The notes under the pieces: generated by a model
Database searches by the model: none
What the model was told of the DNA's origin: nothing
The model's input: the letters and a program-made list of their open reading frames with translations, nothing else
From: Ectocarpus siliculosus
Lineage: Eukaryota; Sar; Phaeophyceae; Ectocarpales; Ectocarpaceae
Direction: 5' to 3'
NCBI GenBank assembly: GCA_000310025.1
Contig: FN649741.1
Location: 7,923,699-7,987,698 of the forward strand
DNA length: 64,000 bases
Shown here: in pieces, positions 1 through 64,000 of the stretch
Layout of the letters: each line of letters opens with the position of its first letter
How positions within the stretch are numbered: position 1 is the first letter of the stretch
Position numbers and translations under genes: made by a program

Positions 1-3000
1 GAGGCAAGCAGGGTAAGGCGACCGTACAACAAACAAAATAGGAGTCGGCGTAGACGAGCGTTCGGTGCGACCTTGTCATAAAAGCAAGGAGTACGTGAGT
101 CAAGACGTCTTCGATGGAAAGTGTGGAAGCAAGAACAGGAGGTACTGAAGGAAGCCGCGATCATCGATCGCCGTACATGCAGCAGGCTTCACGAAAAGAG
201 GACGGGCTTTGGGGAAGGGAAAGCAAATGTAAATGTGCGTTCAAAGAACAGGGGTGGGGGGTGTAACCTTGTAAAACCCGCATGCATATGTTCGCCTCTT
301 TTCCCCCACGATGCCAACGAACCAACACATGGCCAAAAACGCAACCCTCGAATCAATCAATATGTTCGGGTGCGACTAGAAAAAATCAGCCGCACGTCGG
401 GTAGCGCTCTGCATGCATCGTAACCAGCCTACCGTTTGCATCAGCGGGAAACAAGTATTGCCAATTAAATCACACGAGGCCACATGAGATCATCTCATTC
501 TAATAGTCGTTCAAGTGTGTGCTGCCTGAGAGTACCAGTTGAACAGCAGTAGTGCGGAGAGAGAGGGGAGGACGCTACATACCGAAATTAGAAAACCATG
601 TCCGGTTACATGTAGACGATGACGAGGATAGGATAAGATAGGATAGGATAGGATAGAACCGAGGGCCTCGGGGACCGAAGCCAAAAGGACAGACAGGTAC
701 AGATGTACATGTATTACCAAATGCTTCCAAGTTTATCGCAACGGGAACTATATTCAGTAGTCTAGTCTACAGCAAATCTGTTGGAATAGGAATCATAATC
801 ACTGTACGCAACCGTTGTACCACACATAGACGATGTTGGCATGATACCGTACACGACTCCTTGAGAAGAGCTTGTAAACATCCACATCACACGGCGGAAT
901 GTGTGCTCGTGTGGTGCCCGTCCGGAAAACCAAAAGCACAAAAAACAATGGCGTACGTGCATGTACGTGCCCAGAGGACAGCCGGTTGACCAACCTTCGT
1001 GCCCAGTGCAAAGTGTGAACGACAGCACGAGCGGCACAACTATCAAGACGGGGATCAGGCAACACACCACGCAGGACTGCTGTGCTGCTGTGTCTGCTGT
1101 GTGGAGATGCCGTGAGAACTCCACTCATCCAGGGACGAGTCCCAACGGAAATTCAAGCTGCGAGGTCACACCCTCGATCGTTACGACAGCACCGGTTATC
1201 CCGAGGGCAGCCTGCATTCAAATAAGCATGTAGACCACGGGTTCAGACGGACCTCAGCTCTCAGCTGCACACGTCTCTCTCCATCTCATCTTGGAAGTTT
1301 TTCAAGTTCTTCCATTTCGACACCAGGTCCGTACCAGTACCGCCCACATAGGGCCATGGGAGCTCCACACAGAGCAGCACAGCTCACAGACACACGCAGC
1401 AATAGCGCAATACAAAGAGAAAGCGTCAGTCTGTCAGTCACCTCTTCTGCTCTTGGTCTGGTGCAGCTTGAGGCCCAAAGGTGCTCCGCCCTTCTTGACG
1501 ATGATTTCATATCTCCGAACTGGCCAATTCGGACCGGACATCAGGGACAGGCCTGACATACCGTACACGAGCGGTTCGGCAACAGGAGCAGCGAGTTTCA
1601 GGAGGGCTCCCTCAACAGCAGCGACAGCCCCGTTGTTGGCCCTAAGTCGAGAGAAGAAGACCAGCGGGCGGTATCCAGGATTGTAATCTTACCACCTCCA
1701 GCCCGCAGCCATGATGACCCACGCCGATCTAAATATTTTGACTGTGCTTACCTCGAAAGGAAGACGTGTGTTGGTGTGTTGGGGAAGACCTGGCGCCCTC
1801 ACAAGCAAGGAACCAGCACCCTGCTCTCACAAGCACCAAGGACAATGGATGCGCCGACACAGCCTAGCGATGGCACATCTGTCTGTGCAGTGTGCAGTCG
1901 TCAAGCCCGCGTGCACAGCACACAACCGGCACACACAAAGACACAAAGAACCAAAGAACACAGACCGGGGGGGAACGCAAACAGGGACGGTACGCCACGC
2001 ATGCCCACCCCCCACCCCCGAACGATCTCCGCAATCTCCGCTATGTTTTGCACTCTTGAAAGATTGGAAGTGCGATGTACCCGCAGAGCCGTGAGCCACA
2101 GCAATAGCAGGTGGAGCTTTACAAAGAGTTTTCTCTCTTCCTTCTATGTTGCTGTGCATGCGTGCTTGTGTGCAGGTGTGCGTTTTTCCGGGTCCTTCTG
2201 ACGCTTGTCATCAGTTCCTGACTCCTGACCTGAAACATTTTGATCTTTGGAAAGTGGATTGGAAGTGGATCATCTCCGGAGACACTGCACTACACCGTAG
2301 ATCTTACAGGTACAGTCTACAAGGTTTCGAGATTTGAACGACCAAGCCGGGGGCAGCTAGGTAGGAGAGGGCTTCGCCCGAGAGGGAACTGGCATTGGTG
2401 TATTGTGGCGTATTGTGTTGTTAAATGTTTGAGGGTTGGTTGTGCAACCCACCATTACCCGTACCCACACGCAACAACGGTTTTAGACAGACACACACAT
2501 GTAGAGGAGAAAATTCCATATTCATTGCGTGTTTTGGGTGTCCATAGGTCGGGAGAAAATGAGAAAATGGACCACGGGAGAGTCCCATTCCTGCCAAATC
2601 AGGGTACATTCTCGAAAATCAGGGTACGATTCCGGAGAAAAGTAACCGCGGCAAGGTAGCCATGCCCCAGGCTCTGTGGGACACGAAGGATGCCGACCGG
2701 CGTCGACCAGTTACAGCTGGGCTCCTGTTACTTCTTTGACCAGAGGGTTATTCATGTACCCTGCTGTGTTCGTTTAACCGCCCTTAAATTTTACATACAT
2801 AACACTACGGAGTATTCTTCATAAAACCCGACCCTGCCACACCAACGTGAATATGTGACGCCTTTCGCTCGCACGACTTCCAGAGGTCCGGCATACTTCC
2901 CAAAAAATGAAACCACGACGTCGCCCTTCTGGGAGACAAGAATACTTCGGAAGTACCAAATACCGTGTACCTGCGACAGCCGAAAATCTCAAGTGACTGT

Positions 3001-3673
3001 GTGTTGAACGTCATACTGCGGGCCTTGTAGTACCAGGTGTAATGGTACTAAACTACAGAAATACAGCAAACCGCAACGAAACAGCAGACAGCAGTAGCTC
3101 TAGAGACCTGGGCATCGTGCCTATTTAACACACTACAGGCATGTGCTGAGAACCATGTTTCTCGCGCGAGTGAACAAGTTGAAACCCACGCGTGGTGGCG
3201 GTGCTCAGCAACACCAGGTTTAATTCAAACACCGCCGCCGTCGCCTCCACTAACTGCCGCCGTTACGCCGTCGCCACTGCCTCCGCCGTGTTCCGCCAAG
3301 GCCAACGGTCGCATACGGTTGCTGTGGTGCGACAGAGAGACCAGTCTGGCCGATTGCGATCCCGATCCACCGACCGCCCCCCTCACCCCTGAAGAGGCTT
3401 CCCTGTCCCTCCTGGCGCCACAAAAAAATGGCAGAAGAGGAACAGATGCGCCGACGAATGACGAGAGGAAATTGACCGAGCGGCCGCTGTGGCCGGCCTG
3501 TAAAATATACAGGCATTGCTGCTGCTGTCTACCCATATTGGTGGTGCTATTTGAGCGCCATAACCACACCATGTGAGTAGGAGTCATATCTTTGTGGCAA
3601 TCTGTAGCCGCTTGAGTCAGCCCTGAACACTACAGCTGCGAACGAACAAGTGAACAGCATGCGATCGCACCAA
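1..3673. other. stretch with no recognisable gene
   Basis: No open frame here resembles a known family. The frames are short, overlap on both strands and lack splice-flanked coding character. Visible content is a GGATA microsatellite near 624-656 and a GCC/GCN trinucleotide-rich patch near 3225-3300, which opens all frames by composition alone. The low-coordinate end abuts the 3' end of the minus-strand coiled-coil gene, so part of 3.3-3.67 kb may be its 3' UTR; no polyadenylation signal was identified. Confidence 0.5.
624..656. repeat. GGATA pentanucleotide microsatellite
   Basis: About six imperfect tandem copies of GGATA are read directly in the sequence. Confidence 0.85.
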
Positions 3674-6600
3674 TCACCTTTGTGCGGTGATCTGCAGGCG
3701 CTTGAGCTCCGACCTCAGGCGGCCCTCATCCCTCGCCCTCGTCTCAGCCTGCCCGATTGTCTCCGACAGCTGGATTGTAAGCTCAGAGAGCTAGTCGGAA
3801 CAATGACAAGCGGTGCAAAAGGCAAGGGTCAAGCAAGGGGCGAGTTTCGACATTGGCATGTGTGTACAGTAGTGTTGATCGACCGGGCAGAGTGTTGACA
3901 GGGAATAGAGACGTGGGTGAAGATAGACATGGTGTCGGAAGATTTCGTGCGCTTGCCCGTCCAGGCTACATACCCTGCCAGACGCCCTGGAAGCAAGGCA
4001 CTTGCCTTGCCTTGCAGCAATAACCATCAAATCCACCTTGAATCTATCCCACTTTCCACGAATATCGGGACACTATACACTATACACTATACACTATACA
4101 CTAAACCAAGCGTGACGATGAGTAGTGCTGTTGCGGTCGCTAAAAATAGTCAACACACCCAACGGCAGGCCACGAGGAAGGAAGACAACATACAACCTTG
4201 CGGCGGGCATCAACGAGCTGCTTCTCTAGCCTTGCGTTTTCCTCCAACCCGCGTTTTGCCACCGCCGCCGATCCGTCCCGCTCCGTTGCAAGCTGTGCCA
4301 GACGCCCCTACAGAGAGATCGATGGGGAGCAAACAAACAACACCCTTGGTTATCTTGGTGGGGTTCGGTCGCAGCACACTGCAAAAAGATGCTACAAGCA
4401 CCAAACAAGAAAAGAAACGGCGAACATGATGGTACTGACGCGCTAGGACCAAGGTCCTCAAAGACATACCTCGAAAAACGCGGGAGGTCCTTCGCACCAT
4501 ACTCCGGCGAGGACGTCTCCATATCGTCGTCGCCAAGCTGCTAGAACAGTAGTTCGCTTAACGAGGTTGCCAACATCACTTGAAACTAGAACAAACAACT
4601 ACCAGCCTGTTGTGAAGAACGACGCAGCGAACCACATCGCGCTCTTCCACAACAACGCGGCATGCCGAAGCTGGATTATCCAAACCTGAAGGTCGGTGTT
4701 TCTGGAAGACAGCCTCTGTGCGAGCTCCCCTTCCTCCCGAAGACGCCTCTCCGTCGACAAACCCGCACACCTCTCTCGCTCCTGCGCTCCCCGGAGCTGC
4801 TTCTTGAACGACGCTTCCACCTCACCCACCCGTCGCTCGGCCTCCCTGGGGCAGGGCACACGCATAATAATGGGGAGAACGTGCGAAATCGTACAGATAG
4901 TACCGTTCTTTCCGTTTGTGTTGTTGGGAAAGGGCGTGCTATTCTGCACATAAAAGCGAATCTCTCGTTGTAAAAAAACGTATTTCTCGTTGTATCAGAA
5001 CGTATCTCTCGTTGTCTGTGCGCCAGGTGAGGAATGAGCGAGATTGACTTTGGTTTCGTGTGAGCACAATGAGAACAGAATTGGCAGCTGCTTGCACCGC
5101 TCAAGACGAATCAATCCTTGACGCCTGAGATACACATGCCCCACACGAACCTCGTACTAGGCGGTCTTCCCCTAAATACCTTTCATAGAGATAGGGTTGG
5201 CTGCAACAAGAATACCAGACCGTTAGCGGTAAATAGATCGTTCTTGGCACTAGGTTTGGTCTCGGCTGGGAGATACTTGGACAGGTTTTCCAAAAAAGTC
5301 CGACTGCTTCCGATCGATCGAAATTGCCCAATTGGCCTTCCTAATGGCGGAGGGACACTTGAAAATGAATCCTTCAAGAGTTCGGTTATCCGTTTCTATC
5401 CATGTAGACGAGGAACGCGGTAATCATTAAACACGGCGAATAATGCGTGTGCGTGCCATGTGGATGTGGTTGACTAGTCTAGAACCACTAGTGATTTCGG
5501 TTGTCTCTCTCTCTCACACACACAAACACACCTTGAGCTTCTCTCTAACGCCGCCGCGTGAGTGTTGGCTTCTTCCACTTCCGCCTTTCGAACCAGCACT
5601 TCTTCTTCCAGCTTTCTGGAGGACAAAACGTTGCGAAGTAACCATTGATCAAAGTGCATGGATAGATGACACTTGTTGTCCTGAAAAACCGGAAACACAA
5701 AGAGGGAACCGTACAGAACGCCGCAGCAACCAAAACCATAAAATACACACCATTCGTGCTCGCCGCAGTCCCGCTATTTGCGCTCAAGACGTAGGCGCGC
5801 CGCACAACTTTTTCTTCTTCCCATGTTCTTCGTATAACGCGGTGGGTGTACAGTAAACCAACAACATCGTATCGGCAATGTATGTGCGTACGTACGACGG
5901 ACGAATGCATATATGTCTGAATTTTACAACCTGTCCAAAGCTGAAAAGAACTCACAAGGAGCTGTGCCCCCAACAGAATGAACAGGTAAGGGCTAACGAG
6001 ATCGACCATGGGTGTGTGCAGGGCGTCAAAGCATTGATAACCCTATTCTCAAAGAGCACCACTGTCCAGAGAAGGAAAAACCACGCCATCCCGGCACCTA
6101 CACCTATCGCCAGATATCATCACGACACGAAAGTACAGGGTAAACTTTGTCCAAAAATTGCGCACACACAGTGTACCTACCTGGTATACTCCTCCCTAGT
6201 CTCCTCGAGCAATGCCGCTAGCCTCTTGGCCTCTCTCTGACGGTTCTCGGAGTGGTCGGTGGCTGCCCTCAAACTGACACGTATGGCATCCAGCTCTCGT
6301 TCCCTAACAAGCGCGACGATGAGGAATGGAATTTGTTACAATAGTGCCATCATGATCGTAGCTCCAAAGCTTGCTCTACCTTCCCGAGCGGTGCGTTCTG
6401 TTCCCAGTCAGACTACCAATGCTGACGTTAATGGCGATGATCCAGTAGCACGGCTTAGCGGCCTTGGCCGTACAGTTCGCGTGATATCTGCGATGCGAGC
6501 AAGTCACGTTCCGGTTATTGAATCTTTGAACTACATCCTTCACCGTAGTATCGACTATCAAAATCAAAATCAATCTCAAAATCAATATCAATATCAGTAT

Positions 6601-9600
6601 CAATATCAATATCAGTATCAGTGGGAAACTAACGTTGCTCTTGTTCCTACACTGACTCTGAGAACATATCACTGGGTACTGCTTACCATAGCGTGCGTTA
6701 CAGAACCAAGGCCAGACGCACGGAAGGGACCCAGCTTGTAAAGAAAGTTTGTCGTACAGTACGCCATACGGGCATACGTGCGCCGGCGCTTAGAACCCAT
6801 GAACAGCTGCTGCATGCACCCAAAGACATGGCAGGATATGGTGGTACACAGCAGCAACAAAAAAGAACTGTGGTCGTCACCATCCCCTAGCCGAGACACT
6901 CCATCTTCCCGATCCTTCGCTGGGTCTGGCTCGGGGGTGCTCATCGCGACCGTGGGTTAGATGTTTTACGTTCTATATCGTCGGAAACTATTGCACACAC
7001 GAACAACGAACAACCTAAATGACAACACCCACGAGACCATCTCACCTAGCTTTAAGCGTGTCGTCGAGGTGGTTCTCTTTCGCTCTGAACGCTGCTTCCT
7101 TAGCATCGAACTCCCTGTCGGCGTCGACGGCGTTTTGCCTAAGCTCCCTGGCGGCGGCCTCGTGCTACAGTATTGGAAACCAACACACCAACATACATCA
7201 GTGTTATGCATAGCAGTCAGAAGGCAAGGGTAGTGGTTTAAAGCGTACCACGAATGCTGGTCAAGGTGATGATGCTAGTAAAAATGGCATGGTCCTGGTG
7301 GCAAACGTTGTCATGCCCTGCCATGCCACGCCATGCCAGTCGACCGCGTTTCGGTTCCCGATCAGGAGGGAATGGAAAATTGGAAAGAAGATGGGAACGC
7401 ATGTATCCAGTCCACAAACGAGCAAGGAGACTCAGAACGGTAAAGTGGCTGCTGTCAGCCGTTTCACGTAGAGGCGAACGAACGGCTTTGAGTGCGGGTG
7501 CCCAACCTTCTACCAACGCTTCCAACAATGGTGACGGCGCAGGTGGAAAGCAACCCAACCCCCAATCTAGCCTCACGTCGCCACGCTTGCAGCTCTCCAG
7601 CGTGCAGTGCAGCTCGCAAACCTTTCCTTTCCCTAGGCCACTGCGACTACGGACGCCGCTACATTGTACATTGGCTGCCCTGCCTGGCTGTACCATGTAC
7701 CATGTCGTGTATCCCGCAAACCATCCCCCATGTGCGTTACCTTTCAGATGCAGATAGTCAACTTCTCCCCCGGGACTGTAACAATAAAAACATGCCACGC
7801 AAGACACAGAAAACTTCCGAGATTTGAAATTTCGCGCGTTTCTTGTTGCAGAGGTTCTGAGGTTAGCTTTGCTCACCCGCACTCACTTTGTGGCCTCTAT
7901 GGTCTCACCCCTTGATCTTCTCCAGCTTCTGCCCCAGAGCAAACACACTAACCTCATCTCGCTTGGCATCGGCCTCGAGCACCCTCTCTTGCAGCTCGTC
8001 GAACTTCGCCTTGAGAGTCTCCGTCTCCGTTTCCACCCCTTGCTTGAGCGACGAGTACACCTCTTCCATCCCTGCGCGGTCCCTGGCGGCCCGCTCCGCC
8101 TCCCCTCGTAACCTTGCCGCCTGTGCTGCAAGGTCCTGCATGTATTGGGTGGAAGAACGGACGAAAAACGGCGTGCGTGCGTGTATGTGTGTGTGAGTGA
8201 GTGTGTGTGAGTGAGTGTGTGTGAGTGAGTGCAACATCTGGCCGTTGTGAGAATGTGTTTTCATGGGCCTTTACGTCTGATTATTGTAGTAAAGCAGAGA
8301 AAATGGTGAAGGGGAGACGCGCGGGGAGGGGGAGTGTACCATCAGGTGGATGACGCATGCACCGTGTGATCATGAGCTACGCATACTGCTGTGTTGTTCT
8401 GAAGCCTAACCGTTTGCGCATGTATGTCCAAAGGTGGAGATGGGCAAAACATTCCACTAAGGAGCGAGAGTTTTGATTCCCCTCGGGTCCCGTTCTTCTA
8501 CGGTTTGTGTTGGGGACGCTACGACGATGGTGATAGTTACTTGTTTCGTTGCTATTATCGTGATGTTGCTGCCGCTGTACGGGCACTTGTTATGTTTGTG
8601 TTCGCTTGAAGTTCAGTGATGTCGACCTCACCTGTATCTCGCGATCTCGAGCGGCGACTTGCGCCATAAACTTGTTCTTCAGCGTCAGCACGGCCTCCTC
8701 CATCTCCCGCACGTGCCCTGATGCATCCGCCTGTCACACCGCGAAGGACATGGCACAACAGATAGCCTTACACACTTTTCACATCATCAAGGCACAGCAG
8801 ACAGCCTACAGGGATCGTGAACAACGCACATATTTCCGTCGCATGCGTAGGTTAGGCCCGATAAGCTGTGCTTGCCGTGTGCGAGTCTCGAGCGCACACA
8901 ACTCCCGACTTCTCTTGTCTGAATGAGCCAGTGCTTCGATGGCCAATGATAAAAGGGGACGTGTAGAACACCTTTGCCCACCTTGCGCGCTTCTAGTACC
9001 CTGGCTAGCTCCCGGCGGGACTGGATCTCTAGAGCCCTTGCCTGATCTCTTGCCAGGAGCGCGTCCTCGACCTTGACAAACGAAAAAACCCCGGCACAAC
9101 CAGCAAGAGCGTAACAGGTCCGTTTGTCAATCTCAGGGTTCATTTGAATTCCTCAAACCCCTCTTGAACCACTCCAGGGCACAGGGACTCACGTGCAAAG
9201 TTAAAACACTAAGTGGGTAGGTACTGCTGCAGGTGGATGATAGTGGGCACTCATGCCAGCGTAACACCAACCCCCAGCTTGCCGACAGCCCGGACCCCGA
9301 CTGAAATCTAACAAAGCCCCAACAAACAAACCATGCAAGCGATAGAACAGGATACGTATTTGTAAGGCAAAAAGAAGCATCCGCAAGATTGGCGACGGAT
9401 TGTTCGTTGGAACGGCGATTGGCGACGTGTCACCCCTTTTCTGGGGACTATTCCCTCAAGATGACATTTTAGTCAAGACCGCATCCATCCCTTCGCAGTG
9501 CATGGTGTACCCCCTGTAGTCAGTCAACCGTAACCTTCAACTTAGACCCACTCCTTTCTCCTGTGGCCGAACCTGAAATTGTTCTTCTGACTGCCAGCCT

Positions 9601-12600
9601 GCCTGGCTCTACAACCATTTCTTCTCTTGGAGAGAGAGAAACTCTCTCTTCCCTTCTCATTTTACTATTCATAGAGCCTGCATGTGCAACAAATCGACAT
9701 GAAAGCATTCGACACCTTCCACCCACCCCTCTCTCGCCCACTTCCCTGACGTTACACCTTACCTTCTGCTTGCTCTCCTTGGCGAGGCTGGTGGTTGACT
9801 CCTCCCTAGACGAAAAGTCAGCGATCTGTCTCTCCATGCCGGACATCACCTGCACAACAGGTCATGAGTAGCGGCAGAGATACCAGATAGCGCAAGCAAC
9901 TATTTGGTGAGTGAGTACTTCGTATATCGCAGCGGAAGTCTAAATGGTTGAACCAAACTAGTGAACCACCTTGCTTCCACTGCTTGAACGAACGATTGAG
10001 TTCATGAGGAGCACTACAGCAGTACGGTTCTCTCGGTTTACCGGGATCATGAACAGCGGGAAATAACTCACCGCAAACGCACTGCAAGCACGAAGAAAAC
10101 CGGGCATCTCAAGCATTGGAGCTACGGCCAGGGTGCACACCCCTCTCGACTCTGCCTACAAAACCGTCGCCACAACCTCCCAAATTGCCTTAGCCTTAGC
10201 GTATGTGGCAAAGATAACTTCACCTGAACACGGTTCCCGTCGGGAATGGTACTTTACGGGCTTGGAAATTGAGCTCGACCATGTCCCCACACCTTTGTCA
10301 ACATCCGCCATCAACATGGTCGCCGAAAGCCACATGCACCGCGAAGCTTCGAACACTACAAGTGATACAAACCTGGAACTAGACATACATGTCGGTTTCC
10401 TCCAACAAACGGCCTCAGATGAAAGGGAGACTATAGCTCATGCAAGGCAGATTTTTTTGCCGGTAATCCCGAGCCTCATGCCTCACATACCTGGAGCATA
10501 CCCTCGGCATCCCTGCGCGTGGAGTCGAGCTCCCGCTGCAGCTTCCTCGCCCTGTCTCCATTAATGTCTGCTTCTTGACCCCGAGCCGCCATTAGCCCTG
10601 CCCAAAGGCCCAACTGAAGTTAGCTCATTCAAAGGAGTTTGGTCTTTTCTTTCTCGAGGATTATCTAGCCTATCACACATCGCACAAGAAACCACAAACT
10701 ATCAGATCAGAGAGAGGTATGTGTCCAGCACGCGTTGCACCCGAGATTCAATCTCGCAGGCACACGGTCTGTCGAAAGCGGGACCATCGATGGCGTTTGT
10801 CGTAGACGCATGCTCGCATGAGTCGCACATATTCCCTCAATGCCTGGCTCCCTCCCCATGGGCACGAAATACACCAGTCTCGACACGAAATACAATTGCC
10901 TCAACGTGTGTCCGTTTCACTCTTTTCTCTATTTCTCACTAACCGGTGGAGTACGCGCACCTCACGCTACTAAACGAAATGTTATTTCCACCAAAACGGG
11001 GGTAAAAACCAAGTACACGCAACTGTTGGTCAACAAAATAAGGTGCAAAACCTTGACGACTTTGGATGCTAAGCGAGAGGCATCGTAAACAACGTAATGC
11101 CCTGCTCTTCACTCACATTTTCATAGCTTGTGGTGCACGAAAGCACGATCGGGTGATCGTTGGCTCCACCACCCTCTACTTCGGCAAGGCAATGCCTTTG
11201 TACCACGTACGAAAAGCTAACGTGAGGATATGAAGATACCGTCAAACACAGAAGGCAAACGCGCTCCCCAGCGAAGCACTGTAGACTATATCGTAACCTG
11301 TAGACTATATCGTATCGCATCTCAACGTAACCCAACGCTGAGTCTGCTAGAAGGTGATCCGGGCATGCTCTGCCGCACGCCCTACCGCAGGCCCTGTTCT
11401 GCATTCCGCTCTCATACATGTATCTTGGTCACGAGAGTCGTTCTCTAATGACGAGATTCCTCTCAAACTGCCGTGGAGGAAACAAGGCTGCCACGGCACG
11501 AACCAAGGATGAAATCTACCCCGCAAGCGTTAAGAAAGCCGTCGTGATATACCTTGCAGCTCGGTGATACGCTGACCCGTCGCGCGCACGCGCTCCGCCG
11601 CAACGTCCGCGTCGTTTTCGGCCTGCTTTTCCATCGCCGCGCGGTCGGCCTCCATCTCCGTCAATTTCACCGACAAACGCCTCGCCTCTTCTTTCGAAGC
11701 CCCCAGTTTTTCTCCCACCTGCAATGAAATATGAGAATCGACAACATACGATTTTCGATTGAGCTAGGAGGTACGATATAGGCTGTGCTAGGAATGACTG
11801 TCAACCGCTTCTTCCCATGCAATAGCAACGATATCAAAAGCATACAAGAAATCAACGGCACCATTATCAACAACGGCAGCACCAATCGACAGGCTAACCA
11901 CAATTAGGAATGGACTCCCACCTAGGTAGAGAGGCGCGCTTGCGTCACCCTCGTTTGACATTGAATTTCGCACACAAAAGAGGGGTGAGGCCCGTGTAGG
12001 GCGTGGACGCAACGGCGCACAAGGATAGTCTTTTTGGTAACAGCAATGCCAACACCATCACTACCATCATCCAAAATTGACTCGAAAATCGGATACGGAC
12101 AGTATTTCGGGAAAACAGTCTTTCAGGAAACGAGAGTGATAAGGTTGCTCGAAACAAGCACATGCCTGGTACGTGCGTATCGCCATATCAATACTGGTCC
12201 CCCAGGGAGAAATCAAGAGCCAATCCATCTTCAAGCTAGGCATTAGGCATTTGTTTGTTTCGAGTTGTGAAGGCCACAACAGCTCATCTCCACAGTAGTC
12301 TCTCACCAAGTACTCGCCTACCTCCCCTCCTTGTTCCAGTCTTCTACCATATTTATTCGCTCCTTAAAAGCCAACCGGAACAATTTTCTCTCCCCCTCAT
12401 TTCTTTTTTGTGCATTCTTCAGAGCTGAGCATAGGTGACGTTGAGGAAATTCACCCAGTTGAAGGCAGGGCAGAAACAACTGAAAAAAGAAGTACCTTGA
12501 CAACCCCTTCTCTCCCGCACGCAAGGCATACCAAATAACCCCGCGGACGATCAAGAGGTATCGCGTGCTGTGGAGTGACTGGCGCTCTTTCGTCGGCCAG

Positions 12601-15600
12601 TCCGCTAGTGCGGTCGATACTACTAAGAAAACACACATACACACACACACACAAACACAGCCGCACTGAGACTGACGCTTTCGATTGGTCAGCCAACCGT
12701 GTACGCGGTTAAAGCTAGAAGACAAACAAACACACAAACCCTCGCCTCTCCCGCTCTTACCTCTGCGAGCGCTGCCTCCCTTTCTGACATGGCATTGACG
12801 GCTTTCATGAGCTCTCCCTCGGCGTGGGCCTTCTCTCTCTCGAGTCGAGGGACCTTTTCTTCCAACGTCCTGCAACACCAATACCAACGAATGTACGGCA
12901 CATTCACAGGAGGCGCTAGGGCTTATGACTAGTTTCGAGGGTGGGCGGCGCAGTGTACGGCAGGCTTCAGAACTAGTCGCGGGACACTTGAGGCGAGCGT
13001 GCTACCTTGCGACAAGCTTGAGCGATATCCATCACCACGGCTGGGTCCATGTCAGTATTGTACAATAGCAGGCACAATCCTAACTGCTTCACTACATTGA
13101 GGACATCGAGGACACAAGCACCCTTTCAGAAAGTTGTCCAGGGCTGTTGGATCGCAAAACAGCAGTTCTGGTAGGGGTCCATGTTTAGTGCCGATAAGTG
13201 CCCAGAAATTCGCCAGCACCATACCGGACCGGCACTATTCAAACTATCGAGAATTACTTGGAAATTCAGTGTGTGCACACCGAAAACACTGTAACGGCAC
13301 TATACCGGACACCGGCACTATTCAACCGGCACTAAACAGGGACCTCCACTGTACTTTGAAACTTTAAGGTAGCACAAGTTCCACACAGGAGGTGTTAAAA
13401 TTTTGAACATGCGAGTAAATTACCGTAGGCCGACTCCGGCCTCGCTGAGGGCCTTCGTCAGGGCCGCCATCTGCGCCTCCCGATCCTCGAGCTCCTCATG
13501 CACCGCATCTAACTCCTTCGCCATCGCCGATGTCTGGAACATTGTATAGCAAGATGAAACATGCGCGTCAACGTACGGTTGTTTTGCCAAATGATTCGAG
13601 ACTGTAGTCATGGGAAGTTGCTTCGATCCATGCACGAAGGGGGGTCCAACCTTAACACCAAGAGGGTTGTGTCATGCGTAGCGGCCAAACTCACGGCGAG
13701 GAAGGTGCAATAAAAGGGACGTTAGCAGACAGTCTCCGACGGATGTAAAATATGCCTGTCGATATGTTGTAGACGGGCTAAACCCGCCCGGGCGGTACTC
13801 TAAACCACGACAGCAGCCACACAATCTCTCACTTATACCCGCCACCGATCCCCCCACGCCTTACACTTTTCTCTAGACGCTTGATGTTACGATCATCGAC
13901 AGCGCACACCAGCGTCCATCCCCTTCTAGTCTGGCACCTCGTCAATCGCGACGGCATCCTTCGCCACAGACCTATCGACAAGTTCGTCGAGATAACTCGG
14001 TAGCTCTCCTTAAACACTCGATATGACCACCCGGTGCCATTTCGCAACGGTTTTCTCCCTCCATGTAGATCTGCCGGTTCAGCACGAAAAATTGGGTCCT
14101 ACACTTTCTGCTGCCGAGCATTTTCCCGAATTCCATTGAAAACCGGAAGACAAAGATGACGTCACGCTTCGCGTAGGATGTAGATACATACCTGGTCTGC
14201 CATCACGGTGTTCTCTGCCATGAGAACGTTAATGCGCTCGTTGAGCTCTCCCACCATCTCCCTCGCGCCCACACCTCCCAGACCTCCCGATGCCCCGGCC
14301 TGCTGCACCAGTTCGTCCAGCTCGCGAGTATGCTCTTGCCGCAGCTGGAAGACCCGAGAGGGACAGCAGTATTGTTTTCTTGTTTGCCGAGACCCGCCGC
14401 CACAACAACGTAGCAAAATGAAATATATATGATGACATTCCCATTGGACATCCTACTGGTAACTGCAAGACCCCGCCGAAACAAATTTACCCAAACAACC
14501 GAAGGGAGACAGCAGTACTCTCTTCTTGTTGAGTCGAGACTTACCGCCAAAACATCGTAGCAACGACAAATATATAATGATATTCCCATAGGACGTATGC
14601 TACTAGTAAATAGCTGTGATGTGAAAACAACCGTCACACCACAGTCCGTGCAAGCCGCACTCCCCGTGAGGGAAAAGACGCTACGTCGAAAAGTTGCCCA
14701 AGGCTCCAACAACTCAAGAAACAGCAGCAAGCGAGATACTAGAGACCACACTCCCCTCGAGACAATCGACATGCTCGTGTCTTACAGCCTCCCCGCTTCG
14801 AACAGTCTGTTTCCACTTGCCGTGTCGTTCTCCTCCACGAGTTGATGCGTCCGACCAGCGAGCTCCTCCATGCCATCCCTCTGTGCCGCAACCTGCCCCT
14901 CCAGGTCCTGCGTCGGTAGAAATATCGCTCGCTTTTCAAGCATTTTCAGCCTTTTGCCACGCACCACTTTCATGCCTTTGGCCACGGATCGGTTGAATGC
15001 TACCGCTGCCTACCACGTAAGAAGTTACGATAGACACACACCATGCACCACCGAGAGCCAAATCACAGCCATAACCTCTGCAGGACCGGCATCAAAGGGA
15101 GGGCACACCGTTAGCCAATCAAAACCAAGCAGTGATACCGACCGACCTGTATCCTGGCGTCGTAGGCCGCGAGAAGGGGAGACATGACCTCCGATGACGT
15201 CACCCACGGGGGAAGAGGAACATCGTCCGCGGCATCTTGCCCGCTAACCTCTCCGCCACCCTCTCCTCCTCGCCCCCCGCTTCCGTCTGCCCTTGTTGCC
15301 GTCGCTGAAGCAGCCGCGTCTGCTGCCGCTCGTGGGAACCGAACCTGGTACCTCTTCAACTCCGCTGATACTCTTCTTACCTACGGTTTGAAGTTTGAAA
15401 GACGTGGAATAGTGGACTGCGGTGTACTTGTGATCCAGGATATGTTGAAGGGTTGGGAGACGGACTCGATCTGTATGCCATTCACTCTCTTTTGTCATAT
15501 TGAATGGTTGAGGGTGGCGTGAGAATGTACGAGATACGGCAGATGGGGTCGATGGCATGACCTAGTGCGTAGCTATCGGCGTCGCTGACCTCAACCGCTG

Positions 15601-16147
15601 CAGGTACCGACTAAAGGCACTCTGAGAGGGAAAGGAGACGATCTACAGCTGTTTCTCGGGGTCTGTTCCGGGGAACGTTCTACGGAAGTTCGTAAGTTTC
15701 TTACCTGATCCTGCAGAAAGGCGTTTTCTTCTCGTGTCCTGGCCAACTCTTGCTCGTACAGACGCTTGTCCGCCAGAGCGTCCACCACAAGGGCCTGCCT
15801 CGTTCGAAAGTCGAAACGAACTGCGAGTCAGCACATCTCCCTCCGATACAGCCATATGGCTGAGGAGTTTCAGTCTGTACACATCTGATCCCACGCCCAA
15901 CAACCCAACAGACAGCAGCGCCTGAATTAAATCTCATTATGTAGTTCCCTGCAAGATGACGATTATCTGACTGATGCGCACACGTTGTTTCCCTAACGAC
16001 GACCACACGACATACCTCACGCTCTGTCGGCGGCTGCAGCCCCCCTTCGCGATTAATCCATGCGCTGGACCGTTCCGCCTGCGGACCGAGGCGAGGGATC
16101 CCGCCCGTCGGGCCAATCGTCGCCGGTCCACCTCCGCCTATCTCCAT
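3674..16147 (-). CDS. 19-exon coiled-coil protein, SCLT1-like (candidate basal-body distal-appendage protein)
   Basis: Exons in coding order: 16147-16016, 15794-15705, 15344-15147, 14907-14821, 14344-14192, 13533-13424, 12869-12761, 11718-11553, 10597-10491, 9849-9763, 9071-8982, 8730-8632, 8135-7953, 7164-7046, 6303-6181, 5615-5532, 4845-4686, 4307-4197, 3790-3674. They sum to 2,325 nt (774 residues plus TGA), and all 18 junctions keep one frame. The N-terminus (about residues 1-140) is Gly/Pro/Ala-rich with little predicted order. From about residue 140 the protein is continuous heptad-rich coiled coil, with no membrane segment or catalytic motif. The stretch PLLAAYDARIQDLEGQ followed by LVEENDTLRQEH resembles the PLVTEYDKHLGEL and VIKENERLHSEL region of animal SCLT1 (688 residues), as recalled and not searched. 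SCLT1 works at distal appendages that anchor the basal body, which fits an organism with flagellated spores. The start is the first Met of the first recognised exon; an in-frame Met lies upstream at 16297. Gene structure is firm; the family name is tentative, as other centrosomal coiled-coil proteins could look alike. Confidence 0.8.
4071..4103. repeat. ACTATAC tandem repeat in an intron
   Basis: Four to five copies of a 7-bp unit lie in the intron between the exons at 4197-4307 and 3674-3790. Confidence 0.85.
6557..6622. repeat. ATCAAT/ATCAGT hexanucleotide repeat in an intron
   Basis: Imperfect 6-bp repeats lie in the intron between the exons at 7046-7164 and 6181-6303. They create spurious Ile/Leu- or Gln/Tyr-rich open frames on the two strands. 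Confidence 0.85.
8177..8233. repeat. TGTG/GAGT low-complexity repeat in an intron
   Basis: Alternating GTGTGT and GAGTGAGT blocks lie just upstream (in the minus direction) of the exon at 7953-8135. Confidence 0.8.
13165..13358. mobile_element. MITE-like element in an intron of the coiled-coil gene
   Basis: The right end reads GGCACTAAACAGGGACCTCC and the left end carries the partial reverse complement (GGGGTCCATGTTTAGTGCC), giving diverged terminal inverted repeats of roughly 25-30 bp. Internal GGCACTATTCAA and GGCACTATACC motifs recur. About 190 bp long, with no coding capacity. The TIRs recall pogo/Tigger-type non-autonomous elements, but the family is not certain. It lies between the exons at 13424-13533 and 12761-12869. 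Confidence 0.5.
14354..14618. repeat. imperfect tandem duplication within an intron
   Basis: About 110 bp at 14354-14465 (GACAGCAGTATTGTTTTCTT...) recurs in diverged form at 14505-14618 (GACAGCAGTACTCTCTTCTT...), a period of roughly 152 bp. Both copies lie in the intron between the exons at 14821-14907 and 14192-14344. Confidence 0.7.
14815..14820 (-). other. GC-AG intron donor (GCAAGT)
   Basis: The exon at 14907-14821 must end in phase 0 to join the next exon, which opens in phase 0 at 14344. The only donor that does this is GCAAGT, the classic non-canonical GC donor. It joins VEENDT to LRQEH and keeps the heptad pattern. The nearby GTAAGA at 14785-14780 would shift the frame. Confidence 0.7.
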
Positions 16148-17330
16148 TCTTGCTTTAGTAGCGTACCCAAGGGTCTGATCAAACACAACAATGGAACACC
16201 CAGGGAGGAGGCTTTGTCCGGAGAAACCCAACACCTCTTGCTGGAGAATGGCTGACGGGGACGTACGATATGAAGTATCAAGCCCAAAAATTGACAATAA
16301 TGCTGAACAAGTCCGACGCGGCTAAAATATAAACGCGGCTGGAAGTTGCAGTGGCCACCAGCCAGGCAGAGAGACAGCCATGGGGTACCCACATCGTCAC
16401 GGGCGCAGCATGCCTACTGGTACGCTCGCAGATGCTACTACAATCTAGCGATTTTCTACACCTACACGGCAGTGACTGCGGAGTATACAGCTAGCGTGCT
16501 CGGCGGGTTCGGCACTGACGACTGTTGCGGTTGTGGGATATTCCACTCTTCATACTCTCGGATCGAAGGCGTGCATGCTTCGGCCCGAGCACCAGCCCCG
16601 TCTGCCTTCATAAGGGCAGAACTTCGTCCTTCTACCCTGATTCCGTATTCCTTTTCAACCGCTGTTTTTTTATCGCACAAGCAAGAACATCGAATGCAGC
16701 AGTGTTTATTTGTAAACGATACACAACGATGTGCATACGGGCACACCTCCTTATCATACTACTCGGGAATATTTCTGTGTTGGTGCCGTAAAATCATGCC
16801 CCAATTGCAAATGGAATCTAGTGTCGATGGTCCACAACAGGGGTATAATTGTGGACGTTGGATGGTCGAGGGAAGGAGTCCAAGCCGAAGTGCCAGATTC
16901 GACGTGAGAAATGACGTGGGCAAGAAGCAGGGCTGCTAAAACGTGCTTCGGTAGGATACATGTAGCTGGGTCTCTCTCGCGAAGAGCTAAATACCGTAGA
17001 GGCAATCATCACACGTACAGTCGCCCCGTGGCCACACGCCTGGTACGGCCAAATTGAATCCAGAAGGCAAACGCCCCAGGGGTTCAGCTTAATGTCTATG
17101 TGCCTGATGTCCTGGTGTAGATAAGTAGAAGACAAGCGTTCCCATTTTGAGAGGAATCGGACAAGGTTCGTCGGTTGTAGCCTAATCCAAAGTGATTTCG
17201 GGCCAAATACTCCAAGACGAAAGTCCGGCTGAGGAGTCCTTCCCTTATCTACGACTTCTAGTACTTCAGCAGAAGGTGTAATACAGAGGCGACGTGCACG
17301 CTGGCACGCTCAGATCTGTTGTTAGGGCTG

Positions 17331-17378
17331 TGATATCGTGATATCGGGATATCGTGATATCGGGATATCGTGATATCG
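17331..17378. repeat. GATATCGTG/GATATCGGG tandem repeat
   Basis: Alternating 9-bp units, each containing the GATATC palindrome, repeat about five times. Confidence 0.9.
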
Positions 17379-18350
17379 AAGGCTGTATTCGCTAAAGTGT
17401 CGCTGGGTCCTAAAACACCACAAACCGCCACGAGCCCTTCAGTTAACCTCCTGCACTACGCGTCAGTTGGACCAGTACGGACATTAGAAGGTACTGAGTG
17501 GAGATCGGAACGGCTTTTAATGTGAAGACAACAACAACAACAACAACTGGTATGTACAGGTCGTCGGTGGGCTACTGCTGTACAGTAGACCTGCAGTTCA
17601 GGAGACTGGCCTCGCACACGAAAGGTGAACATGTGCATATATACAAGCCTTTGCATACCGATGCTGTGGTCTGCCACCGCTGTTCATGGAACGTACACGC
17701 GGGGAGGATCATAAGCAATCTGCTGCTGTTATCCAGGGGAGGGGAGGGCAGGATAGGAGTACTGATCATCAGTTCCCAGAAAAGGCACCGGGCAATCGAA
17801 CACACACGTTCAACTTATATTATCTACATGATGAAAGTTGGATTCGTTGTGCCAACCCACCTCTTTGTCTGCCGAAGCCCGGTTCAGGTATCTAGCTCAC
17901 CTCGTGCTCTCGTGCAATCGACAAAGAGGACGCAGCACCAGCTGCGAAGCCGCCCCCCCGGCGATCCCCTCGGGCGGACTTGCCACTTGGATCCAAATAA
18001 AGGAAGAGCCTCTGGTCCGGCCCCGAGCAATCTTGTGCAGATGGATACCAAGATGCTAGTCGCAGAGCTGATGGGCATAGAGTAAAACCACAACTACAGC
18101 ACGTACAAAGGGTCAGCGGAGCTGAGAGCTGAGAGATGGTCGAGCACCCTGTCGACTGCTGTCGAGTTGGTTGGTCGGTGGGTTGGGTCGTTTGTTGTTG
18201 GGCCGGGGGCCGAGGGCATCGCAGATTGGACCAAAAAAGATACCCCCCCATGAAATGCGGCGGGATCGAAGAGAGAAGGCAGTGTTCTGTACTGTGCGGC
18301 GTGTCTGTCTGTTCTCATGTCTCCCCCTCAGCTCCTCAGCTGCTGTCCGG

Positions 18351-18386
18351 TGCTGCGTGCTGCGTGCTGCGTGCTGCGTGCTGCGT
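18351..18386. repeat. CTGCGTG tandem repeat
   Basis: Five consecutive 7-bp copies are read directly. Confidence 0.9.
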
Positions 18387-19346
18387 TTTGATTATGGGCG
18401 TACGCTTACCTTTTGGGGAGAGGTGTTCCCCCGGTCGGTGGGAGTGGCAGCAGCAGCAATATAACAGCCACAACTTCACATGCTGCTGTTGGAGCTGAAG
18501 CCGTTGTCAGACCGCCGGGCTGGGTGAGACGCCTCCAACACGTGAAGATGAGACACCGCCAACAGGAAACTCGTGGTATTGCTACCGGCAGAGGTGATCC
18601 GGTAGCCAGTGGCAGACCGGGAGGCTGGAGACCCCGCCAGCGGATCGGCTTTAGCATCGATGGCACGACATTGATCGGGGTGCTGTGGGAAGAGGATGGG
18701 TTACGGAACCTTGGCTTGTCGCAGTCTCTTGACTGGAGACACGACGGGAAGCCGGGAGAGACGGGAGGTGTCTACAACGCCCAAAGAGATGTAGGAAAGT
18801 ATTTTGGTGGTATTGGTTGGTGGGAGGGGAGAGTCTGAGGCAGTGCAAGCTAGAACAAACACCCGAGGCACGTCAAATGTGGCAGAAGCAAAGGGGCGGG
18901 GACGGTGCGGACTTCGTAGCCAAAAGAGTTCTTGTGCCATTGTGCACGGGGGGGAGAATTCGGGGGGGCACGAGGTTGGCGGCAAATTTGAATCCCAAAG
19001 GAATAGTGTGTCGGTAAAACCGTTTTCCATTGGAAGCTTCCATTAGCGTCACATACGATGGAGCTACATCGAGATGACGTCGATTGCGGGGAGAAGCATA
19101 TTGCTCTTGCGCTCCCGAAGCCTCGAGAGAACTCGGAGGCAGCGAAACCTTGAGAGAAACCATACGCCGCCATGACGGTCTACGCCGTGGTTGCCAGCGG
19201 CGACGCCCATTGCAAATGTGCCGGCCGCGTTGTCAGCTCCGCAGGCCCCCGTGGTGCCACCTGCGACCCAACCGGACATGTTTTCTTCGTTACTTTCATG
19301 CCGTGATCTGGGCAGCCCAAACCTCTCGCGTGCTATACGGCCGTTG

Positions 19347-20047
19347 CCTTAAGGGCGCGGGGGGGGTTCGCAATGCCTCCTCTGAAATCCAGGAAACGCC
19401 TGCATATCTCAGTTTTCCAAAGTCTAGCTCCAGCACAAAACTACCATCGCAAATTAACCGTCCGCAGCGGTCGCTCGTGCACAATGTTAGTGTCTGAGAT
19501 TGTAGCCCATGTGATGCACTGCAGGCTAACGGTCCGCGATTTTCCAAACGATCCTTCTATCATCGAGATCGGTGAGCTACAAGCAGGATGTTTGAAGCTG
19601 CTGTGCGGCCCGATTTTGAAACGCTTCGAGCACACAGCAACGGCGAATCAGCGCCTCTGTGAGTGTTTGGGGCCGCAAACTGCAGCGCCGCTCTTCCCTC
19701 ACATGTCCTACTCGTCGCCGTAGTCGATTTGAATGTCTGGGGTCATGTATTTGTAGGCCAGCTTGAAGCGTTTCAAAAACGGACCGCACAGCAGCTTCAA
19801 ACATCCTGCTTGTAGCTCACCGATCTTGACGATAGAATGATCGTTTGGAAAATCGCGGACCGCTAGTCTGCAGTGCATCACATGGGCTACAGTCTCAGAC
19901 ACTAACATTGTACACGAGCGACCGCTGCGGACGGTTAATTTGCGATGGTAGTTTTGTGCTGGAGCTAGACTTTGGAAAACTGAGATATGCAGGCGTTTCC
20001 TGGATTTTGTAGAGGAGGCACTGCGAACCCCCTCCCCCCCCTTAAGA
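19347..20047. repeat. long inverted repeat, 285-bp arms around a 129-nt loop
   Basis: The arm at 19347-19631 is the reverse complement of 19761-20047. By eye about eleven substitutions fall in the roughly 245 bp I could align base by base, so identity is around 95%. The outer ends carry G- or C-runs and CTTAAG-like sequence. A transcript through it would fold into a long hairpin. The same peptide is open outward-to-inward in both arms. Confidence 0.9.
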
Positions 20048-20145
20048 GCGGGCCCCACGCTTGATGTTGCCCGGTTGTTTACTCCGGATGGGCTCAGGTG
20101 CGCGGATGGGTCACATGTGCTACGGTCATTCCGTCTGAATCCCAT
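19708..20145 (-). CDS. unrecognised open frame spanning the right arm of the inverted repeat
   Basis: A 145-residue frame runs into the loop and ends ...TPDIQIDYGDE. The arm-encoded part (KSRKRLHISVFQSLAP ... GELQAGCLKLLCGP) is also open on the plus strand in the left arm (19373-19723), with about six amino-acid changes. I do not recognise the family. Conservation of the frame in both arms may simply reflect recent duplication, so this could be a gene fragment caught in the repeat. No splice sites or neighbours support a full gene. Confidence 0.25.
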   Translation of the reverse strand: MGFRRNDRSTCDPSAHLSPSGVNNRATSSVGPALKGGEGVRSASSTKSRKRLHISVFQSLAPAQNYHRKLTVRSGRSCTMLVSETVAHVMHCRLAVRDFPNDHSIVKIGELQAGCLKLLCGPFLKRFKLAYKYMTPDIQIDYGDE

Positions 20146-21662
20146 CGCAGAATTGAGGCTGCCTGTGCGGGGTTCGACTGCCAGGCCTGACGATTGCGAG
20201 GGGGTTTGGACTCGGGAAATGCTTGCTACGGTATCGGCATTCGGCAGGTTCGCCGAAGCCAGATCAACCTCAACTACGACTCCAACCGGACTTCCTCGGG
20301 GAGCTCCACCAATGGTTGGCGCTCTCTACCCTTCAAACCCTAAGCCATGGTGTCACGCACGGCACGTTTTCGTATCTCTTCTAGCGGGTCCCCCGACGCC
20401 TCCTGCATCGGATTTCGGGAACGGCGGTTGAGACGGGCGAAGGGCCTTTTCGAGGGGAAGAAGTCTCCCGCGCGACGGGTTGTCCAAGCTCATCATCGAC
20501 AAGTAGGAGGTGTTCGCCCTCTTCCACGTCATGTGGCAGTTTGATACGATAGACAAGAGTTTCCCTGACGCCTGACATCGTGCACGAGTGCGGATCGCCG
20601 CCGACAACTAGCCAGGGGGGAGTTCAACCGCGGCCACGCGCGCGACCTTGAGACCAGCGCGTTGTTGGTACAGCTGTTCGCCTTGCCGTCGTCGAGCACA
20701 AGCTTCTCGTAGAACATCTTGTTGCGCAGGGAGGTGCCAACTGCCGACAACGGGGTGTCGGATGCCTAGTTCTACCATCCGGTGACTCGACTGCTGTGCC
20801 TGAAGTCTGGCACTTTCTGAGACGCGTAGGACGCACTGTTATAGTTGTTGTGTTGTGGTGATGGTGGCTTGTTATGTCTTCACAGAAATGTTAATACGCT
20901 TTGTCTCTAGCGTCCATACTGGTCCAACACACGCCGTACCCTTTCGCAGGCGACATTTCGGGAGAAAGCGGTCGACAATGGAGAGCCCACCTCCCCCCGT
21001 CGACACACGGGGCTAAGAACACAACTATCAAGAAGTCAAGACGATATCCTCGCAGGATTCTGTCCTCATGCCCATGTTGGTTCTCTGTGTGTTTGACGCT
21101 CATCGTGTATTCACCGCCGAAACAAAGCCCCGGTAATGCCATCCCCTCACCACACACCTAAAACTTCGGGGCGGCTAAGACCAAGGCAAGGCGATAGCTG
21201 TTTCTTGCTCCGTTCCATAACCCACAAGCCGCACATTTCTCCTCCACATGTCCCGGAATACTCCATTCCACGCCAGGTAGGTTCTCGCCGGCGAGGCTCT
21301 CACCCCCGCCGCCGCGCGCCGATACATGAACAGAAAGACACACCTTCTGCCGCAGTACGTAGTATCTCTCAAAATGTTGCTGCCTCGGAGATTTCTTGAG
21401 GCTTCGGGACCAAAGGAGACAGGTGAGCTCTCTTTTCGCGCATTCCCTGATAATCAACATCAGCGACTACACGATTACAGTAGTTCCATCGTCTGTGCAA
21501 CTCGAGGCCTTCGACAGGGTAGATTCAATTTTCTTTTGTGTCTCTTCCTCCCTCGGGGCGGACGAAAGAGAGAGCCGTCTTGGTAGGGCCAATGGAAGAT
21601 GCCGGGTTGGGACGCCTGAAACACTAAATCCGGGATCGAACTGCCGCCTGCTCTACCAATGG
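20048..21662. other. stretch with short unrecognised frames
   Basis: Minus-strand frames around 20381-20750 have coding-like composition (for example LPHDVEEGEHLLLVDDE near 20.5 kb and NKMFYEKLVLDDGK near 20.7 kb), but they lie in different frames and match nothing I know. They could be exons or remnants of an unidentified minus-strand gene. Nothing else is visible. Confidence 0.25.
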
Positions 21663-22370
21663 TCAAGGCATGTGGACTGACGCCGTAGACGGCGTGAGGT
21701 CCACGTTGAATGGGCCAACGTTAATCTGCGGCTGAGTTTCTTCCCGCGAAGTCAGGTTGTTGTCCAGCACCGGAAGGCTCTCAAGACTGCCGCATTCGCA
21801 AGGAAGGGGTGGGCACACCGTACCGGTGGCACCCGTGTCAGCTTCGGTACTTCGCACATCGACGACCGGCCGCGGGGGCTTCTCTGCCAGCTCCCTGGGT
21901 GGGCCGCCGCACCCAATGGCCCGGGCTCCTGTGTCGGACAGTACACCTCCATGGGTGCATGATTCGGCTGCTTCTGGCGCACGATTGCTGCGACACAGCC
22001 GGTCGTGGGCCTTCTGGTGGGCGGCCGGGTCAGAGGCGGCTCGGCGCCGACGGCTAGGTGGCACAAGAAGGGCAAAGGTATGAAAGCGCCTTTCTGTCAG
22101 GCTCTCTGGCACGGTGTCAATAGACACACCCAAAAATGAAAGGCAATCAACCAAGAAGATAGACCTATCCACCGGTTGCGCTTGTGCTTGACGCCCAAAG
22201 TTAAAAGAACTGGCACTTGGAACGTGCTCCGCGCGAAGAACGCCTTCGCAAGAAATACAACAAAGAATGATTTCCAAAAAAAACAAGACTATTGTGGTCT
22301 TAATTCCTGCATACTGCATGAAAGTCCCACTGACCACGGGTAACACGAATACTTCAGAGCGAGTGGTCAA
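21663..22370 (-). CDS. unrecognised 235-residue open frame, possible terminal exon
   Basis: This is one of the longest minus-strand frames in the left half. The segment below about 22060 is GC-rich and begins just after a pyrimidine tract ending in CTAG, so the real coding part, if any, may be a terminal exon of about 390 bp that stops at 21663. It is Pro/Arg/Ala-rich with six Cys. The upper part includes a hydrophobic run (TTIVLFFLEIILCCISCEG). No family is recognised; it may be chance. Confidence 0.2.
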   Translation of the reverse strand: MTTRSEVFVLPVVSGTFMQYAGIKTTIVLFFLEIILCCISCEGVLRAEHVPSASSFNFGRQAQAQPVDRSIFLVDCLSFLGVSIDTVPESLTERRFHTFALLVPPSRRRRAASDPAAHQKAHDRLCRSNRAPEAAESCTHGGVLSDTGARAIGCGGPPRELAEKPPRPVVDVRSTEADTGATGTVCPPLPCECGSLESLPVLDNNLTSREETQPQINVGPFNVDLTPSTASVHMP

Positions 22371-22689
22371 TCGCAGCGGATTACAGCAGCAGCAGGACCT
22401 GTAGCAAAGACACCACTAGCCTAAAAGCACGCACTCACGCACATCGAAAAGTCACGGCGAGAAAATAAATACCCGTCACATGATGCAAAATTCCAGGCCA
22501 ATTCTGCAGCGCGTACGCAAAACCGGCACCCACTACAAATACGGAACATCATGACGATGATATTCAACGATGCGACCGCGATGACATTGGCCTTATCCTC
22601 TTGCGTCGCCCCCGGGAGACAAGCCACCTAACTCCCGAAGGGGAGCGTTGTACTACTGTATACATGCCGATCTAGAAATAGCCACCGAT

Positions 22690-23017
22690 CGGCACAGATG
22701 GTTACACCACCATCGACCACGCCATGGGTATCGATAGTACATTATGACACCTTCGTCTAGCAACAGGTAGCGAGTGAACGTGCAGCGCTCTATCTATCAA
22801 GAAATAGGTACGATCGACAAGACTGTGGGCCTTCATCGTTGCCATAGCTATCGATCGATGATACAGTAGTTTGATATTGGAATTACAATATGCGATCATG
22901 CTGGCATTCCCAAAATTATTGCATAACGCAAGAGGTATCGATCTACATACCTACAACGATACCTATCGATAGGCCACACGCCTCGCCTATCGACAATCCA
23001 ACACGCCATTGAATAGG
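22690..23017. repeat. TATCGAT-rich low-complexity stretch
   Basis: Many scattered TATCGAT, ATCGAT and CTATCG motifs occur from about 22.7 to 23.02 kb, directly next to the point where the truncated transmembrane exon stops matching its intact relative. Confidence 0.5.
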
Positions 23018-23382
23018 CTATCGTTCGTGGTGTGGCCGCGCACTGCCGTCATGCCTTTTTGGGGATGGCGGAGGCAGAGCATCACGCTGGTGTGCACCAT
23101 CATGCACATACGGTGTCGCCGGCGGCGGGGATGAGTCTTTCTGGGTAGCAGGTGGCGGGCCCCGAGTATCTTTTCCCCTGATTGGAGTGGGTGTCCTGCT
23201 GCCGTTGCTGGTGCTGTTCACCCCGGCCGTGCTCCACGCTGTCCCACCGTTGGAAGGAGGGGCCGGCGGGTCGGGGTCCGTGCTCTTCGCGGTCCGTCGG
23301 CGACCTAGGAAGAATCCAAGTGCTCCTAACGCCAGCGCGCCGGCCACAGCGCCGACTACAACGCCCACCATCGATGCGCCTT
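23018..23382 (-). pseudogene. truncated duplicate of the receptor transmembrane exon
   Basis: From an acceptor at 23383-23388 the frame encodes GASMVGVVVGAVAGALALGA, then GFFLGRRRTAKS and STDPDPPAPPSNG. This is the same Gly/Ala/Val-rich membrane segment, Arg-rich stop-transfer and proline linker as the exon at 55562-56508. Both open in phase 1 after a conserved pyrimidine tract. Similarity fades near 23.05 kb and a stop follows at 23018, about 120 residues after the acceptor. The four-helix bundle and kinase are therefore absent. With the three stalk exons upstream on the same strand it could give a kinase-less membrane protein, but no LRR exons were found on this strand, so a dead duplicate is more likely. 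Confidence 0.7.
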
Positions 23383-24686
23383 CTTTGTCCAGACGAACAG
23401 CGGAATAGCAGTGATGAGCGTTGATGGAGGCGGGACTCTGTTAGCCAACGGCTGGTAGCAGGACCACGACATTTCGACGCCTCAACCCCAAGCATTGCAG
23501 GGCTACAGTAGTCTTTGCGATCCCTCCGTCGCATCACGCAGAACTGCGTGTACAACATGTGTGTGTGCACCTGCCCATTTTCTCAATAAAATTTCTAGCA
23601 CTTTGGAAGAGGTAGACGGCAACGGGAGAGGGTCCTTTTATCGGCAAACCTGGAGGAATTCTGAGAATGAGGACAACAACTATCCACCGTGAAGGTGGAC
23701 CCCCTCTCGCTCTCAAACATTGGCCAGAAACCCTTGCGGCCACGGTTTTACCCTGCCTTGAGGTAAGCCGCAAGCTGAGCGGAGGTATTTAGGTAGACAC
23801 AAAACACATTGAACAAGCGAACGTCTAATCCTACGGAAGAGTATACCGCAGGGGAGTTCGACGAGGGAACCGACGGGGGTTGGTTAATTAAAGTCAACAC
23901 TGAATCGCATAGAAAAAGGCCAACAGTGGGCAGAAAAAAATGCGAGCGAGAGACCAGACATACTTTTGTCCATGGGGGTTTCAAGACGGGCTTACGTCGG
24001 CTAAGCCAATCTCGTTTGCGTCATGACGCATACTCTTCCACAACGCAACCGTTCTCCTGACGCGACCCGTGGGAGGGCGGTGACTGGGGATGGTGTGAGA
24101 AAAGGAGAATTGAGGCTGAGAGTAACCCCGTACAAGACAGCAGCGCCGAGCAATTGAACTCGCTGCGAATGATAAAATAGGCGTATTCGGTCGCTAATTG
24201 GCGGCGCCATTTCGCGTTCGCGTGGGTATTCGGCGTATGACACCACCTCCTATCCTCTGCAATACATTGTCGGGGAGATTGATAGAAATCGCCGAAATCG
24301 ATCGACTCGGTATCAACCACGAGATAGGGGCGTTTTTCTCATATACGTATGAAATCGTGACGACATACAAACACACGACGATGACCCCTACCGCATGTAG
24401 GAAGCACACAAGCAACAGAGGTGGGAAACAGAACTAGGGGAAGCTGAAGCCTTTCGTTCACTAAATTAGCGGTGATGACTACTAGCCCCGTGACAATGCG
24501 GATGGAATACCGTAGCCTTGAGGAGGGCGGCCGGTGTTTGGTGCGGAACTATATCACTCCGGATGGCCGTGAACTGGGCATGTTTGGAGAAAAGCTGGGG
24601 ATATGTCATTACTCGACCGCCTAGTACCTGTTTTTACAATACGGCATGCCCTTGTTAAACGGGAAATGTGGCATCAAGTCTCTTAC

Positions 24687-24782
24687 CTTCTGAACCCGAG
24701 CCGGGTGGTTGCGTAGGTTGTGGGGTAGATCCCGGCGCGGCCGTGCCCAGTGCAGGTGTAGCCGCGGGCGCAAGTGTGGCCG
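24687..24782 (-). CDS. left-arm stalk exon (third in transcript order)
   Basis: A 96-bp exon, phase 1 to phase 1, with acceptor CGGCAG and donor GTAAGA intact. It encodes an Ala/Pro/Thr-rich segment (ATLAPAATPALGTAAP...). It precedes the truncated transmembrane exon on the same strand. Confidence 0.55.
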
Positions 24783-25425
24783 CTGCCGCGAGAACCAGGT
24801 TGGCGGGTATTTAAGGACGTATTTGGGTTGGGACACTCGAGAGCTTCGCCAGTTAGTCATGCTTCACCCTACATACCCCCAGCCGGAGGAGCGGGAAGCC
24901 GAGCCAACAAGGGAAGCATGACAGACGACCATCCGTGGTGGCATGGATGCGCGCACTCAAGCAGTTGGAAGAATAATCACACGTTCGGAAGACATGGTGC
25001 TCGAGAAAGTCTTGAAGTATTGATTGGGTCTCTCGACAAACAACGGTCGGAAATGTAAACTACAGGATTCCTGCCGGCACATCGGTTCAATTCCTGCCGT
25101 TCGGAGTTATTCCAAAAGATAATATGACCCTACACAGCATGTAGGGAGCACACCAGCAACAGAGCTCGGTAACCAGCACTAGGGGAAACTTAGGCCCTTC
25201 GTTCACTAGCGGTGATGACTACTAGCCCCGTCACTTGAAGGATAGAATAACGTTGCTGTAAGGAGGGCGGGAGGTTTCGGGTGCGAAATTTATCACTCCG
25301 GATGGTAGTGAGCTGGGAATGTTTGGAGCAAAGCTGGGGATATGTCATTATTCGACCGCCTAGTGCCTGTCTTTGACACTACGGCATGCCCTAGTTGAAC
25401 GGGAATGCGGCATTAGGTCTCCAAC

Positions 25426-25521
25426 GTTCTGAGCTCGAGCCGGGTGCCGGCGTAGGTTGAGGGACAGATCCCGGCGCGGCCGTGCCCAGTGCAGGTGTAG
25501 CCGTGGGTGCAAGTGTGGCCG
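25426..25521 (-). pseudogene. left-arm stalk exon with a degraded donor
   Basis: Same 96-bp layout as its neighbours, but the GTAAGA donor seen in the other seven copies is replaced by GTTGGA and the last exon base differs. Splicing of this copy is doubtful. Confidence 0.55.
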
Positions 25522-26150
25522 CTGCCGCGAGATACCAGGTTGGCGGGTATTGAAAGACGTATCTGGGTTGGGACACTCGAGAGCTTCGCCAGTTAGTCAT
25601 GCTTCACCCTACACAACCCCGCTGGAGGAGCGGAAAAGCCAAGCCAACAAGGAAAACACCACAGACGACTTCCTTGGTGGCATGGATGCGCGCACTCAAG
25701 CAGTTGGAAGAATGATCACACGTTCGGAAGACATGGTGCTCGAGAAAGCCTTGAAGTGTTGATTGGGTCTCTCGACAAACAACGGTCGGAAATGTAAACT
25801 ACAGGATTCCTGCCGGCATATCGGTTCAATTCCCGCCGTTCGGAGTTATTCCAAAAGATAACATGACCCTACACAGCATGTAGGGAGCACACCAGCAACA
25901 GAGCTCGGGAACCAGCACTAGGGGAAGCTTAGGCCCTTCGTTCAGAAGTGGCGATGACTACTAGCCCCGTGATATGCCGGCGGATAGAATAACGTAGCCT
26001 TGACAAGGGGGACCGGTCTTGGGTGCGGAAAAATTTCACTCCGGATGGTAGTGAACTGGGCATGTTTGGCGGGATATGTCACTATTCGACCGCCTAGTGC
26101 CTGTTGTTGACAAAACAGTTGAACGGGAAATGCGGCATCAAGTCTCTTAC

Positions 26151-26240
26151 CTTCTGAGCTCGAGCCAGGTGCCGGCGTAGGTTGAGGGGCAGATTCCGGC
26201 GCGGCCGTGCCCAGTGCAGGTACAGGCGAAAGTGTGGCCG
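26151..26240 (-). CDS. left-arm stalk exon, 90-bp variant
   Basis: Phase 1-1, acceptor CGGCAG, donor GTAAGA. It is six bases (two codons) shorter than the usual copy and encodes ATLSPVPALGTAAPESAPQP and more. Confidence 0.55.
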
Positions 26241-26945
26241 CTGCCGCGACATATCAGGTTGGCGGTTACTGAAATATGTATTCGGGTTTGGACATTTGGA
26301 CAATCGAGAGCTTCGCCAGTTACTCATGCTTCACCCTACATAACCCCGGCTGGAGGAGCGGAAAAGCAAGGTCAACAAGGGAAGAATGACAGACGACCTT
26401 CCCTTGGTGGTACGGTTTCGTGCACTCGATCCGTTGGAAGAATAATTGCTCCATTTGCTAAGACTTACTGCTTGAGAAGGTTTTTTGCAGTATTGAATGG
26501 GTTTCGAGACAAACCGTGGTCGAAAATGCAACCTATGGGATTCCTGCCCGCACATCGGCTCAGGTGCTCTCGAGAGGAGTTATCACAACATCGAATATGG
26601 CGATGCATGTCTGCTTACTGCCCTCGTAGGCCATCAGCTGAACCTATGAACAATTTGTTTTTCGTTGCAGACGGCGTCTTGGCGCAACCTGGGCATGCTA
26701 AATCAAGGTTGCATCTAGTTCCTAGACATCGGGAAGCACTTGTGGTCGTGGATGAATCTAGACTATGGGTGTTGGACAGTATCAGTTCGTTGACTGCCCA
26801 AGTCTCTCGATGAAGAGGATCGACTTGAACGATAATGTACTACGGATCATGCTTTGCGGGCCTGTGTTCTCTCACCACAGGTGTACCCTTCATCTCCGGG
26901 AGTGCACACGTTGTCGATCACGCCCTCAATAGAACACCCTGGGGT

Positions 26946-27350
26946 GTTACACCAAGGGGGCTGTGGCATGCAGTTTACATGTTGATGTAAGTACCCGACC
27001 ATATTTTGAAACAACAGTGGCGACACAAATTCGCGTGTACTCTGTTCAGTGTGTGGTCCTGGGACCAGAACTATTTGATGAAGGGTCTTGCGTGTACTGG
27101 CGAGTAACGGTTGACGCCCCTGTGCTTTCCGAGTGCTCGTTTCTATTGGACAGGAAGTGGAAAAAAATGTGTTTATGGTTTTTCAGATGTTTACCAACTG
27201 TTTGACCTACCAACTGTTTGACCTAGCTTTTCAAAAAATGTTCGACACCGTTCCTTCGCTATACTGATGTAGCACTGAGAGTGGTTGGGTACTTTTCCGA
27301 AGATGATTTTATTTGTGTATGCGGTTGGGGTGCGATTGCGCCCCCCCCCC

Positions 27351-27385
<35 letters not shown>

Positions 27386-28164
27386 CCCTCTTGCCTGAGG
27401 GGTTTGCGCAAGGACAATACTAGGATACACAGTGCTTTTCCTCTTGTTCCATTCCTGGGATAGCATCGTCCCCAGTTTGACCACCACCGTTGAAGGTGCC
27501 TGCGCCACGAACACTCTAGGCGACCGAGCTAGTTGGGTGCATTAGCTGGTGGCGCAGATGTAGCATGGTGCTTCGCATCATATTGCATCCAGACAACGCA
27601 CGCCCCCGGGTATCCAGCCGTTGTAGGTGGATGCAACCATCGCGACGGAAACCTGTACATTTCGAGTTTATATCCCTGGGGGCCGCTACTGTAGAACCAG
27701 CCGTGCTCGGCCGTCTTTAGAGACCTTGAGACCTGGCAGTCGTTAGCAATGGCGGAGTTGCCTTCGGGACGGCGGCGCCAAGAAACTCCTTAGTTGTTGG
27801 TGGTGAGGTGTCACATAACACACCAATATTATGCTTGGTACTGGCAAAATGCTCTCCTCCAGGAGTCTACGTCTTGTTGTTACTTCACCTCCCGGTTTTT
27901 AATGTTGAGACATGACATCGATACATGTGACGGAATAATTTCGTTACCCCAGAGCGACTCCTGGAGCGCAAACATAATGCACGCGAACGTGAACTCTATC
28001 ACGCACGTTTTCGTCTTACATGGGTGCTACAACGTTGTCCTACCATTGACGTTCGTGATCCGGGCTCATCTGATGTCGTGCAACCATAACGACACAACAC
28101 TGGGAGTCGTGGCATCCCATACAAGGTGCCGCACGTGTAATGAGGTCCACAGTGTACAACCACG
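26946..28164. other. single-copy stretch inside the inverted duplication, no gene recognised
   Basis: Open frames are short and unlike known proteins. A poly-C run followed by a GA dinucleotide tract lies at 27341-27385. Nothing else is identifiable. Confidence 0.4.
27352..27385. repeat. GA dinucleotide microsatellite
   Basis: About 15 GA units are preceded by ten C residues. Confidence 0.95.
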
Positions 28165-29410
28165 CCCCTTGGGGGTCTCATGAGGCGTGCTGAATCGTCT
28201 TGGGGTGTCATGAGGTGTCTTGGGGCGTCATAAGGTGTCATGACGCGTGGTCCTGTGCAATGGGGTGTCACCATGAGCTGTCAAGAGCTGTCCTGACCTG
28301 TCATGAGGTGTGATGACGTGTGATGAGCTGTCATGAGCAGTGGCGAGCGATCACGAGCGCTCATGAGCGCCCATAAGCTGTCATGAGCTGTCATGAGCGG
28401 TCATGAGCTGTCACGAGCGCTCATGAGCGCCCATGAGCGGTCATGAGCGGTCATGAGCGGTCATGAACCGTCATGAGCTATCATGAGCGATCATGAGCCG
28501 TCATGAGCTGGGATGAGCTGTCATGAGCAGCCATGAGCTGTCATGAGCAGCCATGAGCTGTCGTGAGCGGTCGTGAGTGATGGTGAGCACTCATGAGTCG
28601 TCATAAGCCGTGATGAGCTGTCATGAGCTGGCCGTGAGCGCTCATGAGCTGTTGTGAGTGATCGTGAGCGCTAGTGAGCGCTCATGAGCTGTCATGAGCC
28701 GCCATGGGCGATCATGAGCGGTCGTGAGCGGTCGTTGGCACTCATGAGCGCTCATAAGCCATGATGAACTGTCATGAGCTGTGACGAGCGCTAGTGAGCG
28801 GTTGTGAGTGATCGTGAGCGCTCCCGAGCGTTCACGAGCCGTGATGTGCTTTCATGGGTGGTCATGAGCGGTCGTGAGCGGTCGTGAGCACTTATGAAAC
28901 GCTCATAAGCCGTGTTGAGCTGTCATGAGCTGCCGTGAGCGCTCGTTAGCGCCCGTGAGTGATCGTGAGCGCTCATGAGCGCTAATGAGCCGTGATGAGC
29001 TGTCATGGGCGGTCATGAGCGGTCATGAGCGCTTGTGAGCGGTCGCGAGCGGCGATGAGCGGTCATGAGCGGTCGTGAGCCATGATGAGCTGTCATGAGC
29101 TGTCATGAGCGGCCAAAAGGTGTCCCACGAGATGTGTCATGATCATGCCTGAGACGTATCGTGGAACGTCTCAAGAGGTGGTATGAGGCATCTCACGGCC
29201 ACGCATGGCACCTCTCATGAGACGACCCATGAGAGGATTCATGAGACCTCTTGTGAGGTGTCTCACGAGCGGTGTCATGAGTGGTACCGTGAGAGGTGTC
29301 ATGGGGTCTCATGGTGCCCCGTGAGCCGCCTGATGAGACCTCATGGCACCTCACGAGCCATCCCATGAGGTGTTGTGGTGCAAGTCACGAGGTCTCATGA
29401 GGCCTCTCAT
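28165..29410. repeat. TCATGAGCGG-type minisatellite, about 1.25 kb
   Basis: An imperfect roughly 10-bp unit (TCATGAGCGG, TCATGAGCTG, TCGTGAGCGC and variants) runs for more than 100 copies, so TCATGA palindromes recur throughout. Three zones can be told apart: GGTGTCATGA-like to about 28.33 kb, the core GAGCGGTCAT-like zone to about 29.11 kb, and CTCATGAGAC/GGTGTCTCA-like to the end. Confidence 0.95.
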
Positions 29411-30966
29411 ATTCTGTTCAAATAATGTACATGACCCTCATGTATATACCTAGGCTTTATATGTATCAATACATCCGTTCGGCCTGGTAAAAGCAACCGT
29501 ATCTCGGTAGGGAAGGCCCTGAGCAGAGACCTTGGTGGCTAGTCTAAATGTTGTTGTCAAGAAAAAAACATGACCCAGAACTATTCGGCTGCCGACAATT
29601 CCTCAGTTGGCACATCGAGTGTCGTTTTGCGATTCACCCTTCCGTTTCTTGTGGTGCGTTGCAGGGGCAAACGATGTGACGATTGGTCAAGGACAATATT
29701 TTGGTTGTCTATCTAGGGTATATTCTTCTTGGACCCCGAGGCCTTTCTTTCGTGTTCTGGAACTGATTCCGATTCGAGACACCTTGCGTTGGGGGCAGTG
29801 TGAACGAAATAACTACTCGAAGCGTGTCGTATTGTCGTCTGATTTAGCACTCGGCGGATGTGTCGTGAGATCTTCCTACCGAGCGCGTCGTGGTGTTTCC
29901 AGGCTACCTGACTACTGTACTGTGGGTTTGCTTAGATTGCGTGCTTGGATTCGTGATTTTGATTTACGGGAGGAGATCAATATATGCTAAGGTGGGCAGC
30001 CCAAGGGTGTAAACGTACTGGCCACCGCGTTTGATCGCGCAAATGTTGTCGTTGTTAATTGCTTTCCGGTAATGAAAACTCCAAGACATGGCGCGACGAC
30101 GGATCATTCGAGCCTTGCTGCTTCTTGTGAACAGCGTTTTAGTGAGCGGGAAGACAACAACAGTGTAAAGGGCCAGCAGCCGTTAGGCTGTTGCAACGGT
30201 TGGACCTAAGGGGTTTGACCGTCAACCGTTTACCTACATTCTCTGCACTGGTTAGCTCTCAACAGGCAGGGCACGGAGACTATTCGCCAGTTTCCTACTG
30301 GTGCGCAGTTCTTTGATAATGTATCCTGTCATCACATGCATCCCTCTTCGGGTGTTCCGCCTATCGAACTAATCCGGGAGGTATGATGTGTTGCCATTTT
30401 CCGATTCTAGTTGGTGGCGTTGACAGGAACCTAAGGAATAGTTCCAGCTTCCCGTCGCGGGACCGTGATTTGACAGGGCCCATATGTGGGCACGCCGGTG
30501 AGCTCCAATCACTTGGGTCATGTCGCATTTCGTGCCAAAACGCAAGGACGATGACAGTTGCTGCATGGCTTGCGCACCTTGTTGTAGGACACGTGCCCTG
30601 TTGTTTTGTCTCCAACGTTTCTACTTCGCTTGATTTTGAATACGGACTCTGTCCATCATCCAAAACTCTGAGAACCCAACAGTTACCCATTCCCAAGTCT
30701 TCCCGCTCGACAAATGACTGGGCCAATAGACTATTGTGGGAGCCTCCACACGTGGCAGGTTTTTGCTGAAACTGATACCATCGTACAGCATACAACAGAC
30801 CCACCGTGCTCACGCAATATTACTGCTGTCAAAGCTTGGGTAGACGACTAGACTATATACTAGTGCTGCGTTCTCTATGTTGCCAACGGTGAACAACACA
30901 GGATACAGCAGTAGACTAGACTGTCTACATGTACGTACGTGGACACGTACAGACACGTATCAGGTA

Positions 30967-31050
30967 GGAAAGAAGACCAGCCGGGCCAAGCTTGGCCGGG
31001 CTAACACGAACGCAGAGGGGGGGCGGTTGGTTGACGCCCTCACCTTGGGG
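30967..31050. repeat. dispersed repeat copy (also at 63250-63334)
   Basis: The shared core is GCCGGGCTA, then AACACGAACGCAGAGGG, GGGCGGTTGGT and GCCCTCACC, in the same order and orientation in both copies. Family unknown. Confidence 0.7.
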
Positions 31051-33045
31051 TCAGTCCATGGTATTGACATCAGTTGTAGATCAACCAAAAAACCCAAGGA
31101 TATATTATGGAACTTGTAGGACTAAACATGCGCAGTGTGTTTGAGCCCGTCTGCCGTGGCCACGAGAGAAGGATGGGGGTAGACAGCATTACCGGGAGCG
31201 GAACTGCTGTCAGCGCTCAGCCCGCGTCGGTGTTCGTATACACAAGACCCAGAGCCAGACGATTCATACTGCTGTATACTAACTATATAGTACCTTGCAT
31301 ACATATCTACAGCAGTATACAACAGTCATGACATGTTCTTACAACATGCAAGCAGGGTGGGAATTGCCCACGTCGCAAGTTCAGATCCTGGGCTGATGAC
31401 ACGGGACTGGAGTCACGGGCCTCGCTACAAGTACTGCTATTTTCCATGAAGATGCGGGGAAACTTGAAACTTGGGGGAAACATAGGGCGCACGAACGGTC
31501 CATGGTGCCAAAGTTCGTGCGCTCTCTCGTTTGGCGAGAGACAAGCCAACGCGTGCTCGAGGGAAGAGGCTCAGGGTTCCAATGTATATACGTATCCCGA
31601 GGTAAAGTTGTAAGCTCATGTTTGCCCGATGCCGCGGCGCATGAGGGTAATCGCTAGGTTCCTGAGGAAGGTTACTGCGCGCGAGCTCCACTCAAGGAAT
31701 GTTCCGAGAAATCGTATTCCGACATAAATAAATGGAGACCACCACTTCGACAAGTCGTCACCGTAAGGACCAACCAAAGGACATTGTAGCAAACTGCCTA
31801 CACCCCCACCCGCCACATAGAGCGAACAGCAGCACCACGGTCCGTAGTTCGAGCTCCCGGCAGGGTCAGCCAGCCGGAAACAGTCAGCTCCCGCGAGGAA
31901 CCTTGAGGGGCCAGGTCGGGTCTGTCTCTGCATCACGGCCCCACCGGGGTCGCGTCACCATGAGGTACTACATACAGTACATATCTACGGTGTACCTGGC
32001 CCCCATCTTGTTATTTTCACAACCGATCTCACACAAGTTTTGTCAATCCGCGCGGGCAGTCCATGCTCTGCCCATGCCCACTTCATGGACATCCCATGGG
32101 AACTTCATGGACTGCTGCTGCCGATGGAGTGCCCCTGAAAGTGTGCAGGAGTGTGGGAGACCCACAGCACTATTATAGCAGCGGGCCTCCCGTTGTTCTG
32201 TACTCTACAGTAGAGGAGCTACGTCGACAAGTTGTAGCTACTGTTGTAAATGTGGTTCCTCTTGTTCGTTGTTGAATTTGTTCCTCTTTCGCTCCGCCAC
32301 AGAGTTCTGTCAACTGCTGTTCTCGCCGCCAAGGCCCTCAATCACCAGAACTGCGGGTCGTCAGCAGTAGGTACTGACGTGACCTTTTCAGCTACTACTA
32401 TTGTAGACCCGCAGCCCAGGAGATACTGTAGATATCCGAGATGGAGAACACAGCTATGACAAACGTTGAGAGTTGGTCACTGGTGTAAAAAAATGCACCG
32501 CATGTGCAATGTGCACCATCGACCCTCGACAACCCGCCCCAGCAGCAGATCTGAACGTGCCACGCGCCACCTCTCCATTGTGTCCTCTTCTAATAACAGC
32601 CTCTCAGGTCAGGGACTCGAGAAAGGAATACCTTCTGTAGGTTGAGCGCCCACAAGTTCGACTATTGGCTCGAACATTTTTCGACCGCAAGCAGTGATGA
32701 TTTGAATTTTCAAGAAAGAATGTGTGGTGGACGTGGTAACTTACAGTTTTGTTTGTTACAGTATAGTCTTTCTGCACCGTACATAGGACTGCGTACATAC
32801 CTACTTGTTTGTCAGTACAGCAGCAGTACATACACAGCAGTATTTACACTCGTAAATTCTCGAGCGTGGGGGACACGAGAAGGCTGCGCTGAGGGAGCTG
32901 CTGGCGGGGGCTGGAAGTGATCTGTGTGAAAAGACAAGCCCGAAACACTTCTCTGCGTGGCAAACAACGTTTGGTGCCGTGCCCAATGCTGGCCGTGCCT
33001 AATGCTGGTCCTCTACAGCACTAGTCTACACTGAGAGTGTTTACA

Positions 33046-33100
33046 CGTCTCACCACGAAACATGGGGGGACTGTCGCCAAAATAAAGCAGGACGAAAACA
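33046..33100. repeat. dispersed repeat copy (also at 53693-53765)
   Basis: Both copies have ACGTCTCAnCA, an AAAnATGGGGGGA block, GTCGCC and GGACGAAAA followed by an ACAC-rich tail. This probably marks one end of an unidentified transposon. A CCTGAATAGTGGAGGTCCC string follows at about 33130. Confidence 0.6.
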
Positions 33101-33841
33101 CACACAACACATTACATTATCCTCGATCCTGAATAGTGGAGGTCCCAGTTGTGCAAGTAAAATTTCTGGACACACCCCTGCAATACAGAGGCCCCAGTAC
33201 TGTAGTTGGTTCGTCGGGTGATGTTGTGTAGTTGTTGATGGCACCCAAGAACAAGACAAAAATCAGCCATTGTGTGAGCGTACTACTGTACAGTAGAGCA
33301 AGGTACCTTTGTTTGATGTGTAAGGGGGCACGGGAAAACTTTTGTACTCCCTCCATGTTGTTCTGACGTGGATGTGCAGCGAGCGGTGTAGCCGAGGCGT
33401 CATGTCTATGGATGGCATGGTGCGGGTTTACGTGGCACAGGATATGCAGCAACTTCGTATATGGTTGGCAGGTATCACGTACCTGGTGTTTTGAAAATCC
33501 GGCAATGCTATTTGCTCCACCGGTGGGTAACTAACTTCTTATTTGCTCCCAGGCAGATCTCCGCCCATAGATCCCCAAACGACCTCAAACCAACTGCGTC
33601 CGTAGGTATGGGTAACAGCAACGCAGGACCGCTGTTGCGGAGATATGCTCGAAAAAGGGGGCTCCTCAGCATCTCAGCAATTGGTATTCCTCTCGTAACT
33701 CCTTCCACACGTCCAATTGACGCCAAACCTTTTGCATCGTATTCCAATGATCCGTACCTTTCATACTACAATCTATCTGACACCCCCATCCGATATGTTC
33801 GTGCAGAGGTATTGTCAACAGAGGTGGTTCCGCAGCAATTA

Positions 33842-34880
33842 GGGGGGGCGCTAATGACATTAGTCCCGCTGTACCTCGCCCGTCACATAGCTGAACCGCA
33901 CACCCAAACCTGACCGCACCGTGTTGGCACGGCCCACAGCTATCATACAAACCATCGGGCGGACTAGCGGGTGCAGAGAATCGTCCACCGACGGGGACTC
34001 CGTGGCTCAATGGCCGGTTTCTTAAGTCGTACGAGTCGTATGTTTACCCACCGGACAAAGTTTGTTGTCAAGTCGTTAACCGACATGCTACCCACCGGAT
34101 TACAAACTCCGTGCTTGTATTCCTCATGTGTAGCTCGCAAGGAGGCAAACGTGTAATTAGTCCCGCCACTACTTTAAAAATCCGAGTAGATATTTCTGTA
34201 AGAGACAAGCGCCGCCGCGGCGGAGTTGTTGGACCCCGAAATATCGTGTAAGACCCAACACCACGCGTCGGTCTGCTGTACTGATAGGGTCCCACAGGAA
34301 ACACAGACAGCCTAGGGCTAGGGTTCTGTTCCCAATCCGGCCATGGGTGCGGGCGGACGTATGCCCGTACTTACGTGCAAAGGAGGAAATGCGGTGATGT
34401 TTCGCGTTGAAGACGCCGTACATACCTTTGCACTGATGGATTGAGTTGCAAATGTAGACTACTGTGCACGACACGCGGAAGAAAACACTATTTCATAACA
34501 CGCAACATGTATGTATCATCCTGTAAGTACCGCCGATGGTCTCCCACGCGCCACGGCCATTTGGTAAGCCCGGAAACTACAAGCATTAGTTGTTTAGAGA
34601 TCCTCACAACGATTGCCCATGGCATCAATACAGGATGTGCGGATTTGTACAACCACAGTCCTGTAGATAGGGTTGGCCTGAAATGGGGCCTATCTGCTCC
34701 CCCGTGAGCCACCGAGCCCCCGTTGGTGGGCGTTTCTCTGCACCCACTACTCCGAATGGGGTGCCCGATGGCTTGAGTGATAGCTGTGAGCCGTGCCAAC
34801 ACGGTGCGGTCAGGTTTGGGTGCGGTTCACCTATGTGACGGGAGGTACAGCAGGAGAAATGTCACCCCCCCCCCCCCCCC
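33842..34880. mobile_element. non-autonomous DNA transposon with about 165-bp terminal inverted repeats
   Basis: The left end (33842-34010) starts with a G run and contains GCTGTACCTC, CGTCACATAG, CCAAACCTGACCGCACCGTG and GGGTGCAGAGAA. The reverse complement of the right end (34690-34880) shows the same strings in the same order and ends in a C run. The interior of about 680 bp has no transposase-like frame. The C run continues directly into the assembly gap, so the right boundary is uncertain. Confidence 0.75.
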
Positions 34881-34980
34881 NNNNNNNNNNNNNNNNNNNN
34901 NNNNNNNNNNNNNNNNNNNNNNNNNNNNNNNNNNNNNNNNNNNNNNNNNNNNNNNNNNNNNNNNNNNNNNNNNNNNNNNN
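34881..34980. other. assembly gap (100 N)
   Basis: Exactly 100 N follow an 18-base C run. The round number suggests a placeholder gap of unknown true size. Confidence 1.
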
Positions 34981-35039
34981 GCAAAGATCGGCCGGCAGAC
35001 GAAGAGACAGCAGACAAAGATCTCACTTGTGTGCACTCG

Positions 35040-35360
35040 CATGTTCCCTCGCTTACGCTGCTAGCAGTAGGCCTCGGGGTCTAAAAATAGCTTCCGACGC
35101 CAGCCATGATGTGTGCCTTTGGCCGGCCTTGGCCTACAGCAGTGTGTAGGCCTCGTTTTCTCTGTTGTGGGGATACGTCTGTGCGGGAAGCTCCAAAGAT
35201 CGGTAGGTTGAGGGTGATGCAGACTGACCGCGGGTTGACTTGCGTCGTCACTCGCTTGTGCTGCCGACAGCAGGCAACGGGCCGCAAGAGTCCAACCCAA
35301 CGCCTCCCATGATGTATGCCTTTGGCTGCCCTTGGCCTACAGCAGTCCGTATACTGCTGT
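35040..35360. repeat. two-copy tandem duplication, about 203-bp period
   Basis: CATGATGTGTGCCTTTGGC ... CCTTGGCCTACAGCAGT near 35105-35150 recurs as CATGATGTATGCCTTTGGC ... near 35308-35355, with related flanks containing ACTCGCTT and GCTGC. Confidence 0.7.
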
Positions 35361-36390
35361 GCTGGTTGTATCGTATGTTGTCTACGTGATGTGTATGGTG
35401 CTGCTGTGCGAGAGGATTTCAGTGATTCTGCCGAGAGCGTCGTGCCCATCGCCCAATCATCTGTCTCTGTCTTACAAAATGTCTTACAAACTCGACGGGT
35501 GATTGGTGGGAGCATCAACCCGGCTCTACCCCTCTAAAACACAGATAGAGGGCATACCATTCAGGTTGTATCATGTTAGCTTGGTTCTTGTTATGGTGGG
35601 TGTTGGTAAACACCATCATCAGTAGAGCATGGAAAGTTTCCAAATGATATACATCCAATGTGTGGTGGTTGTTGTCAACTTCCCTGGTGTTTCTCAAAGC
35701 GGTTTGTCGAGATATCTTGTCGCAGCCATGTCGTAATCACGTCGTAAAGCATCCGTCATGAAGGTCAGCAGCAGCAGCGAGTAGCAGTTGGTCTCTCCGT
35801 GTGGAGCAGTGGTGTGGACATGTTACGGAGTGGCGAAGGACACAACACGTAGAAATTACCCACCTGGATGTACAGCGATCAGCAGCGAAGACGATGTGTG
35901 TCAGCCACGAGATCAATATGGGATAGCACCTTAGCACGAAACCCGATACAGCCTTCATAGATGCAGCTGTATGATTGCTGTATGCAATGATACGTACATG
36001 CGGTGTGATATGTGACGTTTGGGAAAACGTAACATGTAGACTATGACGAGTTCTAGCGAGGAACTCACGAATGAATTAATGGTTGAGCAGAGGATTGTAA
36101 TTGTAGCGAGATCACGAGGTGTTGCGAGCCCCACCGGGTTCACTCCCCAACTATCCCTCAACATCTCACCTCTGCAAGTACGCTGAAGAAGAAAGAAAGT
36201 ATAAGTCCCAAAAGCGGCATCTAGAAACAACATCGACTTCGGTCACTGTCTCAACAGACTTCGGTCTACACAGACTTCGGTCTGCACATCACACAGACTA
36301 CTGTCTGGAACTGCACATAGGCTTAACCGCCTGCAGACACGACCCTTGGGTACAGGGCACCTCGACACTACACATTTCTATATGGATGAT

Positions 36391-36481
36391 GTTGAGAAGC
36401 ACGATGACCACTAGACTGCTAGTCAGCCTAGACTACTCGTCAGCGCTGACTAGTAGTCTAGTGGTCATCGTGCTTCTCAAC
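36391..36481. repeat. near-perfect palindromic hairpin, 37-bp stem
   Basis: Arms 36391-36427 and 36445-36481 pair with a single mismatch around a 17-nt loop; the stem begins GTTGAGAAGCACGATGACCA. It could be a miRNA-like foldback or a foldback MITE remnant. Confidence 0.85.
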
Positions 36482-36699
36482 AAAAGTCAATGCCCGTGTC
36501 CGATGTAGCTTTGCAGCCACGAACACGTCCCCCCAGGGTTGCCATCCCTGTGATCAGCGCTGTCTTGCCCGGAAATTGCATCGGTACAAGAGGTACATCG
36601 GCTTGCTTTGCGAAGTCTCATAGACTCTTTCTCCTCATACATCGGGCGCAAAGAAAGTTATGCTCAAGGGGAGAATCGAACCCCGGACACTGGCATTTT

Positions 36700-37440
36700 T
36701 TGGTGGTCGAGTAGATGATGTTGTGCGGGGGTCGGGGTCGAGAACCCTCACTCCGCGCAAAGGGGATAATCGCACCAGGTTGTGATAAATTGGTCAAGCA
36801 CCCTCGAGGCAGTTTCACAGTGCTTGCAACTGTCTCTGGAAGTGAAAGCACCAGAAAAAACAATAAAGTCATACGCAGCTGTCATCCGTACGCAAGGAAG
36901 TAAGCACACGATGCCGAACACCCTTAGCATGATGCAGCGCACCCTTCATGCGACTCGCCGAATACCTCACGGCGCTTCGCGCTTGGTGATGTGAGAGCCT
37001 GGTCCGGTGAGAACCCGGCATGCTTTGTCCCGGCTTTGTAGGGATGTGAGCGAGGTCAATGGTCTAACGACTACGACATGCACGACTACGAGTACCCCCC
37101 CCCTTTGTCCCCCCCCCTGGTGTTTGTCATCGGGGTTGGGTTTTCGTTGCTTGACAGCGATGTTGTGAGACTAGCCGATCACTTCGTGCGCTCGGCAACC
37201 AGGTTACCGCTTTTTTTTGCCTCTGTTTCTTTTTTTTTTTGCGGTGGCCACAATGGTGGCCGAGTAGATTATGTTGTACGGGGTCGAGAACCCTCACTCC
37301 GCGCAAAAGGGATGATCGCACCACGTTGTGTTAAGTTGGTCAAGCGGAAAATGAATTAAGTCTTTCGCAGCTGTCATCCGTTGCAAGGAAATAAGCACAA
37401 GATGCCGAACACCCTTAGCAGGATGCCGCGCACCCTTCCT
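36700..37440. repeat. diverged tandem duplication, about 550-bp period
   Basis: GGTCGAGAACCCTCACTCCG and the later block CAGCTGTCATCCGT ... GATGCCGAACACCCTTAGCA appear in the same order at 36.70-36.96 kb and 37.25-37.44 kb. Next to the second copy (37442-37505) a further block is the inverted counterpart of 33547-33605 (CAGGCAGATCTCCGCCCA). Confidence 0.75.
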
Positions 37441-38841
37441 ACCTACAGGTTGCAGTTGGTTTGAGGTCGTTGGGGCTCTGTGGGCGGAGATCTGCCTGGT
37501 GGAGAAAATGAGAAGTGTCTCCATCGGTAGAGCCAATGGCGTTGCTGTTTTCGAAACGTTTTCGAAAACAGTCAGTCACCTAAACAATCGATTGTCAGAA
37601 GGGGGTCGCTTACAACGGTCGAAAATATTCTTCACCGAACCCAATACTGAAAACTTGTAGTTGGGCGGGGTGAATGAGCCACGGGTTACGACTCAATACG
37701 TTGCAGTATTCTATCTGCGATGCTGTGCGAGACACGCTGCTTCCAGGCAACCACCCCGCACACGCGCGCGGGCGGAGTGGTCCGCAATCTATAATCTACG
37801 TACAATAGAAAACGTGTCCGGAGGAGTCTATGTATTCGGGCGGATCTTCAAGACTGACAGGTTGGTTCATCCGCTCCCCCGCTGAGTGTCAAATGCTGTT
37901 CTTGGATTCGGATTTGCTGTGGCCGGCGACTACAAGTACGACGCCGAAGACCTTCCTTTTTCAATCCGTCCACGCCGTCCTTTCCCGAAACGCGCAGCTC
38001 ATCTTTTCTGTCATCATGGACACGGCGTAGGAGAATGTTGGAGATGCTCTACTTGATCCTCCTGCTGGGGCTCTCCGCGTTGTTGGATACCTCCGCAGGT
38101 GGGTGGGGAGGGTTCGATCAACATTGGGGAACACCATCGATGGTGTGTAAGTAGTTCGTGTTATCGCCACGGTCATCTCGTACTATCGGTGGTCAGAACC
38201 ATACCACAGCTCTCTAACTTTGTTCCGCGACACCAATAGGGAGAAGAGCAACATTTTGATCCAAACGCTGGTACGTAAATGTTGCTTCGATGTCTTGCGT
38301 AGTAGGCAGGCAGGTGAACACCGAACAGGGGGTGGGGGTTCGCCAGCAAAACCCAGGATTTACAGCAGTGTGGCGTGTGATTACACCACGCTTGTTCACC
38401 TCTTCGAGTAGTGAGGAGCCGATCGCCCCGGTGGTTCACTTGGTGATGGCGAAACCACTATCGTGTCGGCTCCCCATCCCCTTACAGTACCCCCCTAAAG
38501 AATTTGTCGACAAGAGCGACCGACTATATTGGAAAAGGTAAGGGTAAGCTTCGTAGGCCAATTTTTGTTGCCGCAGGTGTGCTGGGTCGGCGTGAAAGAC
38601 TTTGTGAAGTGCGATATTTGTTCCTGTTTCGCAGGAGTCGATCTCACGCAGCAGAATTCGTGGAATCTCGTGATACGTCCTTGCAGCCGTCATTTGCCGA
38701 CGTTCAGATTCACATCGATACCCGCTAGTTCAACGGAACCTGTCTTGAGTTCGACCGACCCCTCAATATGGAATTTTTGTTTTTTGAGGGTTGCACGTGT
38801 GTAAAGGAAGGTGTAGTGTATTGGGCACGAACGCTATAGCC

Positions 38842-38991
38842 TCTTCATTTTGCTGACACAGCGTTGCTAGACAAGACTACTACTTTCGTTGACTTTTGTA
38901 GAAGCCTTGATTTCATAGCATCTTCATTTTGCTGACACAGCGTTGCTAGACATAGACTACTACTTTCGTTGACTTTAGAAACCTTGATTTC
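38842..38991. repeat. two-copy tandem repeat, 79-bp period
   Basis: TCTTCATTTTGCTGACACAG ... CTACTACTTTCGTTGACTTT ... CCTTGATTT is read twice in tandem with few differences. Confidence 0.9.
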
Positions 38992-40624
38992 CAAGAAATG
39001 GAAACACTTTCCACCGTTCGGAGAGATTGCCAGCTCAATATCTTCCCTGCCTGCCTGTGTTCGTGTGCTGACGTCATCGGACATTGTCCTACTTTGTTCT
39101 GTGCCTCGAACCGCCACGCCGGTATTGGTTGTGGAGGCTGCGGTCGATGGTTGATCGACTGGATAAGTTGGCTGTTCCCCCGTCAATCGGTACCAGTTTT
39201 TTCGAGCTCGATTTTTCGTTTGTCTCGTACTCGGGTGTCTCTTCTCTGTCGTGGGAACATGCCAGTACGGTGCCATGGTCCAATGGTCGATTCGGCAGTA
39301 TACAATTCTGATACGGCTGCTCCACTAGCATAGACCGTTCTGTGCCAATCTCACCATTCGCCCACTCATCTCCTCTCATCTGCCGTCTGTCCTGCGTACG
39401 CCGTTGGTTGCAGTTAATGTATGCCTGGACTCCACCGATGCCGACAGATGTCAGACTACTACTGGAACTTTGTGAGCCCCTACCGAAGTATATGTTGCTG
39501 CTCCGCACGACCCCAAATATACTTGATGGTGGCCGACAAAGCACCCGTTGATGATACTCGGCGTGGCTCGTTGCAGATCGATTGAGTTACCTTGCAGGGT
39601 GGGAATTTGCGATTTCTTCGTCAATGCTCGCTCGACCATCGGCGATGTTGAAAATCTAGCCTCCGGTACCCGTTGGTAGGCAACGGTTGGGCAGTATTTT
39701 GAGTTCAGGGTATTTGGCAAGGTAGTCATTCCCGCACGCTCATGCGCTTTCTGTGGATCAACGAGGCCGCACCTCACACAGAGCAAAACTTGACCCGCCG
39801 TTTGGTGTGTGCGGTTATATCCCAGGAGCCTTAGTTCGTGCGGCATAACAGATGCCGATTTCGACGACCTAGCGTCATGCTTGGAAGCTGCTGGACCAGA
39901 AACAATCACATCTCTGTGAGTGCATCAATATGCCATGATTTACGATATGGTGGGTGGGATTTGACCAAATGCTGGACACATTTGTTCGACGTGGCCTTTG
40001 CAAGGTGCTGTACTGTACATCCGCCAAGTCGGCTTGAAGCGCATGTGATGAATGAGCTACTGTACCGTACGCCCCGTTTGGTTCTTCGTGCGTGCAATCC
40101 TCCCATCCCCGCAGATGTTGTGTCGTTGTGTAGTATGGGGTTTTGTGGGGAAAGCTGAGAGGCCGGGTCCTTGTTGATGTGCTCTTTGTTTTGGGGTGTT
40201 CCCCCTTTCCTTGTCGTTTCTGTGGGAGTCTGGAGTTCTCGGTCGTGTGGACGGACGTGTCTCGTGTGTTGGCAAGGTTGGCCGTTGTCCAGATCTTGCC
40301 TCGTACCAGTGACAGATTTTTCCTGTGAAAACTCATAGTGTAAAAGGAAAACACTATTTATACAATGGAACGACACACGTTTGCTACCAGCGTACATTGC
40401 GCAACATGTCATGGGCCACGGATGTCCGGTGGTCTGTTCTTGGATGTGGTGTCCCGCTACGCAGAGTTCGCAACATGCTGTGTGTTCTCGTCTTGTTACC
40501 CACGAACGAACGCAGACTGCTATCCTGCAGACGCGACGTCGAAATATTTTACTCTTCGCGTGTTGCGTACACTCTGTGCCACCTCCATAGGCCTTTGATG
40601 CAACCTGTATGTACTCTATACCAA

Positions 40625-40775
40625 TGATATCGCGAATAGTGCGCCTTCCCGCACTATTGATGGTACTGAGAACCCTGAATAGTGCGTCTTCCCGCGCTAT
40701 TCAGGTCCAAAATCATATAGTGCGGGTGAAAGCGCTTGGCACATATCCGCACTGTAGAGGGAACCCCACTGTATA
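40625..40775. mobile_element. MITE-like block with AATAGTGCG palindromes
   Basis: AATAGTGCGCCTTCCCGCAC and AATAGTGCGTCTTCCCGCGC, each followed by TATT, form short inverted repeats. The block ends GAGGGAACCCCACTGTAT, like the GGGACCTCCACTGTA end of the element at 13.17-13.36 kb. Probably a related non-autonomous element, sitting just upstream of the first LRR-exon unit. Confidence 0.4.
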
Positions 40776-41454
40776 CCAATCGTGCCATGAATGATTAAGC
40801 CCCAACGACCGCGCCGGAAAGCAGTTGGTACGAATTTCGATGTAGAACATGTGAGGGTGCCCAAGACCAGCTCCAACCTACCCATCGTAGTCTCGCTGTG
40901 GTTTTCCCGTCTACCCCCAGCCGCAGCACTGCCTCGAAGCTTGCATGGGTTGTCTGTGAAACATACGAGTAGGTCAATTTCGGCTTGAATGTGCGTTCGT
41001 TCGGCAATTTTGCCGGTACATCCATCGTGTGTAAGCATTTGTTGAGGTGATCGAGAGGAGGAGGCGATCTCGGCGTGGCTAGAACCGCGAGCATCGTACT
41101 TCTACTGCGGAACGGCATAGATTGTCGTTTCCTGGTAATGGCGGTAGACCGTTTACATGGTGGTGCCCTCACGGGCCTGATATTCTAGTCGCCCATCCGA
41201 TCCGCGGTGTACGCAATGCAACCCTGGAACGAGTTACGACTGACAACATCGCCCTCAGCTGTAGCGGGAATGATTGTCCCCAGGTATTCACACGGAGGCG
41301 AGAACCGTGACTTTGCTAGTAGCACAGAACACCGTCTGTGCATGTTTTGGTGGGCTTGTCGCACCTTGTAGATGACTGTGTGAGGTAGCAAGCACTGATT
41401 CCTAGGTAACGTGTGTTCTCTGCTCCGCTCGTGGCCTTCCCTCGACATCCACAG

Positions 41455-41526
41455 GTACCTGAATGACAACGAGCTCACCACCTTGTCTGAGGGAACCTTC
41501 GGGGGTCTTACGGCCTTGGAAACACT
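41455..41526 (+). CDS. LRR exon 1 (type A)
   Basis: A 72-bp, phase 2-2 exon encoding YLNDNELTTLSEGTFGGL then TALET, with the Leu codon split across the junction. The acceptor ends CACAG and the donor is GTAAGT. It is the only repeat with Ser in place of the Pro of the LPEG motif. Confidence 0.85.
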
Positions 41527-44500
41527 GTAAGTACTGTAGCTGTTCGACGGTAGGATACTTCCCGTAGCCTGCGATGAAGAACACAAAGACCACAGACCAA
41601 TCGTGCCCCTGAACCATTAAGCCCATAGAGCGCGTCAGAACGAAGCTGGTAGGAATTTCGGTGTAAAACAGGTGGAGGTGGCCAAGACCAACTCCAACCT
41701 ACGTACCGTAGTCTCACTGTCCGTCTACCCCCAGCCGCGGTACTGCCTCGAAGCTTGCATGGGTTTGTCTGTGAAACACACGAGTCGGTCAATTTCGATC
41801 TGATTGTGCGTTCAGTCGGACATTTTGTGGGTGCATCCATCGGACGTATGCATTTGTTGAGGTGATCGAGAGAAGGAGGCGATCTCCGCATGGCTAGAAA
41901 CGCGAGTACCTAAAGATCGTCCTTCCACTACGTGACGAGATAGATTGCCGTTTCCTGGCAATGGCCGTAGACCATTTAAATTGTGGTGCCCTCACAGGCC
42001 TCACATCCTATTCCCTTATCCGATCCGCGGTGTGCGCAATGCAACCCTGGAACGGGTTACGACTGACAACGTCGCCCTCAGCTGTAGCGGGAATGGTGTG
42101 ATTGTATCCAGGGAAGCACGCTGCTGCGTAGTCACGTTGCTAGCAGTACAGAACACCGTCTGTGCACGCTGGCAGGCTAGCCGCGCCTTGCAAATCACCA
42201 TGTCCGGCAGCAACAACTGATTCCTAGCTCATGTGTATTGTCTGCTCCGCTCGTGGCCTTCCCTCGACACCCGAAGGCACCTGTATTCCAACGGACTCAC
42301 GACCTTACCTGAGGGAATCTTTCATAATACAACGGGTCTACAAACACTGTAAGTAGTTGTTCGACATGGTTATCGGTAGGATGCGCTTCCGCATCGGGTC
42401 AGCCTGCCTAACCCTAACCAAAGGCCACAGACCAATCGTTCCCCTGAACCATTAAGCCCCAACGACCGCGCCGAAAGGCAACTGGTGGGAGTTTCAGTGT
42501 AGAACAGTTTGGGGTGCTCAAGACCAGCTCTCAACCTACGCACCGTAGTCTCGCTGCCGTCATGGTGTCAGCCTCTAACCGCTGCACTGTCTGGAAGCTT
42601 GCATGGGTTTGTCTGTGAAACACACGAGTCTCGGTCAATTTCGATCTGATTGTGCGTTCATTCGGACATATTGCGGGTAGATCCATCGGATGTATGCATT
42701 TGTTGAGGTGATCGAGAGAAGGAGGCGATATCGACGTGGCTAGAAACGGGAGCACCCAAGGATCGTACTTGTACTGCGAAACTGTGTACATTGTCGTTTC
42801 CTGGCAATGGCGGTAGACCTTTTACATGTTGGTGTCCTCACGGGCCTCGTATCCTAATCTCTTATCCAATCCGCGGTGTGTGCAATGCAACCCTGGAACG
42901 GGTGACGACGGCTAACTCAGCAGCTGTAACGGGAATATGGCAGGATTGGTATGATCGTACCCAGGGAATCACGCGGCGGCGTAGAATCCGTGACTTTGGG
43001 AATGCCACAGAATGCCGTCTGTGCATGTTGGTGGGCTCGCCGCGCCTTGCAAATCCCCATGTCCGGCAGCAAGCACAGGTTCCTAACTCACGTGCGTTCT
43101 CTGCTCCGCTCGTTGCCTTCCCTTGACACCCGAAGGTACCTGGCTGAGAACGAGCTCACCACCTTACCTGAGGGAATCTTCGGGGGTCTGGCGGCCTTGG
43201 GAACACTGTAAGTAGTTGTTCGACATGATTGTCGGTACTTGTAGGATGTTTTTCCGCATACGGTGAGCCTGCGATGGACAACACAACGCCCACTGACCAA
43301 TCGTGCCCATAAATCATTAAGCCCCAACGACCACCCCGGAAAGCAACTGGTAGGAATTTTGGTATTGAACAGGTGGGGGTGCCCAAGACCAGCTCCAACC
43401 TACGCACCGTAGTCTCGCTGCGGTTATCGCGTCCACCCCCCACTGCTGCACCGTCTCGAAGCTTACGTTGAAATGGTTGTGTCTGCCAATCACACGATTC
43501 CATCAACTTCGATCTGCATATGCGTTCATTCGGCCATTTAGCCGGTAAATCCATCGCATGTATGCATTTGTTGAGGTTATCGAGAGAAGGAGGTGATCTC
43601 GAGCACCCAAAGATCGTACTACATATCGGGATCCGTTTCCTGGCATTGGCCGTAGACCTTTTACATGGTGGTGCCCTCATTGGCCTCATATCGTAATCCC
43701 TTATCCGATCCGCGATGTACGCATTGCAACCCTAGAACGGGTTGCGACGGCCAACTCAGTCGCCTCAGCTGTACATTAGTGGGAATATGGCAGGATTGGT
43801 ATGATTGTATCCGTGACTTTGCTAGTGCCACAGAACGCTTTCTGTGTCTGTTGGTGGGCTCGCCGCGCCTTGTAAATCACCATGTCCGGCAGCAACAACT
43901 GATTCCTAGCTCATGTGTAATGTCTGCTCCGCTCGTGGCCTTCCCTCGACACCCGAAGGCACATGTATTCCAACGGACTCACGACCTTGCCTGAGGGAAT
44001 CTTTCATCATGCAACGGGTCTTCAAACACTGTAAGTAGTTGTTCGACATGATTGTCGGTAAGACTTTTTCCCGCATCGGGATAGCCTGCGATGGACAACA
44101 CAACGACCACAGACCAATCGTTCCCCCTGAACCATTAAGGCCCAAGGACCGCGCCAGAAAGCAGCTTGTAATGCTTTCGGTGTAGAACATGTGGGTTAAT
44201 TCAAGACCAGCTCCAACCTACGCACGGTAGTCTCGCTCCGGTTATGGTGTCTGCCCCCAGCTGCTGCACTGTCTCGAAGCTTGGGTCGGGACGATTGTCA
44301 TACAGACGGTTTGGTCAAATTCGGCCATTGTGCGGGTAGATCCATCGGATGTATGCAGCTGTTGAGGTGGTCGAGAGGAGGAGGCGATCTCGGCGTGGCG
44401 AGAAACGCAAGTACCCAAGCATCACCATCGCCACGGGGTAGGTCATTGTTTTTTGGAATTGACGGTAGGCCTTTCACATAGTAGTGCCCTCACGGTCCCA

Positions 44501-47500
44501 TTTTCAATTCTCTTATCCGATCCGTCGTGTACGCAACGGTAAACGGGTTCGGACGTCCAACTCAGTCACCTCAGCTGCAGCGGGAACAAGGCAGGATTAG
44601 TATGATTCTATCCTGGTCGTCGCGCGGCGGCGGTCCGTGACTTTGCTAGTCCCACAGAAGCCGACTGTGCATGTTGGTGGGCTGGCCGCGCCCCGTAGAA
44701 CACCATGTGAGGCAGCAAGCACTGGTTCCCAACTCATGTGTGTTCTCTGCTCCGCTCGTGGCCTTCCCTCGACATCCACAGGTACCTGTCTGAGAACGAG
44801 CTCACGACCCTGCCCGAGGGAATCTTCGGGAGTCTTACGGCCGTGGAAATTCTGTAAGTAGATGTTCGACATGGGGACAGGTAGGGAATTTTCGGCATCG
44901 GGTTAGCTTGTGATGGAGAACACACAACACCACAGACCAATCGTTCCCATGAACCATTAAGCCCCAACGAGCGCGCCGGAATGCAATTCGTAGGAGTTTC
45001 GGTGTAGTACAGGTGGGCGTGCCCAAGACCAGCTCCAACCTACGCACCGTAGTCTCTCTGCGGTCATCGCCTCTACCCCCAGCCGCTGCACTGTCTCGAA
45101 ACTTGAGGTTGGATGGGTTTGTCTGTCAAGTACACGAATCGGTCAATTTCGATTTGAATGTGCGTCAATTCGGCCATTTTGCTGGTGTATCCATCGGATG
45201 TAAGCATTTGTTGAGGTGATCGAGAGGTAGAAGCGATCTCAGTGTGGCTAGAAACGCGAGTACTCAAGCGTCGCTATGCATAGCGGGATAGGTCGTTGTT
45301 TTTGGATTTGACGGTAGACCTTTCACATACTAGTGCCCTGCCTCATATGTGAGCCTGCGCACTGCTCTGTGGTTACGGGCGTGATGGTATGTGTCTATCG
45401 TGAGCGAGAGAGAGGCCATATGCGCATGTCCAACAAGTGTTTTGAGGGATTCTGGGCGGTGCCATAGTGCTAGCAGCGATATAGAAGTATACTGTAGAAG
45501 TCGGCGGGGCTTGGTAATTTCCTAAATGGTCTATGTACTGTATCCAGTACGCCCGTCAACGGAAACGGGCAATGTAGTATCCTTCGGAGAACCCCCGAAC
45601 CATGAGACACCACCCTCCAAAGAATTCTCGCTGGTGCATCACAAATTGCATACCTTTCGAACGCCTTATCTTTAGAAGCGCCCGGGGGGTTAATGGTCGA
45701 ATGTTGGGCGGGTGACCAGACGTTAACTCCGAACAGCCGTCCCTGTGGAGATATTTGAGCGTGCTTCCATTCACTAGGGCACAGCCATGTTGACATGCCG
45801 GCGAGCCCTAGGCCTACAGGGCCCCGCAACTCCCTAATAGTCAGATCACACGGATTCCGACCCCCCGAGGCCTCGTGTATCATACCCACCACGGCGTACA
45901 CCTATCAGATCTTACATAGGCAACGGTTTCCTCTCCCCTGGGCTGGGGTTGGGGCACCACTATGTTTGGTGGTTTACCAAAAACATTATGAAAATTTGCC
46001 TTTTCGTCCCGAAATGCGGTAAAACGTGTGTGAGGCAAATTGGACAAACACCAACACCCCTGAACACTCCATTTTTTTCTTTACACCTGGGAACGTTGAA
46101 CCCCGTGGGCTCTATTTTGGTGTGGAAAGATACCCCTCTAATTTCGATGTCACGCCGGGCTTTTTTTCCCCGTGACATTTATCTTCTCACTGCGGGGGGT
46201 GCTCAAGTGATACTCCGGTACCGGTCGTACGGCAAGTATATGGTCGCTGTGTATGCAGTGGGCTGGATCTATCATCGGCTCCGCGTGTCCGAAAAATAAT
46301 TTGGCTGGTCATCACGCGGCGGAAAAGAGACGCCGTTACTCTACCAAAGCATTCGAACTTCGTCAACGCAATGGCAAATGGTTGTTCATGGCTAACTTGT
46401 CCTTGCCTTGCTCCGCCCATGGCCTCCACTTGACACTCGAAGGTCGCTGGCCAACAATGACCTCACCACGCTGCCGGAGGGAGTATTCCAGGGTCTCTCG
46501 GACCTGACAACACTGTAAGTGGCTACGATGCTTTTCCGCATGGGCTCAGCCTGTGCTACAGAAATGAAATCACCAAACGTTTTCCCGGTTTGCTCGGGAG
46601 ATGCTAGGGAGAGTATCATTGCACTTGAAGCGCTACTGTCCAAGTCGGCGAGAGTTTGGTACTTTTAAATCAGCCCCCTTGCTCTAACCTGGCGCCAAAG
46701 ATGGTACCCAGCGCACCTGGAACGGGTAGCTGAGAAGTTCGGACGCTCTTCGGTGCTGAAATGATTGATCGTTGGCACGGTTGGTTGAAAATGGTCCTCT
46801 TACGAATTTCCTCAACTTCGTACTCTAGTCTCGTGCAGATACTCTACGGTCTACCGTGCAACCACATCACAGTTTGTTGTTTTCGTCTTTCCGTCTTCCG
46901 TGCGCAATTGGGAGATTCGAGGCCAGGTAGCTAAACGTGCTGGGAACGAGGTTCATTTTGTGGTCCACAGGATACATAGCCCGGGCACGACCTTTGGTAT
47001 CGGTTGTATGCTCGTCGTTGTTGCTGACGGCGTACGTGCTTAATGCACTGAGCCCTGTCTGCATTCGGCATGAGATCACACCCATACTTGTGCTTTCCTT
47101 ATCTCAGTGTTTCGCATATGGCCTCAACATGCAGGTTCTCTTGTAGACCCTTTGATGCTTACGTAAAAACGAACACCCGCAAATCCTGGAAATGTGGTAC
47201 TAAGTACTTCGTAGGGAATCATTGTACACCTTGGCCCAAGGTAGCGTGCAATATCCAGTTTATTGTTGTTTTCTTTCGAATTGCTTCATTATTTTTCTTC
47301 GGGTTCTAGGCCACATGTTGGGAAGCGAGACACACGGAACGCCCATCGTCTCACCAGCCACATTAAATTAACTAATACGAGGCGCCAGGTTTCCGAACAA
47401 TTAACGAAACTACAAATCCGAAACTGATCACCAACACACCATATTTTATTCTGTCTGTTCGACGAATATGCTTTCCTCTTCCCGACATGGCAAGCCTTTT

Positions 47501-50500
47501 GGGTTAGGATCTTGCAAAGCTCCTTTCTCAAGCCCCTCCGGTTTTACTGAAAGTTATTCCTTTCTTGGAGCGAGCTTCCATCATATATCAGGAGGAGTCC
47601 TTCGATTTCCTCCCAGGCACCCCATGAGAATAGAGGAGTAGACTGTCGTCCTATTCTACCATTTTCTCCCTACTTCGACCGTCATGGGCGCGGTACTGCG
47701 GGCGTGATTTGTTGCTGTCCTAACCTAGCGCTCCCAACGAGCTGCTCTTTGTATCGGTAGTGGCACCTTGCTTACCTTGCTGTTCCCTCCTCCTCAACGT
47801 TTGGTCCGTTGTTGCATCTGCTGTTCTCGTCCGGTCTTGCGCTGGCGAATCTCGTTCGGGGCCTGGATTTTAGGTGGCTGGACGGAAACGCTCTGGAGTG
47901 CTTGCCCTCAACCACACTGTGAGGAACGCCAAATACGCATCGATCGATGGTTTCGAAATACATATCAACAGAGCATTTGGACAACAGTATCACGCGTTTG
48001 GGGATCTAGCCAGCATCACGTAGAGACCAAGCACACCATTGTTGTCCGCTGCTGCTCGCGATATCGGACGAATGCGTCTTCCTGTAGCATTATTTCTCTG
48101 AATGTTAACCGCAATGTGCTTCGTAGAACACTAAAATCGTCGAGCCGCTATCGCGTTGGCCGTATTGTTCGGGCCCACAACTATTTAGTTTGATCGCGCA
48201 CGCATTGGCTCTTAACATGTCTAAATCACGCAATGCATCTTCGGTTGAACCTGCAGAAAGGAGTTTTTCCCGGCTTGCTCCTTGCTTGTGTTTTGCGCAT
48301 GAAGCATTTTCGTTGATGCATTGCATCGTAGATCAACATCGCTTCATTTGCTTAGACCATTTAGCGCACCCTGTTGACCTCATGTGCGCACTTCGCAGGG
48401 TGGAAGTTGATGATGATGTTTCGGACGGGCTCCACGTTGATGCATACGGTGACGAATGTGGTGAGTGGTTCGCCGAGAAAGGTGTACCGATGGGGTTGGT
48501 GCTCGATAGGTGCTCACCGGTACCATGTTGCTTTTGCTGCCTTGCAGTCTTTGCCCCACGAAAGTATCGGGTAGATCATGTCGCTTTTTCAAATGAGGGT
48601 GCCTAGTAGCAGCTCGCGTGGGATTTTGGTTTGCGCTCCATTTAACAATCGAGGCATCCCACAGCGGCTCTTGGTGGGAGCGGCACAGAGGTCCAGCGAA
48701 ACATCGTTCGGCGTCGCCCGTTGGTCCAGATACTGTACATATATTACACGCTCCCTCGTGCAATCTGGATCGCTGTGAAGGGCGGACAGCTGTACCATCT
48801 GCAGACTATACCGTGAAGAGAACGCATGGCAAAACGGGTCACGATGGGTCTGCAAATCGATTCAATCGCGACCATCGTTTGACGTCAAGACGATGATCGA
48901 AAGGAGCTGCAGTGCTAATTGAGCCCAAACGCGGCTGTTCCATGCTACTTGACAGCTCTCACTCTGTGCAAAAGCGCATCTCCAAACCTCCGCGCGAGAC
49001 TGGTTTCGAAGTTCACAATCTGGCGAGGGGTGGATGCAGGCATGCTTAGTTTGGGCGAGAAGTGTTGTCATCGTTCTCCCCAAGCAGCACCATTGTAGGC
49101 TTTGTACCTTCATGTGCAAATATTGCCATGCGCCCCCCACTGACGTGCTTCGAACGTTTTCAGGGTGTTCTATTACGGGCGTGGTCGACAACGTGTGCGG
49201 AGAAGAAACGTGCACTCCCGGAGATGAAGGATACACCTGTGGTGAGAGAAGATAGCCCCGCAAAGCATATTCCGTAGTAAATTATCCTCTACATCGAGGG
49301 GCTTGGGCAGTCGACGAACTGACACTCTCCAACACCCATAGTCTAGATTCACCACGACAACAAGTGCTTCTCGATGTTTAGGAACAAGATGCAACCTTGA
49401 TTTAGCATGCTCATTTTGGCCAAGACGCCATCTGCTACTTATTTTATAATTCGGTGTTTGTTTGAACTGTCAGCTGATGGCCTACGAAGGCAGTAAGCAG
49501 ACATGCACCAAGAAGACATGCATCGTCTACTCTGTTGTAATAAACTCCGAACGACAGCGACTGAACGATGTTCGGGCAGGAATCGCATAGGTTAGATTTG
49601 CGACCGCTCTTTGTCGCCGGACCCATTCAATACTTTAGAAGACTTTCCTCAAGTAACTATTGTGCCAACTGATTGGGTGCGCGCATTCATGCCCCCAATA
49701 AAGGTCGCCTGTCCTTTTTTCGTTGTTGGCTTGGTTCCCACTCCTCCAGTTGGGATTGTGTAGGGTGAAGCATGACCAACTGGTTAAACTCTCGCGTGAT
49801 CCAACCCAATAAATCCTTCAATACCCGCCAACCCGGTATCTCGCGGCAGCGGCCACACTTGTGCCTGCGCCTACACCTGCACCGGGTACAGTCGCGCCGG
49901 GATCTACCCCACTACCTACGCTGGCACCCGGCTCGGGCTCAGAAGGTAAGAGACTTGATGCCGCATCTCCCGTTCAACTAGGGCATGCCGTATTGTCAAT
50001 AACAGCCACTACGTCGTCGAATACTGACATATCCCCGGCTTTGCTCCAAACATGCCCAGTTCACTACTGTCCGGAGTGATATTTTCCGCACTCAAAACTC
50101 TCCGCCCTCCTCTAAGCTACAATGTTCACGGGGTTAGGCCGCTAGCGAACGAATGGTCTTAGCTTCCCCTAGTAGTCCTGTTTGCCGACCTCTGTTGCTC
50201 GTGTGCTTCCTACACGTTGGGCAAGGGTCATCGTATACATGTGTTGTAGTAAATCCGAACGACAGCGATTGAACCGATGTGCCGGCAGGAATTCTGTAGT
50301 TTACATTTGCGACCGCTTTTTGGCGCGAGACACATTCCATACTTAGGACTTTCCCAAGCACTAGTCTTCCTAACGTGTGATGGTTCTTCCAAGTGATCGA
50401 GTGCGCGCATCCATGCCCCCGATGAAGGTCGTCTGTCGTTTTACCCTTGTTGGCTTGGCTTCCCGCTCCTCCGACTGGGGGTATGTAGGGTCAAGCGTTT

Positions 50501-53500
50501 GAGTAACTGGTGAAGCTCACGATTGCCCAATCCAAATACGTCCTTCAATACCCGCCAACCTGGTATTTCGCGGCAGCGGCCACACTTGCGCCTGCACCTA
50601 CACCTGCACTGGGCACGGCCGCGCCTACGCCGGCACCCGGCTCGAGCTCAGAAGGTAAGAGACTCGATGCCGCATCCTCCGTGCAACTGTGGCATGCCGT
50701 GTTGTCAGTAACAGCCACTACGTCGTCTAACGTTGACATCCCTCCGGATTTTGCTCCGAACATGCCCAGTTCACTACATACTATCCGGTGAGATATTTTC
50801 CGCACTCAAAACTTTAACCCTCCTCACAGCTACGCTATTCTATCCTTCAAGTGACGGAGCTAATAGTCATCTCCGCTAGTGAACGAATAGTATCAGCTTC
50901 CCCTAGTATCTTGTTTGCCGACCTCTGTTGCTCGCGTGCTTCCTACACGCTGGGCAAGGGTCACCGTACACTTATGTTGTAGTACATTCGAACGACAGCG
51001 ATTGAACCGATGTGCCGGCAGGAATCCTGTAGTTTGCATTTGCGACCGCTCTTTGTCGCGAGATCTATTCAGTACTTATATTATAGACTTTCTCAAGCAC
51101 TAGTCTTGTCTTCCTAACCTGTGATTGTTTTCCCAACTGATTGAGTGCGCGCATCCATGCCCCCAAGGAAGGTCGTCTGTCGTTTTGTCTTTGTTGGCTT
51201 GGCTTCCCGCTCCTCCGACTGGGGGTATGTAGGGTGAAGCTCTCGCGTGTCCAACCCAAATAAATCCTTCAATATCCGCCAACCTGGTTCTCGCGGCAGC
51301 GGCCACACTTGCGCCTGCGGCTACACCTGCACTGGGCACTCCCGCGCCGGGATCTGCCCCTCAACCTACGCAGGTGCCCGGCTCGAGCTCAGAAGGTAAG
51401 AGACTTGATGCCGCATATTTCGTTCAGCTGGGGCATGTCGTATTGTGCGAAACAGGAACTACACCGTCGAATACTGGCACATGCCCGGCTTTGCTCCAAA
51501 CATGCCCAGTTTACTACCATCCGGAGTGATATATTTCCGCACCAAACACCGGCCGCCCTCCTCAAGGGTGCGCTATTCTATCCAGCATATCACGGGGGGC
51601 AACCGGTCCTCTCCGCTAGTGCACGAAAGGTCTCAGCTTCCCATAGTGGTGCTGTTTGCCGAGCTCGGACGCTTGTGCGCTCCCTACATGCTGTGTAAGG
51701 GTCATGGTATATGTTGGGGTAACTCCGAACGACAGCGATTGAACCGATGTGCCGGCAGGAATCCTGCAGTTTACATTTGCGACGGCTGTTTGTCGCGAGA
51801 CCCATCCAATACTCATAATATAGACTTTCTCAAGCACTATGTCTTCCGAACGTGTGATTCTTCCAACTGATTGGGTGTGCGCATCCGTGCCACCAAGCAA
51901 GGTCGTCTGTCGTTTTTTCCTTGTTAGCTTGGCTTCCCACTCCTCCGGCTGGTGGTATGTAGGGTGAAGCATGACAAACTGGTGAAGCTCTCGGTTGTCC
52001 TAACCCAAATACGTCCTTCATTACCCGCCAACCCGGTATCTTGCGGCAGCGGCCACACCTGCGCCTGCGCCTACACCTGCACCGGGCACGGCTACGCCGG
52101 GATCTACCCCACCACCTAGGCCGGCACCCGGCTCGGGCTCAGAAGGTAAGAGACTTGATGCCGCATTTCCCGTTCAACTGGAGCATGCCGTATTGTCAAT
52201 AACAGTCACTACGTCGTCGAATACTGACATATGCCCGGCTTTGTTCCAAACATGCTCAGTTCACCACCATCCAGGGTGATATTTTCCGCACCCAATACTG
52301 GTCTAGTGGTAGCCTTGAAACCGCTAGTGGCAGAATCGTGAGTTAGGGCCCTCATGCGGTGGAAAATTTACGTTCTTGCGAGTGTATCCGAAAAAATTGA
52401 ACTGCTCGTGAGTACCAAACCTTCGACGTGAAGCCGAGTCTTGAGCACTCTGAGATTTATTTTTCCTCTCTCTCGGGGGGGGGGTTAGTCTGCACGGGAA
52501 AAAATATACAGATCCAAGCGACCGTCTCGGTTCCTCGAGGCATGTTTTTCCCCGGGGGGAAAAAAGGCCGGGTAGTCTGCACGGGAAAAAAAATTCAGAT
52601 CAAAGCGACCGTCTCGGTTCCTCGAGGCATGTTTTTCCCGGGGGAAAAAAAGGCCGGTTTAAGTTTTTGTTGGTCACAACATGCTTCCGTTCACGGTTTT
52701 GGCTCGTGTGCGACCAACAAGACACCGAGCGCCCTGTTTTTGGTTCGCCTGCAGAGGGCATGTGCATGAGCGCCCGCCATTGGCTGCACTTGGTGGGTGT
52801 CGTCGGCCAAAGGTCTCTCTCTGTTGTGCGTTGTTGACTGAGCATACTCGGAGAAACCAGAAAAAAAAAGCAACGTCCAAAGCAGTCAACACCGAAACAT
52901 ACTTGCGTTCATGTTTGCGTGTGCAATAAAAACTTGACAATACGCCCTTTTCTGGGACGCTAATAGCAGAGGGTATGAGTATGACCGCACGCCATTGACT
53001 GCAGTTAGTGGATGTCGACGGCGTAAAGCTTCTCTCTGGCATGCGTTTTTGGAAAATCACACATGCCGCAGGCACAAAACAGTCTCTTTTCGGCCGAAAG
53101 GCAAGAACGTCAACAGAGCAATGTTGCAGGGTTAATGTTTCGGCTCGTGTGTGGCCAACGCGACGCAGAACAACCTGAAATTCAGATACCTGCAGAGGGC
53201 TTGTGCATGACCTCGTGGTACTGGCCTCTGTTCCAGCAGACGGTGCACTGTAGTTCCTCGATCTGGGACGATCGCCCCCATTTCTAACCTCGAAAGTATC
53301 AGCCGATCCAGCTTAGAATCTGGGCCTATCTTCTAACTTGCCAACTGAAATCCCAGGAAATATTCGGTCAGTATGGATTTAGCTTTAGGAACATGCCATT
53401 TTTCTCCGCGTAAGGGGCTACGAAAAGAACAAAAAATGCATCCTGAAATTAATCAGTGCTGAAGTCGCTGCCTTAGCAACGTCGACGAGGGAAAGGGACG

Positions 53501-56500
53501 CGGCTGTACCCTTCTCGCGACCAAAGATAATATTTAGCACGTACATGTACAGCAGAAGGAAGGTGGGACACGAGAATACCAGTGAACAGAAGCCCCCGTG
53601 TTTCCCCCCTCCTGTGTGACCCTGGATGGTTTGTCAGTAGTTGTGTGAAATAATAAACTGAAGAATGAAGTATTATAGAGAAGTATACATAGCACACGTC
53701 TCATCATGAAAAATGGGGGGAGTGTCGCCGTAACAAATACCTGGTAGGACGAAAATACACACACACACACGCACGACAGCGGCCGCCCTCCTCAAGGCTA
53801 CGTTTTTCTACCCGGCATATCACGGGGCTAGGACTCATTCCCGTTAGTGAACTAAGGGTCTCGGGTTCCCCTAGCGCTGTTAAGACTTCTGTTCCTTGTG
53901 TGTTGCCTACATGCCGTGTTGGGGTCATGGTATACTTTTGTGTTGAAATAACTCCGAACGACAGCGACTGAACCGATGTTCCGGTAGGAATCCTGAAATT
54001 TACATTTTGCCGCCACTGTTTATCGCGAGACCCATTCGACACCTATAACGAAGACTTTCTCAAGCACTATGTCTTCCAAACGTGTAATTTTCATACAACT
54101 GGTCGCGTGCACGCATCCATGCCCCCAACGAAGGTCATCTGTCGTTTTTTCCTCGTTGGCTGTCGTTGTTTCCTCGTTGGCTTGGCTTCGCTCCTCCGGC
54201 TGGGGGTATGTACATAAGGCGAAGCATGACTAACTGGTGAAACCCTCGCATGTCCAACCCAAATAAATCCTTCAATACCCGCCAACCTGGTATCTCGCGG
54301 CAGCGGCCACACTGGCGCCTGGGGCTGCACCTGCACTGGGCACGGCCGCGCCGGGATCTACCCCTCAACCTACGCAGCCACCCGGCTCGAGCTCAGAAGG
54401 TAAGAGACTTGATGCCGCATCTCCCGTTCAGCTAGGGCATATGCCGTATTGTCAAAAGCACGAACTACGCCGTCGAAATGTTGACATATCCCCGGCTTTG
54501 TTCCAAACATGCCCAGTTCATTACCATCCGGAGTGATATTTTCCCGCACCAATCATCGGCCGCCCTCCTCATGGCTACGTTATTCTATCCGGCATATCAC
54601 GGGGCTAGTAGTCATTGCCGCTAGCGAACGAATGGTCTCAGCTTCCCCTGGTAGTGCTGTTTCCCGACGAGTGCTGCTTGTGTGCTTCCTACACGCCGCG
54701 GGGGCATGGTCGTTTGTTTTTCTGTAGTTCTGTTAATCGTTTTTTTACAAATGCCCTACCTCGTGGTTGATGGCGAGTCAATGGGTTTCGGCGAAATCTA
54801 ACACTCTCCCTGATGACGTGCTGGAGAGGATGGGAGGATAGGATACATTGGCGGTGTCTCACGGTCATTACTCACGCGATCGCGACGTGGCGCCGCCAAA
54901 TAGCGCCCAATAGTACCCTTTTTGTTTGTTCTCAGCAGGTATGTTTGCTCGGCACTGCAGCCCGTCTCATACGGGTTGCCTTCTGCGTCACTTCTCCTTT
55001 TCTCGCACCATCCCCAGTCACCGCCCTCCCACGGGTCGTACAGGAGGGGAACGGTTGCGTTGTGGAAGAGTGCATGGCGTCGCAACGCCGACGAGCTTGG
55101 TTTCCGAAATAAACCCGTCTTGAAACCCCCATGGAAAAATGTATGTCTAGGCTCTCGTTCGTTTTTTTTTCCGTCCACTGATTGACCGTGGCCGTCAAGG
55201 TTTCTGGGTACAATAGTGTTTGAGAGCTGGAGGTTGTCCACCTTCATGATGGATGAGGTGTTGTTCTCATGCGCGGAACCCGTCCAGTTTAGCCGATAAA
55301 TTTACCCTCCCAGGTTGCCATCGACCCTCCAAAGTACCATGTACTTGCTTTGAGGAAACGGCCGGTTGCACACAAAACGTTTACGCACACAGTCTTGTGT
55401 AAAACCTGCGGTGAGATGGCAAAGACTATCGCAAAGACTAGCACTGAAATGCTTCGGGTTGATACGTCGAAAAAACTTTGTCCTGTTACCAGCCGTTGCC
55501 TATCGGACTCCCGCCTCCATCAACGCTCATCGCTGCTCGTCCGCCGCTCGTCTGGTCACAGAGGGCGCATCGACGGTGGACGTTGTGGTCGGCGTTGCGG
55601 CGGGCGCGCTGGCGTTAGCAGCATTGGGGTTCTTCCTACATCGCCGGCGGGCCGCGAAAAGCACGGACCCCGACCCGCCGGCCCCTCCTTCTAACGGTTT
55701 GGACAGCCTGGAGCACGGCCGGGGTGAACAGCACCGGCAACGGCAGCAGGACCTCCACTCCTCTTCGCCGATCATCGCCGGCTCCGCCGGGGGCAACGTT
55801 ACCCGCTGTCCGCCACCTCCTGCCCAGCAAGTTTTTCAAAGCTTTGCGCCGCCGCCCCCATCGTATGCGCATGATAATGCACACCGACGCGGTGCTTGGC
55901 CAGCCTCCGCCAGTCAGCAGCATGTGGTTATCGCCGCTGAGACAACACTCGGCGAAGATGGCACGACCATCCAATCGTTGTTCCCAGCGCCACCCGTGGG
56001 TACCTTGCCGAATCCCAGCTCCAAGGGAAAGCCCAAGCGCACACGCGACAACAATGAAAGCGGTGGTGGCACCAGGACGGCGGACGCGGGCGAGGGCGGG
56101 GGGGATGCTGTGGAAGACGGCGACGGCTGCGTGGCGGTAGCCGAGCAGTCGCTGCTGCCGTTGACGACTACGAACTCCACCAACGACGTGTCGACGGAAG
56201 AACGGACGGCCGAGGTTGCCGGGTTCGGGTTTTCGGTAGACGAAGGCGCCGACGACCCTCCTTCGGCGGCTGCTCCTGCTGGCCGCCGACAGACGCCCAG
56301 CGGCGTCGGGTACGGTCAGGCAGTACTGGCGGCGGCAGAGGAGCTCGCACATCATTGTCAGATCCCCGGCATCAGTGAGGCAGCGACAGCGGTGTCGATT
56401 CTGATACACTTGGTCGTGGACACTGAGGACTTGACGAGCAGCGCCGGGGTTAAGCGGTGCCGGTCGATCGTGATGATGCTCGAGCGGGCGGCGAAGGTGC

Positions 56501-59500
56501 TCGGCAAGGTGAGCGACATGACTGGTGTTGTTGGAGTGTGCACAATGCATTGTTCTGTCGTATGTATCCTGCCTGATTTAGAGACGTCGAAGGTGTTGGA
56601 AACAAGCTTTCTTCTTGGCGTACATATTGGAATTTTCAGGTACGATCAAAGATCTGTCACGCGGTGTCCTTCGCTTGCTCCTGCAGAATCGCACAGTTCT
56701 CTCTGCCACAAAAACTAGTTGAGGCATTTCAATGCCTCATGATGTCGATATTGTTTTGGCTTCGTTTGAGCCAAAGAACCCCGAAACTTGCAGCTTGTGT
56801 CTCGTGGAAGGTTTTGCCGTCATTGTCCGGAACGCAAGCCTATATTTCATCACGGGTTCGAGCGGTTGGGCCTATACGTGGTCTGTACTCGTGCGCATTG
56901 TGTCTGTGCTGTTTCAAATATTGAAATGTTTTTTGTTGCACAAATTGTCAAAAGAAATATGGACCAGGTCCTTCGATCAGATTGGAAGCGTTTCGTCTTG
57001 TTTTCTTTTTATGGTCAGATTTGGATCATGAATTGCAAAAATGAGTGCGCAATAGGCGTAGGAACGCCTGCTGTTTAGTCGTTGAGTGTTTGCTGAGGCG
57101 ACGCCCACACCACCCCGACCACCCCCAACACCTACTCTCTGCTGCTGTGCGACTGTGGTGTGATGTGTGCGAAGGCGGGCACATCGTTTTCTCCGTTGTG
57201 CAAATGTTGTCGCTCGATAAAAATCGTTGTGCACGTCTCGTATGCATACTGTTGTGTACATGTAGGGTGGCGACACGAGCACGGAGGAGGAGCGCGTTTT
57301 GATGGAAGAAGTGCACGATGCCGTCTCCGATCTCGTGGAGCTGATCACATCTTACCAGAACAAGAGCAAGCTCGGCAAGGTGTTGACATCGACCCTGTTC
57401 AAGCGGCGCCAGGACGAGCTGAACGCGGTTATCGACAGGGCTATCTGGGGCCTGCACGTGAGTGCCGTGTACCACAAAATATGCCATCATAGTCTTCTTA
57501 CAATGTAAGTTTTCTGTGAGAACGCTTCATTTCGCTTCTTTCGGCTGCTGTGAGCGCTCTATTCCGGTCTTCTCGGGCTCTCACAGAGCAGCATTTCCTC
57601 TGGAAATTTGGCACTTTGGTGGACTTTCCACTTTTATCTTCCGCTTTTATCTCTCTCGCCTGCTGCTGTCACCCCGCTCTGTACCATCATACCGCGCATT
57701 CCACTCGAAGTACGGCCCTCTCTGTGTGTGCCTCCTTCTCCTCCGTTCCTCCGTCTCTCTATGTCTCTGACGGTCTGTCTATCCACATTCTCTTTTCATT
57801 TTCGCCTTCTCTCTTGACCGCTCTCGCGTCGGAATGGTCTGTTGTTTGTTCCGATTCCGTGTGCTACTGCTGTACATTTTGTTTTTTCTTCGAACACCTT
57901 CACACGGTATGCACTCACCTCCTATCACCTTGGTACCGTATTCTCTCTCTCTCTCTCCTCTCGGTGTGTGTGTGTGTGTATCCACGATGTCTTTAATTTT
58001 TTGCTTTTCTCTCTTCACCGCTCTCGCGTCGGAATGGTCTGTTGTTCGTTCCGATTCCGGCAACGGTGTTGTGTGCTCCGGTTCCGGTAATCCCTTCTAA
58101 AGGTCCGGAAAATACAAAATACACTCCTTTCTACCTCCACTCTCGATGGCTACCCCGGCCCACTCCTCCCACTTCTCTGTAGCTACTCTGGCTACAGTTA
58201 AGCACCTTCATTTTAACAACATCCTACACCCACGTTCAGAGAAAACCTTGCCTTGGAATCGCTTCAAATAAAGCGGGGGCGCGCAGCGCCCAAAACCTTG
58301 TACTTAGTATGGATTGTACCTCGACTGCGCAGCCAGCTGCGCAAAACATGTGCTGTTGTCTCTCTCATGTCCAGCTACTTCTCAGAGTTCGCTCTGTGCG
58401 CATCGCTCATTTCTTGGAAATGTCGATGTTGGGGTAGGGGACTATATTATCCCGTTTCAGAACTCGCGATTTGACCATTGGCAACGCGGGGTACACCTAA
58501 TGGGAAGCCCTCTCGTAGAGGGGTCGGGCACGGCTGCAATCGGACAAACGTAGGGTTGCCTCAAGGCGCTGAGCACGTCGACCGAACCGTACAGGCAGGT
58601 AGGACTCTGTGGTTTCGCCTTACCGCCTGCCTTTTTCCATGTTGGCTGCTTGTTGTTCGTCCAGTTGGGCCTGCAGGTGCAAGTGGGACACGACGTTGCG
58701 CACCTCGTCAAGGTGAGGGCGTGCCACGGAGATGAAGCGAACTTTTCCCAGAATTCTTCGATTTCAGATGCTGTTGCTGCCCGCCGCAAGATTGTGCCTC
58801 GGTGGCTTGTATTAACCACGGGCCAAGCAGGGCTATGCTCATTGGCCCTCCTGGATCGCGGTATCCATGTAAAGGGCCCTCTCGAGGACATCCCGTTTTC
58901 ACCTTCTTCACCGACTCGCCTCACCTTTTGACCGAATCACTTCTGTGGTCGGGAGGGTTCAGTCAAACAACTCAGGATGTTTTGCGTTTGGCCATGTGCC
59001 CCTCGGTGATTTTTCGTTCGTTTCTATTTACCAGAGGTCAACCGCGGAGGCCCAGGCTCAGGCAGAATCTCTGGCACAAGCCCAGGCTCGGGCAGAATCT
59101 CTGGCGGAAACCCTCAGGTCGAGGCGGCAGCGCAAGCTTGACCAGATCGAAATCCCCGAGGAACACGTGTCGATCACGACCGAGGTGCTGGGAAAGGGGG
59201 GCTTTGGCGTGGTGTACCTAGCCGACTACAACGGCCACAACGCGGCGGCTAAGGTATGAGTGAGCCATTCGCGACCTGTAGGCCGAAGCATCTGCGAGTA
59301 CAGTCTAACCACCGAGCGAGCGAGTAGGGCCTGCCTGGGGAGCGGAGAAACCACCCGCGACCACCGGCAGGAGTCATCTTCACCCCTTTTTCGTTTTCCG
59401 CTGTCGTGCTTTGTCTGGTTCATTTTCGTGTTATTGACGACGTCGGTACATGTATCGCTGAATGATGCAGGTACAACACTTCACCCACGGCCTCGGCAAG

Positions 59501-61866
59501 CCGGGAGAGAACGACATACCACTGAGTGAGCCAAGATCGGTAGAATCTAATGCACTGCGGGAGAAGGCCGAGCGTAAGGCATTCCTGCGCGAGCTGGACG
59601 CCATGGTTCGCCTGAGAAATCCTCATACCGTCAACGTCTACGGGGCGATCACCTCGCTGCCGGACCGCCTTGTTCTGGTCATGGAGCTGCTGGCGGGCGG
59701 TGACCTTCGGGCCATGCTGAAGAATTCCGAGCAGCCGCTTCCCGAGGATAAGTGCCGACAGATTATCCAGGATGTCTGCGCGGGGATGGCCTTCCTGCAC
59801 AGCAAGGCGACGGTGCATGGTGACCTCAAGTCTGCCAATGTTCTTCTGGATGGCCGTGGAAGGGCAAAGGTATGGTCGTCTTGTGCTACATGTAGATCGT
59901 GTCGTATTGCCGCGCTGGTGATGGTCCTGGCTGTCTGTGGAAGGGTTGAGCACGTACCCCGCATTCCTGTCGTCCTGTCGCCCGCCTCTGACGAGAAACG
60001 TCCACACGTTGCCCACACCGGCCGCTACAGGATGGGTCCCATGTAATTGTTTGTCGGTGGTGGTGGTGTTGAATTCGGCCGAAGAAAGAGCCGACGGCAC
60101 CGAATTCTTCACTTTTCCGTGTAATTGAACACGAGTTGCTTTGAAATGTTCAAACCCACAACATCACCCACAAAATATCTCAACAAGTTTTTTATCCTGC
60201 TGATTGGTCGTTTCATCTCTCCAGATTGGGGACTTCGGCACCTCTAGGTGGGCTCAGAACACCGAGAGGTCCACAGGCCTTGCCACGTACACCACCAATC
60301 CGGGACCAAGCGCCCACATTAGCTTTGCATGGACTGCCCCAGAGGTGAGGAGACGGCCTGGGTTTCTATCGTTTTCGGTGCTGGACTTTTACGGTGGTAT
60401 CAACATGGCAGGGATGCGGGGTATTTGCCTCTGTTCATCTGGAACAACACTGAACACGCCTGTGAAGTTGACGAATGCACGCGGTCTAGTCAGAGTGGTT
60501 ATGGTCTACTTCAGCTGAATTCCCGCACTGCTTGCAGATGTGAAGATCATGTGATACATCCAGAGAAATCTAGACTGAACGGCGTACTCTCGAAACTTTC
60601 CGCAAAACGTGTTAGGCGGCGTTGAGCGTCTCGGCAAGACGGCAGGCAACCCGCATGGATGGATTTGGGCTGAGTTTTTGAAGTACTCCAGAAAGTTTTT
60701 AGGGTTTCGGAAGATGTGCATCGTGTCAGCCAACAAGGGTACGTTGGCGAGTCTGTGAAATTGTTTCGTCTTGGAAGCTCTATGTCTCTGTCGCCTTGGA
60801 AACCGTCCTCTCGGTGTTCTTTTCCTCCAACGGAGAACCACAACAGTGGCGACTATTGTCTGGTGTGGTGCAGTGGCGAACATGAAGCACGAACTTCAAC
60901 CAACGGCTGTAGGTGCTGCCGCTCAAACTGTGCAAGATTATCTACAGGTCCATGCTCCCTTGTAGATGAAAAGTCAACATTATTGACGCTGCCCCGCGCC
61001 TAACCGGCTAGTTGTGTACGTCACGACGGTTTGAGGGATTTCGAACGCGATTTTCACGACAAGATCAGCCTGCCTCCAACAGGACTAGACTACTGTTGAG
61101 AGACCTTTGCCATACCCAAGTTCGAAACTACATGGGGCGTGCTCAGTGGCCGTCGATAGTTGTGTAACTGAAATACAGGAGCTGGCTTGTTTCCGTCATG
61201 CGGTGCAAAGCACACATCACGAGAGCCATCTCGACCCACGGCTCGTGCTTCAAAGCAATTGGCAGTGCCTCTGTGGTGTCAACACCGGCTGCACGAGCAG
61301 TGAGGGAGGTTCCCGGTGTTGTTGGTGTTCTACGCGGAAGGTGCCTAGTCCGGCGGGCACCCATCCGAAGTGGACCAATTGGGAAATTCACGGTGCTGTT
61401 CTCTCCTTGATCGCGCTTCGGCGATCCAGCGATACTAGCGCGAACGGCGTATTGCAACGCCTTTAACAAGGTGTGTACAGTAGGTATGTTGCGATTCGCA
61501 TGCAACTTGTCCCGTACGTGCGATCGAAGGCTCTCTTGGGCGTTGTGATTGCGCGTCTGACACTGTTCTCTTCCACCTGCGTGCGAGAAGGTGCTGGAGT
61601 CCAAGGAAACCTCCACGGCGAGCGACGTCTACAGCTTCGGGATGGTGGCGTGGGAGGTGCTGACGAGACAGACACCTTGGGCGGACCAAGCTCGGCCTCG
61701 AGACATCTACCTCCGTGTTGTCATGCGTGAGGAACGCCCCGCGATTCCCGCGGATGCCCCCGTAGACATCGCAGAGATGGTGCGCAGCTGCTGGGCCCAG
61801 GAGCCCGAAGACCGCCCGACGTTTCCAGGGCTTTGCAACTGGGGGTACGTCCGACGGACGGCTTGA
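41455..61866 (+). CDS. LRR receptor with repeated stalk, transmembrane segment, MLKL-like four-helix bundle and TKL-like kinase (5' incomplete)
   Basis: Exons: 41455-41526, 42277-42348, 43136-43207, 43959-44030, 44782-44853, 46443-46514, 47874-47918, 48399-48460, 49850-49945, 50577-50654, 51300-51395, 52050-52145, 54304-54399, 55562-56508, 57266-57457, 58665-58712, 59035-59253, 59471-59869, 60225-60344, 61591-61866. Every junction is in phase, giving about 1,066 visible residues. Rough order by visible residue: LRRs 1-144, cap to 180, Pro/Ala/Thr stalk to 334, membrane helix about 341-363 with an Arg-rich stop-transfer, disordered linker to about 580, four-helix bundle to about 729, kinase about 780-1050. 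The layout implies an extracellular ligand sensor coupled to a cytoplasmic kinase. LRR receptors of brown algae are known candidates for pathogen perception; that role here is inference. The signal peptide and N-terminal cap are not seen. One transcript is inferred from phase, not shown. Confidence 0.75.
42277..42348 (+). CDS. LRR exon 2 (type B)
   Basis: 72 bp, phase 2-2, encoding HLYSNGLTTLPEGIF then HNTTGLQT. Acceptor CGAAG, donor GTAAGT. Type B differs from type A mainly at the solvent-exposed positions before and after the LTTLPEG core. Confidence 0.85.
43136..43207 (+). CDS. LRR exon 3 (type A)
   Basis: 72 bp, phase 2-2, encoding YLAENELTTLPEGIF then GGLAALGT. Acceptor CGAAG, donor GTAAGT. 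Confidence 0.85.
43959..44030 (+). CDS. LRR exon 4 (type B)
   Basis: 72 bp, phase 2-2, encoding HMYSNGLTTLPEGIF then HHATGLQT. It differs from LRR exon 2 by five bases, three of them amino-acid changing (Leu-Met, Asn-His, Thr-Ala). Confidence 0.85.
44782..44853 (+). CDS. LRR exon 5 (type A)
   Basis: 72 bp, phase 2-2, encoding YLSENELTTLPEGIF then GSLTAVEI. Acceptor CACAG, donor GTAAGT. Confidence 0.85.
46443..46514 (+). CDS. LRR exon 6 (type C)
   Basis: 72 bp, phase 2-2, encoding SLANNDLTTLPEGVF then QGLSDLTT. It lies outside the tandem array in unrelated intron sequence, so it is probably the older C-terminal repeat. Confidence 0.8.
46515..47873 (+). other. intron between LRR exon 6 and the cap exon
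   Basis: No further LRR exon was found in this 1.36-kb interval on either strand, and nothing else is identifiable. Confidence 0.5.
47874..47918 (+). CDS. LRR C-terminal cap exon
   Basis: 45 bp, phase 2-2: WLDGNALECLPSTT plus a split Leu. It reads as a half repeat ending in the Cys-containing LECLP motif seen at the end of many extracellular LRR domains. Acceptor TTTTAG, donor GTGAGG. Confidence 0.7.
48399..48460 (+). CDS. cap/linker exon that converts phase 2 to phase 1
   Basis: 62 bp encoding VEVDDDVSDGLHVDAYGDEC between acceptor TTCGCAG and donor GTGAGT. It enters in phase 2 and leaves in phase 1, exactly what is needed to join the LRR cap to the phase-1 stalk exons. It is acidic, with a Cys that could pair with the cap Cys. 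Chosen by phase and splice sites, without family recognition. Confidence 0.6.
49850..49945 (+). CDS. stalk exon 1
   Basis: 96 bp, phase 1-1, acceptor CGGCAG, donor GTAAGA. Encodes ATLVPAPTPAPGTVAPGS, then TPLPTLAPGSGSE. Pro/Thr/Ala/Ser composition suggests an extended, probably O-glycosylated spacer between LRR domain and membrane (inference). Confidence 0.7.
50577..50654 (+). CDS. stalk exon 2, 78-bp variant
   Basis: Phase 1-1 with the same splice sites, but an 18-bp (six-codon) in-frame deletion removes the PGSTPQ-like part. Encodes ATLAPAPTPALGTAAP, then TPAPGSSSE. Confidence 0.7.
51300..51395 (+). CDS. stalk exon 3
   Basis: 96 bp, phase 1-1: ATLAPAATPALGTPAPGS, then APQPTQVPGSSSE. Confidence 0.7.
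52050..52145 (+). CDS. stalk exon 4
   Basis: 96 bp, phase 1-1: ATPAPAPTPAPGTATPGS, then TPPPRPAPGSGSE. The unit is followed by an unrelated insertion of about 1.45 kb. Confidence 0.7.
52487..52658. repeat. two-copy tandem repeat, 87-bp period
   Basis: AGTCTGCACGGGAAAAAA ... AAGCGACCGTCTCGGTTCCT ... CCCGGGGG ... AAGGCCGG is read twice in tandem with few changes. Confidence 0.95.
52680..53215. repeat. diverged three-copy repeat
   Basis: Motifs TTTCGGCTCGTGTG or TTTGGCTCGTGTG, GCCATTGrCTGCA, GCAGAGGGCnTGTGCATGA and GTCTCTCTCTG recur in shuffled, diverged copies about 230 bp apart. Confidence 0.55.
54304..54399 (+). CDS. stalk exon 5
   Basis: 96 bp, phase 1-1: ATLAPGAAPALGTAAPGS, then TPQPTQPPGSSSE. 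Its final G joins AG of the next exon to make the Glu that precedes GASTVDVVVG. Confidence 0.7.
54400..55561 (+). other. intron before the transmembrane exon
   Basis: No coding sequence is recognised. Most of it is mirrored at 23.38-24.6 kb in the left arm. It ends in a pyrimidine-rich tract and CACAG. The tract itself is open in one frame, which extends the apparent open frame upstream to 55366. Confidence 0.55.
55562..56508 (+). CDS. transmembrane, linker and first half of the four-helix bundle
   Basis: A 947-bp exon, phase 1 in, phase 0 out (donor GTGAGC). It begins GASTVDVVVGVAAGALALAA, then LGFFLHRRRAAKS: a single Gly/Ala/Val-rich membrane helix with a basic stop-transfer, which places what follows in the cytoplasm. 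A Pro/Ser/Gly/Glu-rich linker of about 220 residues follows. The last 70 residues (from YGQAVLAAAEELAHH through RCRSIVMMLERAAKVLGK) are amphipathic helices that continue in the next exon. The acceptor was chosen because it alone matches phase 1 of the stalk exons and is shared with the left-arm copy. Confidence 0.8.
57266..57457 (+). CDS. second half of the MLKL/HeLo-like four-helix bundle
   Basis: 192 bp, phase 0-0, 64 residues (GGDTSTEEERVLMEEVHDAV ... SYQNKSKLGKVL ... RRQDELNAVIDRAIWGLH). The pattern of two hydrophobic helices, then a SY.NKSKL..VL turn, then a charged helix with (R/Q)xxELNxxIDxA, is typical of the N-terminal four-helix bundle of MLKL-like and plant MCA/ADR-type adaptor domains found before TKL kinases. 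This is recognised by pattern, not by search. In animals and fungi related bundles drive membrane-directed cell death; in other proteins they only mediate association. Confidence 0.65.
57812..58065. repeat. direct duplication in an intron
   Basis: GACCGCTCTCGCGTCGGAAT ... GTTCCGATTCCG near 57812-57866 recurs at 58011-58065, separated by a CT/GT-rich low-complexity tract. Confidence 0.75.
58665..58712 (+). CDS. short exon closing the four-helix bundle
   Basis: 48 bp, phase 0-0: LGLQVQVGHDVAHLVK, after acceptor CGTCCAG and before donor GTGAGG. It continues the IWGLH helix of the preceding exon. An alternative acceptor at 58671-58676 (CTGCAG) would drop four residues and keep the frame. Confidence 0.6.
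59035..59253 (+). CDS. coiled-coil linker and kinase glycine-rich loop
   Basis: 219 bp, phase 0-0. It starts with a short repeat (AEAQAQAESLAQAQARAESL), probably a helical linker, then basic residues and IPEEHVSITTEVLGKGGFGV. GKGGFGVV is the nucleotide-binding loop, and the final AAAK supplies the ATP-anchoring Lys of subdomain II. Flanked by TTACCAG and GTATGA. Confidence 0.85.
59471..59869 (+). CDS. kinase N-lobe and catalytic loop (non-RD)
   Basis: 399 bp, phase 0-0, 133 residues. It contains the helix-C Glu (KAFLRELDAM), a Met-type gatekeeper (LVLVMELLAGGDL), FLHSKATVHGDLKSANVLL with catalytic Asp and metal-binding Asn, and ends before the DFG exon. The usual HRD Arg is Gly, so this is a non-RD kinase. 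The order and wording place it in the TKL/RLK-like group. Confidence 0.9.
60225..60344 (+). CDS. kinase activation segment (DFG to APE)
   Basis: 120 bp, phase 0-0, 40 residues. It opens IGDFGTSRWAQ and ends SFAWTAPE. The activation loop is rich in Thr, Ser and Tyr (STGLATYTTN), plausible phosphorylation sites. Confidence 0.9.
60345..61590 (+). other. 1.25-kb kinase intron
   Basis: The longest intron of the kinase part, with no coding sequence or recognised repeat inside. Confidence 0.5.
61591..61866 (+). CDS. kinase C-lobe, last confident exon
   Basis: VLESKETSTASDVYSFGMVA, then WEVLTRQTPW and the closing CWAQEPEDRPTF motif of TKL kinases. The invariant Asp of SDVYSFG is present. After RPTF the frame reads PGLCNWGYVRRTA and stops at 61864-61866, short of the usual final helix. 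Either the protein ends here or an exon junction near 61852 (GTACGT) leads to more sequence. Confidence 0.85.
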   Translation: MLESKETSTASDVYSFGMVAWEVLTRQTPWADQARPRDIYLRVVMREERPAIPADAPVDIAEMVRSCWAQEPEDRPTFPGLCNWGYVRRTA

Positions 61867-63249
61867 AGCACAAAGCTCTTGATTTTGAGGAACGCTTGAA
61901 TGGCCTTGGGCATGACCGTGGTACGTATCATGTGAGACGATACACACACCTAGCCGGTGATCTGTGCTACTGTATTTCATGTTTGCAGTGTCCTGGAAGC
62001 TGTACATAGATTGGGAGTTTACTGCTGTCGGTACGGCGTCTACAGTGACGTTTGCGTTGTGTATAGGCGCCTCCTGCCACCAGTATCATTGGCCTTGGTC
62101 AGTGTGCGGCCATCGTAGGCACAACCTTCATGGTTCCGGCGTGACCAATCGTAAAACCAGGGTGAATGCGGCGGGCTGTGGGAGAGCCCATAGTGCTGCA
62201 CGTGGGAAGATGGTGTGTCGATAGGGGAGGGTATCAGCTCCGAGCTCTAGCAGGCCACGGCCTTGAAAGACCGAGAGGAGCGTGCGAGATCGGTCATCAA
62301 TTCTAGTTGGGAGTTGGAGGAGAAGGTGCGGTGAGGGAGGGCTTCCCCGCTCTATAATAGCTCTCAGGAGGCCCGACGGGCATCGCTTAAATAGCCCGAC
62401 TGGGACCCCGGTTTGTCCGAACGAAGTCGGGACAGGTATCCCCCCCGACGACTGGGGTGATGTAATGCCCGTGGGGACGACGGTGCGTCTTTGCAGCAGC
62501 ATCCTTTGGAATAGCTAGCCGTAAAGGAAGGGGGAATGGGGACACAGACTATGGGAGAATAAACTGCAAGGATCGGCGAAGGTATGATCGGGGAGGAAGG
62601 CCTCCTCCACGGGACGCAGGGAAATGAAAGTAATACGATGAGGACCCAACTTTAGAACTATACAATAGCTAGCCATAAACGAGACGCCTGCTGCCGCCCT
62701 TGCCTATCCTCCCCGGCTCTATTCGCGGCAGCCCCAACAAAACACACTTCGAGATCATCTCAACCTTCGAACAACCTTAATGTTTCCGAAACACATGCCC
62801 GCGGCAAACAAGGCGATCGCGGATAGCCCCCTGCAAGATATCGCTTCGGCTACTTTCGTTCATTTGTTGTTGTAGACTCAAAACTGGTTTGCTGGTCTAG
62901 AGAGAATCGCACAAAGAGCTGAACGAGCGGTTTCTTCTCGTCCAAAGTCGGCAAAAAATCCCAAGGGAATGACCCACGCAAGTTCTCGAAGCCGCTGTTA
63001 GGAATGCCTAGAAAATGGCCACGAAAAAGAACCAAGATGTGTGGTAAGGTGGAATCGTCATCGAGGGTGGTCATGGAGCCAACTTTCGGTATCCATGGAG
63101 GACTAAATATCATCCGGGGTGCGCTGTTGGTTGAGCGGCGGCAAAATCCAATGAGGCCCGGTTTGATGGACCCTTCCAATATCAGCTCCAATGCTGCGCT
63201 ATTGACAGGACACGCAGATATTCCTGACAATATAAAATCAGGTTTGTAG
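61867..63249. other. 3' flank of the kinase gene, no further gene recognised
   Basis: Apart from the candidate exon near 62.3 kb, nothing is supported. A 126-residue minus-strand frame (62850-63230) overlaps an 81-residue plus-strand frame; neither resembles a known protein or has splice or context support. Confidence 0.4.
62254..62325 (+). CDS. candidate C-terminal exon or relic of one
   Basis: Between acceptor CTCTAGCAG and GTGCGG lies a 72-bp open segment encoding ATALKDREERARSVINSS, then WELEEK. This is what normally follows RPTF in TKL kinases (final alphaI-helix plus charged tail). Its phase does not fit the only visible donor near 61852, so it may be a relic or be joined through a site I missed. 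Confidence 0.35.
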
Positions 63250-63334
63250 AAGAAGAGAAGGACGGCCGGGCTACTGTAACACGAACGCAGAGGGAGGGCG
63301 GTTGGTCGGCGCCCTCACCTGGGGCTACGTGTAG
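63250..63334. repeat. dispersed repeat copy (also at 30967-31050)
   Basis: Same order of motifs (CGGCCGGGCTA, AACACGAACGCAGAGGG, GGGCGGTTGGT, GCCCTCACC) as the copy near 31 kb. Confidence 0.7.
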
Positions 63335-63354
63335 TTGAAGACTATACGTACAAC

Positions 63355-63520
63355 CCTGACCCTAACCCTAACCTGGGAGGGTTAGGGCCCCTGTTTTCGT
63401 CACGTGTCACAGAGAACAGGGTTCGGGTTTCAAAACAGGATCTCAGTTTGAAACCCGATTTCTGTTGTGTACGTTGTTGCAAGGGCCCCCTAGAGTTAGG
63501 GTTAGGGTTAGGGTAAGTCT
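63355..63520. repeat. interstitial telomere-like repeats, including a head-to-head pair
   Basis: CCCTAACCCTAACC is followed within a few bases by GGGAGGGTTAGGG, so C-strand and G-strand arrays meet head to head near 63370. A second array, GTTAGGGTTAGGGTTAGGG, lies at about 63496-63515. Confidence 0.9.
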
Positions 63521-64000
63521 TCAGTCCCCAGCCTTCTTTTGATTTCGAGGTAACGGGCGTGATGTCATTCCAAAGCCCTCGCGAGGGGCTTTAATTCGGC
63601 AATCCATGGTCTACCGTAGGGTTAGCGGTTGTGGAGATATGGCAAGCGATCGAACCCTAGGGTTTGGGGCTAGGGCGCACGGGATCCGATGACTTTACCA
63701 AATGATTTTTGGTTCGTGAGACTTGTTTTTTTGCACCGGACATGTGTTTTGGGAGCGTCCGAGGAGGATTTTTTTTCGGGGGCGGCGGAAGATTGGTCCC
63801 TTATCGTACTGGTTTCAGTATTGTCGGGGTGAGCGAGGGTTAGGGTTAGGATTAGGGTTAGTCTTCAGTCCCCAGGCTTCTTTTGATTTCGAGGTAACCG
63901 GCGTGACACCATTCGAAAGCCCTCGCGAGGGGCTTTAATTCGGTAACCCATGCTCTACGGTAGAGTTAGCGGTTGTGGAGATGCTCGCCACCCTGGTAAG
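63481..64000. repeat. tandem unit of about 352 bp seeded by TTAGGG arrays
   Basis: TTAGGG repeats, then GTCTTCAGTCCCCAG, CTTCTTTTGATTTCGAGGTA, AAAGCCCTCGCGAGGGGCTT and GTTAGCGGTTGTGGAGAT, occur at 63.49-63.65 kb and again at 63.84-63.98 kb in the same order. The AAAGCCC...GGGGCTTT core is itself a palindrome. It runs off the window end. Confidence 0.9.

Follow-up and report, generated by a model that had tools for sequence, protein, structure and literature searches.

A locus on a 64,000-nucleotide stretch of the genome of the brown alga Ectocarpus siliculosus, the whole of which we refer to as the window, raises the question of whether a single gene encodes a receptor with an ectodomain assembled from two separate arrays of phase-symmetric exons, and whether the number of exons in either array could change without cost to the reading frame. 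Both had been proposed in a first-pass annotation of this DNA. As judged from its sequence, the locus probably constitutes a single gene encoding a single-pass LRR receptor kinase with two phase-symmetric exon arrays.

Gene model and domain organization

In our model, 22 exons between positions 38035 and 61866 of the forward strand, which would all be spliced jointly, form one open frame of 1,119 amino acids, with GT donors and AG acceptors at all 21 introns, and the coding sequence of 3,360 bases is free of stops until its last codon. The frame encodes, in this order, a putative signal peptide, an N-cap, LRRs, an adapter, a Cys-rich exon, a stalk, a putative transmembrane segment and a non-RD kinase. 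The previously assigned range of 41455-55561 covers the gene only in part, with the modelled boundaries lying upstream and downstream of it. Candidate exons were selected with a phase filter and, in each interval, strict candidates with consensus splice sites were counted against loose ones. The signal-peptide and N-cap exons represent choices, the latter being one of 12 strict candidates in its interval. The features of this locus (locus A) are:

38035-38098, + strand: putative signal-peptide exon, phase 0-1, MLEMLYLILLLGLSALLDTSA, in-frame ATG at 38044
39852-39915, + strand: N-cap exon, phase 1-2, ending ...ITSL in LRR register, for which it was picked
40765-45340, + strand: tandem genomic units with LRR exons 1-5, array edges inside introns
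41455-41526, + strand: LRR exon 1, type A, 72 bp, phase 2-2
42277-42348, + strand: LRR exon 2, type B, 72 bp, phase 2-2
43136-43207, + strand: LRR exon 3, type A, 72 bp, phase 2-2
43959-44030, + strand: LRR exon 4, type B, 72 bp, phase 2-2
44782-44853, + strand: LRR exon 5, type A, 72 bp, phase 2-2
46443-46514, + strand: LRR exon 6, third type, 72 bp, phase 2-2, outside the tandem units
47874-47918, + strand: short LRR-like exon, 45 bp, phase 2-2, WLDGNALECLPSTT, sole strict candidate among the 85 loose ones of its interval
48399-48460, + strand: adapter exon, 62 bp, phase 2-1, sole strict candidate among the 69 loose ones of its interval
49164-49241, + strand: Cys-rich exon, 78 bp, phase 1-1, one of three strict candidates, conserved in locus B
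49850-49945, + strand: stalk exon 1, 96 bp, phase 1-1
50577-50654, + strand: stalk exon 2, 78 bp, phase 1-1
51300-51395, + strand: stalk exon 3, 96 bp, phase 1-1
52050-52145, + strand: stalk exon 4, 96 bp, phase 1-1
54304-54399, + strand: stalk exon 5, 96 bp, phase 1-1
55562-56508, + strand: transmembrane and juxtamembrane exon, 947 bp, phase 1-0, transmembrane segment by eye
57266-57457, + strand: helical juxtamembrane exon, phase 0-0, Pfam matches below cutoff only
59035-59253, 59471-59869, 60225-60344 and 61591-61866, + strand: four kinase-region exons, phase 0-0, ending in the stop

The phases follow a nested layout, with the phase 2-2 LRR array placed within an ectodomain that runs from phase 1 to phase 1, followed by cytoplasmic introns in phase 0. 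The signal peptide ends in phase 1, the N-cap exon is 1-2, the LRR exons are 2-2, the adapter is 2-1, the Cys-rich and stalk exons are 1-1, the transmembrane exon is 1-0 and all exons downstream of it are 0-0; phase-1 boundaries are present in the predicted gene model after the signal peptide and around the ectodomain modules.

Pfam assigns LRR_8 (E=5.9e-43) and PK_Tyr_Ser-Thr (E=1.4e-52, residues 831-1109) to the model, and neither a ROC nor a COR family is found among its 13 matches at E up to 0.1 across all 1,119 residues. The best matches of the LRRs among solved structures are LRRC15 (3.9e-75), LRRTM, IGFALS and LGR4, with the intracellular SHOC-2 also scoring high (1.9e-51). The LRR_8 match is located downstream of the signal-peptide-like exon, which would place the repeats on the extracellular side. 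The ectodomain would presumably sense a ligand. By eye, one obvious hydrophobic stretch follows the signal peptide, VDVVVGVAAGALALAALGFFL, succeeded by HRRR. The kinase domain is complete, since positions 4-254 of the 258 in the profile are matched, and the hand-chosen strings for G-loop, Lys, Glu, HxD, DFG and APE, which we take to have the residue roles that these names imply, were all located. An HGD replaces HRD, thus defining a non-RD kinase, whose best match among solved structures is plant CTR1 (1.4e-36). When relatives of the kinase were sought in viral contigs, four stretches fitted a pattern and none was confirmed. The juxtamembrane helices were considered as GIT1_C (E=0.0056 and 0.011) and as MLKL_N (E=0.022 and 0.017), both rejected as below cutoff and absent at E up to 0.1 from the scan of the whole model; a phmmer search of this stretch against solved structures returned one chance-level match (E=0.48).

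Elsewhere, Rfam gave zero matches at gathering thresholds, and 10 other reading frames, out of 104 stop-to-stop frames of at least 120 amino acids in the window, showed nothing in Pfam at E up to 0.01. Signal-peptide-like starts are also found on the minus strand, at 36872 with a phase-1 donor and at 36220 and 34625 in phase 0.

LRR exons and their introns

All six 72-bp LRR exons of phase 2-2 described previously were recovered at their positions. Each consists of 1 nt, 23 codons and 2 nt and is followed by a GTAAGT donor (6/6). Scanning both strands of the whole window for open phase 2-2 exons of 45 to less than 160 bp with an LRR pattern yielded 11 candidates, which comprise these six, the 45-bp exon at 47874-47918 and four that lie elsewhere, are unrelated and differ from 72 bp in length. 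The 45-bp exon had been overlooked in the first-pass annotation. The proposed tandem unit of about 822 bp accounts for exons 1-5 (spacing 822, 859, 823 and 823), but exon 6 lies outside; its start is 1,661 bp beyond that of exon 5, and it has only about 112 bp in common with the tandem units.

Exons 1-5 are constant at 72 bp, with many indels in the surrounding introns, and alternate in type as A-B-A-B-A, whereas the stalk exons lack such a two-type pattern. Between types, the exons differ at 33-38% of their sites and the introns at 16-25%. Sites splitting exons 2 and 4 (L2, L4) from the others amount to 14 of 72 in exons vs 6 of 605 in introns (p=1.6e-10), the intron count rising to 9 if other flank limits are used; the splits {L1,L2} and {L1,L5} are each found at 10 of 605 intron sites. 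Consistently, the {L2,L4} split is long in the exon tree (0.33+0.22, 100/100) and not resolved in the intron tree, where the sole inner branch drawn is {L1,L5} (0.01+0.018), which is weak (69/94). A topological conflict between LRR exon and intron trees was expected and not found, the shapes being compatible and the branch lengths different. Growth of the array simply by two-exon blocks was set aside, as the introns do not back the A/B split of the exons. Judged from these comparisons, two LRR exon types are kept within much more similar introns.

Instead of exon-sized conversion or homogenised introns, this contrast could reflect diversifying selection on the exons alone, a reading that is quite possible, if doubtful. 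It would account for a between-type dN (0.37-0.51) exceeding the raw intron divergence (0.16-0.25), but the types also differ strongly at synonymous sites, with a dS of 0.55-1.05, counted over few sites, and with splits at 4 of 24 third positions in exons vs 6 of 605 intron sites (p=3e-4, small numbers), which points to older exon lineages.

Stalk exons and a second copy

The stalk array described previously, five phase 1-1 exons of 96 or 78 bp, was likewise recovered in full (5/5), with GTAAGA donors throughout (5/5) and a Pro/Ala/Ser/Thr-rich product (75% P/A/S/T). Its proposed tandem unit of about 725 bp holds for the evenly spaced exons 1-4 (727, 723 and 750) but not for exon 5, which follows at a spacing of 2,254 with about 1.5 kb of non-array sequence in between.

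A partial copy of this part of the gene, referred to as locus B, is found in inverted orientation:

23066-26941, - strand: locus B, an apparently broken inverted partial copy with Cys-rich exon, three stalk exons and the start of the transmembrane exon
26938-26876, - strand: Cys-rich exon
26151-26240, - strand: stalk exon 1, 90 bp
25426-25521, - strand: stalk exon 2, 96 bp, with a degraded donor, GTTGGA
24687-24782, - strand: stalk exon 3, 96 bp

Both loci are about 74-78% identical in alignment, with homology first detected some 3 bp ahead of the Cys-rich exon. No LRR exon was found upstream of the Cys-rich exon of locus B, neither in the scan of both strands of the whole window nor in the locus alignment, and the copy thus appears as a paralogue carrying a stalk without LRRs. 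It looks broken, and its lower count of stalk exons (three vs five in locus A) may be a consequence of decay, as the transmembrane exon contains frame-breaking length differences (1 bp and others) and the donor of stalk exon 2 is degraded. In trees of the stalk units, the loci part weakly (80/89 in the longest alignment, 36/71 and 83/89 in parts of it), B2 and B3 form a close pair (96/95) and, in the tree built from each exon and the 130 bp that follow it, A3 and A5 join the B units (95/92) without clean separation of A and B. The three length differences among Cys-rich and stalk exons (18, 6 and 15 bp) are all multiples of 3, vs 21 of 75 gap runs in introns.

Across 28 pairs of stalk exons, pN (0.115) is close to pS (0.128), a pN/pS of about 0.9 that fits weak constraint. 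It is thus a serious possibility, towards which we remain sceptical, that the stalk is a low-complexity spacer whose exon duplications drift neutrally and whose length has no role. The weak separation of the loci and the close B2/B3 pair also resemble passive turnover, but splice sites, frame and composition are intact in all five stalk exons of locus A, which argues that these exons are not free to decay.

Exon use and probable unity of the gene

With each array exon skippable in frame, both arrays could mainly serve as alternative-splicing cassettes, providing many isoforms from one genome by omission of LRR or stalk exons, as brown-algal ROCO genes with 72-bp LRR exons show splice variants that differ in their LRR combinations (PMC11378527). 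We consider this unlikely in view of the nearly identical donors in 11 of 11 array exons (6/6 and 5/5 within the two arrays), which fit constitutive use without proving it.

The LRR part and the stalk/kinase part could also belong to two adjoining genes, as locus B has only the sequence from the Cys-rich exon on in common with locus A and lacks LRR exons. This is very unlikely, as the single exon previously proposed to convert phase 2 to phase 1 is present at 48399-48460 and, as the only candidate in its interval with consensus splice sites, joins both frames. On the plus strand, the first exon at 38035 was the only signal-peptide-like one with a phase-1 donor recovered in a scan of 37-56 kb, which leaves none in 38.2-56 kb for a second gene. 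The claim of one receptor ectodomain is supported by this sole start and by the single frame across 22 exons. A pseudogene or an assembly artefact is a highly improbable reading of this locus, since despite the draft state of the assembly, in which 34881-34980 is a single run of 100 N, and the broken look of locus B, the coding bases are stop-free before the last codon, the kinase strings are retained and the LRR units, which differ by 16-25%, are not read duplicates.

Discussion

Preferring a single receptor kinase gene with two arrays, we may ask how exon number would change. As the boundaries of the array units are intronic, unequal crossing-over or conversion between the repeated introns could add or remove whole repeats with the frame kept; changes of LRR exons would remodel the ligand surface and changes of stalk exons would alter its distance from the membrane. 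This recombination mechanism, and any effect on fitness, is inferred. Since tandem duplication already yields the same phase throughout an array, such uniformity is by itself no surprise; phase symmetry is a precondition for a tandem exon duplication to survive and no sign of selection. The earlier interpretation of exon number is backed by two phase-symmetric arrays and a stalk count of five vs three, but adaptive change in length is unsupported, with pN close to pS and a three-exon copy that looks broken.

Shuffling LRR exons are said to have been described for brown-algal ROCO genes by Zambounis et al. in 2012. These genes encode one LRR per 72-bp exon, in tandem arrays of stated phase 2 that permit frame-safe gain and loss, with a candidate immune role (Teng et al., 2024, PMC11378527). 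The present locus shares the single repeat per 72-bp exon and the uniform phase (6/6), whereas its product, unlike the ROC-COR GTPases, would begin with a signal peptide and carry its LRRs outside the cell, followed by a stalk array, a putative transmembrane segment and a kinase. In the ROCO text, the repeat is assigned to nucleotides 3-71 (PMC11378527), vs the arrangement of 1 nt, 23 codons and 2 nt found here, so that phase conventions may differ. The same source attributes exon-per-repeat designs to brown-algal ROCO genes, NB-TPR genes and some mostly LRR-only sequences. Stramenopile LRR receptor kinases, two of which were counted in Ectocarpus, have the LRR-TM-kinase order (Dievart et al., 2011, PMC3268121) that our model also predicts, whereas exon, intron, phase or stalk receive no mention in the main text of that study, as far as available.

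Gonadotrophin receptors are GPCRs and not kinases, and their genes are not known to contain a stalk exon array. Their LRR exons (luteinizing hormone receptor), as summarized in PMC11378527, are flanked by introns all in phase 2, and the present LRR exons are of similar size with phase 2 introns. In human IGHG3, hinge length depends on how many repeated hinge exons are present, with alleles of 2-5 exons (PMC8674132), which resembles the encoding of the present stalk by five repeated phase 1-1 exons, but IGHG3 is an antibody with a single array and its variation is allelic, whereas five vs three is a difference within one genome between the gene and an apparently broken copy. The stalk-length array, previously regarded as undescribed, is thus new for this receptor type within the literature portions examined but, given IGHG3, not in principle. 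In metazoan class 1-1 modular extracellular proteins, the signal peptide ends at a phase 1 intron and is followed by 1-1 modules, and exon shuffling is treated as restricted to Metazoa in the available text (Patthy, 2021, PMC8001218). Our model resembles them in its signal peptide ending in phase 1 and its 1-1 ectodomain modules, and differs by a 2-2 array nested between 1-2 and 2-1 adapters, outside Metazoa.

Tentatively, and as a whole somewhat unlikely, a non-animal lineage may have built a receptor by the animal-style phase-1 module rule with a recombining phase-2 LRR array nested inside, where both arrays would obey different evolutionary rules, the LRR exons being distinct old types in homogenised introns that form a reservoir for the sensing surface, and the stalk exons turning over freely and setting reach, so that intronic recombination could let individuals differ in receptor specificity and, independently of it, in receptor length. 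Should transcripts confirm the model, the locus would encode a transmembrane candidate receptor with an exon-per-repeat design, which, if true, would have a built-in means to alter sensing surface and reach separately, and would bear on the claim that the shuffling of class 1-1 modules is exclusive to animals (PMC8001218).

Structure of the receptor gene

By linking exons through consensus splice sites and phase, we obtained a model of the receptor gene (locus A) that comprises 22 exons in a single open frame, 1,119 residues long and closed by one terminal stop, and in which all introns (21/21) are bounded by GT and AG.

38035-61866, + strand: locus A, opening with a signal peptide exon (phase 0-1) and an N-cap exon (1-2)
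41455-41526, 42277-42348, 43136-43207, 43959-44030, 44782-44853, 46443-46514, + strand: LRR exons 1-6 (2-2)
47874-47918, + strand: short LRR exon (2-2)
48399-48460, + strand: adapter exon (2-1)
49164-49241, + strand: Cys-rich exon (1-1)
49850-49945, 50577-50654, 51300-51395, 52050-52145, 54304-54399, + strand: stalk exons 1-5 (1-1), followed by the transmembrane exon (1-0) and a 3' part of five exons (all 0-0)
26941-23066, - strand: locus B, an inverted partial copy

The LRR array is nested between the 1-2 and 2-1 exons within an otherwise phase 1 chain. The adapter, which the first-pass annotation had proposed to convert phase 2 to phase 1, is the sole strict-consensus candidate in its interval (1 of 69 loose candidates) and is upheld in this role; equally, the short LRR exon is the sole strict candidate in its own (1/85 loose). 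For the Cys-rich exon, which locus B has conserved, there were three strict candidates, and for the N-cap exon 12, from which it was picked for the LRR register. When starts were sought that combine an ATG and a hydrophobic stretch with a GTRRG donor, only 38035 and the in-frame ATG at 38044 had a phase-1 donor on the + strand between 37 and 56 kb. The model may be short of one exon between 57457 and 59035. We conclude that locus A is a real, well-formed gene structure.

The GC content of the window is 52.7%, which would be comparable to that of Ectocarpus. Introns of the model have a median length of 751 bp and a mean of 975 bp, with means of 703 bp given for Ectocarpus and 1,057 bp for Saccharina (PMC4421812). 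Near the right end of the window, TTAGGGTTAGGG has three exact matches against 0.02 expected, and the stretch 63360-63982 contains repeats of TTAGGG type as well as a direct repeat of 147 bp (90% identity); TTAGGG is described as the Ectocarpus telomere motif (PMC11541908). Along with the one-LRR exons of 72 bp, the GC content, intron lengths and TTAGGGTTAGGG matches make a brown alga the likely source, although each taken by itself falls short of proof. Elsewhere we find a minisatellite in which the 10-bp unit CATGAGCTGT recurs in about 84 imperfect copies (28272-29112) and an inverted repeat of about 285 bp with 94% identity (19348-19631/19761-20046), which is possibly a mobile element.

Two exon arrays and their tandem units

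A scan of both strands of the whole window for open phase 2-2 exons with AG/GT edges and an LRR pattern returned 11 candidates. These include all six 72-bp LRR exons noted previously, on the + strand and with the donor GTAAGT in each, and a seventh, the 45-bp LRR-like exon at 47874-47918, which had been overlooked; the remaining four are unrelated and none is 72 bp long. A search for phase 1-1 exons rich in Pro, which also produced many other matches, recovered the five expected stalk exons of 96, 78, 96, 96 and 96 bp, all with the donor GTAAGA, and three further family members on the minus strand in locus B.

The proposed LRR unit of about 822 bp holds for exons 1-5, which are spaced by 822, 859, 823 and 823 bp, but not for exon 6, which has only about 112 bp in common with the units. 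Since unit homology spans from about 40765 to about 45340, the edges of the array lie within introns. Directly at its upstream edge, a hairpin-like sequence recognized by eye (40620-40765) is a possible insertion. Similarly, the stalk unit of about 725 bp applies to exons 1-4 (spacing 727, 723 and 750 bp) but not to exon 5, located 2,254 bp further on and separated from exon 4 by about 1.5 kb of non-array sequence (52300-53775). This stretch harbors an 87-bp tandem duplication (52486-52657).

Across the five LRR units the exons show no length change, with many gaps in their introns. Length differences in stalk and Cys-rich exons (18, 6 and 15 bp) are all multiples of three, compared to 21 of 75 intron gap runs between adjacent units. 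The exception is the transmembrane exon of locus B, where one of the length differences relative to locus A measures a single base.

Contrasting evolution of the arrays

LRR exons 1, 3 and 5 constitute one type and exons 2 and 4 another, with a divergence of 33-38% of sites between and 7-17% within types, whereas the introns flanking exons 1-5 diverge by 16-25% irrespective of the pair. Sites separating {2,4} from {1,3,5} amount to 14/72 in exons and 6/605 in flanks (Fisher p=1.6e-10), with a maximum of four in any 72 flank columns, and this is the sole split of ten possible with such an exon excess. The excess persists at third codon positions (4/24, p=3e-4), and dN and dS between types range from 0.37-0.51 and 0.55-1.05. 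As the divergence between exon types exceeds that of the introns, the types look older than the introns now carrying them. Either the exons were maintained as distinct types while the introns around them were homogenized, or exchange involved pieces the size of an exon, with or without diversifying selection, and the sites are too few to choose. By the usual LRR numbering, both faces of the repeat carry changes, so that a restriction to the ligand-facing side is not supported.

No comparable contrast is found in the stalk, where, for 26 of the 28 pairs, exon identity is at least that of both flanks (the exceptions being A3-A4 and B2-B3, numbered by locus and unit), with pS of 0.128 and pN of 0.115 over the 28 pairs.

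An inverted partial copy

Locus B shares about 74-78% DNA identity with locus A and contains, on the minus strand, a 63-bp Cys-rich exon, stalk exons of 90, 96 and 96 bp and the first part of the transmembrane exon; recognizable LRR and kinase exons were not found in it. One genome thus holds two copies with unequal numbers of stalk exons (five against three). However, the donor of its second stalk exon is decayed and its cytoplasmic tail carries a single-base length difference followed by a stop, and we read locus B as a broken copy, whose fewer stalk exons may therefore reflect decay instead of adaptive change. Homology is detected from 26941 (-)/49161 (+), about 3 bp before the Cys-rich exon begins, which places the breakpoint almost exactly at the splice acceptor. 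Upstream of locus B, past an N gap, a signal-peptide-like start with a phase-1 donor (36872-36752, -) is possibly its first exon.

In a tree of the eight stalk units (A1-A5, B1-B3), the longest alignment separates A from B weakly (80/89) and pairs B2 with B3 (96/95). On shorter parts the separation has values of 36/71 and 83/89, and in one of these trees A3 and A5 are nearest to B units (95/92). The trees fit turnover within each array, without dating it.

Domains of the predicted protein

In a Pfam scan of the whole model, PK_Tyr_Ser-Thr (E=1.4e-52) and LRR_8 (E=5.9e-43) were detected, and none of the 13 matches (E<=0.1) belongs to a ROC or COR family. Compared to solved structures, the LRRs are closest to LRRC15, LRRTM, IGFALS and LGR4 among the best 60 of 268 distinct sequences (E<=1e-10), where intracellular SHOC-2 also ranks high and VLR A lower (3e-42). 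For the kinase, plant CTR1 is at the top (1.4e-36) among the best 60 of 547 sequences (E<=1e-20); this match points to a kinase of the TKL group. Its catalytic loop, within 59471-59869 (+), reads HGD in place of HRD, which defines it as non-RD, with other catalytic strings kept. Across kingdoms, non-RD kinases have been linked to signalling in innate immunity (PMC8463890).

The stalk encompasses 154 residues, of which 75% are P/A/S/T; P by itself makes up 25%, and [AST]P dipeptides occur 29 times. Presumably, it resembles the glycomodules of arabinogalactan-proteins. The helical juxtamembrane region (56308-57457, +), when searched alone, matched GIT1_C and MLKL_N weakly and below cutoff, and both are absent from the scan of the whole model; an MLKL-like bundle, if genuine, would be a notable feature for a receptor kinase.

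Relation to known systems

Brown-algal ROCO genes, reported for four species, encode one LRR per 72-bp exon and give rise to splice variants, and thus share this exon design with locus A; 15 more shuffling-LRR sequences, mostly consisting of LRRs only, are described in Saccharina japonica (PMC11378527). For Ectocarpus, a count of two LRR receptor kinases is given (PMC3268121), in a paper whose main text does not contain the words exon, intron, phase or stalk. A variable number of hinge exons (2-5) is described for human IGHG3 (PMC8674132), and class 1-1 modules following a phase-1 signal-peptide boundary are presented as a metazoan trait (PMC8001218). Among the openly accessible papers listed, no title or opening abstract describes a stalk exon array of a receptor kinase.

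We envisage an ectodomain that would display the LRRs on a stalk rich in Pro and probably glycosylated, with signalling via the cytoplasmic kinase. The repeated introns could serve as substrates for unequal exchange, with every such event gaining or losing whole repeats while keeping the frame. Phase symmetry permits the frame-safe gain and loss of exons suggested in the first-pass annotation, but does not demonstrate selection for symmetry, because any tandem-duplicated exon that keeps the frame must be symmetric. In locus A, the exon design known from brown algae is carried over to a transmembrane kinase, with a stalk array as an addition.
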